Of a stretch of 64,000 nucleotides of DNA, positions 1-64,000 are shown one piece after another. The DNA lies in contig JAJEKV010000011.1 of assembly GCA_021234155.1 (NCBI GenBank), forward strand, positions 8,729,132 through 8,793,131, in the 5' to 3' direction. The notes under the pieces are model-generated. The model searched no databases. It had not been told where the DNA came from and was given only the letters and a program-made list of their open reading frames with translations. Made by a program: the position numbers and the translations under genes. Position 1 is the first letter of the stretch. Every line of letters starts with the position of its first letter. The DNA comes from Isoetes taiwanensis. Its lineage: Eukaryota; Streptophyta; Lycopodiopsida; Isoetales; Isoetaceae.

Positions 1-1464
1 TTAGACTAATTACTGTTTTGGGAAGGCGCCACCTGGCCCAATCGACGGGCCAGCATGGGGACTTCCAAATTAGGCTGTCAACCTGATCCCTATCCCTGTT
101 TTGACTCCCTCAATTCGCCCAAAGAAGGAGCAGGAGCTGAGCGCCACCATACCAAGCAGAGCGCCACCATACCAAACACTTTCACCTGTGTAGCGGAAGC
201 TGAACCCCCAAGACCCAAGAGATGGAAGCACCCCAAGGTAACGAGTCCAAAATTTTAACTCGGGTGGGTGGCTAGGATAGCCTGTGAATTCTAGGGTAGC
301 GCCCCTATTGGGCCTTGGTTGTGTTCGTTTCTCTGCTCTCTCTGTGTTTCAATCATAGGAACTAACCCTTGATTGTAAAGGTGAGTTCTCTTTATATTTG
401 ATTCTAGTTTTGCTCTGAAAGGATGGATTGTTAGTTCTTGCCTAGTATTACTCTGAAATGGGGGAATTACGGAGTACAGACCTCTCGAGCCATGTGTTGT
501 AGTATGCTCCTAGATAATCAGTAGAATCCCATTAAATGCGGCTGTGCACAAGAGCCCACCGGGTCATAGATGCTATGGGGTGGCTTAGCACCGGACAAGG
601 AACACAAGGTGGTGAAGTGGGGTGGGGTCTTGCACCTAACATAAAAGGCTCCCGAGACTCCTACAGTGGGCTAGGCCTAATAGCCGCCGGTGGAGCTAGG
701 GCTTGAGCCGGGCCGGTATGGGTCTGACACTCCCTGGTTACAGAGGTGTGACCCGCATGGGGCATCCTGTACTTTGAGTAGATTTAGGGTGAGTAAGTCG
801 GGCACGAATGCGGGGGTCGCTGATGCGGCACGTATTCTCTAGCTCACCCATGGAACCACTGTGATTCTGGAAGGGGACGCTTCCCTGACCTGCCTCGTCG
901 GACCGGGGCCTCATGAACCCTGGAGTAGGCTCGGCCGGGTGATTCCACGGGCCTGCGTCTCCGGAAGGCTATAGCGAAGCCATAGCGTGAATTGACCCAT
1001 CTGCAAAGTGTGCACAGGAGGGGCGGATGGAGTGGACAACCCTAGCTGATGTTCTATGCCAGCCAACGCCAGGTTATACCTCTGTCTGCTGATCTCTTGA
1101 GGCCGAGCCGTCATCTATCGCCCCGTGAGTCCGGGAACCGGGGGTGGGGACACGGGGTTTGGGGTGTTTTCGTAGTTAGATGCATATTCTTTGCCGTTGG
1201 TATTTGGATGTATGCGTCACCCTTCGGGGTGGCAATTTATATATATTCATGCTGTGTGCTAACATGTATTCACGCTTCCGCGACGTAGGATGTCCCACTG
1301 AAGGCGTGGGCCGAATGACCCCTCCGTGCCCTTCACTCGGGCATCTCTCTATAGATGGCCCGGGGTAGACGGAGGGCCCTGCGCGTGGCGATATGGTCGC
1401 CATGGTAGGGGAAAGTCCCCGTATGTATACCGCCGGGGGTCGTATATGTTCAGGGAGCGTCACA
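1..1464 (+). repeat. 3' part of a gypsy LTR (element A), cut by the window edge
   Basis: The block resembles the LTR of gypsy element B: the stretch around 490-600 (TATGCTCCTAG, then GTGCACAAGAGCCCACCGGG) and the end GGGAGCGTCACA match 4990-5100 and 5913-5924 of B with moderate divergence. It ends exactly where the copia LTR sequence starts at 1465. In the intact right copia LTR the equivalent point is preceded by CACGTA, so A sits inside the left copia LTR. The rest of A lies left of the window. No gene is seen here; the short frames cross the LTR without domain content. Confidence 0.75.
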
Positions 1465-1975
1465 TGTGGGATAATTCGTAAGTATCGGATTTTGTTGTAA
1501 CGCCTGTGGGATATCTCAGAGCCACCGCAATCTAAACTTAGAACTTCTATCCTAACTAAACCGACGGAGTACAGCATAAATACGAATGATTTGTTGCTGA
1601 ACATGGAGCTCACTGCAGATCGTATGCATTGAATAAGTATTCGCGTTCAAAGGTTTGTGTTTGGAGCAGAAACGAGATTGCTACAGTGTTTAAGGCAATC
1701 TCATAGCTACAGTAAACCTGGAGCATTAATGACTATGATTATGTATTAAGGTTGAAATTGTTGATATATTGCAAGGGATTAGGGACCATATTGTGGCTCC
1801 CTTGCATTCATAGATTTCCTTAGGAAATTTGTGCTTTACTTCAATCAAGTACTTGTGGCATAGATCATAGATCATTTAAAGTTATTAATTGACTTAATTT
1901 CTCTAGTGTGCTTCAGGCAGTAAATTTGCAGTGTTTGCTCAAGTTGAAATATCTAGTTAACTTATACTTTCAACA
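1465..1975 (+). repeat. left LTR of the copia element (3' 511 bp only)
   Basis: It begins TGTGGGATAATTCG and ends TTTCAACA. It is nearly identical to 23563-24074, the last 512 bp of the right LTR. The right LTR actually starts at 19422 (TGTTAGAAAT), so this copy lacks its 5' part, displaced by the gypsy A insertion. Confidence 0.88.
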
Positions 1976-1976
1976 G

Positions 1977-1989
1977 TGGTATCAGAGCC
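1977..1989 (+). promoter_or_regulatory. primer-binding site of the copia element
   Basis: TGGTATCAGAGCC is complementary to the 3' end of plant initiator tRNA-Met and lies one base after the LTR end. The gag ATG follows immediately at 1990, so there is almost no leader. Confidence 0.9.
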
Positions 1990-4273
1990 ATGTGGCATCT
2001 TGTAGATGGTAGTCAAGCTGGAGTGACTAGGTCTGCTAGTTCTGCAAGTCCAGGTACCAGCTCAAATAATCCAGGGGGAGGGAGTGGAACTCCAGAAGGT
2101 CCTAGAGCATCTTCAACTCCTGTTGTTGCTGTGGGAGATGACACTAAAATTATGGAAGCTCAGCAGATAATTCTGAGTAAGGTAGGAACTGCTCTTAAGT
2201 TGAGATTAAGAGGACTAAAGCCACATGAAATGTGGCAGTACCTTATAAGTCAATATGAGGTAAAGAGTTCATCCCAAATAGATTTGTTGGAAAAGCAACT
2301 AAGGAAACTAAAATTATTTGATAAGGATGATCTAACAGATTTTTTGGAGAAATTTGATTCTATTGTGGCAGATCTTGAAGGAGCTGGAAATGTTTTAAGT
2401 GATCAATACCAAATATTAGCACTGTCTAGGGCTGTCTCTCACAACACTCAGCTTGCAACATTAGTGAGAAATATAGCCACTTCAAAGGAGCATGCCTTGA
2501 GGATCATTCGTACTGAATTTGAGCAGTCCAGAGGTATTCAAGATGATGATCAATCTCCAGAGGTGCTGTTTGCAAGGAAGCAGAAAAGAGGAGGCAGTTC
2601 CAGCTTTGCAAAAGATAGATTGGGGCCCTGCTACACTTGCAATCAATATGGACACCTTAAAAATGAATGTCCAAGTGAAGGTAAGCAATTTAAATGCTTT
2701 AATTGTGATGGTAAAGGTCACATATCTGCAAATTGTCCAAGTCCCAAGGGTATTGGGGGAAAAGGGAGAGGTCGAGGTAGAACTCAAATGGACTCAAAAA
2801 GGGGAAGGGGGAGATTTAGAAGAAACACTAGTGTGAACATCATGGAAGAGGCAAATGAAGAAAATCCTGATGACATTGAGGTAATACATGCACTTAATGT
2901 TTCTCAAGAGTTTAATAAAAATGATAACAAGTTTCTCATTATAGATTCAGGAGTAGAAAGATCAGTAGTACATGATGTGAAGATATTAAAAGAATGTAAG
3001 AAAGAGAATGGTCAAGTTCAGCTTGGAGATGGTGGGGTGCAGAAAATTAGAGACTCTGGGATTTTGGAGTTGTTTGATTTAAATGGAAAAAGTGTGATAC
3101 TTAAAGAAGTTTTGTGTGTTCCAAATCTTGTGAGAAATTTAATCTCAGTTTGCCAACTTGTGGATCTTGGGTACAAAGTTGTTTTTGAAAAGCTTGAATG
3201 CAAAATATATCTTCATAACATTTTGAAGTTTATTGGAAGGAGAGTAGGAAATTTGTTTGGCTTTGACAAAGATCATATCTTGTCTATCAATCTTGTTGAA
3301 TGTCCATCAAAGACAACTTGGCACAATAGATTATGCCATACCCATTATGCCAACATTGATTTGCTTATCAAAAACAAGTTTATAACAGCAAAGGATGATG
3401 GAAAATTGCTATGTGCTGGCTGCCAACTTGGTAAGCAATCAAGACTTGCATTTAAAGCAAATGGTAAAAGGGCTAAAAGAATTTTAGATCTTATACACAC
3501 AGACCTATGTGGACCTATCAATGTCACAGGAATAGAAGGACATAGGTATTTTATGACCTTCATTGATGATTTCAGCAGAAGGACAAGATGTTATCTGCTG
3601 AAGAAAAAAAGTCAAGCTTTTGAAGCCTTGAAATTATTTATAGCTGAAGTAGAGTTAGAAACTGAAAGAAAAGTTAAATGTATAAGATCAGACAGGGGGG
3701 GAGAATATTTATCAAAGGAATTTAAGTGGTATTGTGCTAACCGTGGTATTAAAAGACAGTTGACTTGCAGATATTCTCCACAACAAAATGGAGTAGCTGA
3801 AAGAAAAAATAGGACTTTGCTCAATGCTGTTCGTTCAATGTTAAAATACTCTGGCTTACCAAATTTCTTATGGAGTGAAGCTTTGAAAGCAGCAGTACTT
3901 ATTCAAAACATATTGCCCTCTGTAAGTACAAAAGGTACAGTTCCTGAAATGATGTGGTCAGGTAAAATTCCTGCTTATGAACATTTAAGATCATTTGGTT
4001 GTTTAGGTTTTGTTCATACCCCTGAAGAAACTAGAAAAAAACTTGATGATCGAGCATGTATTGCATATATGGTGGGCTATGATTTGCATTCAAAAGCTTA
4101 CAGATTATATGATCCTGCTCATAGAAAAATTCTGATTAGCAGAGATGTAGTGTTCAATGAAAGCAAATTCTATCGAGCAATTCCTAATATTAATGATGAT
4201 AATAATTTGGAAGCTACTGATGTGAAAGAAACAGTTGAGCATACCGCTCGGACTGAGGTTGGAATGCAGGATA
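1990..4273 (+). pseudogene. copia Gag-protease-integrase, 5' half of an interrupted polyprotein
   Basis: An open frame of about 760 codons runs up to the gypsy B insertion. In order it shows a UBN2-type Gag helical region (about residues 60-190), two zinc knuckles (CYTCNQYGHLKNEC and CFNCDGKGHISANC), an aspartic protease motif (IIDSG, near residue 317), an integrase zinc region starting WHNRLCH, and the integrase core with HTDLCGPI, RSDRGGEY and SPQQNGVAERKN as the D-D-E residues. The usual N-terminal Gag segment (the FDG..W part) is not visible; a Ser/Gly-rich stretch takes its place. The frame continues in phase at 17499 once element B and one GGATA copy are ignored, so B alone inactivated this part. 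The ATG at 1990 abuts the primer-binding site. Confidence 0.9.
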
Positions 4274-5924
4274 TGTGACGGTCCAGGGGAATATACGCCA
4301 TAAATACGTATATTCCTGGATCCGTCACTATACAAGTCTATCTTCATAGTCTTGTATACCATAGGTTGTGGCACTAGGGGGCATGGCCAAGTTATCCTCA
4401 TAACTTAGCCAACCATGGGTTAGACCATTATCCACGTGGCCTCAACCCATTGGGGCACCCGCCACACAGGACTCACCCGATTGGTGCCACGTGGCATCCT
4501 AGGTGGACCTAGCTTATATAGGCCTAAACCCTAACCCTAGGCCTCTTTCCAGCCCTAGCACCCAGAGACTCACCTACTCGTTCGAAACCCCGTTTCGAAC
4601 ATCGTTTGTTGTGGCATAGGCTGGTGCAGCAGCCCCAGCAGGGTAGACTCGTTCTTGGAGTAGGAGCAGCATCTCGTGAGTCGAAGACCATGGAGGCACA
4701 CGGATCTGGAGGGAGAGCTTCAGGAGCAGGTATATAGGATAGTAGTTGTGATAGCTTATCTGGAATTAGCATTCCAGATATGCTAGTATCTTGTATCTAG
4801 AGTAGAGCCATCCTAGAACCCGTATTCAACATCTTGAACCCTAATCAATGAACCCTAACTATTAGTTAGATTTGTATGATTAGGTTAAGATGTTCTTCTT
4901 ATGATTATTCTCATGATGTGATGATTATGTGATGATGGTTGATCATGTTTGCTCCTCTTGTATTGGGAAGGGGGGTAGCGACCTAGAGCCATATGTAGTA
5001 TGCTCCTAGAGTAGATCCCTTAGTTCCTATTAGTTGCGGCCTGTGCATAGGAGCCCACCAGGCTATTGAGGCTATGATATGACTCAGCACCATACAACGG
5101 GGCTAGAGGGAAAGTGGAGGGAGGATCCCTGCCGAGTGGGGGCTTCGGGGGATCCCATAGTGGGCTAGGCTTATGGTCGGTCACTTCGTGTGGGCCGAGC
5201 ATGGGTCCGACACCTCCTGGGGCAATGGTGTCGCCCTGCCTCTCGAGAGCTGCAAGTGTCAGCTTGGCTCTCGTTTTGGGGGGTTCAGTCGGGTACGAAT
5301 CGTGTGTCGCCACGATTCTCTAGCCGCCCACGGCACCTCTCGATCCCAGGAAGGGGAGATGCAACCCTTCCTGCCTCATCGGACCAGGGAGATGCAACCT
5401 GGAGTAGTCCCGATGGGTGATGCCATGGGATTGCGTGATCCAGGAAGGCTAGAGTCCCGCTGTCGAGAGCCTGATCTAGCCCATTTGCAAAGTATGCAAT
5501 GGGAGGGGCGGATGGAGTGGTCAACCCTAGCCATTGTTCTATGCCGCCCTCGCCATTGCCATGACTCGGTCTGCTCTATCTTGAGGCCCTAGCCGTCCAG
5601 GTCATCCTCCCACAGTCCGAGCCGGGTAGGAGCTCTCATGTTTTATGGTTCGTGATTATCATCTTTGCATTGGTTTATGTGTGATGCACTACCCTTCGAG
5701 GTAGTATTTGTATATGTTGATGCTAGTTCTGACGTGTTGTCGCTTCCGCTGTTATAGGAGCCCATAGGGGAAGGGCGCGCAAGACACCTTCGTGTTCCCT
5801 TCCCGCACTAGGAGTCACCTCAGAGTGCGGGGTAGACGAAGGGCCCATGCGGTTGTTGAGCCGGATGGGGGATTTCCTGCCGAGTGTACGGCCGGGCGCC
5901 GTACGTTTAGCAGGGAGCGTCACA
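4274..5924 (+). repeat. 5' LTR of gypsy element B
   Basis: It begins TGTGACGGTCC and ends GGGAGCGTCACA, the usual TG...CA form. The first 55 bp form a long inverted repeat (4275-4328). It contains a TATA box and telobox at 4514-4538. Compared with the 3' LTR, the first and last 250 bp or so are nearly identical, while about 4560-5600 carries many 1-3 base indels. Confidence 0.93.
4514..4538 (+). promoter_or_regulatory. LTR core promoter: TATA box plus telobox
   Basis: TTATATA at 4514-4520 is followed at once by AAACCCTAACCCT (4526-4538), an extended plant telobox. The same arrangement is in the 3' LTR (TATA near 16094, telobox 16106-16118). Teloboxes are known from plant translation-machinery and histone-type promoters and as sites for telomere-repeat-binding proteins. 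Use as the LTR transcription start is inferred from position. Confidence 0.6.
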
Positions 5925-5925
5925 A

Positions 5926-5937
5926 TGGTATCAGAGC
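5926..5937 (+). promoter_or_regulatory. primer-binding site of gypsy element B
   Basis: TGGTATCAGAGC, complementary to initiator tRNA-Met, lies one base after the LTR end. Confidence 0.92.
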
Positions 5938-6498
5938 GATGTTCTTGGTTGACCAAGAACTAGCACTGACCATAACCATAAAGTAGTCTAACAGGCCTAT
6001 AGGGGTGTGAAATAAACATTTCCACCATCGAACCGCGAAAATGGGGGAAAAATTTTTCTCCTAGGTAGTGGGTCAGGACTTAGGTTAAGTGTTAGACGAA
6101 AGTTGAGTGAGTCAAACTCATCTTCTAATAAATTTGGAGTGAAAATTATGCATCTGCATCAAATTTCACCTAAAATGGGTCGAAGAATCATGCCAATCGG
6201 AGACCAGTGTGAAAAAATGGCTTAAATTCATAAATTGCACTTCGAACCATTAGAAAAATTCGAAAATTTAAGTATAATATCAATTAATATAGATTTAACA
6301 TATACATTAATAATTAAATAATGACTAAATATCTTGTAATTAATAAGGGGGGCTAATAAATAGGGGTAATTATGGTAGGAGAATATTCCCAGGGACCCTC
6401 CTTTTTAAATATCTGACACCTCATTTTCTCTCTCCAACCCTTCACCTTCACCTCTCTCTTGCTCAGCCTTTCGTCACCCATCTCCTAAACCGTAAGAC
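5938..6498 (+). other. untranslated leader of element B and putative H3-like promoter
   Basis: No coding signal is seen. The first part (to about 6350) is AT-rich. A TATA-like TTTAAATAT (6404-6412) lies about 90 bp upstream of the H3-like ATG and is followed by a CT-rich stretch (6425-6490) that looks like a plant 5' untranslated region. The captured gene may therefore have brought its own promoter. That is inference from layout only. Confidence 0.45.
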
Positions 6499-7595
6499 AT
6501 GGCTCGCACCAAACAAACCACCAAGAAGTACAACGAGTGCCCCACCCTCTCTATGGGCAGGCAGCAGCGCCGGTCGGCACGGAAGAAAGTTCCCCGAAAG
6601 CACCTTCGGCCGAAGCCCGAGGCAGGAGTCGCCCTCAAGCAAAGCAGCCAGCTGACGACCGAAGCCACGATGCCGCAGAGCAGCCCCAAAGAGCAGCAGC
6701 CCCTCGCCGGGCAGGAACACAAAGAACGGACGAAGTCGCTGCCACTTCGGGGCCACGTATTAACCGAGGTGGAACAAGAGGTGGAAGAGCAGCAACAAAG
6801 CCAGTGGAGGGAAGGGCCTTCAAAGGCTCAAAAAAGAAGGGAAAGGAAAAGTAGCAGAGTGGCCTGAGGAGAGGGCCGCTTAGGAAGAAAAGGAGAGAGA
6901 GGGAGCCGAGGAGCAAGAGCCGACGACGAAGAAGAGGAACCATGGCCCTCACGACCATCGCTATTGAGGAGCCTCGCCAGGAGGAAGAGGAGCAAACAGG
7001 CGGGATGGCGAGGAGGAGGAGGGGGCAGCAGACCGACGCTAGGCCACCCTACCCAAGTGGGCCGGAACCACCTAAGGTGGTGAAGAAGCAAAAGGTGGGG
7101 AGCGGCATTCAAGGCCCGCCAGGACCATGAAGTTTAAACGGAAGATGGTGGCATACAAGGAGTACCTTCGCCGCTGGACCAGGTACAATGAGTGGTATTG
7201 CCGCCAGAGGTGCAGCAAGGTCGGGAGGGCGGCAGGCCGGCCGAAGAAGAACCAGCCCAAGCCACCCCCACCTAGACCGAAAAACCCAAGAGGGTTCACC
7301 ACGGCCTAACAGCACATACGCCGGTGGTTTAGGGAGATTCGGCACTTCCGCATGTGCACGAATCTCCCCGATAAGGAAGGCTTCTTCCGAGCGCCTCCTT
7401 AGAGAGGTGTTGCAGCAGTTCCGGACCGATTATAGGGTTACCCCTCTAATGACCCGGGCCCTGCAAGAGGCTTCCGAAGCAGAGCTGGTCCAGCTCTTCG
7501 AGGAAGGGAACCTCTGCGCTATCCATGCTAAGAGAGTTACCCTTATGCCCAAGGATATTCACTTAGCACGGAGGATCCGCAGGGAGAGGCCCTAG
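6499..7595 (+). CDS. histone H3-like gene carried by element B (frame-disrupted as read)
   Basis: The product would be a core-histone-like protein. Seen: the first codons give [10 protein letters not shown], the H3 tail with K4 and K9 kept (A7T, R8K and S10Y relative to canonical H3), then a VPRKHL segment like the APRKQL of H3. A Lys/Arg/Glu-rich region of about 600 bp follows with no H3 counterpart. The histone fold then resumes: REIRHFRM (alpha-N, from 7331), [15 protein letters not shown] (alpha-1, from 7368) and a C-terminal part ending at the stop at 7593-7595, with [16 protein letters not shown] at the alpha-2/alpha-3 boundary. By hand alignment 37 of the last 45 residues equal canonical H3. 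Breaks: a TAA at 7307-7309, a frame change at the CCCC run near 7367, and frame changes in the linker, so introns, decay or base errors are possible. Canonical H3 has 136 codons; this span is about 1.1 kb. It looks like replication-type H3 rather than CENH3. Confidence 0.85.
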
Positions 7596-7836
7596 GCCTC
7601 AAATTTTGTAAATTTTGTAGAAGAATTAAAATTTTCATGTAACTATGTTTCTTATTAATATAAAAGTTATTTTTCTCTATAATTAGAAAAATGTTGTATG
7701 CTTGAAATGTAGGAATAGAACCCAATTGTGGTAGAATTCTTCATAGCATGTCTAGAAACACCCTAGAAATCATTACTACAACAAAATTTTGGCAAAAAAA
7801 AAAAAAAAAAAAATCATCAAAAATGCTGAAAATCGG

Positions 7837-8110
7837 GCCAACCGGGTGAGACCGCGCCTAGGGCCTCTGCGTTCCCGACGCAGGCGCATTTCGCGCGGAT
7901 TCACCCGACTGGGCCCAAAATCATGCTTTTAGATGTCAGTTTTGCTCAAAATAAGTTGCTAGTTAGGTTAGAATTGGCCCAATTAGCCATATTAGCATCT
8001 TCAAATTCCCTAAATTGACCAAAAATTGGCCCAAAACAGGCCAACCGGGTGAGACCGCGCCAAACGCGTCTGCGTCCGCGACGCGGAGGCCATCCGCGCG
8101 GATTCACCCG
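7837..8110. repeat. two copies of a GC-rich nested inverted repeat
   Basis: Copy 1 is 7837-7908 and copy 2 is 8039-8110. Each starts GGCCAACCGGGTGAGACCGC and ends GCGCGGATTCACCCG. The ends are inverted (CGGGTGAGACCGCGC against GCGCGGATTCACCCG, 13 of 15 pairing), and the centre of copy 1 has a second stem, CTGCGT/ACGCAG. The 130 bp between the copies is unrelated AT-rich DNA. Confidence 0.75.
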
Positions 8111-8292
8111 GGTCAGGCCATCTTTGAGCCAAATTAGCCAAATTTGATCCAACAAATTGCCATGTAGTGTTTCTTGCTTTGTTTTGCTTAGGTTTGCACT
8201 TCATGGTAGTTCAATTGGACACCCAGAGCCATAGAACCAAGGCCGTCTTAGGTAGGTACCTTTTTGCACGAACCCCGAGATCACCCCTAGTC

Positions 8293-8302
8293 TATAAAAA
8301 TA
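8293..8302 (+). promoter_or_regulatory. TATA box upstream of the unknown cargo ORF
   Basis: TATAAAAATA lies about 110 bp before the ATG at 8411, with a pyrimidine-rich stretch between. Position and sequence fit an RNA polymerase II promoter inside the element. Confidence 0.5.
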
Positions 8303-8410
8303 GGTCTCATTTGCCATTTTTCCTTCTACAGAACTGCTCCCAGCCCCTTAGGCGATTTTCTGAACCTCCACTGATCCTTGCAAGCCATTTTCTACACCCT
8401 TTCCTGCTAA

Positions 8411-9484
8411 ATGGCGCCCAGCAACTTTGAGAGGTGGTACAATGCTGCCAGCCACATCCATCAGCTTCCTGTAGATCAAGCCTTCTCTGTGTTTGATCAC
8501 TTGTTTGATCTTCATGCAACCTTGACTAGAACACCCTACTACACGGACATTATGTGCCAATATGACCAGCAGGTCCTGCCTTGGGAAGTTAGATTACCCC
8601 CTAGGGGAGGGAATTGGGTTTCTCTTGAGACACTTACCCAAGCTTTAGGTCGAGAGTTGGCAGGTTCCAAAGGCAAGAAGCAGCTATGGGATAGGACTAG
8701 GACCATGCCCGATTACATGACATGCAGACACAATAGGCATAGGTACCTTTCATCTCAGACAGCCCTTGCACTCTTCATGCACTATAAGTCAATCAATAAA
8801 GTAGGGGAACCCTCTGTTCAGCCCTTAGACTTAGCGCCACTTGATACCCGTAGGGCCCAGGATCAAATCCTGAATATAGAGTCCTCCGCCTACGAATACT
8901 ATGGCACGACGTCAGGGGCACCATCTCTACAGATCCATGAAGACTACGAGCAGCTAGGGGAGCAGAACCCAGAATGGGAGAGCAGGGAGGCAACAAGAAT
9001 GAAGAGGTACGCGTCAAGGCACGACGACGACATGAGAACAGCAACCGACCCACCAGTCGGCATCACAGCTTTGTCGCCGATAGTCATCGACGGGGAGGAG
9101 TACATTTTTGCAAATGACATCCTCAACTTGTCCTATTGTCAGGAACAGGGTCTCCGAATCGACGAGCTCTTGGGCATGATAGCACACGGGAGCACAGACC
9201 TCATCGACTACTCATACCAGGAGATTCCAAGGGAGCTGGTGGAGAGACACTCTTATGCTAGGGAGACAATGTCGGATATAGCAGCTTACCAGCAGATAAG
9301 GGAGATCTATCGACAGCAGGAACCTATCATCTCAGAGGAGGAGTTCCAGCAGATACAGAGCACACTCTACAAACCAGGGAAGGGCCCAAGCTCAAGCCGA
9401 CCCGATTCGAGCAGGGAGCATGAGGGGAAGGGTCCAAAGAAGCATCAACTTGGACAACGCAACCAGCATGTGGAGGGATCATGA
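8411..9484 (+). CDS. unknown accessory ORF of element B, first part (357 codons)
   Basis: The protein starts MAPSNFERWYNAASHIH. I recognise no family. It is acidic to neutral, with no zinc knuckle, protease motif, signal peptide or membrane segment. The N-terminal half is rich in aromatic residues and looks globular; the C-terminal third is charged, with a helical Glu/Gln-rich stretch (IISEEEFQQIQ), then a Ser/Lys-rich tail. It overlaps the next frame by 65 bp, so the two may be one gene split by a frame change. It lies between the H3-like gene and gag, where Tat/Ogre elements also carry an extra ORF, but I see no specific similarity to those. A TATA box at 8293 suggests separate expression. 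Confidence 0.65.
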   Translation: MAPSNFERWYNAASHIHQLPVDQAFSVFDHLFDLHATLTRTPYYTDIMCQYDQQVLPWEVRLPPRGGNWVSLETLTQALGRELAGSKGKKQLWDRTRTMPDYMTCRHNRHRYLSSQTALALFMHYKSINKVGEPSVQPLDLAPLDTRRAQDQILNIESSAYEYYGTTSGAPSLQIHEDYEQLGEQNPEWESREATRMKRYASRHDDDMRTATDPPVGITALSPIVIDGEEYIFANDILNLSYCQEQGLRIDELLGMIAHGSTDLIDYSYQEIPRELVERHSYARETMSDIAAYQQIREIYRQQEPIISEEEFQQIQSTLYKPGKGPSSSRPDSSREHEGKGPKKHQLGQRNQHVEGS

Positions 9485-9941
9485 AGACCTCATGGCGGTG
9501 GATGCCTACGGCGAAGCAGCTCAAAGGAAGGGCACGGGATCGCGAGGCGTAGGGAAGGGCACGACACTTCGCTACTATCTTCCAGCCCTCAGCCAAGGGC
9601 AAATGATAGTCTTCCACAAGGAGTTCAGCCCAAGGGGGGAAGAATCCGTGGCACTTCTCATAGCACTTTCGGGCTTCGGGCAGCACTCGAAGATATACGC
9701 CCATGCCGACCACATCATTCTTTTCAACAGGGCAGTCGCGCTCCATTGCCTCGACTTTGCAAGAGGGCACCTCAGGGATGCAACACTTTCAGTGGTAGCA
9801 GCAACAGCACCAGAACTTCCGGAACCGGAGATGGCCCGAGCACTTGAAGGAAGATCGACGAGGAACATCTTGCGCAACCTCGGCAAAGGCCTCCGATTCA
9901 GGGATGTCAAGAACTTCTTCAGGCTTTCGGGAGGCCATTGA
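9420..9941 (+). CDS. unknown accessory ORF of element B, second part (173 codons)
   Basis: It runs in a different frame from 8411-9484 and overlaps its end. The likely coding part is about residues 20-173 and holds a plausible folded segment (SQGQMIVFHKEFSPRGEES, then ALLIALSGFGQHSKIYAHAD) and a helical C-terminus ending RFRDVKNFFRLSGGH. No family is recognised. It either continues the previous ORF after a frameshift near 9420-9484 or is a separate small protein. AT-rich spacer (9942-10223) without a gene separates it from gag. Confidence 0.55.
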   Translation: MRGRVQRSINLDNATSMWRDHEDLMAVDAYGEAAQRKGTGSRGVGKGTTLRYYLPALSQGQMIVFHKEFSPRGEESVALLIALSGFGQHSKIYAHADHIILFNRAVALHCLDFARGHLRDATLSVVAATAPELPEPEMARALEGRSTRNILRNLGKGLRFRDVKNFFRLSGGH

Positions 9942-10259
9942 ATAGTTGTAAAATTTTCTTAAGTTTTGTGCTAAATGTTTCTTGTACCCATTGTGCTAAG
10001 ATATATCTACCTTATCATGTAATCCTATGTATTAATGACTATTAACTGTTTTGCAAATGTAAGGCTTTGTATGATTTCTTATAACTAAAGATAATTCAAT
10101 TGCAAGTAAGATTGATCAACATGTAACCCAAATAAAATGTATTGATGATCAAACCTTGCAGCAAGGAACTCAAGTGCAGGATCTCAAGACCAGCACCGAC
10201 CACGCAATTGGGTACCAAGGAACTTGTTTGGCAGAGAACAAGAAGATTTTGAGCAGGAT

Positions 10260-13052
10260 ATGTCACCAGAGGTAATCAACGCAAGGCTGGTGCAGATGAG
10301 GAACCAGATGCAGAACCTCATCAACTGGGCGGCACCACTGATGAATGAGCAGGAGGATGGACCCCTACCTCCACCTCCACCTTGTTTTCCGGGTGGTGAC
10401 GAAGTCCCTCAGCAGGAAGGGGAGGGCAACCAGGGGAACGCGTACGTCAGGGATAGAAGAAGGAAGAGGAGAACTAAGAGTCCATCGTCATCTAGCTCCA
10501 GCTCATCAGACAGTTCTTCCAGTGAGGACAGCTCTAGCTCCGACAGTCAGTCTGGCACACCTAAGGCAAGAAAAAGGGCAAGAAAGACAGATGACTATCA
10601 GAAAAAGGTGGATAGTGCTATGAGCAATGTGTGGAAGACAAGGAAGCTGGGCCAGTTTTCAGGGAAAGACAGGTCAGGCATGGAGGCTGAAGCATGGCTT
10701 GATGAAATGGAAGAATTTGGCAACTCCTACGGTATGAAAGACAAGGACATAGGGAAAGTTGCTACAGCTAACCTTATTGGACCGGCAAGGATCTGGTGGA
10801 AGGGATATGCTAAGTCTAACAAGCTGAAGAGGAACAATTGCAGGTTTAAGACCTTCAGCAAGGCTTTTCGCAAGCACTATGTACCAAGGTCTCATACTAG
10901 TAGACAGATCCAGCAGTTTTACAGGTTGAATCAGGGTAGCTTATCAGTGGCTAAGTATACCGAAGAATTTATGAGGCTTAGGCTCCATGTTCCTGGAGTC
11001 TCAGAGAGGCAAGCAGTGGATACTTATATTGAGGGGTTGAACAGCAATATCAAGAGGCTTGTTAGAGCAATCAACCCAAGGTCAGTTGCAGAGGCCGAAG
11101 ATAAAGCTATAAGTTTGGAAGAGGCACCAGCAACTCCAGCAGAGAAGCAGTCAACCTTCAGGGGTAAGAGTTCAGGGCAGTATCAAGGACAATATCAGGG
11201 TAAGCAATCAGCAGCTACACCATCAGGGAGTCAGCAGCAAGGTAAGGGTCAGAACAAAGCTTTTGGGGACCGTAAGCCACAGAATGCATCAGGGGGCAGT
11301 GCTCTTAAGCGTCTCCTAGACAGTTTGCCGAAGGAAAAGAGACAGGAATGCATTGAGAAAAAGTTATGCTTCAGGTGCTTCCAGCCAGGGCACCGAACAC
11401 ATGATTGTCCATTCGTCATGCAGTCAGCCTTGGCAGAACTCTTGGATTGGGACTCCCCAACAGAAGCGGACGAGGACGACGACCAGCAGGAGGGCCAGGA
11501 CTTCATAGATGGTGAGTGCCACATATGTGCAAACATTGAGACAGGTGATATAGAGAATCAGTCGACTGTCATCGCGGCGGATGGGATCATAGATAGTAAT
11601 CCTTATGTAGTCCTCATAGATACAGGTAGCTCTCATAATTTTGCATCTCCTAGATTGGCTGCTCTAATGAAGAACAAGGTATTGAAGTCTAAGCCAAGGC
11701 CAGTAGCTATGGCAAACGGCGCCATTCGGCACACTAAGGGGAGGAGGATCACCTTTGACATAGACCTTAGTGGGGCTAAGTGGCCGATGGGAGCAGAAGT
11801 CATGGACATCGGAAGATATGATCTGATAGTGGGGATGGAATTTTTGAAGCCAGCCAAAGCCATGATTGATTGCGACCGGAATGAAGTCACCATGACGGCA
11901 CCAGATGGCAGCAAATTGATAGTGAAAGGTAAGAAGCTAGATTCTCCCATGCAGTGTATTTCTTTGAAGCAGCTAAGGAAGAGTATAGAAAAGAATAAGG
12001 TGGACTACATCTTGAGGATGGAATCAGTTGAGCCAGGCAAGCAGGAGGGAAGTGACCCAAAGGGGAATCAGTTGCCCAGGCAGATAGCAAGGCTTATTTC
12101 AGAGTTCAAGGATGTATTTCCGGATGAAATCCGGCAGCTGCCACCTTATAGGGGTGTGGAATGTGAGATCACATTGGCTCCGGATGCGAAGCCTACCAGT
12201 AAGGCGCCATATAGAATGAGCACCCCAGAATTGATTGAGCTCAAGAAGCAGCTTCAGGAATTGCTCGAGCTTGGATTTATAAGAGCAAGTGTGTCTCCTT
12301 TCGGGGCACCTATACTCTTTGTGAAGAAGAAAGATGGGAGTTTAAGAATGTGCATAGACTATCTCCAGCTTAATAAGCAGACGATTAAGAACAAGTATGC
12401 ATTGCCAAGGGCAGATGACCTAATGGATCAGCTACAAGGAGCAAAGGTATTCTCTAAAATTGATTTGAGGTCAGGATACCATCAGATAAGAATAAAAGAA
12501 GAGGATATCCATAAGACCGCTTTCAGAACGCGGTATGGTCACTTTGAGTTTACAGTAATGCCCTTTGGACTATCGAATGCTCCAGCAACGTTTATGCGCC
12601 TCATGAACGACATCTTCAGAGACTTCTTGGATGAGTTTGTTATTGTCTTCTTCGACGATATTCTAGTCTACAGCAAGTCCCTTGAAGAGCATTGTCAGCA
12701 TCTCAGGAAAGTGTTGGAAAAGTTGAGACGTCATCGGTTGTATGGGAAGCTCTCTAAGTGCCACTTTGCAACAGGCCGAGTGGAATATTTGGGGCATGTA
12801 GTAACATCCGAGGGAATCTCCACAGATCCATCTAAGATTGAGGCAATAGTTGATTGGCCAGCTCCAAGGAATGTGGCAGAAGTAAGAAGCTTTCTCGGGT
12901 TGGCGGGATATTACAGAAAGTTCGTGAAGGACTTTGCTAAGTGGGCGTCCCCTCTGTCGGACCTCACTAAGGCCAAGAAGATTAAGGATTGGACTAGCCA
13001 TTGGTTAGAGAAAGTCCAAGCTTCTTTTGAGAAGCTTAAAGAGGCCTTTTAA
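10260..13052 (+). CDS. gypsy Gag-protease-reverse transcriptase of element B
   Basis: One long frame is open from 10149; the first ATG is at 10260. Order: a Pro-rich N-terminus, a basic and Ser-rich tract (about residues 70-105), a Retrotrans_gag domain ([24 protein letters not shown]), a CCHC zinc knuckle ([14 protein letters not shown], coded near 11367-11408), an aspartic protease ([11 protein letters not shown] near 11609), and an RT with [18 protein letters not shown], the catalytic FFDDILVYS near 12648 and [15 protein letters not shown]. One RT motif is altered (DYLQLNKQ where DYRQLNK is usual). The frame stops at 13050-13052, at the RT/RNase H border, after a likely small indel. It makes the particle and copies RNA to DNA in the cytoplasm. 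Confidence 0.92.
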
Positions 13053-13880
13053 CAATGAGCACCGGTGCTTGTTCTCCGGATCCGAAAGTAAAGATAAGTT
13101 GGTAGCAACAGATGCAAGCAAGATAGCAACGAGGCGGTCTTGATGCAAGAAGGAAGGGTAGTCGCCCACATTTCGAAGAAGATGAACGACGCCGAAGCAA
13201 CGCTACCCAACCCATGATCAGGGAGCCGCTAGCCATTGTCGGGGCATTGAGGATATGGAGGCATTATCTGGCCGGGAAGGAAGTTTCAGTTGGATACCGA
13301 TCACCGAGCCTTCAAGATATCTTTTCACCCAGCCACTCCTCAACTTAAGGCAAAGGAGGTGGATGGAATTCCTTGAGGAGTATGATTTTGATATTATATA
13401 TAAGCCCGGCAAGCTTAATGTTGTAGCAGATGCCCTCTCCAGGAGACCATTTCAGACAAGGACGCATTGTAATGCGATTTCCACTCTTTCGAGTGAGTTT
13501 GGCAAGAAGATTGAGGAGTCCTTACCAACAGATGTGGACTTCAAGGAGGTATGGGAAAGTATTTCCAAGGAAGCCAGAACAGATAAGGAGCGGGAAGCCT
13601 TCAAGCATTATAAGAAGGAAGGCAACCTGTTGTATCACAAGCATAAGTTGTGTGTGCCCGAATCATCAGGGGTAAGGAAGTTAATTCTTCATGACACACA
13701 TAACAGCCCAATAGCAGGGCATGCTGGCTTCATGAAGACCTATTTCAAGATTCGAAGTAGCTACTTCTGGCCAGGAATGAAGAGGCAGATAGCTGCATAT
13801 ATTCGGGATTGCCCGGTTATGTCGGCCAGAGACCAAAGCATGAGCAACTTCGATTCCGTGTGCTTTAGAGCCATTGGGGG
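13053..13880 (+). pseudogene. RNase H and integrase zinc-domain remnant of element B
   Basis: Pieces of RNase H are readable in changing frames: an ATDASK catalytic-Asp segment near 13110, VLMQEGRVVAHISKKMN near 13135-13185, then YDFDIIYKPGKLNVVADALS (13381-13440). The integrase H2C2 region follows (HDTHNSPIAGHAG, YFWPGMKRQ, DCPV). The second Cys of the usual CPVC pair is lost at a frame change near 13820. At least two indels are needed to keep the family alignment. The two Cys-side defects may be sequence error or decay. Confidence 0.85.
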
Positions 13881-14404
13881 TGCCAAATGCAAAGTGGGAG
13901 GTCATAAGCATGGATTTCATCACAGGTCTCCCTAGAACTCTTCGAGGCAAGGATGCATTGATGGTTGTCGTAGATAAGTTATCTAAGATGGCACATTTTG
14001 TGCCTTGCAAGACTACTGACACCGCATTAGATACTGCCAAGTTATTTGTAAGGGAGATTTTTAGACTCCATGGCATGCCGCGGGAGATAATATCTGATAG
14101 AGATTCTAAGTTTATGAGTGCCTTTTGGCAAGATCTCTTCAGCACCATTCAGACGAAGCTCTCTATGAGCACGGCATATCATCCCCAAACAAATGGCCAG
14201 ACGGAAAGGACGAATCGGATCATTGAAGACATGCTTCGAAGCTATGTGTGGAACAAGCAGTCCAAGTGGGATGAGTACATCCACTTGGTGGAATTCGCCT
14301 ACAACAGTGCCAAGCAGGAGTCATCTCAGATGTCTCCTTTCATGGTAAATTATGGCTACCAGTGCTTAACCCGGATACCTGGCACAATCCTGTGTCCAAG
14401 GTAG
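13874..14404 (+). pseudogene. integrase catalytic core of element B
   Basis: The D-D-E core is complete: SMDFITGLP with the first Asp, IISDRDSKF with the second, and TAYHPQTNGQTERTNR with the Glu. The text continues through VEFAYNSAKQESSQMSPF to VNYGY, then shifts frame around 14362-14375, where the next frame takes over. It cuts and joins the cDNA to host chromatin. It overlaps the following frame by 43 bp because of that one indel. Confidence 0.88.
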
Positions 14405-15000
14405 AAGTGTCCCAGCAGATGTTAGGGGATATGCAGCAGCTAGTGGAAGAAGTAAGGGGTTACTTATTGGCAGCAAGAAGTCGGCAGAAGAGTGTAGCCG
14501 ACAAGCACAGAACCGTAAGGGAGTTCAAGGTAGGCGATAGCGTCTGGTTGAAGATCAAGGTGAAGCAAGCCAAGCTGCGAATTGGGATTTGCAAGAAGCT
14601 TGCCCCTAGGTGGGCTGGTCCCTTCAAGATTTTGGAGAGAGTGGGCTCTCAAGCCTACAAGTTGGATCTTCCCGCCCATCTCAAGGTGCACAAGGTCTTC
14701 CACGTAAGTTTATTAAAAAGGCACAATCCTAACCCTGAGGAGGTTTTGGATACTCCAACTTTGTTGGAAATGACGGAAGAGCAAGTAGAAATAGTGCCTG
14801 AATTACTTCTTGATAAGTCATTCAAGAAGACTAGGAGGTCTCAGTTCCTCCAATATTTGGTTAAGTGGAAGCACTTACCCGTGGAAGACGCGACATGGGT
14901 ATTAAAGCAAGATTTGGAGAAGCAATACCCAGAGTTTATGAAGGAGTTTGATGGGCGAGTCGTCTCCGACTTGGTCGACCCCGACTTGCCAGGTGGTTAG
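14362..15000 (+). pseudogene. integrase C-terminus with chromodomain of element B
   Basis: After the C-terminal integrase barrel (VREFKVGDSVWLKIK, KLAPRWAGPFKILERVGSQA, HKVFHVSLLKRH) comes a chromodomain of about 50 residues (LLDKSFKKTRRSQFLQYLVK, then WKHLPVEDATW and DLEKQYPEF). Of the three aromatic cage positions used by HP1, only the Trp of LVKWK is plainly kept, as in the group II chromodomains of plant chromoviruses, so direct binding of methyl-lysine is doubtful. In the family this tail steers integration to heterochromatin. It is notable beside an H3-like cargo. Confidence 0.9.
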
Positions 15001-15853
15001 CTAGTGTTGTTAGTTAGTTTTAAGCCCGGGCGATGCATTCTAGTTAGTAGGGTGCATGTGCCGTAACCTTGGATCGTGTGCTTATGATGGGATACGCCTT
15101 TAGGGCATTCTCTAGGCCACACGCACCAAAGAGGTGTGCATGACCATTAGGGTCATGTGAGTGAGGAATGAGGCATGGTGGGCGATGATGGGACATCGAT
15201 CGGATGATCTCTATGCCACGATGCGGGGTACGCACACCTGGCCGTAGGAGGGTCATGGTGAAGGTTAAAGTGATCATGCACGATGATGGGATCGTGAGAC
15301 GTTCCCCTAATTTGAAACCCTTGGGGCATGATGCATGGGGTGTACTGATCCAGGGGGATCGTGTACAAGGTAGCACTTGATCATGGGCGATGATGGGAGC
15401 ATCTTAAATGATCCCTAAGCTCAAAACCGAAAGGGCCATGATCTTGGGCAAGGTAGGACAACCTTGAGCCAAGTGGTTCGGCTCAAGGAGGTAAGGGGTG
15501 GTCCCCTAAAACCACAAATTATTAACTAAACTAACGTAATGTGCTCCTTTTGCGGCAAGTAGAAGGAGGACTTCAACGAGGAGCGCCATTTAGAAGATAG
15601 GGGAGCCATAATTTAGATTATGAACCCTAATAACTCTTATAATAGTATTTTGAATTATTATAAAAAATAACAGTGTTAAGGCTATATAATTTTGTATAAG
15701 TATAAATATAGCCTAAATTTTGACCTTTAACTAATAAAAACTTGATTGCTAAAGTAAACTAAAGGTTGTATTATGTTGTTGTTTTGCAGACATAAGGTAG
15801 GTTCGTCACCTTAGCGCAATGCTGAGGACAGCATTGTCCTAAGGGGGGGAGAA
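15001..15853 (+). other. 3' untranslated region and polypurine tract of element B
   Basis: No gene is seen. A CGATGATGGGA word recurs at about 15184, 15281 and 15389 in GC-rich sequence, followed by an AT-rich part. The purine run AAGGGGGGGAGAA (15841-15853), directly before the LTR, is the plus-strand primer site. Confidence 0.8.
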
Positions 15854-17493
15854 TGTGACGGTCCAGGGGAATATACGCCATAAATACGTATATTCCTGGA
15901 TCCGTCACTATACAAGTCTATCTTCATAGTCTTGTATACCATAGGTTGTGGCACTAGGGGGCATGGCCAAGTTATCCTCATAACTTAGCCAACCATGGGT
16001 TAGACCATTATCCACGTGGCCTCAACCCATTGGGGCACCTGCCACATAGGACTCACCCGATTGGTGCCACGTGGCATCCTAGGTGGACCTAGCTTATATA
16101 GGCCTAAACCCTAACCCTAGGCCTCTTTCCAGCCCTAGCACCCGAGAGACTCACCTACTGCTCGAAACCCCGTTTCAACATCGCTTGTTGTGGCATAGGC
16201 TGGTGCAAAGCAGCAGCCAGGTAGACTCGTTCTTGGAGTAGGAGCAAAGATCTCGTGAGTCAAGACCATGGAGGCACACCGGATCCGGAGGGAGAGCTTC
16301 AGAGCAGTGTATATAGAATAGTAGTTGTGATAGCTTATCCGGAATTAGCATTCCGGATATGCTAGTATCTTGTATCTAGAGTAGAGCCATCCTAGAACTC
16401 AGATTCAACATCTTGAACCCTAATCAATGAACCCTAACTATTAGTTAGATTTGTATGATTAGGTTAAGATGTTCTTCTTATGAATTATTCTCATGATGTG
16501 ATGATTATGTGATGATGGTTGATCATGTTTGCTCCTCTTGTATTGGGAAGGGGGTAGAGACCCAGAGCCATATGTAGTATGCCCTAGAGTAGATCCCTTA
16601 GTTCCTATTAGTTGCCTCAGTGCATAGGAGCCCACAAAGGCTATTGAGGCTATGATATGACTCAGCACCATACAACGGGCTAGAGGGAAAGTGGAGGGAG
16701 GATCCCCGCCGAAAGTGGGGGCCGGGGGATCCCATAGTGGGCTAGGCTTATGGTCGGTCACTTCTGTGGGCCGGCATGGGTCCCGACACCTCCCCGGGCA
16801 ATGGTGTCGCCTCGCCTCCCTCGAGAGCCGCAAGTGTCAGCTTGGCTCGTTTTGGGGGTTCAATCGGGTGCACTAATCGTGTGTCGCCACGATTCTCTAG
16901 CCGCCCACGCACCTCTAGATCCCGGAAGGGGAGATGCAACCCTTCCCGCCTCATCGGACCAGGGAGATGCAACACGGAGTAGTCCCGATGGGTGATGCCA
17001 TGGGATTGCGTATCCGGAAGGCTAGAGTCCTGTCAGAGCCTGATCTAGCCCATTTGCAAAGTATGCACAGGAGGGGCGGATGGAGTGGTCAACCCTAGCC
17101 ATTGTTCTATGCCAGCCCTCGCCATTGCCATGACTCGGTCTGCTCTATCTTGAGGCCTAGCCGGTCATCCATCCTCCCACGAAGTCCGAGCGGGGTAGGA
17201 GCTCTCATGTTTTATGGTTCGTGATTATCATCTTTGCATTGGTTTATGTGTGATGCACTACCCTTCGAGGTAGTATTTGTATATATTGATGCTAGTTCTG
17301 ACGTGTTGTCGCTTCCGCTGTTATAGGAGCCCATAGGGGAAGGGCGCGCAAGACACCTTCGTGTTCCCTTCCCGCACTAGGAGTCACCTCAGAGTGCGGG
17401 GTAGACGAAGGGCCCATGCGGTTGTTGAGCCGGATGGGGGATTTCCTGCCGAGTGTACGGCCGGGCGCCGTACGTTTAGCAGGGAGCGTCACA
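15854..17493 (+). repeat. 3' LTR of gypsy element B
   Basis: TGTGACGG...GCGTCACA, 1640 bp, paired with 4274-5924 (1651 bp). The target duplication GGATA follows at 17494. The mid-LTR differs from its partner by many short indels, mostly in GC-rich runs. Confidence 0.93.
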
Positions 17494-18346
17494 GGATACA
17501 AGAGGAATTCTTGACAGTGATAATGAAGATGGAGATGAAGGTACAAGTGAACCACAAGATGCTGAGAGTTTATCAGAGTTTGAACCTGCAGTTGAACCTG
17601 CATTACCTGAGGAAGAGATAGCAGAACCTGAACATGCTGACCCTGCTGTAACAATGGCAGAACCTGAACCTGCTATACCCATGACAAGACCAAAAAGAAA
17701 AGCCAGGAGGACTGAAGCACAAATCTTGGCAGATGAAAGTAAACTTCAACTAGAGTTGCATGGGAGAACTGAAGAAGGTAGAAGTAAAAGGCATCAGGGC
17801 AGCAAAGGTGAAATCCATTCTATATTTGATATTCTTATCTTAGAAACTGATAAGCTACCTAGTAATTTTGAAGATGCTATTAAAGGTAGTGATTCAGAAA
17901 ATTGGAGGAAAGCTATGGAGAATGAGATGCAATCTTTCAAAAGAACAGAGACCTATACAGTAGTTGACAAGCCACCAGGTAAAAATGTTGTTGGCAATAA
18001 ATGGATCTTCAGAATAAAACCAGGTATTGATGGAAAATCAAAGAAATTTAAGGCAAGGCTTGTGGCACAAGGTTTTACTCAGAAGAAAGGATTAGATTTC
18101 GATGAAACATTCTCGCCATTGGTCAAAATTAATAGTTTGAGAATGCTATTAGCTATTGCAAACTCATATGACATGGAAATTCATCATATGGATGTAAGTA
18201 CAGCGTTTCTTAATGCAAAACTTGAAGAAGAAATCTATTTGAAACCTGCTCCAGGATTTGAGGAAGAAAAAGGGAAAGTGTGGAAATTGAACAGGGCAGT
18301 TTATGGATTGAAACAAGCACCAAGGGTGGTACAAATGTATGGATAA
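17494..18346 (+). pseudogene. copia polyprotein: linker and N-terminal reverse transcriptase
   Basis: This is the direct continuation of the frame cut at 4273. It has an acidic Glu/Pro linker, then the copia RT start (ENEMQSFKRTETYTVVDKPP, NKWIFRIKPG, KARLVAQGFTQKKGLDFDET), the first catalytic Asp block (HHMDVSTAFLNAKLEEEIYL) and VYGLKQAPR. The frame is then lost at about 18325-18346, in the spot where families read QAPRAWY, by a small indel. Confidence 0.9.
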
Positions 18347-19427
18347 TTATCTTCTAGCAAGGCTTTGAAAAATTAAAATGTGATGGAAACTTGTACAGGT
18401 ATAATGATGGGAAGCAGTGGTGCATTATAGCTCTCTATGTTGATGACAATATCATGGTTGCAAATGACAAATATGTCTTGGCTCAATGCAAACATCTGCT
18501 CAATAAACGTTTCCAAATGACAGATTTAGGTGAACTAAAAAGGTTTCTTGGGATTGAAGTATACAGGGACAGAGAAAATAAACTGCTGACATTGAGCCAG
18601 CAAACTCATATTTTGAATATGTTGAAGAAATTTAATATGAGTGATTGCAACATAGCACAAACTCCTTTAGTACCAGGGCAGAAGATCTCAGCTAATGTGT
18701 CTCCAAATTCAGAGAAAGAGAGAAAGCAAATGGAGAATGTTCCTTATAGATCACTGATTGGCTGTTTGTCTTATGTAGCAAATTGCACAAGACCAGATAT
18801 AGCTTTTGGAGTAAACTTATTGAGCAGGTACAACAATAACCCTGGTTTAGAACATTGGACAGCTGCCAAAAGAATCCTGAGATATTTGAAGGGTACCTTA
18901 GATATTGGCATTAGGTATAACTCAGATGAGCTTAAATTAAAGGCCTATTGTGACTGACACAAGGTGTGACCTAGACCAAAGGAAATCAACATCAGGTTAT
19001 GTGGTTTTGCTAGGAGGTGCCCCTGTAGCATGGAAGTGCAAAAAGCAAGGAAGTATAGCCCTATATAGTGCAGAAGCTGAGTATAATGCTGCAACTTTGC
19101 TTACTAAAGAAGTGGTATGGGAAAGAAGACTACTTGCTGAGCTAGGGCTAGAGCAAACGTAACCTACAATAATCTTCTCGCGGATAGCACAAGCCGCATA
19201 ACCATGTCCGAAAACTCGTGTTGCATGAAAGATGCAAACATATAGAAATGGAAGTCCATTTTATACGAGATATGGTTGAAAGAAAACAGGTACACCTTGC
19301 ATATGTCAGTACAGTAAATCAAATGGCAGATCTTCTAACAAAAGCTTTACCATTTGGAAGATTTAAAATTCTGAGAGATGCTGTACAGTATAATCACAGG
19401 AAAGATTACATGAAGGGGGAATGTTAG
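18347..19427 (+). pseudogene. copia reverse transcriptase C-terminus and RNase H
   Basis: RT continues with ALYVDDNIMVA (the catalytic YVDD), TDLGELKRFLGIEV, SLIGCLSYVANCTRPDIAF and RILRYLKGTLDIGI. RNase H starts at KAYCD (near 18940) and breaks there at a TGA/indel, then resumes with STSGYVVLLGGAPVAWKCKK and YSAEAEYNAA. A further break near 19160 precedes the terminal CKHIEMEVHFIRDM and MADLLTKALP. At least three indels are present, so this copia is dead apart from the gypsy insertion. Confidence 0.88.
19412..19421 (+). promoter_or_regulatory. polypurine tract of the copia element
   Basis: GAAGGGGGAA lies directly before the right LTR start TGTTAGAAAT at 19422. It fixes the LTR border. Confidence 0.8.
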
Positions 19428-19579
19428 AAATATGGTCATGTAAATCTTTCTGCTTACAGTTGAACTTAGAGATGGAAGTCAACTGCATATGGTTAACCTA
19501 AGGTCAGAGGTGTTGGATAACTTGCTTAAAGAGCATTGAATGATAAGGTTGAATCTTATGGTGACATGAAACCACATAA

Positions 19580-22500
19580 GGGCGGATTTGGGGTCTCAAA
19601 ATGGCCTCCTATCAGCCATTCCACGTCATATTTCCGCTCCTTTTTTCCCATGCCACCTAGGATACCAAAATCTCATCATTACAGATTTACTTGGAATATT
19701 CTCCCGGAATAAGGGGGATTGCGCATTCATGGCGCCATATGTATTTAATTCTGTTGGTTGTCAGACAGGCTGATGCAACCTGTGGCGCTTCTAAAAAGCC
19801 ACTTGCATTATAGCATATCGGCAACTCATGACGGTGCCTCTTGGTTTGTCAGATACCAAGCGTGCGTGTCACCGATTCTTGCGCTATTTTCATTTAGAGG
19901 CCATGGCCATACAAGCTTCCCGCCTTCCACATTTTAAAATTTGAATGTATAGGTTGAAGCTTTGTATTAGACTTTCATTTCGAGGCGCTGCGGCTGCGCC
20001 TTATGGGTGGTTCACATGGAGAAGTTTAGGCCCTCCCGTGAAGTTCTGGGCGGAGTCAAGATCGATTAAAAATTCAGCCGTTGCATCAGCCTACGCAAGT
20101 TGGATCTTGCAAGGGCTGATTTTCCAAAACGGGCTGAATTTTTTTGCCTCGCACCCAAGTTCGGCCGGGTTTTAAGCCGGGCCGCCAGCGATTCATCCAT
20201 GTGAACCCAAAGATTAACCAGGGATCTTTACTTCATCCCAATACGGGCTTTCCGCCCCTACAATTCAAATTTGAATTTGCTTAATGTATAAAAGCATGGA
20301 TTGTAGGAGAATGGACTTTTCGATTTCCATATGCACATTGCAAATTTCAAAAACGAGGTTAGTACGGACGTTCGGCTCACACGGTTTAATTGTCTTTGGG
20401 GCATACAAATTGTACACCTTCATTTTCGCCGCGGCGATCCACGCAAATATGGAAGCTCCAAATGATGTGTGGATGAGGATCCAACCGACTCACGAATATG
20501 CTCCAGTCTTCAATGCAAAAAGGAGGTCTAAAAATAAGAACTTAGACCCGTATGGTTGTGTCTTGCGTGCTCAAAAAGTGTCGACATCCGGGCGGATGGC
20601 ATTTTATATCCATGGATCCGTTGAGTGGCAAGAAACCGCCATTTCGGGACGTTTCAAGTTTAGTCCGATTTTGTGGTGACGGTAACTCGGCCTCCTAGGA
20701 TATTGTGAGAGATTGAGAGAGGATGAAGGCATTCGAATCGAATACGTTCCTTTGAGATGAGCTGCTTCTGATAAGGAAGGGGAAATGTCCGTGAAGATGC
20801 TAATAAATGATATTATACTTTGCAATGTGAAGGGTTTATCCATTTGATGACCATTTTTTAAGAAAATATGATATGTGACATTCTTATATGCAAACATTCA
20901 TAAAATTTATGAACATTGAAGGTCAAAGCCATCCTTGTTTAAAGAGGATCATATGATGCGAAATCTTCATGCGCAGAAGTAATTGCATATAAGAAATTCA
21001 CCTGGTGTGATCCTTGCGTAAAAAAGTAAATAGAAACACAAATATTGAACTTACAACTTAGCGTAAACAAATAGTATTTTAATAAACCAACACTTTATAT
21101 ACTAACACTTTACACTTTAAATAAGATATTTCTTTCTTTCCTTTTACTTGAAAGCTATTTTTTTCAAGATGGATCACACCAAGTTTAATAATACATATGC
21201 AAAAAAAAGGGACACACTAAATTCAAGCATGGTGTGATCCACTTTCTTATTTGTTGTCAAATTAAAATTAAACACAAGTACTCATTCCTATTTGTATCTA
21301 AAATGCTTTACCACTCTTAAGTACATAAGTCATTATCCCTTTCAAAGAGCATATTTTTTTAAGAAGTATCACACCAAGTTTAATAGTACATATGCAACAA
21401 AAATGGAACACACTAAATTCAAGATCGTGTGATCCACTTTCTTATTTGTTGTCAAATTAAAATTAAACACAAGTACCCCTTCTCATTTAATGCTTTACCA
21501 CCCCAAGTGCATAAAGTTATTAGTCCTTTTCAAAGAGCATATCTTTTTTAAGAAGGATCACATCAAGCATCCTATTTGCATCTAAAATACTTTACCAACT
21601 CTAGTAGTACATAAAGTTATTAGCCCTTTTCAAAAAGCAAACACTTTATCAATAAATGAGCACGTCACATATCCACACTTAACTTCAAATAAGACACATA
21701 TATATTTCTTTTATTAAAAGATAATCAAAGTAATTTTACCATAGGAAGTCATGTTTTTTCAAAAAGATCACACCAAGTTTAATTTTGTATAAGCTAAAAG
21801 GTTGGAATATACTAAATTGCATGGTGTGATCCACTTCCTTGTTTTGTTGTCAATAGATAATAACACCAAGTCCCTCATCAATAGTCTCCCATTTGCATAT
21901 AAAATATGTATCATTCCAAGTTATATTATGTTTTATGAACTAAACGTTTTCAAAGAGGGTAAGTAAAATACAAACACATAATCAATAAGCCAACACTTTA
22001 CCAACAACCAAAGCTTTATTAAATAAGATTTTTATGTTATTTTAACAAACCTAACAATGTTTCCATATGTGACACTTTGAGTTAAGCGATCCAAAGGCTC
22101 ATGAAAGCGACATTTTATACAATATGTCTTTGGAGCTTTTTGTGTGTCGTGGCATTAGTAAACACCTCTAATGGAGCAAATATTTTGTAACTCATTTTTT
22201 CAACAACCCCGGATGCACGCCTTATCAAACATTTCTTCATTGCAAGGACACCATTCTCATAAGGCTTGCACAATTCGCTTAAACGAGGTCATGGGACGAC
22301 TTTTCAAGCTCGGCCCCACAACTTTACAATGCCCATTGCCCCGAATGTATATCTTGAAAAGCATGTCTCTTATATCCATATGTTAGACAACAACGATGCC
22401 GGTAATGCTTTCCCTAGTCTCAAATCCCGACATCCGATAAATATAGCCCAAAGAAAAATATTTGATTCAAAGGTGAGTGAATATAAATCAAGAAGAGGGA

Positions 22501-23473
22501 AGAAAAGAAGCAAGAATCACATGACGCGAAATCTCACTACACATTTACAAAGTGCATATGCATTTTCGCATGGTGTGATCCATGTATTATTGAGGGTGCA
22601 AATTTACAAATATCCTCCTCTTCAAACCCCTTCCCCCTCCCTTTTTTTTTTTTTGCAATATACTATCCATAGCATTTATTTTGAACCCTATAGTTCTACC
22701 TATTCATTTGCGTATGAATGTAATTTCCGACGATGTAACTCCATAGTCATCCTTCGTTAAGGATAGCATTCTCACCCACGAGCCTATGGATAGATATCCT
22801 TCCCACCGTCGCGGCCTTTATTGTTTTGTAAGTGATGAACCTGAAGCAATGTAGGAGTACTAGGAGCAATGATGGATGCAATTAGAGATATCTGATCGGT
22901 CGTTGAATTGTAAGAATGAATGGCGGGGAGCAAATACGATGAATGGGAAGAGCTGAAAAGTAGGAAAACTTCAGAATGAAAATTTGGGTAGTAAAACATG
23001 GCATGTAACGTGACGTTTGCTTGTCGTCCACATCGCCTCCCATTGTTGCTTAACTCTATGCTCGCCCCGAAAAAACACGTAACACTATTGGAGACTTGGA
23101 TTCCAAATGAAGAGCGAAATATGAGAGGATGCACGAAGGGCGCTTAATGTGAACAATGGAAATCTTGGTGCCAAAATTTGAAAAGGTGGTTGGTGCATGT
23201 GGGCATGTGCATTGATAGGGCTTAAAAGTAGCCATTATTTTGGTCCGCGATACGATTTTCGAAAAATGCGGGCCATTAATGTGGTTGCAATGAATGCACA
23301 AACATGTCCTATGAAATTTCGCCATGTGGATGCCAAGTAAGCCTGCTCCTCTTTCTACTTGCCAACTAATACTGACTTTGGAAAAAAATGCGCAAACATC
23401 ATTGGTCGCGAGAAACATGACGTGGAATTCTGGCATCCAAGATAAGGGCCATTTTGAGACCCCAAATCCGCCC
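19580..23473. mobile_element. Harbinger-like DNA transposon, non-autonomous, 3.9 kb
   Basis: Perfect 27-bp terminal inverted repeats lie at 19580-19606 (GGGCGGATTTGGGGTCTCAA onward) and 23447-23473. Both ends are flanked by the 3-bp duplication TAA (19577-19579 and 23474-23476), the pattern of PIF/Harbinger elements. No DDE transposase or Myb-like protein is visible. The longest frame (20284-20679) has no recognisable domain. Internal DNA includes the hairpin-rich array at 21171-21870. It could alternatively belong to another superfamily with 3-bp duplications, but the ends are not CACTA. Confidence 0.72.
21171..21870. repeat. degenerate tandem array with paired GGATCACACC / GGTGTGATCC words
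   Basis: About four units of roughly 195-200 bp. A unit runs GGATCACACCAAGTTTAAT, an A-rich stretch, GGTGTGATCCACTT, then TTGTTGTCAAATTAAAATTA. The two words are inverse complements about 60 bp apart, so each unit can fold back. Further GGTGTGATCC copies lie near 21003 and 22571. Confidence 0.7.
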
Positions 23474-24074
23474 TAATGAGAAGCACTTAAGATTGAAAGG
23501 GAGTTTTTTTAAAAGGGGTTTAAAGGTTCAATGGTCGTAAGTCGAAATTATCTGTGCACGTATGTGGGATAATTCGTAAGTATCGGATTTTGCTAATAAC
23601 GCCTGTGGGATATCTCAGAGCCACCGCAATCTAAACTTAGAACTTCTATCCTAACTAAACCGACGGAGTACAGCATAAATACGAATGATTTGTTGCTGAA
23701 CGTGGAGCTCACTGCAGATCGTATGCATTGAATAAGTATTCGCGTTCAAAGGTTTGTGTTTGGAGCAGAAACGAGATTGCTACAGTGTTTAAGGCAATCT
23801 CATAGCTACAGTAAACCTGGAGCATTAATGACTATGATTATGTATTAAGGTTGAAATTGTTGATATATTGCAAGGGATTAGGGACCATATTGTGGCTCCC
23901 TTGCATTCATAGATTTCCTTAGGAAATTTGTGCTTTACTTCAACCAAGTACTTGTGGCATAGATCATAGATCATTTAAAGTTATTAATTGACTTAATTTC
24001 TCTAGTGTGCTTCAGGCAGTAAATTTGCAGTGTTTGCTCAAGTTGAAATATCTAGTTAACTTATACTTTCAACA

Positions 24075-25153
24075 GTGATTGATATAGAAAGAGATAAAGA
24101 GGCCTCTGCTTTCCCTCCGCACAGGCCTGTTACGCCTAGCCCAAGCATGCACGGCATGATCCACAATGCAATGCCTTTTCCCATGGTTTTCTCTCTGAAT
24201 GAGGGGCGAGTGAAAATGATAAGTCCCTCTTCCATGGGATCTAGATAGCTTTCTAATGTCTTGGTTTTCCTTTATAAGCAGCATATGCAGGACATTATGG
24301 GAATCGCTCAGGTTGAAATAGAGTGATCTTTTCTATGTTTTGCATTTGTCACCCGTTCCAAATTACATAGCTCATTTTCTTGTGATGTAAATTAGCGTAG
24401 ATGTGTGCTCAGGCCATTAAGAACTGTGGATTTCGGTGATACTTTACGTTATCAGATGAAAGCATTTCTAAAAGGTTATCTAGAAATATTGTTCCAAAGA
24501 ATTACTCCACCAATTTCATTAAATTATTGGCGTCCTCTAGTGGCTTCTCTTCTTCTGTCTCTATAACGAATCTGCAGGTATAGAGTTTGATGCTAGCAAC
24601 CGCCAATATGGCCAATAGTTTCTTGGTCCAATCGAACCTATAGACAATAAATCCACAGCTTGCGATGCTTTTGGTTCATCACGATGATGGCTGCCCTCCA
24701 TATGAATGATATGCAACCATTAGAATGCCTAAACCTAGCTTTATGGATATTTATAATGCTCCAACCATTAACGTTCCAACAATATTAGAATGTTAAACTT
24801 GCTTCATTTGACATTCACAAACATGCAACATGGCTTTGACACTTTATATTGGTTTAATTGTTGTTTTTAAAAAGTTAAAGAGTAGCTTTTGTTCACATCG
24901 ATGTTATGGAAGATTTAAATTGAATCTTGCTGATTTGACTATAAAACATAGTAAAAAAGATTGGTCGAAAGGATATATTTTTCAGATGCTATGGTGTGGC
25001 GGCGACCACCGCTGCAATAAAGTGCTTGTAGTATAAAAGGAGTTCAAGGCTATAATTGTTCATGTGAGCTCCTTAACCGTTGCTCCAACTTCCTTATCTA
25101 TAGCCTTCTTTCCCACATAGTTGTTGGCAGCTTCTTCCTGTAGAGGTCTCCTC
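24075..25153. other. non-coding stretch after the copia element
   Basis: AT-rich sequence with no recognisable gene, RNA or repeat boundary. Short frames here carry no family motif. Confidence 0.5.
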
Positions 25154-25588
25154 GGCGCTCTGCCTTTTTGGTGCCCGACGGCAAAACTTCTCGAGCTCAT
25201 AATTTGAGCTAGAGACATCAGAATCAGGTGATTTTGGGCTCGTTGAAAAGCTTATGCCTGGATCTTTCCAACGACATATGATTCGGACCATTTGCATCAT
25301 TATACATTTCAGCTTTTTGGACTTTTTGATTTCGGAACTGTTTACTATGCTTGCAAGGGGAAAACTCTTCTAGCTTCTTTTGGCGCTCCTTTTGGCGCTT
25401 TGCCTTTTTGGTGCCCGACGGCAAAACTTCTCGAGCTCATAACTTGAGCTAAAGACATCAGAATCAGGTGATTTCAGGCTCGTTGGAAAGCTTATGTCTG
25501 GATCTTTCCAAGGACATATGATTCAGACCATTTGCATCATTATACATTACAGCTTTTTGGACTTTTTGATTTCGGGACTGTTTACTAT
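25154..25588. repeat. 240-bp-period direct repeat upstream of the LINE
   Basis: Copies 25154-25348 and 25394-25588 are about 93-95% alike. Both start GGCGCT(C/T)TGCCTTTTTGG and end CTGTTTACTAT. They lie just before LINE ORF1 and may be its 5' untranslated monomers. Confidence 0.8.
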
Positions 25589-25663
25589 TATAGATCAGCC
25601 CATTTCGGCCCTCTGGAAGTAATGGCTCCTTCAATTCCTTTGCAGTAGCTAGGGAATTTTTCT

Positions 25664-26977
25664 ATGGTGGGTATTAATCCCTTTGATCAGCCAAATCCGT
25701 CAGGGCCTGCTCGTCACCCCTTGAAGTCTCTCAGATCCACAAACAAAGATAACGGTTACAAAGGTGATGTGACTCGATCTCTCAATAAAGATGCTCATCT
25801 TAAACAACAGACATTAAATAGGGCATTGCATCTTTACTCTCAACGGGATAAGCGTTGTCCATCGCAAATTCCCAATGGCGTTGATGGAGCAAATGGCCCA
25901 GACGAACCTCCAACATGCGTTGGAGGTTCAACACATGATGATGGAGAGCAGATTGCGTCCGTTACAGGTGTTGGCAGTGCAACTGGCCCAGACGAACCTC
26001 CAACATGCGTTGGAGGTTCACCACATGGTGCTGATGGGGAGCAGATTGCATCTGCTACAGGTGTTGGAAGTGCATATCGCTCAGCCACACCTCCAACATG
26101 TGTTGGAGGTTCAACTCAGGATGATGAAAGGGAGCGGATTGCTGAGGCATTGACCCCAGATGATTTCTCCAAGGTCCCTCGTCCAGCACGTCTTCCTCTC
26201 TATGTCAATTTGCTTCAAAAAGACCTAGAGAACAAGCTTGACATTCGTACAGCTACTTTGCACATGCAGCAACACGACCTTGCAATGCTCACTGACAAAA
26301 TTCATGCTGAACATGCAAAGCTTTGGGAAGCAATTGAGGGCGCAAAGTTGGAGTTTGTTGCTTGTTATATGACTGTGGAGCACCTAATGGTTGATATTGG
26401 CAAGCAAAGACAAGATTTACTCCGTCATGTCTCTGAGGTGTCTACGAGTTATAATACTCGCATGCGAGCATTGGAAGAAAGCATGACCTGCCAAGTGACT
26501 GAGCTTGTTAAGGACACATCTAGTCGAGTTGCTGCCTTGGAACGTTCTTATTCTCATGCAACCAAGGCACCTCCAACTTCTTCAAAGCATCATGATTCTA
26601 ATGTGAGATCCATGCCTAGTTCATCCTCCCCCCAATTTCAAAACTCTCATGTAACAGGTTTTGCATCTACATCTGCATCTACATCTGCTCAGAGGCGTAG
26701 AGAATACATTGATAGGCACAACCGTCAGTGTAATCTGGTAATTCGTGGCATGCCAGAAGAAGCATCAGAGGACTTGCAACAGAAGGTACAGACTTTGGTG
26801 TTAGCTAAATTGGACTTCACAACACCAGTTGTTGTCACTGCTGCACATAGGGTTGGAGCATTGCAGCCCCACCACCCGCGCATAGTGAAATTTACAGTGC
26901 GAAATTTGAGTACTAAAATGGATATACTCAAGCGGGGCCAAGCAATTGAAAGGGACATCTCTCTATCCGGATTTTGA
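25664..26977 (+). CDS. LINE ORF1 protein (nucleic-acid chaperone type)
   Basis: An intact 437-residue frame from an ATG. The N-terminal third is low complexity with three copies of a roughly 31-residue unit centred on PPTCVGGS. A long coiled coil follows (about residues 180-300: LQKDLENKLDIRTATLHMQQ onward). The C-terminal part has RQCNLVIRGMPEE, VTAAHRVGALQ and HPRIVKFTVRNLSTKMDILK, the RRM and C-terminal layout of L1 ORF1p. Such proteins trimerise, coat LINE RNA and help target-primed reverse transcription. It is the only undamaged frame of this LINE. The PPTCVGGS repeats are coded by a short DNA palindrome. Confidence 0.8.
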   Translation: MVGINPFDQPNPSGPARHPLKSLRSTNKDNGYKGDVTRSLNKDAHLKQQTLNRALHLYSQRDKRCPSQIPNGVDGANGPDEPPTCVGGSTHDDGEQIASVTGVGSATGPDEPPTCVGGSPHGADGEQIASATGVGSAYRSATPPTCVGGSTQDDERERIAEALTPDDFSKVPRPARLPLYVNLLQKDLENKLDIRTATLHMQQHDLAMLTDKIHAEHAKLWEAIEGAKLEFVACYMTVEHLMVDIGKQRQDLLRHVSEVSTSYNTRMRALEESMTCQVTELVKDTSSRVAALERSYSHATKAPPTSSKHHDSNVRSMPSSSSPQFQNSHVTGFASTSASTSAQRRREYIDRHNRQCNLVIRGMPEEASEDLQQKVQTLVLAKLDFTTPVVVTAAHRVGALQPHHPRIVKFTVRNLSTKMDILKRGQAIERDISLSGF

Positions 26978-27454
26978 TCTTACTTAGTCCCAACAGATTA
27001 GCCGGGCGCCGTAATTTGCAAAGGTCCGGGACATTCAAAAAGAATGGTGGTAAAAGGCACGCAGCGATTCGTGGAAAACTACGTATTTTTACACCATCAC
27101 ATGCAACTTTTTCTCGGCGCCTTTCATCATGCTAAGGCCACTCATACCGCTGGTGTCAAAGTCCATTCTCCCATTTCCCATGCACACACCAACGCCGCAA
27201 ATCGCCTCGTGTTGTTCCATCTTTCGCACCCACCACATCTTCTTACGCTCCAAGGCCATTCCCTCTGCGATGTTGCTAATGGTACCCTTGATCTTTGCCG
27301 CCGCCGATGTTCTTCGCTTCTTTGCTTGCTGTAAGCCTCTATTGCTCCAGCCTCCTCAGTTCGCACTGCTCATACCTCAAATGTACCTTCCTAGGAAATG
27401 TGCCTTCGGTTGGTGTCTTAGAATTGTCGAGGTTTTCCATGGCGTAAAGGTGAT

Positions 27455-28233
27455 GGCTTGAATCCCATTGCAAAAGATATGGATATCCTTCTGCTCATGG
27501 AAACGTGGGAGCATTCAGCCAAACAACTACCTCATTTTACAGGCTATCAATTCTTTTCATTATTTAATGAATGTCATGGGCAACGAGGTTGCGGTGGAGT
27601 TGCTTGCTATTTCAAGGATGCCATTGCCCCATATATCACGCTTCATAAAGCTGATAGATATAATCGCTACATGTGGATCAAACTTCATTGCCACAATAGT
27701 AGTACCATTTTTGTTGCTGCCTATTACTTTCCACCTACATCATCACCTTTTTATGATGAATATGATGTCGCTCACAGTGATCCCTATGGTGATCTTTATG
27801 ATGACATTGCTCAATTCAAACAGTTGGGGCATGTTATTCTTCTTGGTGATTTCAATGCTCGCACTGTTGAAATGCAAGCTGCTCAACTCATACTTGAGGA
27901 TGCTCGTGACCCTTTATGGATGTCTACTAATGATACAGTCTTTCCACGTTCATCGCCTGATGCTAACAAACCCGTCTCAACATTTGGAAGGGAGCTCATC
28001 CAGTTGTGTAAAGTCTTTGAGATGGTACTTTGTAATGGCTTAGAGCAATGGCCAAATCTAAAGGTATTACATGCAGACATGATAAGCAGGGTGGTGGTAC
28101 TAGTATTGTTGATTATGTCATTTCCCAAGTGCAAGCCTTGGATCTCATTTCAGACTTTCGAATTGGCACAAGACATAGAGATGAGGAGATAAAATCTGAT
28201 CACTATCCACTTTATTTGTCATTAAAGTGGTAG
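27455..28233 (+). pseudogene. LINE apurinic-type endonuclease domain
   Basis: The frame reads MDILLLMETW (metal-binding Glu block), VAAYYFPPTSSPF, and VILLGDFNARTVEMQ (the catalytic D-x-N block), then shifts near 28040, where the next frame gives SIVDYVISQVQALDLISDF and SDHYPLYL (the terminal S-D-H block). The start of the domain lies upstream in broken sequence (27000-27455). This enzyme nicks target DNA to prime LINE insertion. Two or more indels are present. Confidence 0.8.
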
Positions 28234-28239
28234 CTTCCA

Positions 28240-30840
28240 CCTCTTCAACCCATTGCTATCCAGGCTCCTGCCCCTCGCATTCGCTTGACTTATTCTAGAT
28301 CTTTTGAATATGAACAGACATTAGCTCCTGCGCTTGCAGGTATTTTGGATTACCCAACTCTTCAAGGGCGTAATGCAGCATTTGCTGATGCTTTGCTTAC
28401 TTCTGCTGTCTCTTGCTTTGGTACATGCACTTCTCTAGGAAATCCTTTCCTAGAAATGCCTGGTTTGATGAAGACTGCAAGCAGCTTAAAAAACAATTGC
28501 GAATGATAGTTGAGCCAGATATGCGACATGCTCAGCAACAAAGCGTGCCTTCTTGCGTTTCAAAACAGACTTATAATTCTGAATGGCATTCATCAGAAGC
28601 AAATGTTTGAATTACTGCTACGTGAGCCTCGGACCTTCTGGGCAAAATATTATATCGACCACCTCCTACTCTTGGACATATTTCTATGCAGCAATGGGAT
28701 GAGCGATTGGTCCATTTATATGATCATCCTGGGGTCCTTAATTTTGTGCCTCCTTTTGTAGGTGATATTCTTCAATTCACAGAGGAAGAAGTCAAAGAAG
28801 GACTGCGACATCTATCTAATGGCAAGTCTCCTGATCTTCAAGGTTTGCAAGCAGAATTGCTTAAATGGGGGGTCCGCTATTGCTTCCAATCATCACTACT
28901 CTTTTAAATCAAGCTTTGCAAGAAGGCTTGCCAGAAACTTGGGCTGTCAGTAAGGTTGTACCAATTTACAAAGCAGGTAATAAGCATGATCCTTCTAATT
29001 ATCGCATGATCATGGTAAGTTCCATATTTTCAAAGCTCTTAGCCGCGCACTTTATTGGCTCCCGAAACCGAGTTCTGATGGGTTCGCTTGGGCGAACCCG
29101 GTGGATGATGCCACGTCGAAAATGCACCCGCAACGCTCTCGCCACGTCAGGGGTGCGGGTTCACCTGGGCGAATCCCGCGGGTTCGCCTAGGCGAATTCT
29201 TGGGGTTCGCTTGGGCGAACCCCGTTGGACGCCCAAGTTCGTTTCGGGAGCCATTTGAAGCACCGCCGTTGGACGCCCAAGTTCGTTTCGGGAGCCATTT
29301 GAAGCACCGGCTCTTAGCCAGTCTTACTGAGAAGCAGTTGACATCATGGGCAGAACATACTGGTGTACGTGTTGTAGGACATGCAGGCTTTCGTCCATGC
29401 CATTCTACAATAGACCATATTTTCACATTGCGCATGCTTATTGAACATAGTCGAAGTCTGAAACAAGACCTCTATATATGCTTTGTGGATTTTACTTCTG
29501 CTTTTGATACGATTACGCGAGCTTCTTTGGCGGCTTGCGGGCGCAGGGTTCCACAAGATCTTCAAAATGCGGTTTATCGGCTCTATGAAAGGGTTTTTGC
29601 TAAATTTCCAAAGATCAAGTACTCAAATCACTAGCAATATTGGAGTTCGTCGGGGTTGCCCTTTATCTCCTACACTCTTTGGCTTGTACATTGATCAATT
29701 GGAAGAATGGCTTGATAATCATGGTGGAGGTCCACATTTGGCACACTATATCATTAGGCAACTTATGTATCTGATGATGTTTCACTTCCGGCACATACCG
29801 CATTTGCTAGTATGCGGCAACATTTACATGCTCGCTGACACGCTTTTTGTGAGAACAGGGTTTGCGTGTTAATCTCCAAAAGACCAAGCTTTTGGTAGTT
29901 CAATCTTCGTCACAATGTTCCCCCCATGCACTATGATAGCCATGAAGTTGAAGTTGCGGATAGCTACAAGTATTTTGGTGTAGAATTGCAGTAAGAACAC
30001 ACTTTGGGAACAAAGTGTATTACCAAGCCGGTGGCTATTTGGATGGAGAGCACTCTATGCAATGCAAAACAATTGTTTTCGCCACAGAAATTCATGATTG
30101 GCCATGGAAAGCCCACTTGTTTGGCCTTTGGTAGAGCCCTGCTTTTCTTTGTATGGTTACGAAGTGTGGGGGCACGCCATTAGTGCTAGTGCTTGGGAGA
30201 GCTTAGAGCGAGTGCAAAAAGTCCTTTCTCACTTACGGTCTCGGAGTTAAAACAACGGTGCCCTATGCTATTCTTTTACAAGAGGCGGTTTTTGGCCTCT
30301 TCAACATTACGGCATGAAGCGCCATCTCCACTATATCGCAAGGTGCACCACATGGATGATGTTAGGTATCCGTTCTTGCACTTGCCATGATGAATCTCCT
30401 CGGTGTTTGAAACGATGTTGGAAAGAGCATTGCACTACATGGTTTGCCCGTTGGTCGCGGCAACGAACAATCGCCTGATGCTTACCGGTTGATCTGAGCT
30501 TTTGCAACAATATCTCAATGGTTGTTTTTCTCAAAAGATATGGGACCGATTACTTTGGCCCAAGTGGCGGTCATTATCATGCACACATAAATCCCACCTT
30601 GGCACGGGGCCCCAAGCTTATTTGCTTGCTTCATTGTCAGGAACAAGCTTGTAGCTATTGCATCAATTCGCACGCGGGGTCCCACAGTCTACTGGATTGA
30701 GAGGCGGTAGATGGGAGCGAATTGCCAATTGCAGAAGAAGCGAGACTATGTTACTGTTGCCGATTCACAGGTTATTGAAGATGAAAGCCATACTCTTCTC
30801 GAGTTGCCCCGCTTTTGAGATAGTCAGGAATCATTTTTGA
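28240..30840 (+). pseudogene. LINE reverse transcriptase, broken
   Basis: Pieces in order: PRNAWFDEDCK (28450), LYDHPGVLNFVPPFVGDILQ (28700), EGLRHLSNGKSPD, LPETWAVSKVVPIYKAGN (28930), then the MITE, then LTEKQLTSWAEHTGVRVVGH (29325), LYICFVDFTSAFDTI (catalytic Asp block), NIGVRRGCPLSPTLFGLYID (29637), and a damaged ADD box near 29770. Beyond 29880 only short matches remain. Many indels, no working enzyme. Confidence 0.8.
29045..29309. mobile_element. Mutator-type MITE inside the LINE RT
   Basis: A 265-bp insert flanked by a perfect 10-bp duplication GCTCTTAGCC (29035-29044 and 29310-29319). The ends are inverted: TTGGCTCCCGAAAC at the left and GTTTCGGGAGCCATTTG at the right. The last 44 bp are present twice in tandem (29222-29265 and 29266-29309). 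The middle holds several GGTTCGC(T)TGGGCGAACC palindromes. The 9-10 bp duplication points to the MULE group. Confidence 0.75.
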
Positions 30841-31110
30841 CCTTAGAATTCCATTCCACGCTTCCACAACTGTGAGCACCATCGTGCATGACTTGGCATT
30901 ATCGTGCATTTGAGGTTCTAGATAAACATCTGCAATTACTGAGCCCTCAGTAGTCATTATCTCTGCTTGTCTAGTATCATCATTACTGCAAAGGCTTTTC
31001 CCTTGAAAACCTTTCGAGGCAGGGGTTTTTTAATCCTAGTAGTAATGATTGTACTAGCCCATTGTATGGGTCCCATGACCTATTGGTCTCGTCCGTGGAC
31101 GTTAAAAAAA

Positions 31111-31220
31111 CTATTCTATTCTATTCTATTCTATTCTATTCTATTCTATTCTATTCTATTCTATTCTATTCTATTCTATTCTATTCTATTCTATTCTATT
31201 CTATTCTATTCTATTCTATT
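31111..31220 (+). repeat. (CTATT)22 microsatellite at the LINE 3' end
   Basis: 110 bp of pure CTATT directly after the conserved LINE 3' sequence and a short A run. It probably grew from the LINE tail. The frames through it (YSILF repeats) are not genes. Confidence 0.9.
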
Positions 31221-31363
31221 AAGAATGAAGGGAGGCTTGCATACACTTTCTTACATCATCTCTACTTCTTCTATGAAGGATACTTTCAGCATTCTTCTGA
31301 ATGGATTTGTTAAGCACACATTTTATGGCCAATGTGGCAGATCTAGACTTCTTGGAACCTGTA

Positions 31364-32040
31364 TTACCATGTTCTGGTAGCTTTCCACATGCTTAAAATC
31401 TCTTCCTTCAATTGTAGAATGTTGAGTGATAGATGCCTAAAACCATGTGCCATCTGGTCTGACAGAATTCCAGGCCATAAACAACTGTCATGTCCCCGCC
31501 CTATATAAGTCACCATGACAAAAAAATACGTAACCCTTACACCCCATGATTGAGAATAAAATTCTTTTCTTAGTGCACGTACTCGATGCTTGATAAGTTT
31601 CTTGGTGCAAGTATCTTTGCTATAGCTTGCCTTCATAAACACTTTCATGGAACTTGTAGTGCATAATCTTTCCTCTTTGCTTCTTCCCTTGGACTGTCTT
31701 TGAGTTCTATATGTGTAAGTATACTTTTGTAATAGTCCTTCTATCCTGTAGCAGCACATCATTTTTTTCCATTGAACGAGGAAAAATTCAGTAGACCTTT
31801 TGCACAAGCATGGCGCCTGAGATCCTCCGTCTTTAGTTCAAATAACACTTTTTCTACGCAAAGGCCTATCTTTGTGCTTCCTAAAAATTCATCATCAACA
31901 ATATCTTGGGGATCACTAGAGACAACTATAGCTTCTGCATGCTTAGTTCGATTACACAAATGAAGAATGTGGTACTGCTTGTCTAAGAGGTCTATTCTTG
32001 AATAACTAGGTGGTAGTTCATTATCATCTGATGGTATCAT
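31364..32040 (-). other. unrecognised minus-strand coding relic
   Basis: Two overlapping open stretches, 32040-31759 and 31807-31364, read from a likely exon or decayed gene. The first has a protein-like composition (LDKQYHILHLCNRTKHAEAI, VDDEFLGSTKIGLCVEKVLF). The second is basic. I recognise no family. A frame change joins them near 31780. It may be an exon of a host gene or an old transposon gene. Confidence 0.3.
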
Positions 32041-33369
32041 GCAAGCAAACTGAGAAGAATATCTGCTGTCAGATCAATTTTTTCATCTGGTTCTGCCTCT
32101 GCCTCGACAGATTCTATGTTTGAGCTCTTTGAGGAAGGAATCCCCATAGATGATTTTGGTGTCTTAACTGGGGCTACATCAATGGCATGATACTATATAT
32201 TCTTTCAAGGCCATTCCATAAATGTTCCCACAATCTTTGCAGTGTTATCTGCACCCAGGCATGCAATCAAAAGCATCTGAGTAGGTATTACAGCCTCGGT
32301 AACTTGCATGTTATATTCTATGCATCGACATCTCTCACATGGAAATTTCTATTCAACCAACAACATCTGTCAACAATGGCATTATCATTGACTAGGTTTA
32401 CCATATTCTCTCTGTTGCTTCTTGTTTGATCTGGAGGAGCACTGGAGGCCGCGTCTGAGGATGCTATAGAGGTATTATTAGGCAAATTGGATGTTTTAGT
32501 ATCAGAGGTTCCAGATAAAATAGTTGAAACAATTTCATCGGTTCTTACGTCATTTCAAGGCCATTTGATATATGTGCCTATGGCCTCAGCAATATTATTT
32601 GCGCCTGCCATGGAACATGAAGCACATGGGAGGGCACTATATCTTTAATGGCTTCCACAACTACATCTCTAAATGCAATGGCCTTCCCATATAAGCTTCC
32701 TCTATGCAATTCGTGTTTCTTGGCAACAACCATGTCCCCACTGATAAGGTTCTTCAAGGTCCTTTCCTGCAAATATCCAATGGCATAACCTTAGATAGAA
32801 ACAACGCTTGAAGATAACTAAAAAAAAGGGGGGGAGTGCAAAATGGTGCCCCCGCGCCATTTATTTCTAAATGTCGCAACTACACCATTTGGACAAATGG
32901 GATGGAGGTGCAATTTAGACAAATGGGGCCAGCGCGCCATTTGCTTCCAGGACTATAAACTACTAAAACCTTCTAATTCTAGACTACCAAATCCTCATAA
33001 TTTTAGACCACTAGAACCCTTATTATCTTAAGCCTGGACATCAATACTATATCTCTGTCACTCTATATTAACTATTATGACAACAGAAGGCATTTGATCT
33101 CTACTGCATTGAGGCTTATGAAAGAGAATTCTATAATCTCTAATGCTTAAGGATCCTTATTAAAACTCTATTTCAGCAATTACAGGCTATCTAAAGACAT
33201 CAATAGGTTGTCTTCGTGCCAAATGATATCTATGTGCTATTCCTCCAAATGTGGAATAAATGGAAGAATGGTGAGCTGAAGTATACTAGGGACTAAGCTA
33301 TAGCAGTCAATTGGGCAAAAGACAATTACTTTAGCAAAAACTATCTCAGGTGCATGAGGGGTTTAGACT
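32041..33369. other. non-coding stretch with a diverged internal duplication
   Basis: No gene is recognised. 32201-32281 and 32553-32633 are diverged copies on the same strand (both start TTTCAAGGCCATT). On the minus strand the copies read GADNTAKIVGTFMEWP and GANNIAEAIGTYIKWP, each followed by TGA, so they may be old duplicated exon ends. 32820-32960 is a short stretch of GC-richer sequence. Confidence 0.35.
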
Positions 33370-34173
33370 ATGAAGATTGTAGGACGATTATCCAAGAAGC
33401 TTATCTATGTCAAAGTCACTTTCGATTACAAGGGTGACGATTTCTTCAAGACTAGAGCACAGAACTTAAGAATAATTGCTTACATGAAGAAGGAGATATT
33501 GGACTTCATTTTAGATCAAATCGGCATTATGTACAGAAAGTTTGAAGACTTAAAGAAGAAGGTGTTCGCCTAGTTTTCTGATTTGGTCATCCTAGTTTGG
33601 GGTATGATACATCATAAATGGGTGTCTAAAGGAATATTGAATGGAGAAGTTCATGGCAATATGCCCTTTCCCTTAGGCAGAATAAGTCAAAGGGCTCTTA
33701 AGCCTAATGTAGAAAAGGATTTAAGTAGGTTTGTCTTCGAATCAGTCACAACTGAAGGGATTGTAATGGAAAATGCAATCTTGTCTTGTGCCAGTTTAAT
33801 CTGTATAGATGCAAGCCAGATTAGCCCTATGTGGGATAATCAGGCCCTTTCTTCTTTGATGATACATCTAAGTTGACAAATGTTGAACGCTACTGGATTG
33901 CCCATTTCATTAGGCCCACGCATGACACTCTTTTTACCAATATCCTTGAGAGGCTAGATTCTAGGTCCAAAGGGTTAGGAAGATTATGAAGAAGAATCTG
34001 GAGCTTCTATTGCTGCTGGAATAAGAAAGCCTCGGGCTCTCGTTCTAGCAAACAAGATTTCTATCCCCAATCCTCAGCTTGAAGAAGAATTGGATCTCAT
34101 ATTCTATGGTGATCATCCTCATAAAATCCCTCCAGTTCCTAAGGTTTCTAAAGAGGCTGTTAGTAATGAAGCA
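33370..34173 (+). pseudogene. unrecognised plus-strand gene relic
   Basis: Several frames in series look protein-like: 33370-33573 (KLIYVKVTFDYKGDDFFKTR), 33583-33876, then a stretch near 33860-33960 reading TNVERYWIAHFIRPTHDTLF and a last one from about 33987 with RKPRALVLANKISIPNPQLE and a stop at about 34171. Frame changes separate them. It may be a degraded transposon or host gene. I assign no function. Confidence 0.35.
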
Positions 34174-36255
34174 TAGACTATCTAAAAAACTTCTATTTGA
34201 CACATTTAAACTATGATTGGCAGGGTTTTTTTTTTTTAGATCAACAAATCTATATTGTGTTTGTCTTCCATAGTTGAAGGCAACATTTTTTTTTTTCCAT
34301 TCCTCCTCCTCGATGTATATTCTACACCTCATGTAATAGTCTCTAAGACCAGATGCACCCTGCAATATTTCACTATATCTATGCTAGACTTAGGTTTCCA
34401 ATATACTGGATGCTAGACTTAGGTTTTCAATATATTGGATACAATCCCAACATGCTTTCATCTATGTCGACGATAAAAAACTATTTACATTTATATACCC
34501 TTCAATTAGATGTTGCCAATGTGGCATGAAAAGCGCTATCTATGTATCTATCTATCTATCTACCATTTGGAATTTGAATCTTAATTTAAACAACTTTTGG
34601 ATTCTTCGTTTTCTTGCGAACAAAAATAATTGACATTGTCTCCCCCTTTACTTTTTTTTTGTGCCAATTTCACTTCATGAGATTCAATAATCCTTACGAA
34701 CCTTCAACAATGATCCTTTTTTTTTCTCTTTTATTCTCTCTCTTTTCAAGGCGCAGAGGTAGTTTCCTCGAGGAAGGAGGTAAATAAAATTTTGAACACT
34801 ATTGTTTCAGAATGACTTTATCAAGGATGTGGAAGGACACAACTAATTCTAAGAAATTCAAAGATATACAAATACCCTAGCAAGTGATTGAATGAACAAA
34901 ATCTAAACTACAAGGGAAGAAATATGGCAAGATCTCTTGCTTCAATCAAGAAGCCAAATCTTTTATCCAGTGCTGCCTTATTCTGCTAAAACATAAATGT
35001 CTTAATGCGTGCAAGCATATCTACAATTTTATTAATAAATGTCTTAATGCATGCAAGCATATCTACAATACATAATAAAACGGAGCATTCAACAAAAAGA
35101 GCCATAGACATATGCGATCACCTAATGTAAATTGACAAACCTTTATGTCTGTCTTGTACATAATGGCCTCACCCTCAATGAACTGGCAGATTAAAATGCC
35201 AAATTTATTTGTCATACGGATATCCAAAACCACTATATCGCTCCATGCTTGACTAAATGCAAATGGTCGCTATGGAATACATTTTGAATTATTATAAGAG
35301 TACCATGCAAGACATCACTTTTAACACACAAAACATAATCCTTGTCTCAATATAAAAGTTATTGCTAATCAGAGGACAAATAAAACATACTCATCATAAG
35401 ATAATAGCATTGTTAATGGGAGAAAAAGTATTGCAATATTTAGATTCAAGCCATGGGGTTTTGGAGAATTACAAATTGAGAATCATCGTCCTAAATTAAT
35501 CGTACTGGCCAGAAGAAATTACTGAAACAATCAGAATAGATTTCATCAGACATTCAACTGCAAGAATGGCACAGGAGTGCCATGATAGTTGTGTCTCCAT
35601 TTACGTGGCTGTTTGTTATCAAGTCAAACAGGGGATCCCTGTTTATTCCCTCCAAAAGGATATATGGGATCATCAATGCAGAGCCATGAACTCTTTAACT
35701 GACAACCTTGTATATGATGGTGAGTAATACCAATAATCAATCATTTCACACTCTACTATAAAATGAATGGAGTTGAATTTACCCAAAATAAAATCTTTAT
35801 ATAGCAATAATATAAATTAAGACTCCTTTTACCTGGTCACAAACAGGCCTGAGTAATCGAGCTAACTGCATTCATTTTGCAGGTATAGTTATAAGAAGCA
35901 AAGAATCAAAATAACAATTGTCCATCTACCTGGTATTATCTACATGGTAAAGTGTCTACTTTCTAAATACAAAAAGATAGAAACTTTATATAGCAAATAA
36001 AATTAAGACTCTTTTTACCTGGTCTCAAACAGGCCGGAGTAATCGAGCTAACTGCATTCATTTTGCAGGTATAATTATAAGACGCAAAGAATTAAAATAA
36101 CAATTATCCATCTACATGGTATTATCTCATGCTCGCTAGAACACACCTTTGACTTATATACAGCAGAAGCAATGCAGACATAAAAGAAGGTATTGACATT
36201 AGTATATAAGCCATAACCACAAAGCTCTGAGGTAGGTTATGGAATTGACCACATC
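34174..36255. other. non-coding stretch with small tandem duplications
   Basis: No gene is seen. Small repeats: a roughly 30-bp duplication at 34381-34440 (ATGCTAGACTTAGGTTT), a TCTA run near 34545-34561, and a 42-bp-period duplication at 34993-35070 (ATAAATGTCTTAATGC). The 3' side of the E2 gene lies at the right end. Confidence 0.5.
35795..36127. repeat. roughly 149-bp direct repeat downstream of the E2 gene
   Basis: 35795-35943 and 35979-36127 share TTTTACCTGGTC, GAGTAATCGAGCTAACTGCA and TTCATTTTGCAGGTAT with about 90% identity. They lie just beyond the 3' end of the minus-strand E2 gene. Confidence 0.75.
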
Positions 36256-36939
36256 CTAACTTGTTTCTTCTGATAAATCTACAGGCACACGACTCGTTTT
36301 CCTCTTCTTCTTGGATGCAGTTACTTTACCCTCTTCTATAACACGAGCCTCAGCCGAATCTTCAGCAATAAGATCATGACTTCTTGAAACCTTCTTATGT
36401 ATCAAAGGGGAGCCCTTTAAAACTTCAACTATAGCATGGCCATGAGAAACTGTTGCAGTTTCAGCAGGAGAATAAGAGGGCGATTCTTCGTGATTTTCTA
36501 CACATATCCGACTTCGCACAAATGAATCATATTTTGACCTGTTATTCTTATACATTTCAGCAAGTTCAGGATCCAAAGGACTATCCAGGTTGGGATCTTT
36601 AAGAAGGCTACAAACTTCTTTCAACATCATCCTTACAGTATACATAGGACTCCATTTCTCACTAAACAGAGGACCAAGACACATTTGTCCAGTACTGTTA
36701 TCAATATTTGGATGGGGGATCTTACTTCTGAACACTAATTTTGGGGGCTTGAAAGGGTATTGAGAAGGAAATGCTAAGCTGACCTTGATAATCGACCAGG
36801 CATAGGCGCTGAGTGGGGGACCTTTGATTTCTAAGTTCCAGTTGAACAAATCATCATCGACGAAAGTGGGGATGCTAGCAAGCTCCTCCGGTGGCAAATC
36901 GGTTAACTCCTTAAGCTCTTTCGCAAGTCTGGCGGCCAT
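36256..36939 (-). CDS. ubiquitin-conjugating enzyme E2 with C-terminal extension
   Basis: A single-exon frame of 227 codons from the ATG at 36939, chosen because the UBC fold starts MAARLAKELKEL and the context (CAGCTATGGCCGCC) is favourable; an upstream in-frame ATG at 37077 would add 46 residues with no domain. The UBC domain spans residues 2-150: GPPLSAY, YPFKPPKLVF, the HPN motif at 76-78, the likely thioester Cys87 (GQMCLG), then KWSP and LLKDPNLDSPLDPELAEMY. One residue more than usual separates HPN from the Cys. Residues 154-227 are a charged tail with KKKRK, a possible nuclear signal. It accepts ubiquitin or a related modifier from E1 and passes it on with an E3. The subfamily is not clear. 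Lack of introns may mean a retrogene. Confidence 0.85.
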   Translation of the reverse strand: MAARLAKELKELTDLPPEELASIPTFVDDDLFNWNLEIKGPPLSAYAWSIIKVSLAFPSQYPFKPPKLVFRSKIPHPNIDNSTGQMCLGPLFSEKWSPMYTVRMMLKEVCSLLKDPNLDSPLDPELAEMYKNNRSKYDSFVRSRICVENHEESPSYSPAETATVSHGHAIVEVLKGSPLIHKKVSRSHDLIAEDSAEARVIEEGKVTASKKKRKTSRVPVDLSEETS

Positions 36940-37303
36940 AGCTGCCGAGCGCCTCCAGTTGAGTTGTTTATGCGTGTGTGGCAATAGATGGGCGGCTATA
37001 CCCCTTACCACTTGTCTTTCTCCTTCACGACGTGTAAAGGCAAATACTAAAGTTACACTGCAAAACTTACACCACATTTTTGCCTTTTTCCCAAATGCAA
37101 TTTGCTGCCATATAGTTTGCCCAATCTGTTTGGTATTGGGGAAGGGTATTCTAGAAGTGGTTAGGACTAAGATTTCGATATGGTATCGTATGAAAAAGGG
37201 TATATTTAGCCAATTTTGAGGAGCTTAATTGGCTTAAGGAATGAATCTCTAATTTTGGCTAGTTGTCGACCATGGGTGTCCGAAATTGGGCTGTGCATAG
37301 GTT

Positions 37304-37931
37304 CTAAATTGGAAACCAGGTGACTGGATAAGGGCAGACATCTGCACTTTCATGCCAGAAGGGTCGGGCATGCTGGAGCTGCAGTCGCTTGGGCATCGGT
37401 AGCCATAGCCGAGCTTCAAGGGGTTGTTCTTCCCTTGCTATAGTTTTTTTCTGCGAATCTTCTGCACTCAGAGGATGAAAGCTGTTGTGGGTTTGCTGAA
37501 CTGGCATGTGAGGCCACTTTAGGTTTGAGTTTTCGTCACTCATATGATCCGCAGGGGCTCTGTTGAGGCCACTGCGGCCTGGGTTCCATAATCTGTCCAA
37601 AAATGATCCTTTGGCATAGGATTTTGTCCTTTTTCTACATAGAATAGTGTATTCTAGGGCCTGAGGAATCTGGACCATGGCCTCCTTAACGATGGAATTG
37701 GTGGCCAAAAATTTGATCGATTCTTATTTTCGAGGCAGATGAGTATTGCGATGCATATCTTTTAATATAAGTTCCGGGGTTCTTTGGTAGATTGTGATCT
37801 GTGGCCCTTTTTCGTGCCATAGCCAGAGTTATAGCTTTGGATTTTATCCCATCTAGACTAGACTGGGCTAGCAAACAACTGCTTGCATTCATGATCGAAT
37901 AGATCCTGGATACGGAGCTATAGATCTTCAA
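37304..37931 (-). other. unrecognised minus-strand open stretches
   Basis: Two overlapping frames (37931-37686 and 37708-37304) without a known domain, upstream of the E2 gene on the same strand. The first has a run PKNPGTYIKRYASQY and the second KWPHMPVQQTHNSFHPL, both moderately protein-like. They may be a decayed retroelement. Low certainty of being real. Confidence 0.25.
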
Positions 37932-38545
37932 GAAGAAGCGTCGTCTTTGGATAGTGGATATTCTGGGTCTTCTTTGTTAATCTTAGGTGCACCATTGGAA
38001 CTTCCTGTGGGGTTCACGTACAGGGCCCTTGATCTGAGAATATTTCCTAAATCAACAGTCCACAAAACAAGATAAGAACATCCCATTATATGGCGCCGTC
38101 ATAGGGGGGCTGGTAGCAAGAGGAGGGCGCCATGAATGGGAGTTTCTGCGTGTTCTAAGGATGCAGCAGCCCATGTGAATATTGTCTTGTGTTTGAGTCT
38201 TTGAATCTATGTGTTTGTGATTTTGTGATGTGAAGCTATGGTTCTGACATATGTAAATATATTGTGAGTAAAAAAATTTCGAGCATAGAGTTGTTTTGCA
38301 CCATTGATTGGATGTTTAAGTTTTTGGTTTAAAAAATCGATGGCCACCGATGTGGAATAATGTGGGGACTATTCTATGCACCGGTGGCCGGAAATTGTAA
38401 TATGACAAGAGGGACTAGGAAGGGATAGACCGAATCTCGTGAAAATTTGGTTCGTCGCGTAAAAAATGTAATTATACGGCTATTTTGCTATAATTTTTAT
38501 ATGATTGTATTATTGTATTTGTGTGTGCATATGTTAGCATTAGTT

Positions 38546-38595
38546 ATACAAGAAATTTATCGCGGCGACCTTGTGGCCGCTGCAAACATTTCTCT
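38546..38595. repeat. small hairpin repeat, copy 1
   Basis: ATACAAGAAATTTATCGCGG, then GACCTTGTGGCCGCTGCAAA and CATTTCTCTT. It matches 56355-56405, where the stem is perfect. A partial third copy lies at 39097-39120. Confidence 0.65.
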
Positions 38596-38798
38596 TCTCC
38601 AACCCGCTGCAAAAGAAGTTTTGTGCTAAGTCGAATAGATCTCAATTCTGGACATCCTTGCGGATGCGAAAGAACATGCAGAAGTTGTTGAACCTGTGCC
38701 ATTGCCATATGTTTTGCGCCCGTAGGATAGATAGGTGCTATAACCCACTACCATGGGATTCCCATTATTTTCTGTCTCCTCTCTTCTTTTTATCGATG

Positions 38799-39060
38799 GC
38801 TTGACAACTAGGCTATTACCGTGATGGATGTTCTTTTCATTTATTTTTTGCATCGATGACGATCGGCAGGTTTTGGGCATTGGATTGGGTCAACCATTAC
38901 CAATAGCTTGACCACTAGGCTATTATCGCGATGGATGTTCTATTTATTTATTTCATTTTATTTTTTTAATCCAACAATAGTTAGCGAGTTTTGGGCTTTG
39001 GATGGGGGTTGCCCATTACGAATAGCTTGACCACTAGGCTGGCATCGCGATGTTATTTAT
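38799..39060. repeat. tandem repeat of about 107-118 bp
   Basis: Units start at about 38799, 38906 and 39024 with (A/G)GCTTGACCACTAGGCTATTA and share CGCGATGGATGTTC and TTTTGGGC(A/T)TTGGAT. The third unit is incomplete. Confidence 0.7.
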
Positions 39061-41639
39061 TATATTCTTTTGTTGCTTTTCTTTTTAACTGCTCGAAGAA
39101 ATTTATCGCGACGACTTTGGGCCAGAATGGTGCAAAAGAGGGCAAAATCTGACTGGCAATGGGTGTTAAAGAAACCTTATATTCAGCTAGAAAACCAAGT
39201 ATCTAGCTCCATTCAGTCGAGTCATCTCTAAAATTCTTCCAAGATTTCCTTAGATTCTGTGCAAATTCTCTTTATATTCTATTACAATCCTTCAGTCGTG
39301 TCATGCCCTAGACGCCATCTCTAAAATTCTTCCAAGATTCCTTAGATTCTATGTAAATTCTCTTCATATTCTATTAGATTCCTTCAAAATCCCTAACATT
39401 TCAAAAGATAGGGTCCTACTTGGAATTTGAGCTTGCTTCACTAGCGAGTCATTATTAATTATCTTTTTTTATCTTTATCTTATTTAGTTTGTAATACACA
39501 TATTTATCTCACATCGTGAAATGCATATGTAATGCACTCTTATAAGAAAAAATCTATATGTATTTTAAGGTTCATAGATAATTTGGAATCAGTTTTGTTA
39601 CAAATTTATATTGCTTACAGGAAATACGTCACACTATAGCAAATGCCCTTTGTTGTGGCAGTTAATGGGCCTTAGACTTTATCAACCATGGACGAATAGC
39701 CTTAACGTCCCAAGAATGGCTCTATTGACCATTTGATATCCCTCCTCCAAAACCTTATGTGTCACGTCTAGGATTCAGAGATATAACTCTGGCAAATTAG
39801 TCAAAATTGGTTGTTTAGCTTGCTCAAGGATCTGCACAAGCTCAGTTTCAAAGGAGGGCTTGCCTCTCCAAGTGGTGTTTTGCAAAACAGAAATGCGACA
39901 ATCGATAGTGAGAAAGAGAAATCGATCCTGGGGCATAATGATGCGGCCGGAATTGTTTGTTAGAAGTGATAACATGGAGTAAAGCTCTCAACAGAAAAGT
40001 GAGCCTAGTCTTTTTTTGCTTTGCAATGGGCGCTCACATAAAGAAACAGAAGCAAATAAGCATAAATAAATAGCGATCAAGCTTTATCGGAAGCAGCTTG
40101 AGGGAAGAAAAGGTTGGTTCGCTACTCTGCCACAACAACAATAGTCTACATAGATATTTATACCTTATACTTCCAATTGATTAGTAACACTTGCCATCAT
40201 AGTATTTAACAGCTAGATACAATTCAAACCTTGAGCTCTGATTTCATCAAATCATTGATTCAGGCAGCCAGATAATAGAATCTTAGCCATCTACGAATTT
40301 TGTTTGGATATTCTCCGTGAATGCTTAGTGTATTTGTTGAAAGGCTCGATCGAATTTTGTAAGTATACATCCCACAAGCAATTAATTAACTGTCTGGATA
40401 TCCACAAGCAAATAATTGTCTGGCGAATGCTCTGCGAATTTGAACCTATTCCATCGAATGGTGCAAGTACAGATTGAATTGGCATTTAAATTGGCAGAAT
40501 TGGCATTTAAATTGGCACCTGCATCTTTCACGGTCGTTGCTGCCTGTTCAAGCCCAAAACATGTCAAATTTTGCTCCACAAATTGCGTTGAAGTATCTCT
40601 TGTCGTTGTCTTTTCAAGTCCAAAACGTGTTAAACTCTTAAATCTTAACTAATCCAACGAAACCTCTTCAGCAACAAACTGGCCCCGTCCTTCTGCACAA
40701 CATTCAAATCCACCATAGCTAGAGCCTTTGACGACCCGCTAGTTTTCTCTGCCGGCTTTTGCTGAAGCAGCTTCAATCTGCCAGTTTTTGATAAGTCCTC
40801 TGCTTCCTCACGCCGATTTTTGAGCTAGAACAACCTACCTGAGGTTAGAATCCTCAGCAAGGCATAGCTATGGCAGACAGGAATGAGAACCAGAAGATGG
40901 AATGAAAGCCGTTGCCAGACAATAGCTGCCATAGCCAAAGAAGAAGATTTTTTCGAATGCACATCTTTGAGCTATGTGAATGCGTTGTTTCAACCGGAAT
41001 CCCAATCGACTTGAATCCCAGCGTCAAAGAGCCCGTTGGATTTATGGTTTGTGAATATCATCTCTTTGGACAGAGCTGTAAGGATGATAGCCTAGGATGT
41101 TCAAGGCTGCGAAGACGACCATCGAATTCTGTCTGCGACAGACCCACCTGCCCACCAGATAAACATGGCGCAAAATAGGGTCATCAAAGCATCTTCTTTT
41201 TCATTTTTCTTCTTTTTCTTCTTAAAGCTCCTAGTTTTTCCTTCCGGGAAAAACGTGGCAATTTTAGAATGAAGCATTAATATTTAATATTCTAAAAGCA
41301 TCTTTCCTATCATATTTATATACATGTTAAGAAAGTGCGCTCTATATTTTTAGATGTTAGCAGTATTTATAAAGTGCGCTCTATATTTTTAGATGTTTTG
41401 CTACTAATGGTTAACACCCACGTATTTTTTTGTTGTATGTAACCTATGCTTTTCATGCAATTATCGAGCTCATGCTCTTTAGAGTTTCATTTTCCTATTT
41501 TGCACTGGTATATGAATCCAAGTTAGCGTGCTAGAAGCTGGTTTAGTTTTTGTTTGGCCCCTGCATATTTGGCCTTTTGCATATATGCTTGCAAGGTACC
41601 TGGCAAGGGACCAAGGAGAAATGTTGACCTCTTGGATGC

Positions 41640-43860
41640 CCACCGAGAACTTTAAGTGCGGGGGTACTCTGCGGGCCGGCCCGACCTACGAGGAACATCA
41701 ATGGCGATTGCAATGGGGCGATACGAATCAGCGACTTTATGATCCCGGAACACGCGGACAGATGTGCCCCCCATAACATTTCCGCTGGTGATCCGCTAAG
41801 AAGATGTCGAAGAGGGGGCTGCGGCGCTGGCTAATGGGAAGGCGGCGGACTTGGACCGGGCCGGCAGCGGAGTTGCTCAAGTGGGCGGGGATAGCCCATG
41901 GTGCCCGCCCTTCGCGACTTGTTCAACGGCCGCAAGAGGGTTTTTCGGTCATGGACCACAAGCGGGGTTGTTTTGATCTACAAGGCGGGGGACCCACAAC
42001 ATCCGACCAATTACCGAACCATCATGGTTATTTCGGTGTTTGCCAAAGGCGTGCCGAGCATTCTCGAAAACGGCCGGTAACCCCAGATGGGCAGGAGGAG
42101 GCGAGTCGGGGCACTTACCCGGGCAAGCTTCGGACCCGACATTCGACCATTGATCACATCTTCACACTCGGGGCCACAGTGGGGACGAGGAACCGTCGGG
42201 AGGGACACATCTTATTTGTTTCGTGGACTTTGCAAAAGCTTTACCGACCTGATTACCGAGGAAAAGTTGTGGGCGAGATTGCACCATCGGGGCTCCCTAT
42301 GGATCTGCCGAAGAGCGTAGTGTCGGGTATATGAGAGCTGCGGGCCGCATGCAACCCGGAAGGCAGTCATTTACCCGGTAGCATTGGAGTTAAGGCAAAG
42401 GTTGTCCTCTCTCACCCACACTCTTTGGACTTTACATTGACCCGGTTAGGCGGCTTGCCGCCAATGGGGGACGGTATACAACTCTTTTGCACGGGTCATC
42501 CGGCAGCTCATCTATCGCGGATGATGTGGACCTCTTGGCCCATACACCGAGGGTATGCAGGCACACCTAGATGCCCTGGACATATTCGCGGGGGCGGCGG
42601 ACATGCGTGTCAACTGGCCAAGACTAAGGTGGTCCTCATATCCTCCTCCACGTCATCCATCCACCTCGGCGCTCACTTATCGTGGGAAGATGGTAGAGGT
42701 CACACCCGACTACAAAGTACACGGGGGTGGAATTTCAAATCCTCAATGTATTGGGATGCATCCATTAAGCGCCGGGTGACCGCGGGTTGGAAGGCGTTAT
42801 GCGCAATGCAAAACAATAGTCCGCGATTTGTATATTTGGGGCCACCGATCACATTTGTTTCGGGCACGGGTGGAGCCGGTTCTTACAGTATGGGGGTCGA
42901 GGTGTGGGGCCCAGTGGTGTCTTTGGCAACTTGGAACGACTTAGAGCAGGTCCGAAGGCATTTTGATCGGCACATGGGGTCAAGCCCTCGGTTCCATATC
43001 GGATCTTGTTCGGGAGAGCCGGGATTCATGCTCCTGCGGCATGCGACCCTCGATAGACACATTGTTTATTTCTAGAAGGTGGCGGCACAGGCGACCTCGG
43101 CTCCCGCGCCAACTTCTGGCTGTGGCGATGAGCCATAGCGGCTCGGGGGCTTGTTGGAAGGACAAAGAGAGCCCGGTGGCTGGCGCGACTAGAACGTGAA
43201 CACACATAGGTGCGTCCGGTGCTGCACTGAGGCGCCCGGCGGGATAGGGCTGAGGGTACTTGGACTCTTGTTTCGGGGAAGCTCACAGGGGGTCACCATG
43301 CTGGAGAGCAGGTAAAGGTGGCACACTACAAACAGCACATAAACCCCACCCTGCTTCGAGGCCCATAGCTCTACCTGCGTTCTCAGTTGCCCATGAAGAA
43401 GTGCAGGATCATCACGTCCATTCGAACAGGGGCCCACAATCTTCGGCTTGAGACGGGTCGGTGGGTTGGAGAGCCGCGCCAGGACATGCTTTGTCAGTGT
43501 TGCCCGCTGGGGGTTGTTGAGGATGAAAGCCATGCCTTCTAGAGCTGTCCAGCCTATGGTCAGATTCGGACTCTCTACATTCTCTTGGTGCGACCTGGTC
43601 TGCCCCTGTACGAGCTACTCAGTACGCCGTCAGTTCGATCCCTTGGCTCCTACCTCCAGGAGGTTTTGGATCTGCGGGCTCACCTCTGCCCCCGGATGCC
43701 TACCTGAGGTGCCAGCAGGCTTGTTGCTGCGACGGTTTTTCCCTCCTAAGGGGAGGTTTTTTAATCCAGGTAGCAACCTGCATCCGTGTAATTTGGGTCC
43801 CATAGGCCGATTGGCCTCTGCAAATGATAAAAGAACCTTCCTTTCTTCCATCAATCAAAC
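41640..43860 (+). mobile_element. second, 5'-truncated LINE copy (LINE-2), GC-rich and decayed
   Basis: It matches the RT half and 3' end of the LINE at 25664-31220: LYDPG (41735), LANGK and EEGA equivalents (41805-41850), GVVLIYKAGDPQHPTNYRTI (41965), STIDHIFTL (42145), LFGLYIDPV (42425), a damaged ADD box (SIADDVDLLAHTP near 42515-42550), and the 3' end GGTTTTTTAATCCAGGTAGC...GGGTCCCAT (43755-43803). No ORF1 or endonuclease is present. Many frameshifts. It is far richer in G+C than LINE-1. Confidence 0.75.
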
Positions 43861-45698
43861 CACCTGGAAATCTAGGATGCTTTGGTCTACACAAAGAGTC
43901 AAGGCTTTATGCTTGGTCGTTTGGGTTATTTGATGCAAAAGCAAACAAATGATTCGCAGGTAAGGAGAAAATAACCTTGATTTTTGTTTAGTAATTTAGA
44001 ACCTTTCTCAGGATTTCAAGAAGCCAAGATTCAGATTTTTGGTTTGATGCCCTTGGTCTTGAAGCATATGGAGCGTATGGAAAAGCTTTATGCAGTTGAA
44101 TGGCCACTTATAAACAGTTTTCAAAAATTAGAACATGATGCATTGCAAGCATAAAAATTGTCTGGCTTGTCTCCAGAGGACCCGTGCACCCAATTTCTGT
44201 TTTAAAGTTACTACAAGCTCTTTGCAAGCGGATTCTTTTTGTCTTGAATGGTTAGACAAGCAGCTATCAAGTTGAGTAATATATGTATCCTTTGGAAGCA
44301 TGAGCACCATGTCCCTTCATGAAGTTGAATAATTAGTTGAGAGGATAGAAGCTAGCAACCTAACATTCTTACGGGTATGGAAACCAAATTTTGTTGAAGA
44401 CATTCCTGATTCATATTTGCAAAATCTGAAAAACAGATTTCATATGATGGGCTCCTTAGTTGCAAGTTCGTGGGCATAAATTATTCGAAGGATTTATGAC
44501 CCATGGAGGATCTGTTTTAGAGTATAAGCATGGAAGTATCTATGTTTTGTTGGCGCGCAGGGCTGGAAGTAGTTTCGTGTAAAAAATTTGATATCAATTA
44601 ACTGATGGCAAATTATGGTTGGGATTAACTGTGATGGTTGATTTGCTAATTTTCTGGACCAATTAATTGGCTCTGTGTTGACTGATATATGTAGTAGCAA
44701 AGACAGAGCAAGACATACTTGGATATGCTACAGTTGAGCGACCAGGGTGTTATTGGCTATAATCTCTCTTATCTAGACGCATAGTGATGTCAACTAGTGC
44801 TTGTATTTTCCTTGTTTAGGTGTTTTTAGTTTAGATAAGATGAATGCATTATGTTGTAGATGGCGTTGGTGCTTGGTGGTGGGCAGGTGTTGTGTACAAA
44901 TCAGGAAGCAGGGATTACTTTGCAGATGCCCTTGGATTACTTTGCAAATGCCCTTTGCCTATCCCATGATGATAATGCAAACGAGAAGCTATATATGGGC
45001 ATTCTTAAAGGCTCCAACATTAGGTAAAGTCAAATAATTATACGCATGCAATTTGAAAGAAGATGCTAACGCATGAATCGTTTGCCCGTTGAAAGACGCA
45101 TTGATGCATCGATAACCGACGCTAAAACCATCATCGTGGATAATGCCAAAATTATTTTAGGTAATGCTTGGATGATAACGTGGCACCCATGAAACGGAAA
45201 TTAGTAACATAGTAGGTCATTGGAAGCATGCTGCACTCAACATTAGTTAAGATGTTAGCATTTAGGTTTATATTGTATGACGAGTTCCTGCTTTAAGTTT
45301 GTCAAACTTTGCTAATGTAGTAGTGCCCGATGTTGCCGCGCTAATGTCTTGGCTTGTGTTTTTTGTTGGCACATGGAGATGCATATTTAGAGTTCTAGTA
45401 TGAACTAAAGAATACCAATGAACCAAGACAAAAGTTTGTATATTTTTATTAATGCGTACATCACCAGAAGCCTAACGTCAAACTTAGAGTGTGCCACATA
45501 GAGTTGTCTGTGACTAAATACTGGATTTGGCAAATATAAACCCACCATTTGCATTGTTTCGTGGGCATTGTTGATTGTCATTTCAAAAATTGGATGCAAC
45601 AGGAATTGCATGCACTGAAACTGGAATGGGAGTTCAATATTATTAGGTACCAAAGGAATTCGAAATATGAACATAGTTTCCAGTGACAATCTTGGCAT
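43861..45698. other. non-coding stretch
   Basis: No recognisable gene. A duplicated word (TTGGATTACTTTGCA(G/A)ATGCCC) occurs near 44930. A weak minus-strand open stretch (45698-45405) may be part of the split frame at 45699-46076. Confidence 0.45.
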
Positions 45699-46076
45699 CT
45701 ATGGCATGTTTTTCCAACGCACGTATAATGAGGGGGGTGCCATTGTATATCTTCCTATATGACGAGAAGGAGAATCTATCGAATGTGCACGTACAACCTG
45801 TGGCATAGTTGGTATAGAAACAAAACATGTTTGAGTGGGTTCAATATCAATTAGTACTAGATTTGATGTTTGGCCAACTTGTACTCTCTCAATAGCCTCC
45901 ATATTGTACTCCAACCTCATGCCTTTAGTCTTTACTGCCCGCGTACATGCCAAGCGTCTCTTCCTTGCAATAGCCTCCATATTGTACTCCAACCTCATGC
46001 CTTTAGACTTTACTGCCCGCGTACATGCCAAGCGTCTCTTCCTTGCATACTTAGTTTCAGTAATTGGTGTAATGTA
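45699..46076 (-). pseudogene. minus-strand frame cut by element C, 3' part
   Basis: The frame reads TPITETKYARKRRLA near the cut. It contains a 26-residue unit (ARKRRLACTRAVK, KGMRLEYNMEAI) twice in tandem, then QTSNLVLIDIEPTQTCFVSI, and stops at 45699. The 5' part lies on the other side of element C at 55280-55440. Ignoring C and one ATGTA copy, the two parts are in phase. No family is recognised. The repeat unit is basic and could be a nuclear or nucleic-acid contact segment. It may be a host exon or an older transposon gene. Confidence 0.5.
45891..46046. repeat. 78-bp tandem duplication
   Basis: Two nearly identical 78-bp units starting AATAGCCTCCATATTGTACT at 45891 and 45969. 78 is a multiple of three, so the minus-strand frame stays open through both. 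Confidence 0.9.
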
Positions 46077-46642
46077 TGTTAGTCCTGTGCCTCCTGGTAC
46101 AGGACTATTCATGCATACGACGGACCAGGTCAAGAACAAAGATCCACAGTCAGTCACGGGTCAGTCGTCAAAGGCCCAGCAGAAGACCAAGCAGCAGACC
46201 CCGCGCGGCCAAAGCACAGGCGCCCTTCGGACAAGTGACCCGCCACCGCCTGCGTCGGCGTGATCGAGCACTTCAAGAGGCACGCCCGGCATTCCACGCA
46301 AATCAGGCCTCCTTCCAGGAGTCGGCACCGAGATTAGTCAGAGTGTCTATATTGGGCCAAAGGCCATTGTACTATATATATGAGTAGAGCTAGCACATGA
46401 TTTCTAGATGAGTTTTGAGTCTTGTCTCACTTCAGTTGTTTCTCTTTTGCGAGAGCTCATGTATGTTCATCATTGATCTCAAGGAAGCTTATCATTTTCC
46501 TCTCATTGTTCTCTTTTGTTCTGTTTTCTTCTTCTTGTTCTCTTCTTGCAAATCCCGTGACATAGTCCCGGATTCTCTGTTAGATCCACGGGTCCTCCAC
46601 GGAGGGCTGTCTTGCGGGAGTTCCCGAACCGGACCCCAAACA
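46077..46642 (+). repeat. left LTR of element C
   Basis: TGTTAGTCC...CCCCAAACA, 566 bp, with a TATA box (TATATATA near 46372). It pairs with 54700-55279. The primer site after it is not clear. Confidence 0.88.
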
Positions 46643-48533
46643 ACATGCGCTGCCGGGTCGATTCGATCTTCCTTTCTTACGTCGCCATATGCGTTAGAAA
46701 CTTCACGCCAGAAGAACTCCTTTCCCAGACGGCATCTTGCTTGGAGCGCCATCATCGAAGGGAAGCTGTTCGCGACATGTATGGATCTGCTTATGTCATT
46801 GAGGGCGGCCACATTCGATCTAGGGCTCAGTCGGCGCCACCCACCCCTCGTGTCCTGTCTCGTCCGAGTCGTCCCAGTTCCCCGCCCCAAGCGTGCAAAT
46901 ATTGCTCACAGCCTTAGTCACCTCATCACTATCAGGAGCCCTATCAGGCTCAACCTTCTCAACCTTACTTTCATACCCCCGAACATGCCTACATCCATCA
47001 TTCTTCTGGCCATACGCCTCTGCCTTCCCAACCATCATCTCCCCTGGGTGGGCAGGGATATCCACGTGTCTCTTTTGCTCCTCCCCAGGAATTTCCCTTC
47101 CCTACATTTCCCACCGCTCTTCCTGTTTACAACCTTACAGACCTCAAAACCAATGCTCGGGCACCTTACGTACCTCAACCCATGATCACCTCTTCATCGG
47201 GGTCCTTGGGCACCACCGCCACCTCAACTCCACCTCAATATAATCACTATCTTTGTTCTGTCCAGCCAAGCACTTTCACCTCTACCTTTTCGGACCCTTA
47301 AACCCGACTTATCCCACATTTGGCAACACCAAAGGCAAACCCTTAGACCAAAGTGCTCGGGGCCCACATGGAAGAATTTGAGGCTCTGGCTGTCTGAATG
47401 GTCATGCACAACCTCAACTGAAATTCCACATCTTTTCCACTACCTGCGTGGCTCTCCTCATCAATGGCTCATGTCCAACAAAAGCCACTTTGGAAACAAG
47501 ATTGGTCAGAAATGAGAAGCGCTTTTCTTTCTAACTATGGGACCCACGGAGGATGATCAACTTCATCTCAAGCAACTCAATGACCTTCAACAAGAGCCCA
47601 CGGAGTCGCCGGGATTTTTGCGGTCGTCTTCACATTCGCTTTCAGCAAACTCAAGGAGTACCCACCTGAGCAGATTTTTTGGTGCGGTTTCTCCAAGGAC
47701 TTCCTCCAGCTATCCGACTCATGGTGAATACCTACGTCCAGAAAACTTTGGAGCAGGCTATCGACCTTGTCAATCACTTCGAGTCAATGTTTCCTCTGGT
47801 GGCGTGGCTCTTCGGGGAGCTCCCTTTCATTCCACCGTCATGGTTCCGCGGATTTGCTTGTCCAACCTCAACACGCCAATCCGCGGTAGCGATCGGATCA
47901 CGGTGCCATATCGCGAAGTACGAAGGCCACTTGGCGAATGAGTGCAACTCCACCAATGGCCCGCCTCATTGTAAACGATGCAACATGTGCAATCATGCCA
48001 CGGCGGAAGAGTGCACTCGCACTCATCCTACACCGTTCGCAACAAACCGGTTTTATCAAGTGCAAACAACACCTCGGCAACAATCGCACTATATCGGCCA
48101 CCACTTCAGGCGCAACCCAATCAACTCTATCGCAGCGGGAGCAACAAGCGGGGACCCAACCCCGTCCTCCTTTTTGATCCTTCTAAAGCTTCGGTGTTAT
48201 CGCGTTAAGAATGGGGTCATACCACCACCGGCGTGTCCTCAACTTCCACAAGTTCAGGTGCGGCTTCACGGCACCAATCGGACCACATCGGTCCGCCTCG
48301 CGGCTTACCAACTCTGGATTGCTAATGGCAAACAAGGCGCGTCTGTTCTTAAGAAGCCACCTCGAAGCCTCAGCAATCACGCTATCAACCAGCTCCTGCC
48401 AATCAACCTCAGATGGATCAACAAGCACAGGAAGAAATTTTTCAGGCACTTAATCCTCCAGTTCAGCCATCCAATTGGGTTGGTTTGGTTCACGCCAGAC
48501 CAGGGCGTCACGTCCCTTAACTATTATTCCTAA
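46643..48533 (+). pseudogene. Gag region of element C
   Basis: Gag is spread over several frames. 46890-47300 is Pro/Ser-rich. The best part is 47679-48533, which reads MVRFLQGLPPAIRLMVNTYV (a Retrotrans_gag end), EQAIDLVNHFESM, and two Cys/His groups (CHIAKYEGHLANEC and CKRCNMCNHATAEEC). Frameshifts are frequent. It would form the particle. Confidence 0.7.
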
Positions 48534-49341
48534 TGGCACGCAACCTGCCTTTGCAGTCGACACCATTCCTCATGACGAAGAAAAAAAGGTTCACTTTGCA
48601 CCTGACTTGGAGAAACTTATGCCGCATGTCATGCCTAAAGTTTGCCAAAGCATTTTGAACCTCATGCAAGCTGCTGAAGGCCGCACGTTGGCTAATGTCC
48701 ATGCCACCACTAGAGCTCAACAAAGACAAGAAGCACCTTCCACGTCTCAACCTCCACGCTCTCAGACATATCCAAATATAGCTGCCGAGGTTGACCTCCT
48801 CAAAGAAGTTGCTGCTTCCTTACCACGCACTCCAGCACCTGTGGATCCTGTAGATCCTTTTTCTCATGTGCCTCTGGAACTCCAAGAGGAGCTAGCAAAA
48901 ATCAAAATTCCTTTGAGTTTGGCTACAATTTTGAAACTCTGTCCTGCTCTCAAGGACCAGTTACCACTCCCGACTGTTTTGGTTGGGGCTGTTGCTACCT
49001 CTACACCCACGGTCCATGCCACGGTGGGTAATCAGCAAGTCAACCATGTTCAAATTGACGGAGGTAGCGCAGTTAATCTCATCACGGATAAACTCCGCAA
49101 ACAAATGGGCATCAAACAACTCTATCGTGCCCCATATGACATCAAATTGGCTAATGGCCATATCACGCGACCTCAAGGCGTCACGCCTCTTCTTCACATC
49201 AACATTGGTGATCTCCGATTCCCCTTGGAATTTGGTGTTTGGAAGGCTGGAGAAGATCCAGGTGATTATGAAATGTTGGTCGGGCCGTCCTTTTCTCACT
49301 TGGGGCCAAGAGTATCCATTACTGGGCCACGGATCAGTTAG
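48475..49341 (+). pseudogene. protease region of element C
   Basis: The frame contains HVQIDGGSAVNLITDKLRK, an aspartic protease active site in which the usual D-T/S-G is D-G-G, followed by KLANGHITRPQGV and DYEMLVGPSF. This form is met in Tat/Athila-type elements. The frame shifts at 49341 before the RT frame. Confidence 0.75.
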
Positions 49342-49370
49342 TCATCACCGATGGTCACCTCAATGCCACC

Positions 49371-50500
49371 ATGGACTTGGAAACAGGCAAGATCATTTCC
49401 GTTGACCATGCTGAACCCTCTCTCTCCGACACAGATTCTGAGGACGCCCAGAATATCTATCATGTTCAGGCTCCACCTGCGAGTCTGCCTCTGTCATCCT
49501 ACCCCGAATATGCTGATCCTTGGGGAGAAATGACTCTTGATCAGGACCAGGCTGTGGCTGCCTTGCTTGACCCTTACCTGGCACCTTGCAATCGAATCCA
49601 ACGTGTTGATCACTTTTCAGATGTGGAACCTCCTGCAGCTCCTGTAGATGTACACGCTGTCATGAAGCAACCTCTGCTTGATGAAACTCAGCAACCTCTC
49701 TTTTTCACCACGCAGAGTGCCACGCATCCTGTTATGCTTCAACCTTCTGCTCATATCGTCCAGGACACAGAAGTGATACCCCATATTCAGACTCCTGAAG
49801 TCGAGATAGTGGATGTGGGCAATAATCAGCCTGTCCGCATTGCTGCAAATCTTCCGGCCCCCTATCGTAACAGGGCCGTCACGCTCTTCAAAAAGTTCAA
49901 ACACATTTTCGCCTGGAGCTACAGAGATCTTCGGGGAATCAACAAAACCTTGGGGGAACTCACCATTCCCACCAAATCTGATGCACGTCAAGATAACGGC
50001 GGCGGCACACTGCTCAACCCAAATTACCGTGATCGCGTCAAGGCGGAAATTGACAAACTCCTTGCTGCAGGTTTGATCTATGAGGTCAAACATTCTGAAT
50101 GGGTGAGCCCCATCGTCATTGCACTCAAACACAATGGTAAGATCCGCGTTTGCATGGACTACCGAAAACTAAACCAGGCCACGGAGCGTGATCATTTTCC
50201 ACTTCCCTTCACCCAGGCCCAGGTTGGAAGAGGTTTGCCGGACATGAGATGTACTCCTTCATGGATGATTTTTCTGGCTACAATCAGATCTCAATCAAAG
50301 AATCTGATCAACTCAAGACTACTTTCACCACCCCGTGGGGCACTTTTGCCTACAAGGTGGTTCCTTTTGGATTATCAAACTCTCCATCAACGTTTCAACG
50401 CATCATGCTCTCAGTTTTTCATGATTTTATGAAGGAAAATCCCTTCTTGCAAATTTTTCAAGATGACTTCTCTGCCTACAGTTCCATGGCTGACCACTAA
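49371..50500 (+). pseudogene. reverse transcriptase of element C, ends after the catalytic box
   Basis: Motifs in two frames: KKFKHIFAWSYRDLRGINKT, LNPNYRDRVKAEIDKLL, EWVSPIVIALKHNGKIRVCM, DYRKLNQATERDHFPLP (to 50220), then from 50249 FMDDFSGYNQISIKESDQLK, VPFGLSNSPSTFQRIM and FQDDFSAYS at about 50450-50479. A stop follows at 50498. DDFS(A/V)Y is typical of Athila/Tat RT. The thumb, RNase H and integrase are missing. Confidence 0.82.
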
Positions 50501-50544
50501 CATAACAAAGGAAATGCACCATAAATAAGGGCTTTACCCCAGGC

Positions 50545-51230
50545 TCATACTCATGGGGGTCGACTGATAGTCAAAGCCTCCAGATAACAGTAGACAGAAG
50601 TATAACATGGTGTTGGCTGGCATAGAACAATAGCTAGGGTAGTCCACTCCATCTGCCCCGCCTGTACACACTTTGCAGATAGGCTAAAACATGTTATGGC
50701 ATGATTGTAGCCTTCCTGAGACGCAATCCCATGGAATCACCCTATGAGACTACTCCAAGTTACATCTCCCCAGTCTGATGAGGCAGGTTAGGGAGGCGTC
50801 CCCTCTCCAGGCATGACGGATTCACGGGTGTGCTAGAGAAACGGTACCACATCGGTGACCCCCATCCGTACCCAACTTACTCCCCTAAATTTAAAGGCTG
50901 GCTCACTGTGCTCGTTCGAGTCCAGAACGTCCATATAGACACATCACCTGTGACCCAGGGGCTGTCAGACCCATACCCGGCCCACACTCAGTGACCGACT
51001 ATAAGCCTAGCATGATATAGGAGTCATGTAGCCAAGCTAGGCAAGACCCCACCCCTATTTCACCATCATACTCGTTGTCTGGTGCTGAATCACAACATAG
51101 CATCCACAGCCAAGTGGACTCTTGTGCACAAGCCGCGTATATTGGGGTTTAAGGGATTCTAGCTAGGAGCATCTCTACCCTTCACGTCTCTACCCCCTTA
51201 ATCCCCACAAGCACAGGAGGAACAGAAAGA
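50545..51230 (-). repeat. antisense LTR fragment of the gypsy A/B family
   Basis: Its reverse complement matches element A at about 480-1150: GGCTGGCATAGAACA, GTAGTCCACTCCATC, AGACCCATACCCGGCC and GCTCTTGTGCACA-type words recur in order. Neither LTR end is present, so it is a fragment or an old solo LTR inside element C. No gene. Confidence 0.7.
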
Positions 51231-51724
51231 GAACTATCATTATACATCCATTTCGACGTGGACTAATCAGAAAAATCGCCAACGTGTTTGCAATGCAAGG
51301 CTGTTTCTAAAATAAGAATCTTTTCTCCCACCGCATATCTAGCCATGGTACCTTCTGACACATTTGTTTTAATGAGATCCCACTTCGAGTTGCCAGCATT
51401 AAATGCCATTCCTTCTTTTCACGCCCGTCGAACATTAATGACGTGTCCCTTGGCCACCTGTCACATCCGATCCTTCTCTCACGTCTAATCTCCAACGTTA
51501 CTTGCTTCTCCCTTTACTGTTTGGGGACTTAGCCAAATTTTTGCCTCTCACTCGCCTCCTTGGCATCCTTCGACACCTGGCACCATCAACGGTTGCAGTT
51601 TCGCCCTCATCATGCCCCTTCGCCTCCATTTGCGCGCCCTAAACCTTTTTGTCTCTCTGCGCCTTCGTCCTCAGTTCTTTGCTCTCCGCCTTTGAATCAC
51701 CGTTCTTTTCCGAAGCTCTTTGCC

Positions 51725-52618
51725 ATGGCTGCACCAAAATTTCCTACCCTTCAAGCTACTGCTCCCAGGGAACCGGCTCTTTTCGAGTCAGTATCTTTCT
51801 TGACGCCCACTTTCCGTGAAGCCCTTGTTGGCCCGAATCATGAAGTCGCAGAACGCCAGAAGCTTTATGAATTCTCACAAATGGAACTTCCGGTATCAAA
51901 TCCAGACCAGTTGAAGCAGTTCCTCGCTCACATCGTCAACAGCCCGCATGGATACACTACTGTGGTCGATGGCACCACCATTTCGCTGACCCAGCACCTA
52001 ATTTCTGAGGTATTCCATATTCCTTTGCAAACCCCTTGTTTATCTTGGGCTGCCATACAGGATCTTGATGTCACTGAGTTTGGTGCTCCTGCTTATCAAG
52101 CGAACATGCATCGCCTGACAAATATTGACAAGCCCCATGAAACTTTTGTTAGGTTTCTGTGGCGAAAGTTCCTTGGGTATTCTATCAAGAACACCCATAT
52201 CAATAAGCCTTTCTATAATATGGTGATCACTGCTACCCGCTCCAACCACCACATTGATTGGCCCCAATTGTTGTTCTACCGCCTTCTCCAAGAAGTTGAC
52301 CGTCTTAGGGCTGCCACTTCTCTCTGTGAAGTTTCTGTGGGAGGCCATCTTCAAGCCATCATCTGTCATTACTTTCCTCCCACACCTCCTCATTCTCATG
52401 ATTCCACTCAGCAGTCCCTTCCTCGGACTCATCAAGTCGGCACTTCACGCCCTTCTTCTTCTGATCATGTCAAAATTCTGCACTCACATGTCACTGTCTC
52501 CTCCTCCGCTACAGAAACAAAGCACTCCAGTTCACAACATGTCTCACAAACATCACAAACAAGGCAACATCAGGCTCCACCACCACAGCACCCTCGCCAG
52601 CTTTTGTACCAGTATTAG
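51725..52618 (+). CDS. unknown ORF of element C, possible plant-transposon-type domain
   Basis: A 297-codon frame from ATG 51725 (open upstream to 51560 without ATG). Residues 20-220 look globular and helical: LISEVFHIPLQTPCLSWAAI, FVRFLWRKFLGYSIKN and IDWPQLLFYRLLQEVDRLRA recall the putative plant transposon protein domain seen near Athila-like elements. That match is from memory of style and is weak. The C-terminus is Ser/His/Gln-rich. It lies where RNase H and integrase would be expected, so it may be an env-position extra ORF. Confidence 0.5.
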   Translation: MAAPKFPTLQATAPREPALFESVSFLTPTFREALVGPNHEVAERQKLYEFSQMELPVSNPDQLKQFLAHIVNSPHGYTTVVDGTTISLTQHLISEVFHIPLQTPCLSWAAIQDLDVTEFGAPAYQANMHRLTNIDKPHETFVRFLWRKFLGYSIKNTHINKPFYNMVITATRSNHHIDWPQLLFYRLLQEVDRLRAATSLCEVSVGGHLQAIICHYFPPTPPHSHDSTQQSLPRTHQVGTSRPSSSDHVKILHSHVTVSSSATETKHSSSQHVSQTSQTRQHQAPPPQHPRQLLYQY

Positions 52619-54690
52619 CAGGATGTTCAAGCTGCTGCTCTCAAGTTACAAGAATCCCAAGAAGCTCTTATGAATGGGGTTCAAACGGCCCTGGAGGCCT
52701 CAGACGCGGTTCACCGCGACCTTCAAGCTGCTACCACGCACGTGCATACTCTGGAGACCCAGCTTCAAGACAAAACGAGGTTTTTACAGGCCGCGGAAGA
52801 TCTCAAAGGCTGCCCAAAATCAGATTACTACGCTTTGCCGTCGGCGAGGCACAATTGCAGACCACCATTCAAGACTTATTGGAGCAGGTCAAGGCAAGAG
52901 AGACTCTCTTGGTTGACAAGGATAAAGACATTGCCAAGCTAGACACGCTGTATACAGAACTCTCTCGGAATTACAACACTCAAGCCCAAGACCTTACAGC
53001 GCGTGACGCTCAAATTGCTTCTTTGGATTTCGACTTTCCCGCGGACCTCTCACTCACATCTCTCCAAGGAAACTACGGAGGTTGAAACAGAAAATTCTTG
53101 ATGACGCCAGATTGCCGTGCCCGACTCAATGTTCCCGAGGTCCTCCTCCACAGTCGACTTCGTGAAGCGGGTCCCGATGGATCCGCTTACGTTGAAAAAG
53201 GAGAACCGGATCCGTGACCTCGAACAACGGCTTCTAAAGACGCTATTCGATCTGGCGATGAGGCTCGAGACCAAACTTGACGGCTATGTTACCATAGCTA
53301 GCTTAACTTTGTTGATTTCCTGATTTCCTTCCGGTTATGGATTATATGGTTGCGAGCCACCTCTTTCTTCCGAAGTGGCATGGGGCTGATGGTCCGTTGA
53401 TGTTCCCCCATAACCGCTGCAGATTTTCTTCGGATCCGGCGGACCTCTCTATTGAAGACAAAGGTTTATTACATTGCCCTTTTGGTCTTTGATCTCATTC
53501 CTTAATGCATCCGGATTTCATCACCTTCCAAGTTGTTCGACCAATGGCCTACATTTTTCATGATTTCTTTTCTCGACCGATACCATGGGAGAGATTTCGG
53601 GATGGGCCACACGGAACTTTCGGGGTGATCCCACCCTTCAATGGTTGCTTTTTGGATAACAACCCTATCGGATGATCATGATCGGATTACCACGCTCTTC
53701 ATCAAGAGTACATGCGAGCTTGCTCATCATTTGCCTCTTTGGCAAGTGAAGCGCCGCCTGTGGTCAGGAAGTATGCGGGACATCCCAGGATCTTCCCTTT
53801 GCACAAGTTTATATGCAGCACCTCGCAGGTTACAATCAACTGCGTGCTCTTCTGGATAGCAAGACGGTTTCCACGGGTTGGGATAGCCCTCCTGTAAATT
53901 TTCAGCTCCCTGCTTCTGTTTGGGACAATTGGTGCAAAGCTCTTGATCCGGACCTTGTCCGTGAATTAGGAGAACGGGCTCCGGTGACCACGCCACGGGC
54001 ATGGTCCCCTCTCCCTATGCTTCCCTGGGTGTCCTTCCACGCCCCAGGTTCCTCACCTCTGATTGGCGTCTCCCCTTTTGGACCAAGGTCATGGATGGCC
54101 ATGCTGGATGGACTCCGCCTCAGATCTCGACGGATTTCTGGTGGGATCCCCGTTTTGTACGCCGCTCCAATTGGGAGGATGGTGCCACCCTTGATAACAC
54201 TACAAATTGGATCTATATTGCCAATGAGCGTGGTTGGCAACGCCCTGCTGATGCTCTTCATGGTCTTGACACCTTCTTGCAGAATGTCGCCACCTCACGG
54301 ATCCCTTCAAGATAACCGTCAAAGCTGGTTTACGTGGCCGCTCTCAAATGCATCCCGCTTTCGGCTCCTTAAATCGGCGGCGTCCCATCTTTCACCGCAA
54401 TCCAAATGCCGATTATCGCGGTGCCTTCGGTCTCGGACCGCCTACTCATGGAGTGCCGGTTTGTTTCTTCCGGCCCATCGCGCCCTTGAAGACATGGTGG
54501 CTCTCATTTTCTCATTGCGCCGATCCGCCACGGGGCTCAACTCCTCACGCTCTTCAAATACGCCCGAGGATCTCATTGGCACTTTACCATAATGGTGCCC
54601 GTCCTCTCACTGGAGTGAGGATCACTTTCGGTGATGGCTTCCCGCCCTTAGAAACACTTCCTCCTTTTTCTTCACTCGAAGTGTCGTTTG
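52619..54690 (+). pseudogene. coiled-coil and C-terminal continuation of the unknown element C ORF
   Basis: 52619-53090 is a long coiled coil in two frames (LKLQESQEALMNGVQTALEA, THVHTLETQLQDKTRFLQAA, IQDLLEQVKARETLLVDKDK). 53120-54690 is broken but protein-like in shifting frames: YNQLRALLDSKTVSTGWDSP, WDNWCKALDPDLVRELGERA, WTPPQISTDFWWDPRFVRRS and TTNWIYIANERGWQRPADAL. No known family. It appears to continue the frame before it and ends just before the right LTR. Confidence 0.5.
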
Positions 54691-54699
54691 GTGGGGAAG

Positions 54700-55279
54700 T
54701 GTTAGTCCCCCTGTGCCTCCCGGGTAAGAACTATTCATGCATCTGACGGACGGGTCAAGAACAAAGATCCACGGTTAGTCGGGTCGGTCGTCAAAGGCCC
54801 GCCAGAAGACCACCAGCCAGACGGTCCGCAGCCAAAGCCCAAAGGCGTAGCGGACAAGTGGCGGCCCGTCACCGCCTACATCGGCATGATCGAAGGAGCA
54901 CTTCAAGAGGCGCCGCCGGCATTCACACCATCGGGCCTCCTTCGAGAATTAGTCGCACTTAGAATCGGTGGGGAGTGTCTATATTGGGCCAAAGGCCATT
55001 GTACTATATATATGAGTAGAGCTAGCACATGATTTCTAGATGAGTTTTGAGTCTTGTCTCACTTCAGTTGTCTCTCTTTTGCGAGAGCTCATGTATGTTC
55101 ATCATTGATCTCAAGGAAGCTTATCATTTTCCTCTCATTGTTCTCTTTTGTTCTGTTTTCTTCTTCTTGTTCTCTTCTTGCAAATCCCGCGTGACATAGT
55201 CCCCCGGATTCTCCTGTTAGATCCACGGGTCCTCACAGAGGGCTGTCTTGCAGGAGTTCTCGAACCCAGACCCCAAACA
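54700..55279 (+). repeat. right LTR of element C
   Basis: TGTTAGTCC...CCCCAAACA, 580 bp. Compared with the left LTR the 5' 250 bp have many small indels in GC-rich text, while the 3' 330 bp are nearly identical. Confidence 0.88.
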
Positions 55280-55440
55280 ATGTATGGGGCATTGTTGGCC
55301 ACAATAGGTGGTGTTTCTTTGGTGGAACCTCCCCATATCAGCCTCCCCATATGAGCCCTGGCAAATTGTAATGTACATTTATATAAGCCATGCCTCCCAA
55401 GAAAATAGAAAAAGATGGTGGTTCCCAAACAATAAAGCAC
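55280..55440 (-). pseudogene. minus-strand frame cut by element C, 5' part
   Basis: Starts at an ATG at about 55440 and reads FFYFLGRHGLYKCTLQF, then GRLIWGGSTKETPPIV up to the insertion site, where it is in phase with 46076-45699 beyond element C. A hydrophobic stretch at the start may be a membrane segment or chance. No family is recognised. Confidence 0.45.
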
Positions 55441-56354
55441 AAATTTACTTAAAATGTACCAAGGGAGTCATTATGGCACCATAAAATTTCAAGCTAAGAT
55501 CTTAACTTTAATAGTTCTACATGTATGCAAGGTTACATCCATATACAATCTAATGGCACATTGACAAATACGTGTAGAGGCCGCTATGAGAGCGGAAAAG
55601 TGCAAACTATGTCATTTAATTCATATTTATTATGTATGTGCATAAGGTTGTGTAAGGACGTTGAAGGATCATATTGGAGATAAGTTGGAGCTGTGTTAAT
55701 CCAAGATGGTAAGTTGAGTTTGTGTTAATCCAAAATAGTTGTCATAAGATACTGGATGTTCAGATATTTTGGTGACGTATGCCTCTAGCGTTGTCACATA
55801 TATCTGTTCATACAAAGGGCATGTAATAAAAAAGATATATGTCATTTTCTATTATAGAGTAAGCACTTCATCTGTTATTTCTATAAATTTAAAGGCATGC
55901 TTGGCATTGCCCGCATGCGGGAGCAGGGGCTTGTATTTATATGGCCTTCTATGAAAGACATGTCCTTCTGTAGGGTCATAGCTAATGGATGTAAATGGGT
56001 CATTTTGTACATAGATTCACCTAATGCACAAAAATTGTCCTATTATTATGCTAGATATTAGCAAATACATCTGCGTTTTGGATTAATTTTAAGAGGTATT
56101 GTGTCCTAAAGGCAAACCTATTAACAAAAGCCATTTCTCAATATACTTGGGGCTCCGCAGATGTTAAGCCGTGAAGTTATCTACAAACTTCCCTTTTTTC
56201 CAATCAACCACAACCAAAAGATGGATTTCAAGTTTAGTAATTTCAGGATAGAAATAGTTTTATTTGATAATAATTAAGTCAACATGGCTATATAGGCAAA
56301 ACCTTAGCCACATTAGATTAAACAAAATCAAGGCGACTTTTAAATCATTTAATT

Positions 56355-56405
56355 ATACAAGAAATTTATCGCGGCGGCCAAGGCCGCCGCAAACATTTCT
56401 CTTAC
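56355..56405. repeat. small hairpin repeat, copy 2
   Basis: ATACAAGAAATTTATC, then a perfect stem GCGGCGGCC-AA-GGCCGCCGC (56371-56390), then AAACATTTCTCTT, whose ends also nearly pair. Related to 38546-38595. The ACAAGAAATTT start recalls CACTA-element ends, but no CACTA is present. Confidence 0.7.
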
Positions 56406-57344
56406 CCATTTCCTCTATGTTTTAGAAGGGAATCAGAAGAAGAGAATTTCTGAGACCATCCTTCTCTCTCTCGACTTGCTATAAGGAGTCTAGTCTTTAA
56501 GAGTAGAGTATACCAGCATATGTAATCCATTGTGCACCCATTTGATGGAGCGAATATTTTAGGGGCATGGAAATCAATATCTTCATGGTAAGATGTGGAT
56601 GTCTTCCTATAACTTGGATATATGGCCAATGAATATTAAGCCTCGAAATTTTAACAAAATCCAAAGTTATATCATTTTATGCTTGATAAAAAAAATATTC
56701 TTAATTAATGCAGGGGCTTTTACCATTACCACATCGATTTTAACACACTTGGTTTTTTGTTTATGGAAGGCATGTTTGCGACTTGTCTTTATCTATCAAG
56801 TTTAGCTAACACCCATAATTAATTTACAAATGCAAAGGGTGAAGCCTCCGCATTCAATAGTAGGAACAACATTTAGATAAACAATAAGTGATTGGACCCA
56901 TTTTCCTGTAAATGCATTGCAGCAACTACTACAAAGAAAATTGCTGCAAACACACAGTATTGCTTCTCATTTTGAACTAGAAATGGTTTGCCATCACAAA
57001 TACACCATAGCAATTCAATTAACTTTCTAGTTAGGCAATATTTTGTTCATTGAAGTGTTCCAAGAATAAAATGGAAGTTAGTGTCTTAAAGACAACATTT
57101 TCATCACAATTGCACAGCGTCATGAGCATATGATGTTGATAGAATGCTTTATGTCAGCATTGCCTTGACTTATGTACTAAATCACAAATTTTATTCTCAT
57201 GTTGCTAAGAACTTTACTCCAAACCTTTGATCTTATATTGTCATGTGGAGACGCACTGAAGCCGAAATATTTTTCTACCTTCTATACGAAATCCTGTCAA
57301 GAGGGTCGTACTCCCATGTAGCTTTGCACTACTTGCATTGCAGA

Positions 57345-57917
57345 TCCTTGTTAAAAGCAAATTCAGGTTTGATTTAACATAAGTTCCTTGTTAAAAGCAA
57401 ATTTGAGTTTGATTTAACATGATCGTCTTCGTGCTGGCTGCAAAATAAGTAATGCCGAAGATCCACCAAATTTAGATAGGCTAGAAAAATGAAATAATAG
57501 CACTGTGAATTTGATAATACCACTGGTTATGCATAGACAACACAAGGCTTCTTCTTACTTGATTGTGTTCTGCAACAGCCAAATTCCATGTCCATTATTC
57601 TAACCTCATTATTTGACATATATCGCCCAAAAAAAAATGCACATTTTCAAATATTTTCCTGTAATCGCCAAAATGAAATCCAATAAGGATTTTACATATA
57701 ACATCTTTATAATCTTTATAGCAAAAACTACAAATTAATGCTTTTCTCCATAATTTTCCTTCTAGGAAGAATAGAACAGAAAAAGAATAAAGACAAATGA
57801 GGTCCTTGTTAAAAGCAAATGCGGGTTTGATTTAACATGAGGTCCTTGTTAAAAGCAAAATTGGGTTTGATTTAAAATGATCGTCTTCTTGCTGGCTGCA
57901 AAATAAGTAACGCCGGC
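57345..57917. repeat. two blocks each with a doubled 40-bp unit
   Basis: Blocks 57345-57457 and 57803-57917 each hold two tandem copies of a unit starting TCCTTGTTAAAAGCAAA and containing GTTTGATTTAA, followed by ATGATCGTCTTC(G/T)TGCTGG. They are 458 bp apart. Confidence 0.8.
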
Positions 57918-59256
57918 AAGGTCGTATGCTTTTGCTGCAGCTTCTTCTTCATCATAAGCACCTGTCACGAATGAAGGACATAGCATTTAAATTTTGCACA
58001 TTCATATCATTTCGCAATGCAAAATCCAGCACTTACCAAGATACACTGGAATGCTCAAGTGTAATCCACAGCGCAACAATGTAGGAAGTTTTGGAGCATC
58101 AGTGCAAAGGAAATGGAATTTAGAAGATTCAAATTTCAAATTTGAATTTTATCTTTGATATATACAGCCATATGCTACGGCATGGGACTTATCTTGCTTG
58201 CCTCTTTTATTCTGGGAGTGGTTCCAGTGAGATGTGCTTCATATCGCCCAGTCCACCGATGCCTGGTTTGGATTGGATTGAAAATATATTAGATGTTGTC
58301 CAGCAAGATTTTATGGCAAATGCATAGATCCAGATGATGATATTAAAAGTCTAAGAAGAAATTATTTGCTCAAGTGTGTAATCCAAGAAAGAAAAAGACA
58401 AAACAACCTTAAAGTGATACTGATCAACATGGACGGGGCATGCAATTGCTTGCTAACCTCGTAACACCCCTGTAGATCGAACTTCCTTTGCCAGTAGAAT
58501 ATGACGAAGAGGCTTTATCCGCAGCCTCTTCTGCAGAAGGTACCCTCCGCCTTCTCCTTTTAATTTGTCAGCACCCGAGATGAAGAAAGAAAGACGAGGA
58601 TGAGGAGTGTCATGATTTTGAGACATGCAAAAGAGAAGAAAAAAATAGAGAAAAATTCAAGCTAACCTTTTAAGAGTTCATCGGTTCAGCAATCGAGGAA
58701 TTGGGTCCAGCAAACTGGCAAAATGAAAGGACGCCATACAACTAAAGCAAGGATAGACCTGCACCTGTCAGTTATCCAGCACCCATCACCATATAGCGGA
58801 GAGAATAACTAGTTTTACCACTGGAACTGAGAAGAGATGTCATAGAGTCTGAGCTAAAGAGATTCCTTCAGGCACAGGGCAAAGATTTATGATTTAAACC
58901 ACACTTTTCTAGTTAAACACATAGCAGAATTCTAGAACCACGACGGAATCACCATCACATGCATAGAATGTCTCCGGAAAGAAGTGGTGCTCAACATTTC
59001 TTTCCCTAAAAAATCTACAGTGGAAATTGTGTTTTACTTGATGAACGGTCAAGATGGATGCTTCGACATCAAAAGTATAGCAATTATGTATGTTAAGATA
59101 AGATAATTATACCTTCTAGACAAAATGTGCATTTCCAATTGAAGAACATTTGATTCCCAATACCACACCCCGCTTTTGCACCACTAATGACTATAGAATT
59201 AGATTAAAATAGAAAGTACATGTGTTTCAAAGATAATTATGAGCAAGAGTAGCATG

Positions 59257-59321
59257 TTAGTGACCATAATTAAGAGGTTTCTAATTATGAGCTCATAATT
59301 AGAAACCTCTTAGTGACCATA
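59257..59321. repeat. perfect 42-bp palindrome flanked by 12-bp direct repeats
   Basis: 59271-59312 is fully self-complementary, centred on GAGCTC; the left arm is TAAGAGGTTTCTAATTATGA. TTAGTGACCATA occurs at 59257-59268 and again at 59310-59321. Confidence 0.92.
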
Positions 59322-59614
59322 TATAGACAAAATAAAGAAAATAGGCATCAATCCGAGCCATCGGATCGGCATTCTGGGAAGGGACGAGCAGCTATATATG
59401 CACTATTCATTCTTGTGTTTGGTTATCGGCGTCTTCTCACAGCAGCGTCTCTTTCTTGCCCATTGCTTCCCTCCCTACCTGCCCTTTTATATAGTTTTGA
59501 GTTTGTTTCATGTTCATGTTTATTTCCTTTTCGATACTAACTCTATTAATCCTCCACTCATTGAGTGTTGCTATGGTGATTATTGTCGTCTCATATATTT
59601 TTGTTCAATACTGG

Positions 59615-59769
59615 CCATCCGTTGGGTGATGCTTTTTTTCCACCCGATGGGTGATTCAAATTATTTTCCACCCACTGGGTGATGCTCTATATATTTTACC
59701 ACCCGTTGGGTGATGCTAGATGATTTCCACCTGTTGGTGATGCTATTTTTTCCACCTCTCGGTGATGCT
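59615..59769. repeat. degenerate minisatellite with CCACCC/GGGTG cores
   Basis: Six units of CCACCCGTTGGGTGATGCT with T-rich spacers of 4-14 bp. Each core is a small inverted repeat (CACCC/GGGTG). The last two are shortened. Confidence 0.8.
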
Positions 59770-60199
59770 TTCTGTTTCTCTATATGTTTGTTTACGGTTT
59801 CTAATGTCTAATGAGTGTTTTTGCTTTCTGGGAACTATTTTCTTAGGGGTGCTCGCCTGCCATGGTTGTACCTATTTTCTTAACATTTAACGGGTACTTT
59901 CTAGGCATTTCTCCCTTTTTCCAAGTTTCACACATTCCATGGTGTTGATGCGCATTTGGGCTGGCTTTACCAATTTCCTACCTTGCTCTTCAAGGCATCC
60001 TCGAGGCCGTTGGCGACCATTTCTCATTAGGGTTTTCCTCGAAAACCCGAAAGGGCGGGGTTTTTTATCCCGATGAGAAGTTGTCGCCATTGTCCTCTCT
60101 CTTTCCTTTGCATTTTCTTATTTCTTTATGGGGTAGCTAGACATTGTAGCTAGACAAGCCTATTTATCGGCCGGTTTTTGTGTTCTTTGCGGGTCCCTT

Positions 60200-60941
60200 A
60201 CCAGAATTGAAAGTTTTGAGAGATCATTATAGTTCCAAGTTTTATCATCTTAACATGTAACGATGTGCAAAATGTAGCCTCAAAAATCAACTCCAAGTAA
60301 ATGCACCTTTTTATAAGAATAGACCACAGACTCTTAACTAACAGTACACACAAAGAAATAATAGGCGTGAACAAAAATAATTTGTGCCTGAATAGCAAAA
60401 AAGGAGTAGAAAGTCCCAGGTTGAAGATCAGGATGATCTTGGGACTCCAGTGCTTTCCAGCCGTGTAGCCCCATTTGAAAGAATTTGGGATAGATGGGCA
60501 CGGATTTTTTCTTCTAAGCACAATCTGGGTTCACACTATTGAGAAAATACACAACATGCTTTTGAAGTTTCTAAGGTGGCTGAAACACTCAATGGGATTC
60601 AAATGCTTAGGAATGCCTCTTGCTCTTGGAACTTCATCATGGTTTCGGGTCACATAGTCCATGGAGATATAATGAGAACCCATTGCGATAAAGTGGTCCT
60701 TATCATGCATATCATCGAATGTCCTTGTCTCTAAAGGTTCTAATGGTCTCATGCTAGAAAAGGAAAAGGGTCTCTTCAGTTCCTATCCATCCATCACAGC
60801 CTATTAATGCAATGACATCTTCAATATTCTTAGAGACTACGGAGCCTGCCAATTGCATTTCTCGCGGAGCCCTTTGGCAGCTGCAATTCCAACACCAATA
60901 GCTGCAATAAAGAAGACTACACCATTAGAGATAATTTCCAT
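60200..60941 (-). pseudogene. unrecognised minus-strand gene relic
   Basis: Protein-like text in shifting frames, read right to left: from ATG 60941 GVVFFIAAIGVGIAAAKGLR (a hydrophobic, possibly membrane segment), then SKNIEDVIALIGCDGWIG (60840-60780), then from 60752 TFDDMHDKDHFIAMGSHYIS and DEVPRARGIPKHLNPIECFS, then 60521-60198. No family is recognised. Frame changes or introns separate the parts. Confidence 0.3.
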
Positions 60942-62830
60942 GGTATCAAGTCGTACATTCTTGTGCTTTGCATTGGCAAGACTTCCAAGGAGCTGATCAC
61001 CTCATAATCCAAAATTTCAGCATACAATTATCTTCCATTCCTCGTCTATTTGTAGAATGAATGTTTATGCTCAGTAGTCCAAACAACTACAAAATTTCAA
61101 TTTCCACAATGCATGCCTTGAAACAATCTTCTAGATGCACCATAAAGCTTTCGCATGTACATTCCAATATGTAGCATAATAACAGGGGTTTTTTTTGTGT
61201 TTTTGTACGCTTTTCACTAAGGTTTTCCTATGATTTCATGATGTATTCAAATGGATGTACTAATGCGTACATCTAGAGTGCACCATTTCTGAGCCATTGA
61301 TTTTAGCCTTTTTTTTTCAATGGTCAACAACCAATGGCTCACAACAAAAGCCCTTTTTTTGTGCGTGTGGTGCATAATGGGCACATGAAGGGCCATTGAT
61401 TTTAGCCTTTTTTTCCAATGGTCAACAACCAATGGCTCACAACAAAAGCCCTCTTTTTGTGTGTGTGATGCATAATGGGCACATGAAGGCTTGAAGGGCG
61501 CATGTAGTGCAGTTTCCCCGCCGGCAACACATTTCCTATCATAACTTTTGATCCAGAGCTCTGTTTGAGATGATTTTTATTGCGTTGGAAAGCTCTCTCC
61601 GAGATCTTTTTGATAGTGTATGATATGGATATGTTTGGTTAAGATATCTATGCTAAAACATCAATTTTTCGGCTAGGTTTGGTAGGCTTTCACATCCTAC
61701 TAGCTGATTAATACAGGTTTGCGCTATTGGATATTGTTTTATGGCTCATTCCGAATGAAGCTTGCAAAAAATTACCATGCATTTTTAGATTTTGAGGCAG
61801 TTATTAAGCAAATTCCAAGGCTTCTAGATCCTTGTGCTAACAAGCAGAAAAGTTTCCCACTTTGGTTTCTCACCACAAGAATCCATGGAGGCCAAAGGCT
61901 GCTGTTAAATTCCAGTTGAAAAATGTTTGTGTATGGGTGTTGCAAACTTTATGACTTTCAGAATAATGGGATCAATCTGCTCTATCTTTATAGTAACTTT
62001 TACTTATGTTCTATTTGTTTTATTGTGATCAAATTCAAAAGCTATAGGTGATGAAAGCCTCAAATGAATTCTAGTTTTTTTCTGGTTTGAATTCTAAAAT
62101 TTTTGTCACGCCAGGAGGGGGACGTCCCTAAGGCTCCGAAGGGGCCAAAAAATTTTTTTTGCAACACAAACCATTAACATCCAACATATAAAAATTAAAT
62201 CCCCCAACACATAACGACCAACACATAACAACCATTGACATTAACAACCAACACATAACTACCATTGACATTAATTAACACAACCATTGGGTCCAACACA
62301 TTTAAATTAAAATCCCCCTTAAACCCCCTTTGGTTTGTGTGCATTTTCACGCGGTGGTGGGGAGGTGGGTGACGTGAGGGCGTGAGAGCCCTCATAATTG
62401 TATTTTGCACATACGAAATCAACACCATATAGTATTCTGCTTGAAATCTTATAGTATTTTGGGAATCTTGTTATACAATATAGCAAATTTTGTACTTGCA
62501 TACTCCACAAATGAGGAACTTTACGTACGGTGTAGATTAAGGAATAAGGGGTGAATATGCCTATCCAACAGCTCTCGTTGCCCGGAGTCACCCCCCGTGT
62601 GAATATTCGCAATCACAACTTAATGCCCAAAATAATAGAAAACCTTGGCCTTAAATATAATAAGTGATTCTGGTATCATTCCTGCAAATGATCCATAAAT
62701 GTATGGTCTAAACTTAATAATCCATAAATATGGTCCAAACTTAATATTCGTTGTAGCTATGACATAGTTAAACAGTGGATATGGCATAGAAGATACTTAT
62801 ACTGATGAGATAATACTGATCTGATTAAAT
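60942..62830. other. non-coding stretch
   Basis: No gene is recognised. Apart from the 99-bp duplication there is an AACAACCAACACATAAC-type short repeat at 62205-62280 and a common plant repeat word (GCGTTGGAAAGCTCT) near 61583. Confidence 0.45.
61293..61489. repeat. 99-bp tandem duplication
   Basis: Units 61293-61391 and 61392-61489 start GCCATTGATTTTAGCCTTTT and end TGGGCACATGAAG. They are about 93% alike. Confidence 0.85.
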
Positions 62831-62843
62831 CATTACTTTGTTC

Positions 62844-63604
62844 CAGAGGCTATTGAAGGGTACATGTGGGTTTTCCACCAGAGTGTTCACGAGCATAAGC
62901 TTGTGAACTCTATGTATAGGCTGCTTGTCAATAGTGATATCCTTCTGCCATCCACTAGGTGGTCCCTTCAGCTTTCACCTCCTAATTGGAGACGTATGTG
63001 GACTTGGGCTTGGGATAAATTACTCCATCCTAAGGTGGCAGGGCTTTGGTGGCAAATTCTTCACAGATGTCCTCGTGTGAACGCGCTTGTCCACAGATTT
63101 GATCCTCGAGTATCAGCACTCTGCCCACTGTGCAAGCAAAGGGATGAGACCATTGAGCATTGTTTCTTTTTATGTGTTCATCTCCAGCCTGTTTGGTCTT
63201 GGCTGCTTTCTCTTTTTCATGTGACATTGACAAGTCAGCAAGTGCTTCTGGCTATTTATCCGGATGCTTTGAGTAAGTTGCGGAGCCAAGCATTTCATTT
63301 AGCATCAGGATGGTTGTTGTGGTTCATCTGGAAGCGCAGAAGACTGTGTATCTTTCAGGGTTTGGATATTCCTCCTGCAGGTGTCCTCCAGGACGCACAA
63401 GCTAGGATCGCTAAGGCATACCATTGTTCTTCGCTTGCTCCTGCCAAACGACAGTTGATATTTGAGTCCTACTTGAGTGTGCTGTCTTATGCATAGGCTG
63501 GTGGTTCTACTCAGTGGATCATGATTATCCTCTGAGATTTTATTTCTGCCTCTGCATTTGTATTTTGCTTTTGGCTTGGAGTTTTAATAAAGTTTGTCGT
63601 TCTT

Positions 63605-63636
<32 letters not shown>
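62844..63636 (+). mobile_element. 5'-truncated LINE insertion with poly(A) tail
   Basis: The 13-bp duplication CATTACTTTGTTC is at 62831-62843 and 63637-63649. The insert ends in AATAAA (63586-63591), then about 30 A residues (63607-63636). It is a classic target-primed insertion of an LINE 3' end, of a different family from LINE-1. Confidence 0.9.
62864..63496 (+). CDS. LINE C-terminal zinc-binding domain (zf-RVT) fragment
   Basis: The open frame of 210 codons reads WRRMWTWAWDKLLHPKVAGL, WWQILHRCPRVNALVHRF, LCPLCKQRDETIEHCFFLC and FHLASGWLLWFIWKRRRLCI, the layout of the zf-RVT domain at the C-terminus of plant LINE polyproteins. The first ATG is chance; the true start is lost with the RT at the 5' truncation. 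The frame is undamaged, so the insertion is young, but it has no activity alone. Confidence 0.85.
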   Translation: MWVFHQSVHEHKLVNSMYRLLVNSDILLPSTRWSLQLSPPNWRRMWTWAWDKLLHPKVAGLWWQILHRCPRVNALVHRFDPRVSALCPLCKQRDETIEHCFFLCVHLQPVWSWLLSLFHVTLTSQQVLLAIYPDALSKLRSQAFHLASGWLLWFIWKRRRLCIFQGLDIPPAGVLQDAQARIAKAYHCSSLAPAKRQLIFESYLSVLSYA

Positions 63637-63637
<1 letters not shown>

Positions 63638-63649
63638 ATTACTTTGTTC

Positions 63650-64000
63650 TAAACCTCTAAGCAAGGCTGTCTTTTTAGGCCCTTTAAACCATGTCTATCA
63701 GCACAAAAAAGATTTTCCTAACCACTGAAAGCAGTTTAATTGGATAAAACAGAAACATTATTTCAAAGGTGAAACTGAACCAATTAAGTTCTTAAATCTT
63801 CCGATAGTCAAAATTTCCTTTCCAAGTTGACATCTATACCTATTGGTATGCTGGAAATCATTGTGTCAAGTGAGTCCTCCTGCAAACATCAAGTACCAAA
63901 ATATGTAAGAAAAGGACAACCTGGGAGTTCTAGAATAAGCTTCATAAAGGATCACGCACCTGAAATTCCGGCTAAGAAGAAATGAAATTCTGGCGACGCA
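63650..64000. other. non-coding flank
   Basis: AT-rich sequence after the LINE with no recognisable feature. Confidence 0.5.

Follow-up and report, generated by a model that had tools for sequence, protein, structure and literature searches.

A histone H3-like gene in the leader region of a chromodomain Ty3-gypsy retrotransposon of Isoetes taiwanensis

The retrotransposon and its surroundings

The DNA analysed here, a stretch of 64,000 nucleotides from Isoetes taiwanensis contig JAJEKV010000011.1 (referred to as the window), contains a Ty3-gypsy retrotransposon with two long terminal repeats (LTRs) flanked by a GGATA target-site duplication (Table 1). The boundaries of the element are clean, a purine tract precedes the 3′ LTR, and the primer binding site, TGGTATCAGAGC, is presumably of the initiator-Met tRNA type, judging by its motif. 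An H3-like gene lies between the primer binding site and gag; the original prediction had put it in this place of an element bounded in this way, and its coordinates are right.

Table 1. Positions of the features in the window.
Feature	Position	Strand	Remarks
Ty1-copia 5′ LTR	1465-1975		
Target-site duplication GGATA, left	4269..4273	.	within the Ty1-copia reading frame
5′ LTR	4274..5924	+	1651 bp, TGTGACG...GCGTCACA
Primer binding site TGGTATCAGAGC	5926..5937	+	directly 3′ of the 5′ LTR
H3-like gene, whole	6499..7595	+	leader region, between primer binding site and gag
MARTKQT start and long basic tail, frame 1	6499..6867	+	122 codons, then stop
Middle	6868..7330	+	open by way of frames 3 and 2; the frame-2 path contains an in-frame TAA (7307)
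H3-like block REIRHF......L, frame 2	7331..7366	+	12 residues, after the TAA at 7307; H3 spacing before the fold
Complete H3-type histone fold (alpha1-L1-alpha2-L2-alpha3) and stop, frame 3	7371..7595	+	one open frame; coding 7371-7592
Stable stem-loop, upstream member of a diverged tandem pair	7836..7914	+	-48.5 kcal/mol, z -4.3
Stable stem-loop, second of the pair	8039..8118	+	-55.1 kcal/mol, z -6.5
Second extra reading frame, 357 aa	8411..9484	+	between the H3-like gene and gag
Overlapping open frame, 213 aa	9300-9941	+	may continue the 8411..9484 frame
gag-protease-reverse transcriptase	10149..13052	+	single frame, 967 open codons (Pfam)
RNase H-integrase	13053..14997	+	assigned by alignment to P0121; patchy breaks in the frame
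Chromodomain, integrase C terminus	14797..14952	+	PF00385, 1.8e-11
3′ LTR	15854..17493	+	1640 bp
Target-site duplication GGATA, right	17494..17498	.	
Ty1-copia LTR	23563-24074		

The order of the domains is gag, protease and reverse transcriptase, as recognized by Pfam, followed by RNase H and integrase, which is the order of Ty3. The last two were assigned by alignment to P0121, a 1602-residue polyprotein whose precomputed Pfam list includes both. Out of 7999 candidates scored, P0121 is the nearest among the 120 matches listed (64% identity over the 818 residues searched); tblastn with this protein gave 56.5% identity over the part from gag to RNase H and 69-81% over the later pieces. The named entries among the listed polyprotein matches belong to streptophytes, e.g., Solanum, Tanacetum, Closterium and Chara, and include PITA names that we take to be loblolly pine. 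By its LTRs, domain order and chromodomain, the element is a chromodomain Ty3-gypsy element (chromovirus) of the plant type. Its coding part is open from gag to reverse transcriptase, and the RNase H-integrase part downstream of position 13052 is damaged in patches.

The element interrupts, at position 4273, the reading frame of a Ty1-copia element recognized by its copia-type gag (Pfam). The copia frame contains no disruptions before the insertion and three in the interval 17489-19000, and no target-site duplication was seen around the copia element. The LTRs of the inner element differ by 86 substitutions in 1630 positions versus 5 in 512 for the LTRs of the enclosing copia element (Fisher p 3.6e-6). 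Nesting should forbid the inner LTRs to be the more diverged, so either the assembly or the history of this locus is odd, and the use of LTR divergence as a clock was rejected because the enclosing LTRs have far fewer differences. Columns in which the inner LTRs differ are clustered (variance/mean 4.6), and the merged events are not (0.99); an assembly error behind the LTR differences is possible. At positions 1453-1464, the copia 5′ LTR abuts GGGAGCGTCACA, with which the LTR of the inner element ends. Incomplete stretches related to this LTR lie at two places in the window, about 484-1112 (484-598 and 783-1112) and about 50576-51172, and neither has an H3-like sequence nearby.

The H3-like gene and the rest of the leader

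The histone fold encoded in frame 3 was matched by the Pfam Histone family at 1.8e-21 and by H3 chains of the PDB at 5.6e-24. When the window was searched by tblastn with a provisional H3 sequence, a single place, 7371-7589, was retrieved at an E-value threshold of 0.01, with 65.8% identity over 73 residues and an E-value of 1.3e-26. At the level of sequence comparison, these matches establish that segment 7371-7592 is homologous to the H3 histone fold, which agrees with the original prediction. The latter had also counted 37 of the last 45 residues as equal to canonical H3; we obtained 36 of 45 with the H3 used here (eight differences within residues 91-134 plus the final residue) and 37 of 45 with an H3 that has Ser96, presumably as in H3.3.

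Over the whole fold, 48 of 73 residues are identical to H3; among the 25 changed sites, 15 carry substitutions with negative BLOSUM62 scores. Segment 86-90 is altered and reads PLMTR. Residues R63, R69, R83, C110, H113 and D123, which we take to be contacts to DNA or to the partner H3, are kept. AlphaFold2, run on the fold with 18 relatives, predicted helices at 6-16, 25-44, 48-53 and 60-69 (mean pLDDT 70, pTM 0.43). A Foldseek search with the predicted fold retrieved H3 chains (best E-value 8.6e-5) at a TM-score of about 0.5 and an rmsd near 11, perhaps because a lone H3 has no packing partner.

The motifs IRHF and TNL in front of the fold resemble those of plant CENH3, and a CENH3 origin was considered. 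A CENH3 has a longer loop 1 with RW, and the Arabidopsis and rice proteins (provisional sequences) need insertions in loop 1 when aligned with H3, but the window protein aligns with H3 without gaps over 73 residues and has RV, not RW. In a tree of the fold, in which 29 of 45 inner branches are open, the H3-like protein does not join the two provisional CENH3 sequences. With loop 1 of H3 length and no grouping with CENH3 in the tree, the CENH3 origin was rejected as unsupported.

Upstream of the fold, the resemblance to H3 is confined to short stretches. The hexapeptide ARTKQT occurs once in the six reading frames of the window, and the chance of finding it right after the ATG at 6499 is 6e-7, given the composition of the tail; for these first residues, the claim that an H3 tail is encoded from this position is borne out. 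Directly after it, TKKY is read where H3 has ARKS (residues 7-10). Lys and Arg abound in the frame-1 tail. An unconstrained local alignment between the H3 tail and frame 1 was equalled by 63 of 2000 shuffles, which is weak, and that of a second tail block by 263 of 2000, which is not significant; the openness of the 122-codon frame, matched by 69 of 2000 dinucleotide shuffles, is likewise weak on its own. In the REIRHF......L block, 6 of 12 residues are identical to H3, with a probability of about 1e-4 at that exact place, the place having been chosen post hoc. As a free local alignment, the same block is not significant (733 of 2000 shuffles; score 36 versus a shuffle maximum of 39). The middle part gave no match beyond shuffles in the 120 listed protein matches.

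The tail is in frame 1, the REIRHF......L block in frame 2 and the fold in frame 3, and there is no continuous H3-like reading frame: the path of H3 homology requires three frame changes and passes one stop. The fold itself is free of stops. A minimum of two disruptions is needed to read the whole gene versus a shuffle mean of 6.2, with two or fewer reached in 5 of 1000 shuffles. For the tail and middle without the fold, two disruptions compare with a shuffle mean of 4.2 and were reached by 106 of 2000 shuffles, and the antisense strand needs only three. Since tail and fold are in different frames, this copy, as assembled, cannot make the whole protein; the H3-like gene and RNase H-integrase in this copy are damaged or mis-assembled. 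Of the near-complete H3 gene that had been proposed, the start of the tail and the whole fold are thus present, but they lie in different frames and are joined by a middle that is unlike H3.

The third-position GC content of the H3-like gene (0.66-0.70) contrasts with that of gag-pol (0.51), as would be expected of a captured gene; the value for the second extra reading frame is 0.58. An A20 tract is located 3′ of the H3-like gene, at 7794-7813. The gene was considered as an A-tailed retrocopy, and this candidate was rejected when no exact flanking repeat of at least 8 bases was found, the test being limited to exact matches of that length: 5925-6499 contains none for the stretch that begins at 7811-7830, at the end of the A20 tract. 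As far as this exact-repeat test reaches, nothing points to the segment having been inserted separately with a duplication of its own, a possibility that the original prediction had raised.

The two stem-loops of the tandem pair, 83% identical over 72 bases, follow the H3-like gene and precede the 8411..9484 reading frame. The 357-residue product of that frame had no Pfam match reaching the cut-off and no homologue at an E-value of 0.001 in a search of 5.8 billion proteins (2623 candidates). An AlphaFold2 model of this product, made without an alignment, had a pLDDT of 34.5 and is meaningless.

Related proteins and precedents

Proteins similar to the whole H3-like product were searched with length limits of 0.55-1.75 times 365 residues, which deliberately left out ordinary H3s; of 202 candidates, 134 fell within these limits, and 120 of them were listed. 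The sequences discussed below were read in part. P0010, P0014, P0015, P0022, P0023, P0027 and many of P0038-P0120 have, like the window gene, a long N-terminal extension before the H3 fold. P0014, P0023 and P0027 (364-425 aa) have the same layout: in these proteins TKQTARK opens the tail, and a long insert separates it from the H3 fold. IRHFQ is common to the window gene and P0010, P0014, P0015 and P0027. Unlike these features, the middle of the window gene has no significant similarity to the long H3-fold proteins; kinship with them in this part was rejected, the Smith-Waterman scores being no better than those of shuffles. One named land-plant entry, a Juncus protein of 208 aa, was noticed among the 120 H3-like matches listed. 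Four scans with short peptide patterns revealed no relatives in viral contigs, and none were found in phage records.

Many of P0038-P0120 are proteins of approximately 280-320 aa that combine an H3 fold with a longer loop 1 and have an N-terminal part in common, LTKRQKDIFIQYGF...GWDQVDINNYVL (as judged from the part of the sequences that was read). This large group resembles a repetitive H3 family that might be mobile.

The original prediction had stated that no established case of a near-complete core histone in such a position was known. No LTR element carrying a histone gene was found among the literature matches listed (a full-text search, with subscription papers and bioRxiv outside its scope), but the statement has to be narrowed, H3-like genes in mobile elements being already in print for fungal hAT DNA transposons (PMC3538342, PMC6710886).

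In Pyrenophora tritici-repentis, a hAT DNA transposon carries an H3-like ORF, H3L, for which transcripts (ESTs) are reported; in the reference, H3L genes number 26 and closely resemble one another (PMC3538342). As in the window, a diverged H3-like gene is accompanied there by the genes of the element itself and by an ORF to which no function is assigned. The Pyrenophora element is, however, a fungal DNA transposon with terminal inverted repeats, whereas here the carrier is a plant-type LTR element, seen in one copy and with a much longer protein. In Pseudocercospora fijiensis, histone H3 was captured and amplified by a hAT transposon, and a similar event is described in five further genomes (PMC6710886). 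This, too, is capture of H3 by a transposable element, but the carrier is a DNA transposon, and in P. fijiensis RIP inactivated all of the hundreds of copies but the original one.

Host sequences inside LTR elements are documented in plants (PMC13317346, PMC3726574), and, according to the accessible text of the review (PMC13317346), they are often gene fragments. The word "histone" occurs zero times in the main texts of these two sources, as far as they are accessible, and zero times in PMC6338049 and PMC8775202.

Origin and possible role of the H3-like protein

That a chromodomain Ty3-gypsy element captured an H3 gene is fairly well supported, for the one copy examined. The LTRs, the target-site duplication, the primer binding site and the purine tract bracket the H3-like gene, which counts in favour of a gene borne by the element. 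The role of the protein is a matter of conjecture.

Whether the fold changed at random was judged in two ways. Where the Arabidopsis and rice CENH3 both keep the H3 residue, 5 of 35 sites are changed, and elsewhere 20 of 38 (Fisher p 5e-4; p 0.0075 if one CENH3 suffices); the two CENH3 sequences are provisional, and the test is free of word-sharing bias. The changed sites also fall in variable columns of an alignment of 44 non-redundant relatives (mean entropy 1.32 versus 0.60, p 3e-4), which had been retrieved through words shared with the window protein. After masking of the shared five-residue words, 55 columns remained, and the difference was not significant (1.23 versus 1.00, p 0.17). The pattern of change, as read from these alignments, suggests that the protein was once under selection, though the tests do not all agree. 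The signal could wholly predate the capture; we infer that selection acted after it, in the element. The original prediction that the element gained an H3 gene finds support for this copy in the internal position, in the exact-repeat test, which gave no hint of a separate insertion, and in the pattern of change, although the masked entropy test is not significant. The uses that it proposed for the protein, in chromatin on the element's DNA, in the loading of particles or in evasion of silencing, are candidate roles.

A possible, if rather doubtful, account is that a divergent host H3 variant was transduced once, by template switching or read-through, has had no part in transposition and is decaying, the signs of selection dating from its life as a host gene. 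The frame damage in the H3-like gene, its base composition unlike that of gag-pol and the single copy seen agree with such a passenger, as does the frequency with which LTR elements of plants capture host genes (672 in rice and 1,343 in sorghum, as reported in the accessible part of PMC3726574). The damage, however, does not single out the H3-like gene, since RNase H-integrase is damaged too. A further, weak objection is that the 120 matches listed include no named H3 of a plant with a tail of comparable length, proteins shorter than 0.55 or longer than 1.75 times 365 residues having been excluded.

The single copy would also fit a segment that is foreign to the element family, through separate insertion of an H3 gene into one copy or mis-assembly. 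So would the divergence of the LTRs: an alignment of the inner pair shows differences, in short patches, at 117 of its 1661 columns, against 5 of 512 for the enclosing copia pair. We consider a foreign segment quite unlikely: the element boundaries are clean, no flanking duplication was detected (exact, at least 8 bases, one side tested) and the long new middle is unlike a fresh H3 retrocopy. It also seems rather unlikely that the product is a particle protein, with no role in silencing, whose basic tail and fold bind the RNA or cDNA of the element or aid entry of the pre-integration complex into chromatin. The Lys/Arg-rich tail would suit such a function in an element that already has a chromodomain integrase, and the H3-like gene, which precedes the other long frames noted downstream of the 5′ LTR, might be the first to be translated from a full-length RNA, but the conserved H3-specific residues of the fold exceed what nucleic-acid binding needs.

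The explanation that we favour, and hold tentatively, is that a plant chromovirus captured a host H3 gene and maintained it for its protein product, which may be a modified histone that serves the chromatin of the element itself. A plant-type Ty3-gypsy element would have taken up the host gene into its leader, between the primer site and gag; the gene would then have persisted as a protein, gaining the long new middle while retaining the exact tail start and the whole fold. In its most likely role, the H3-like protein would pair with host H4 and enter nucleosomes on or near the element's DNA. K9 methyltransferases require the ARKS context, and H3 residues 87-90 guide chaperones. Given TKKY in place of ARKS, the altered segment 86-90 and the kept contact residues, it is a fair guess from the residues alone that the protein is a nucleosome-competent histone that takes K9 marks poorly. 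With ARTKQT (K4 and its readers) kept, TKKY around K9 and 86-90 altered, nucleosomes containing it may resist K9 methylation, and silencing would be weakened.

Carried to its end, this line leads to a chromovirus that encodes an H3 variant with the K4 side of the tail, unable to take K9 methylation, which would mark new copies as open; we find such a counter-silencing histone quite improbable. Silencing of retrotransposons in plants rests on H3 marks, and, if true, an element that supplies an H3 changed at the K9 site would offer a direct test case for answers to chromatin silencing. Retrotransposons would, moreover, join the few kinds of mobile element in which a core histone gene has been described.

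Elsewhere in the window, scanned as a whole with Rfam without a match, an open frame on the minus strand (36256-37224) reads, by eye, like a ubiquitin-conjugating enzyme. The region at about 29101-29270 contains a 95-base fold that ranks among the most stable on the plus strand of the window, and its translation, again by eye, repeats GFAWANP.
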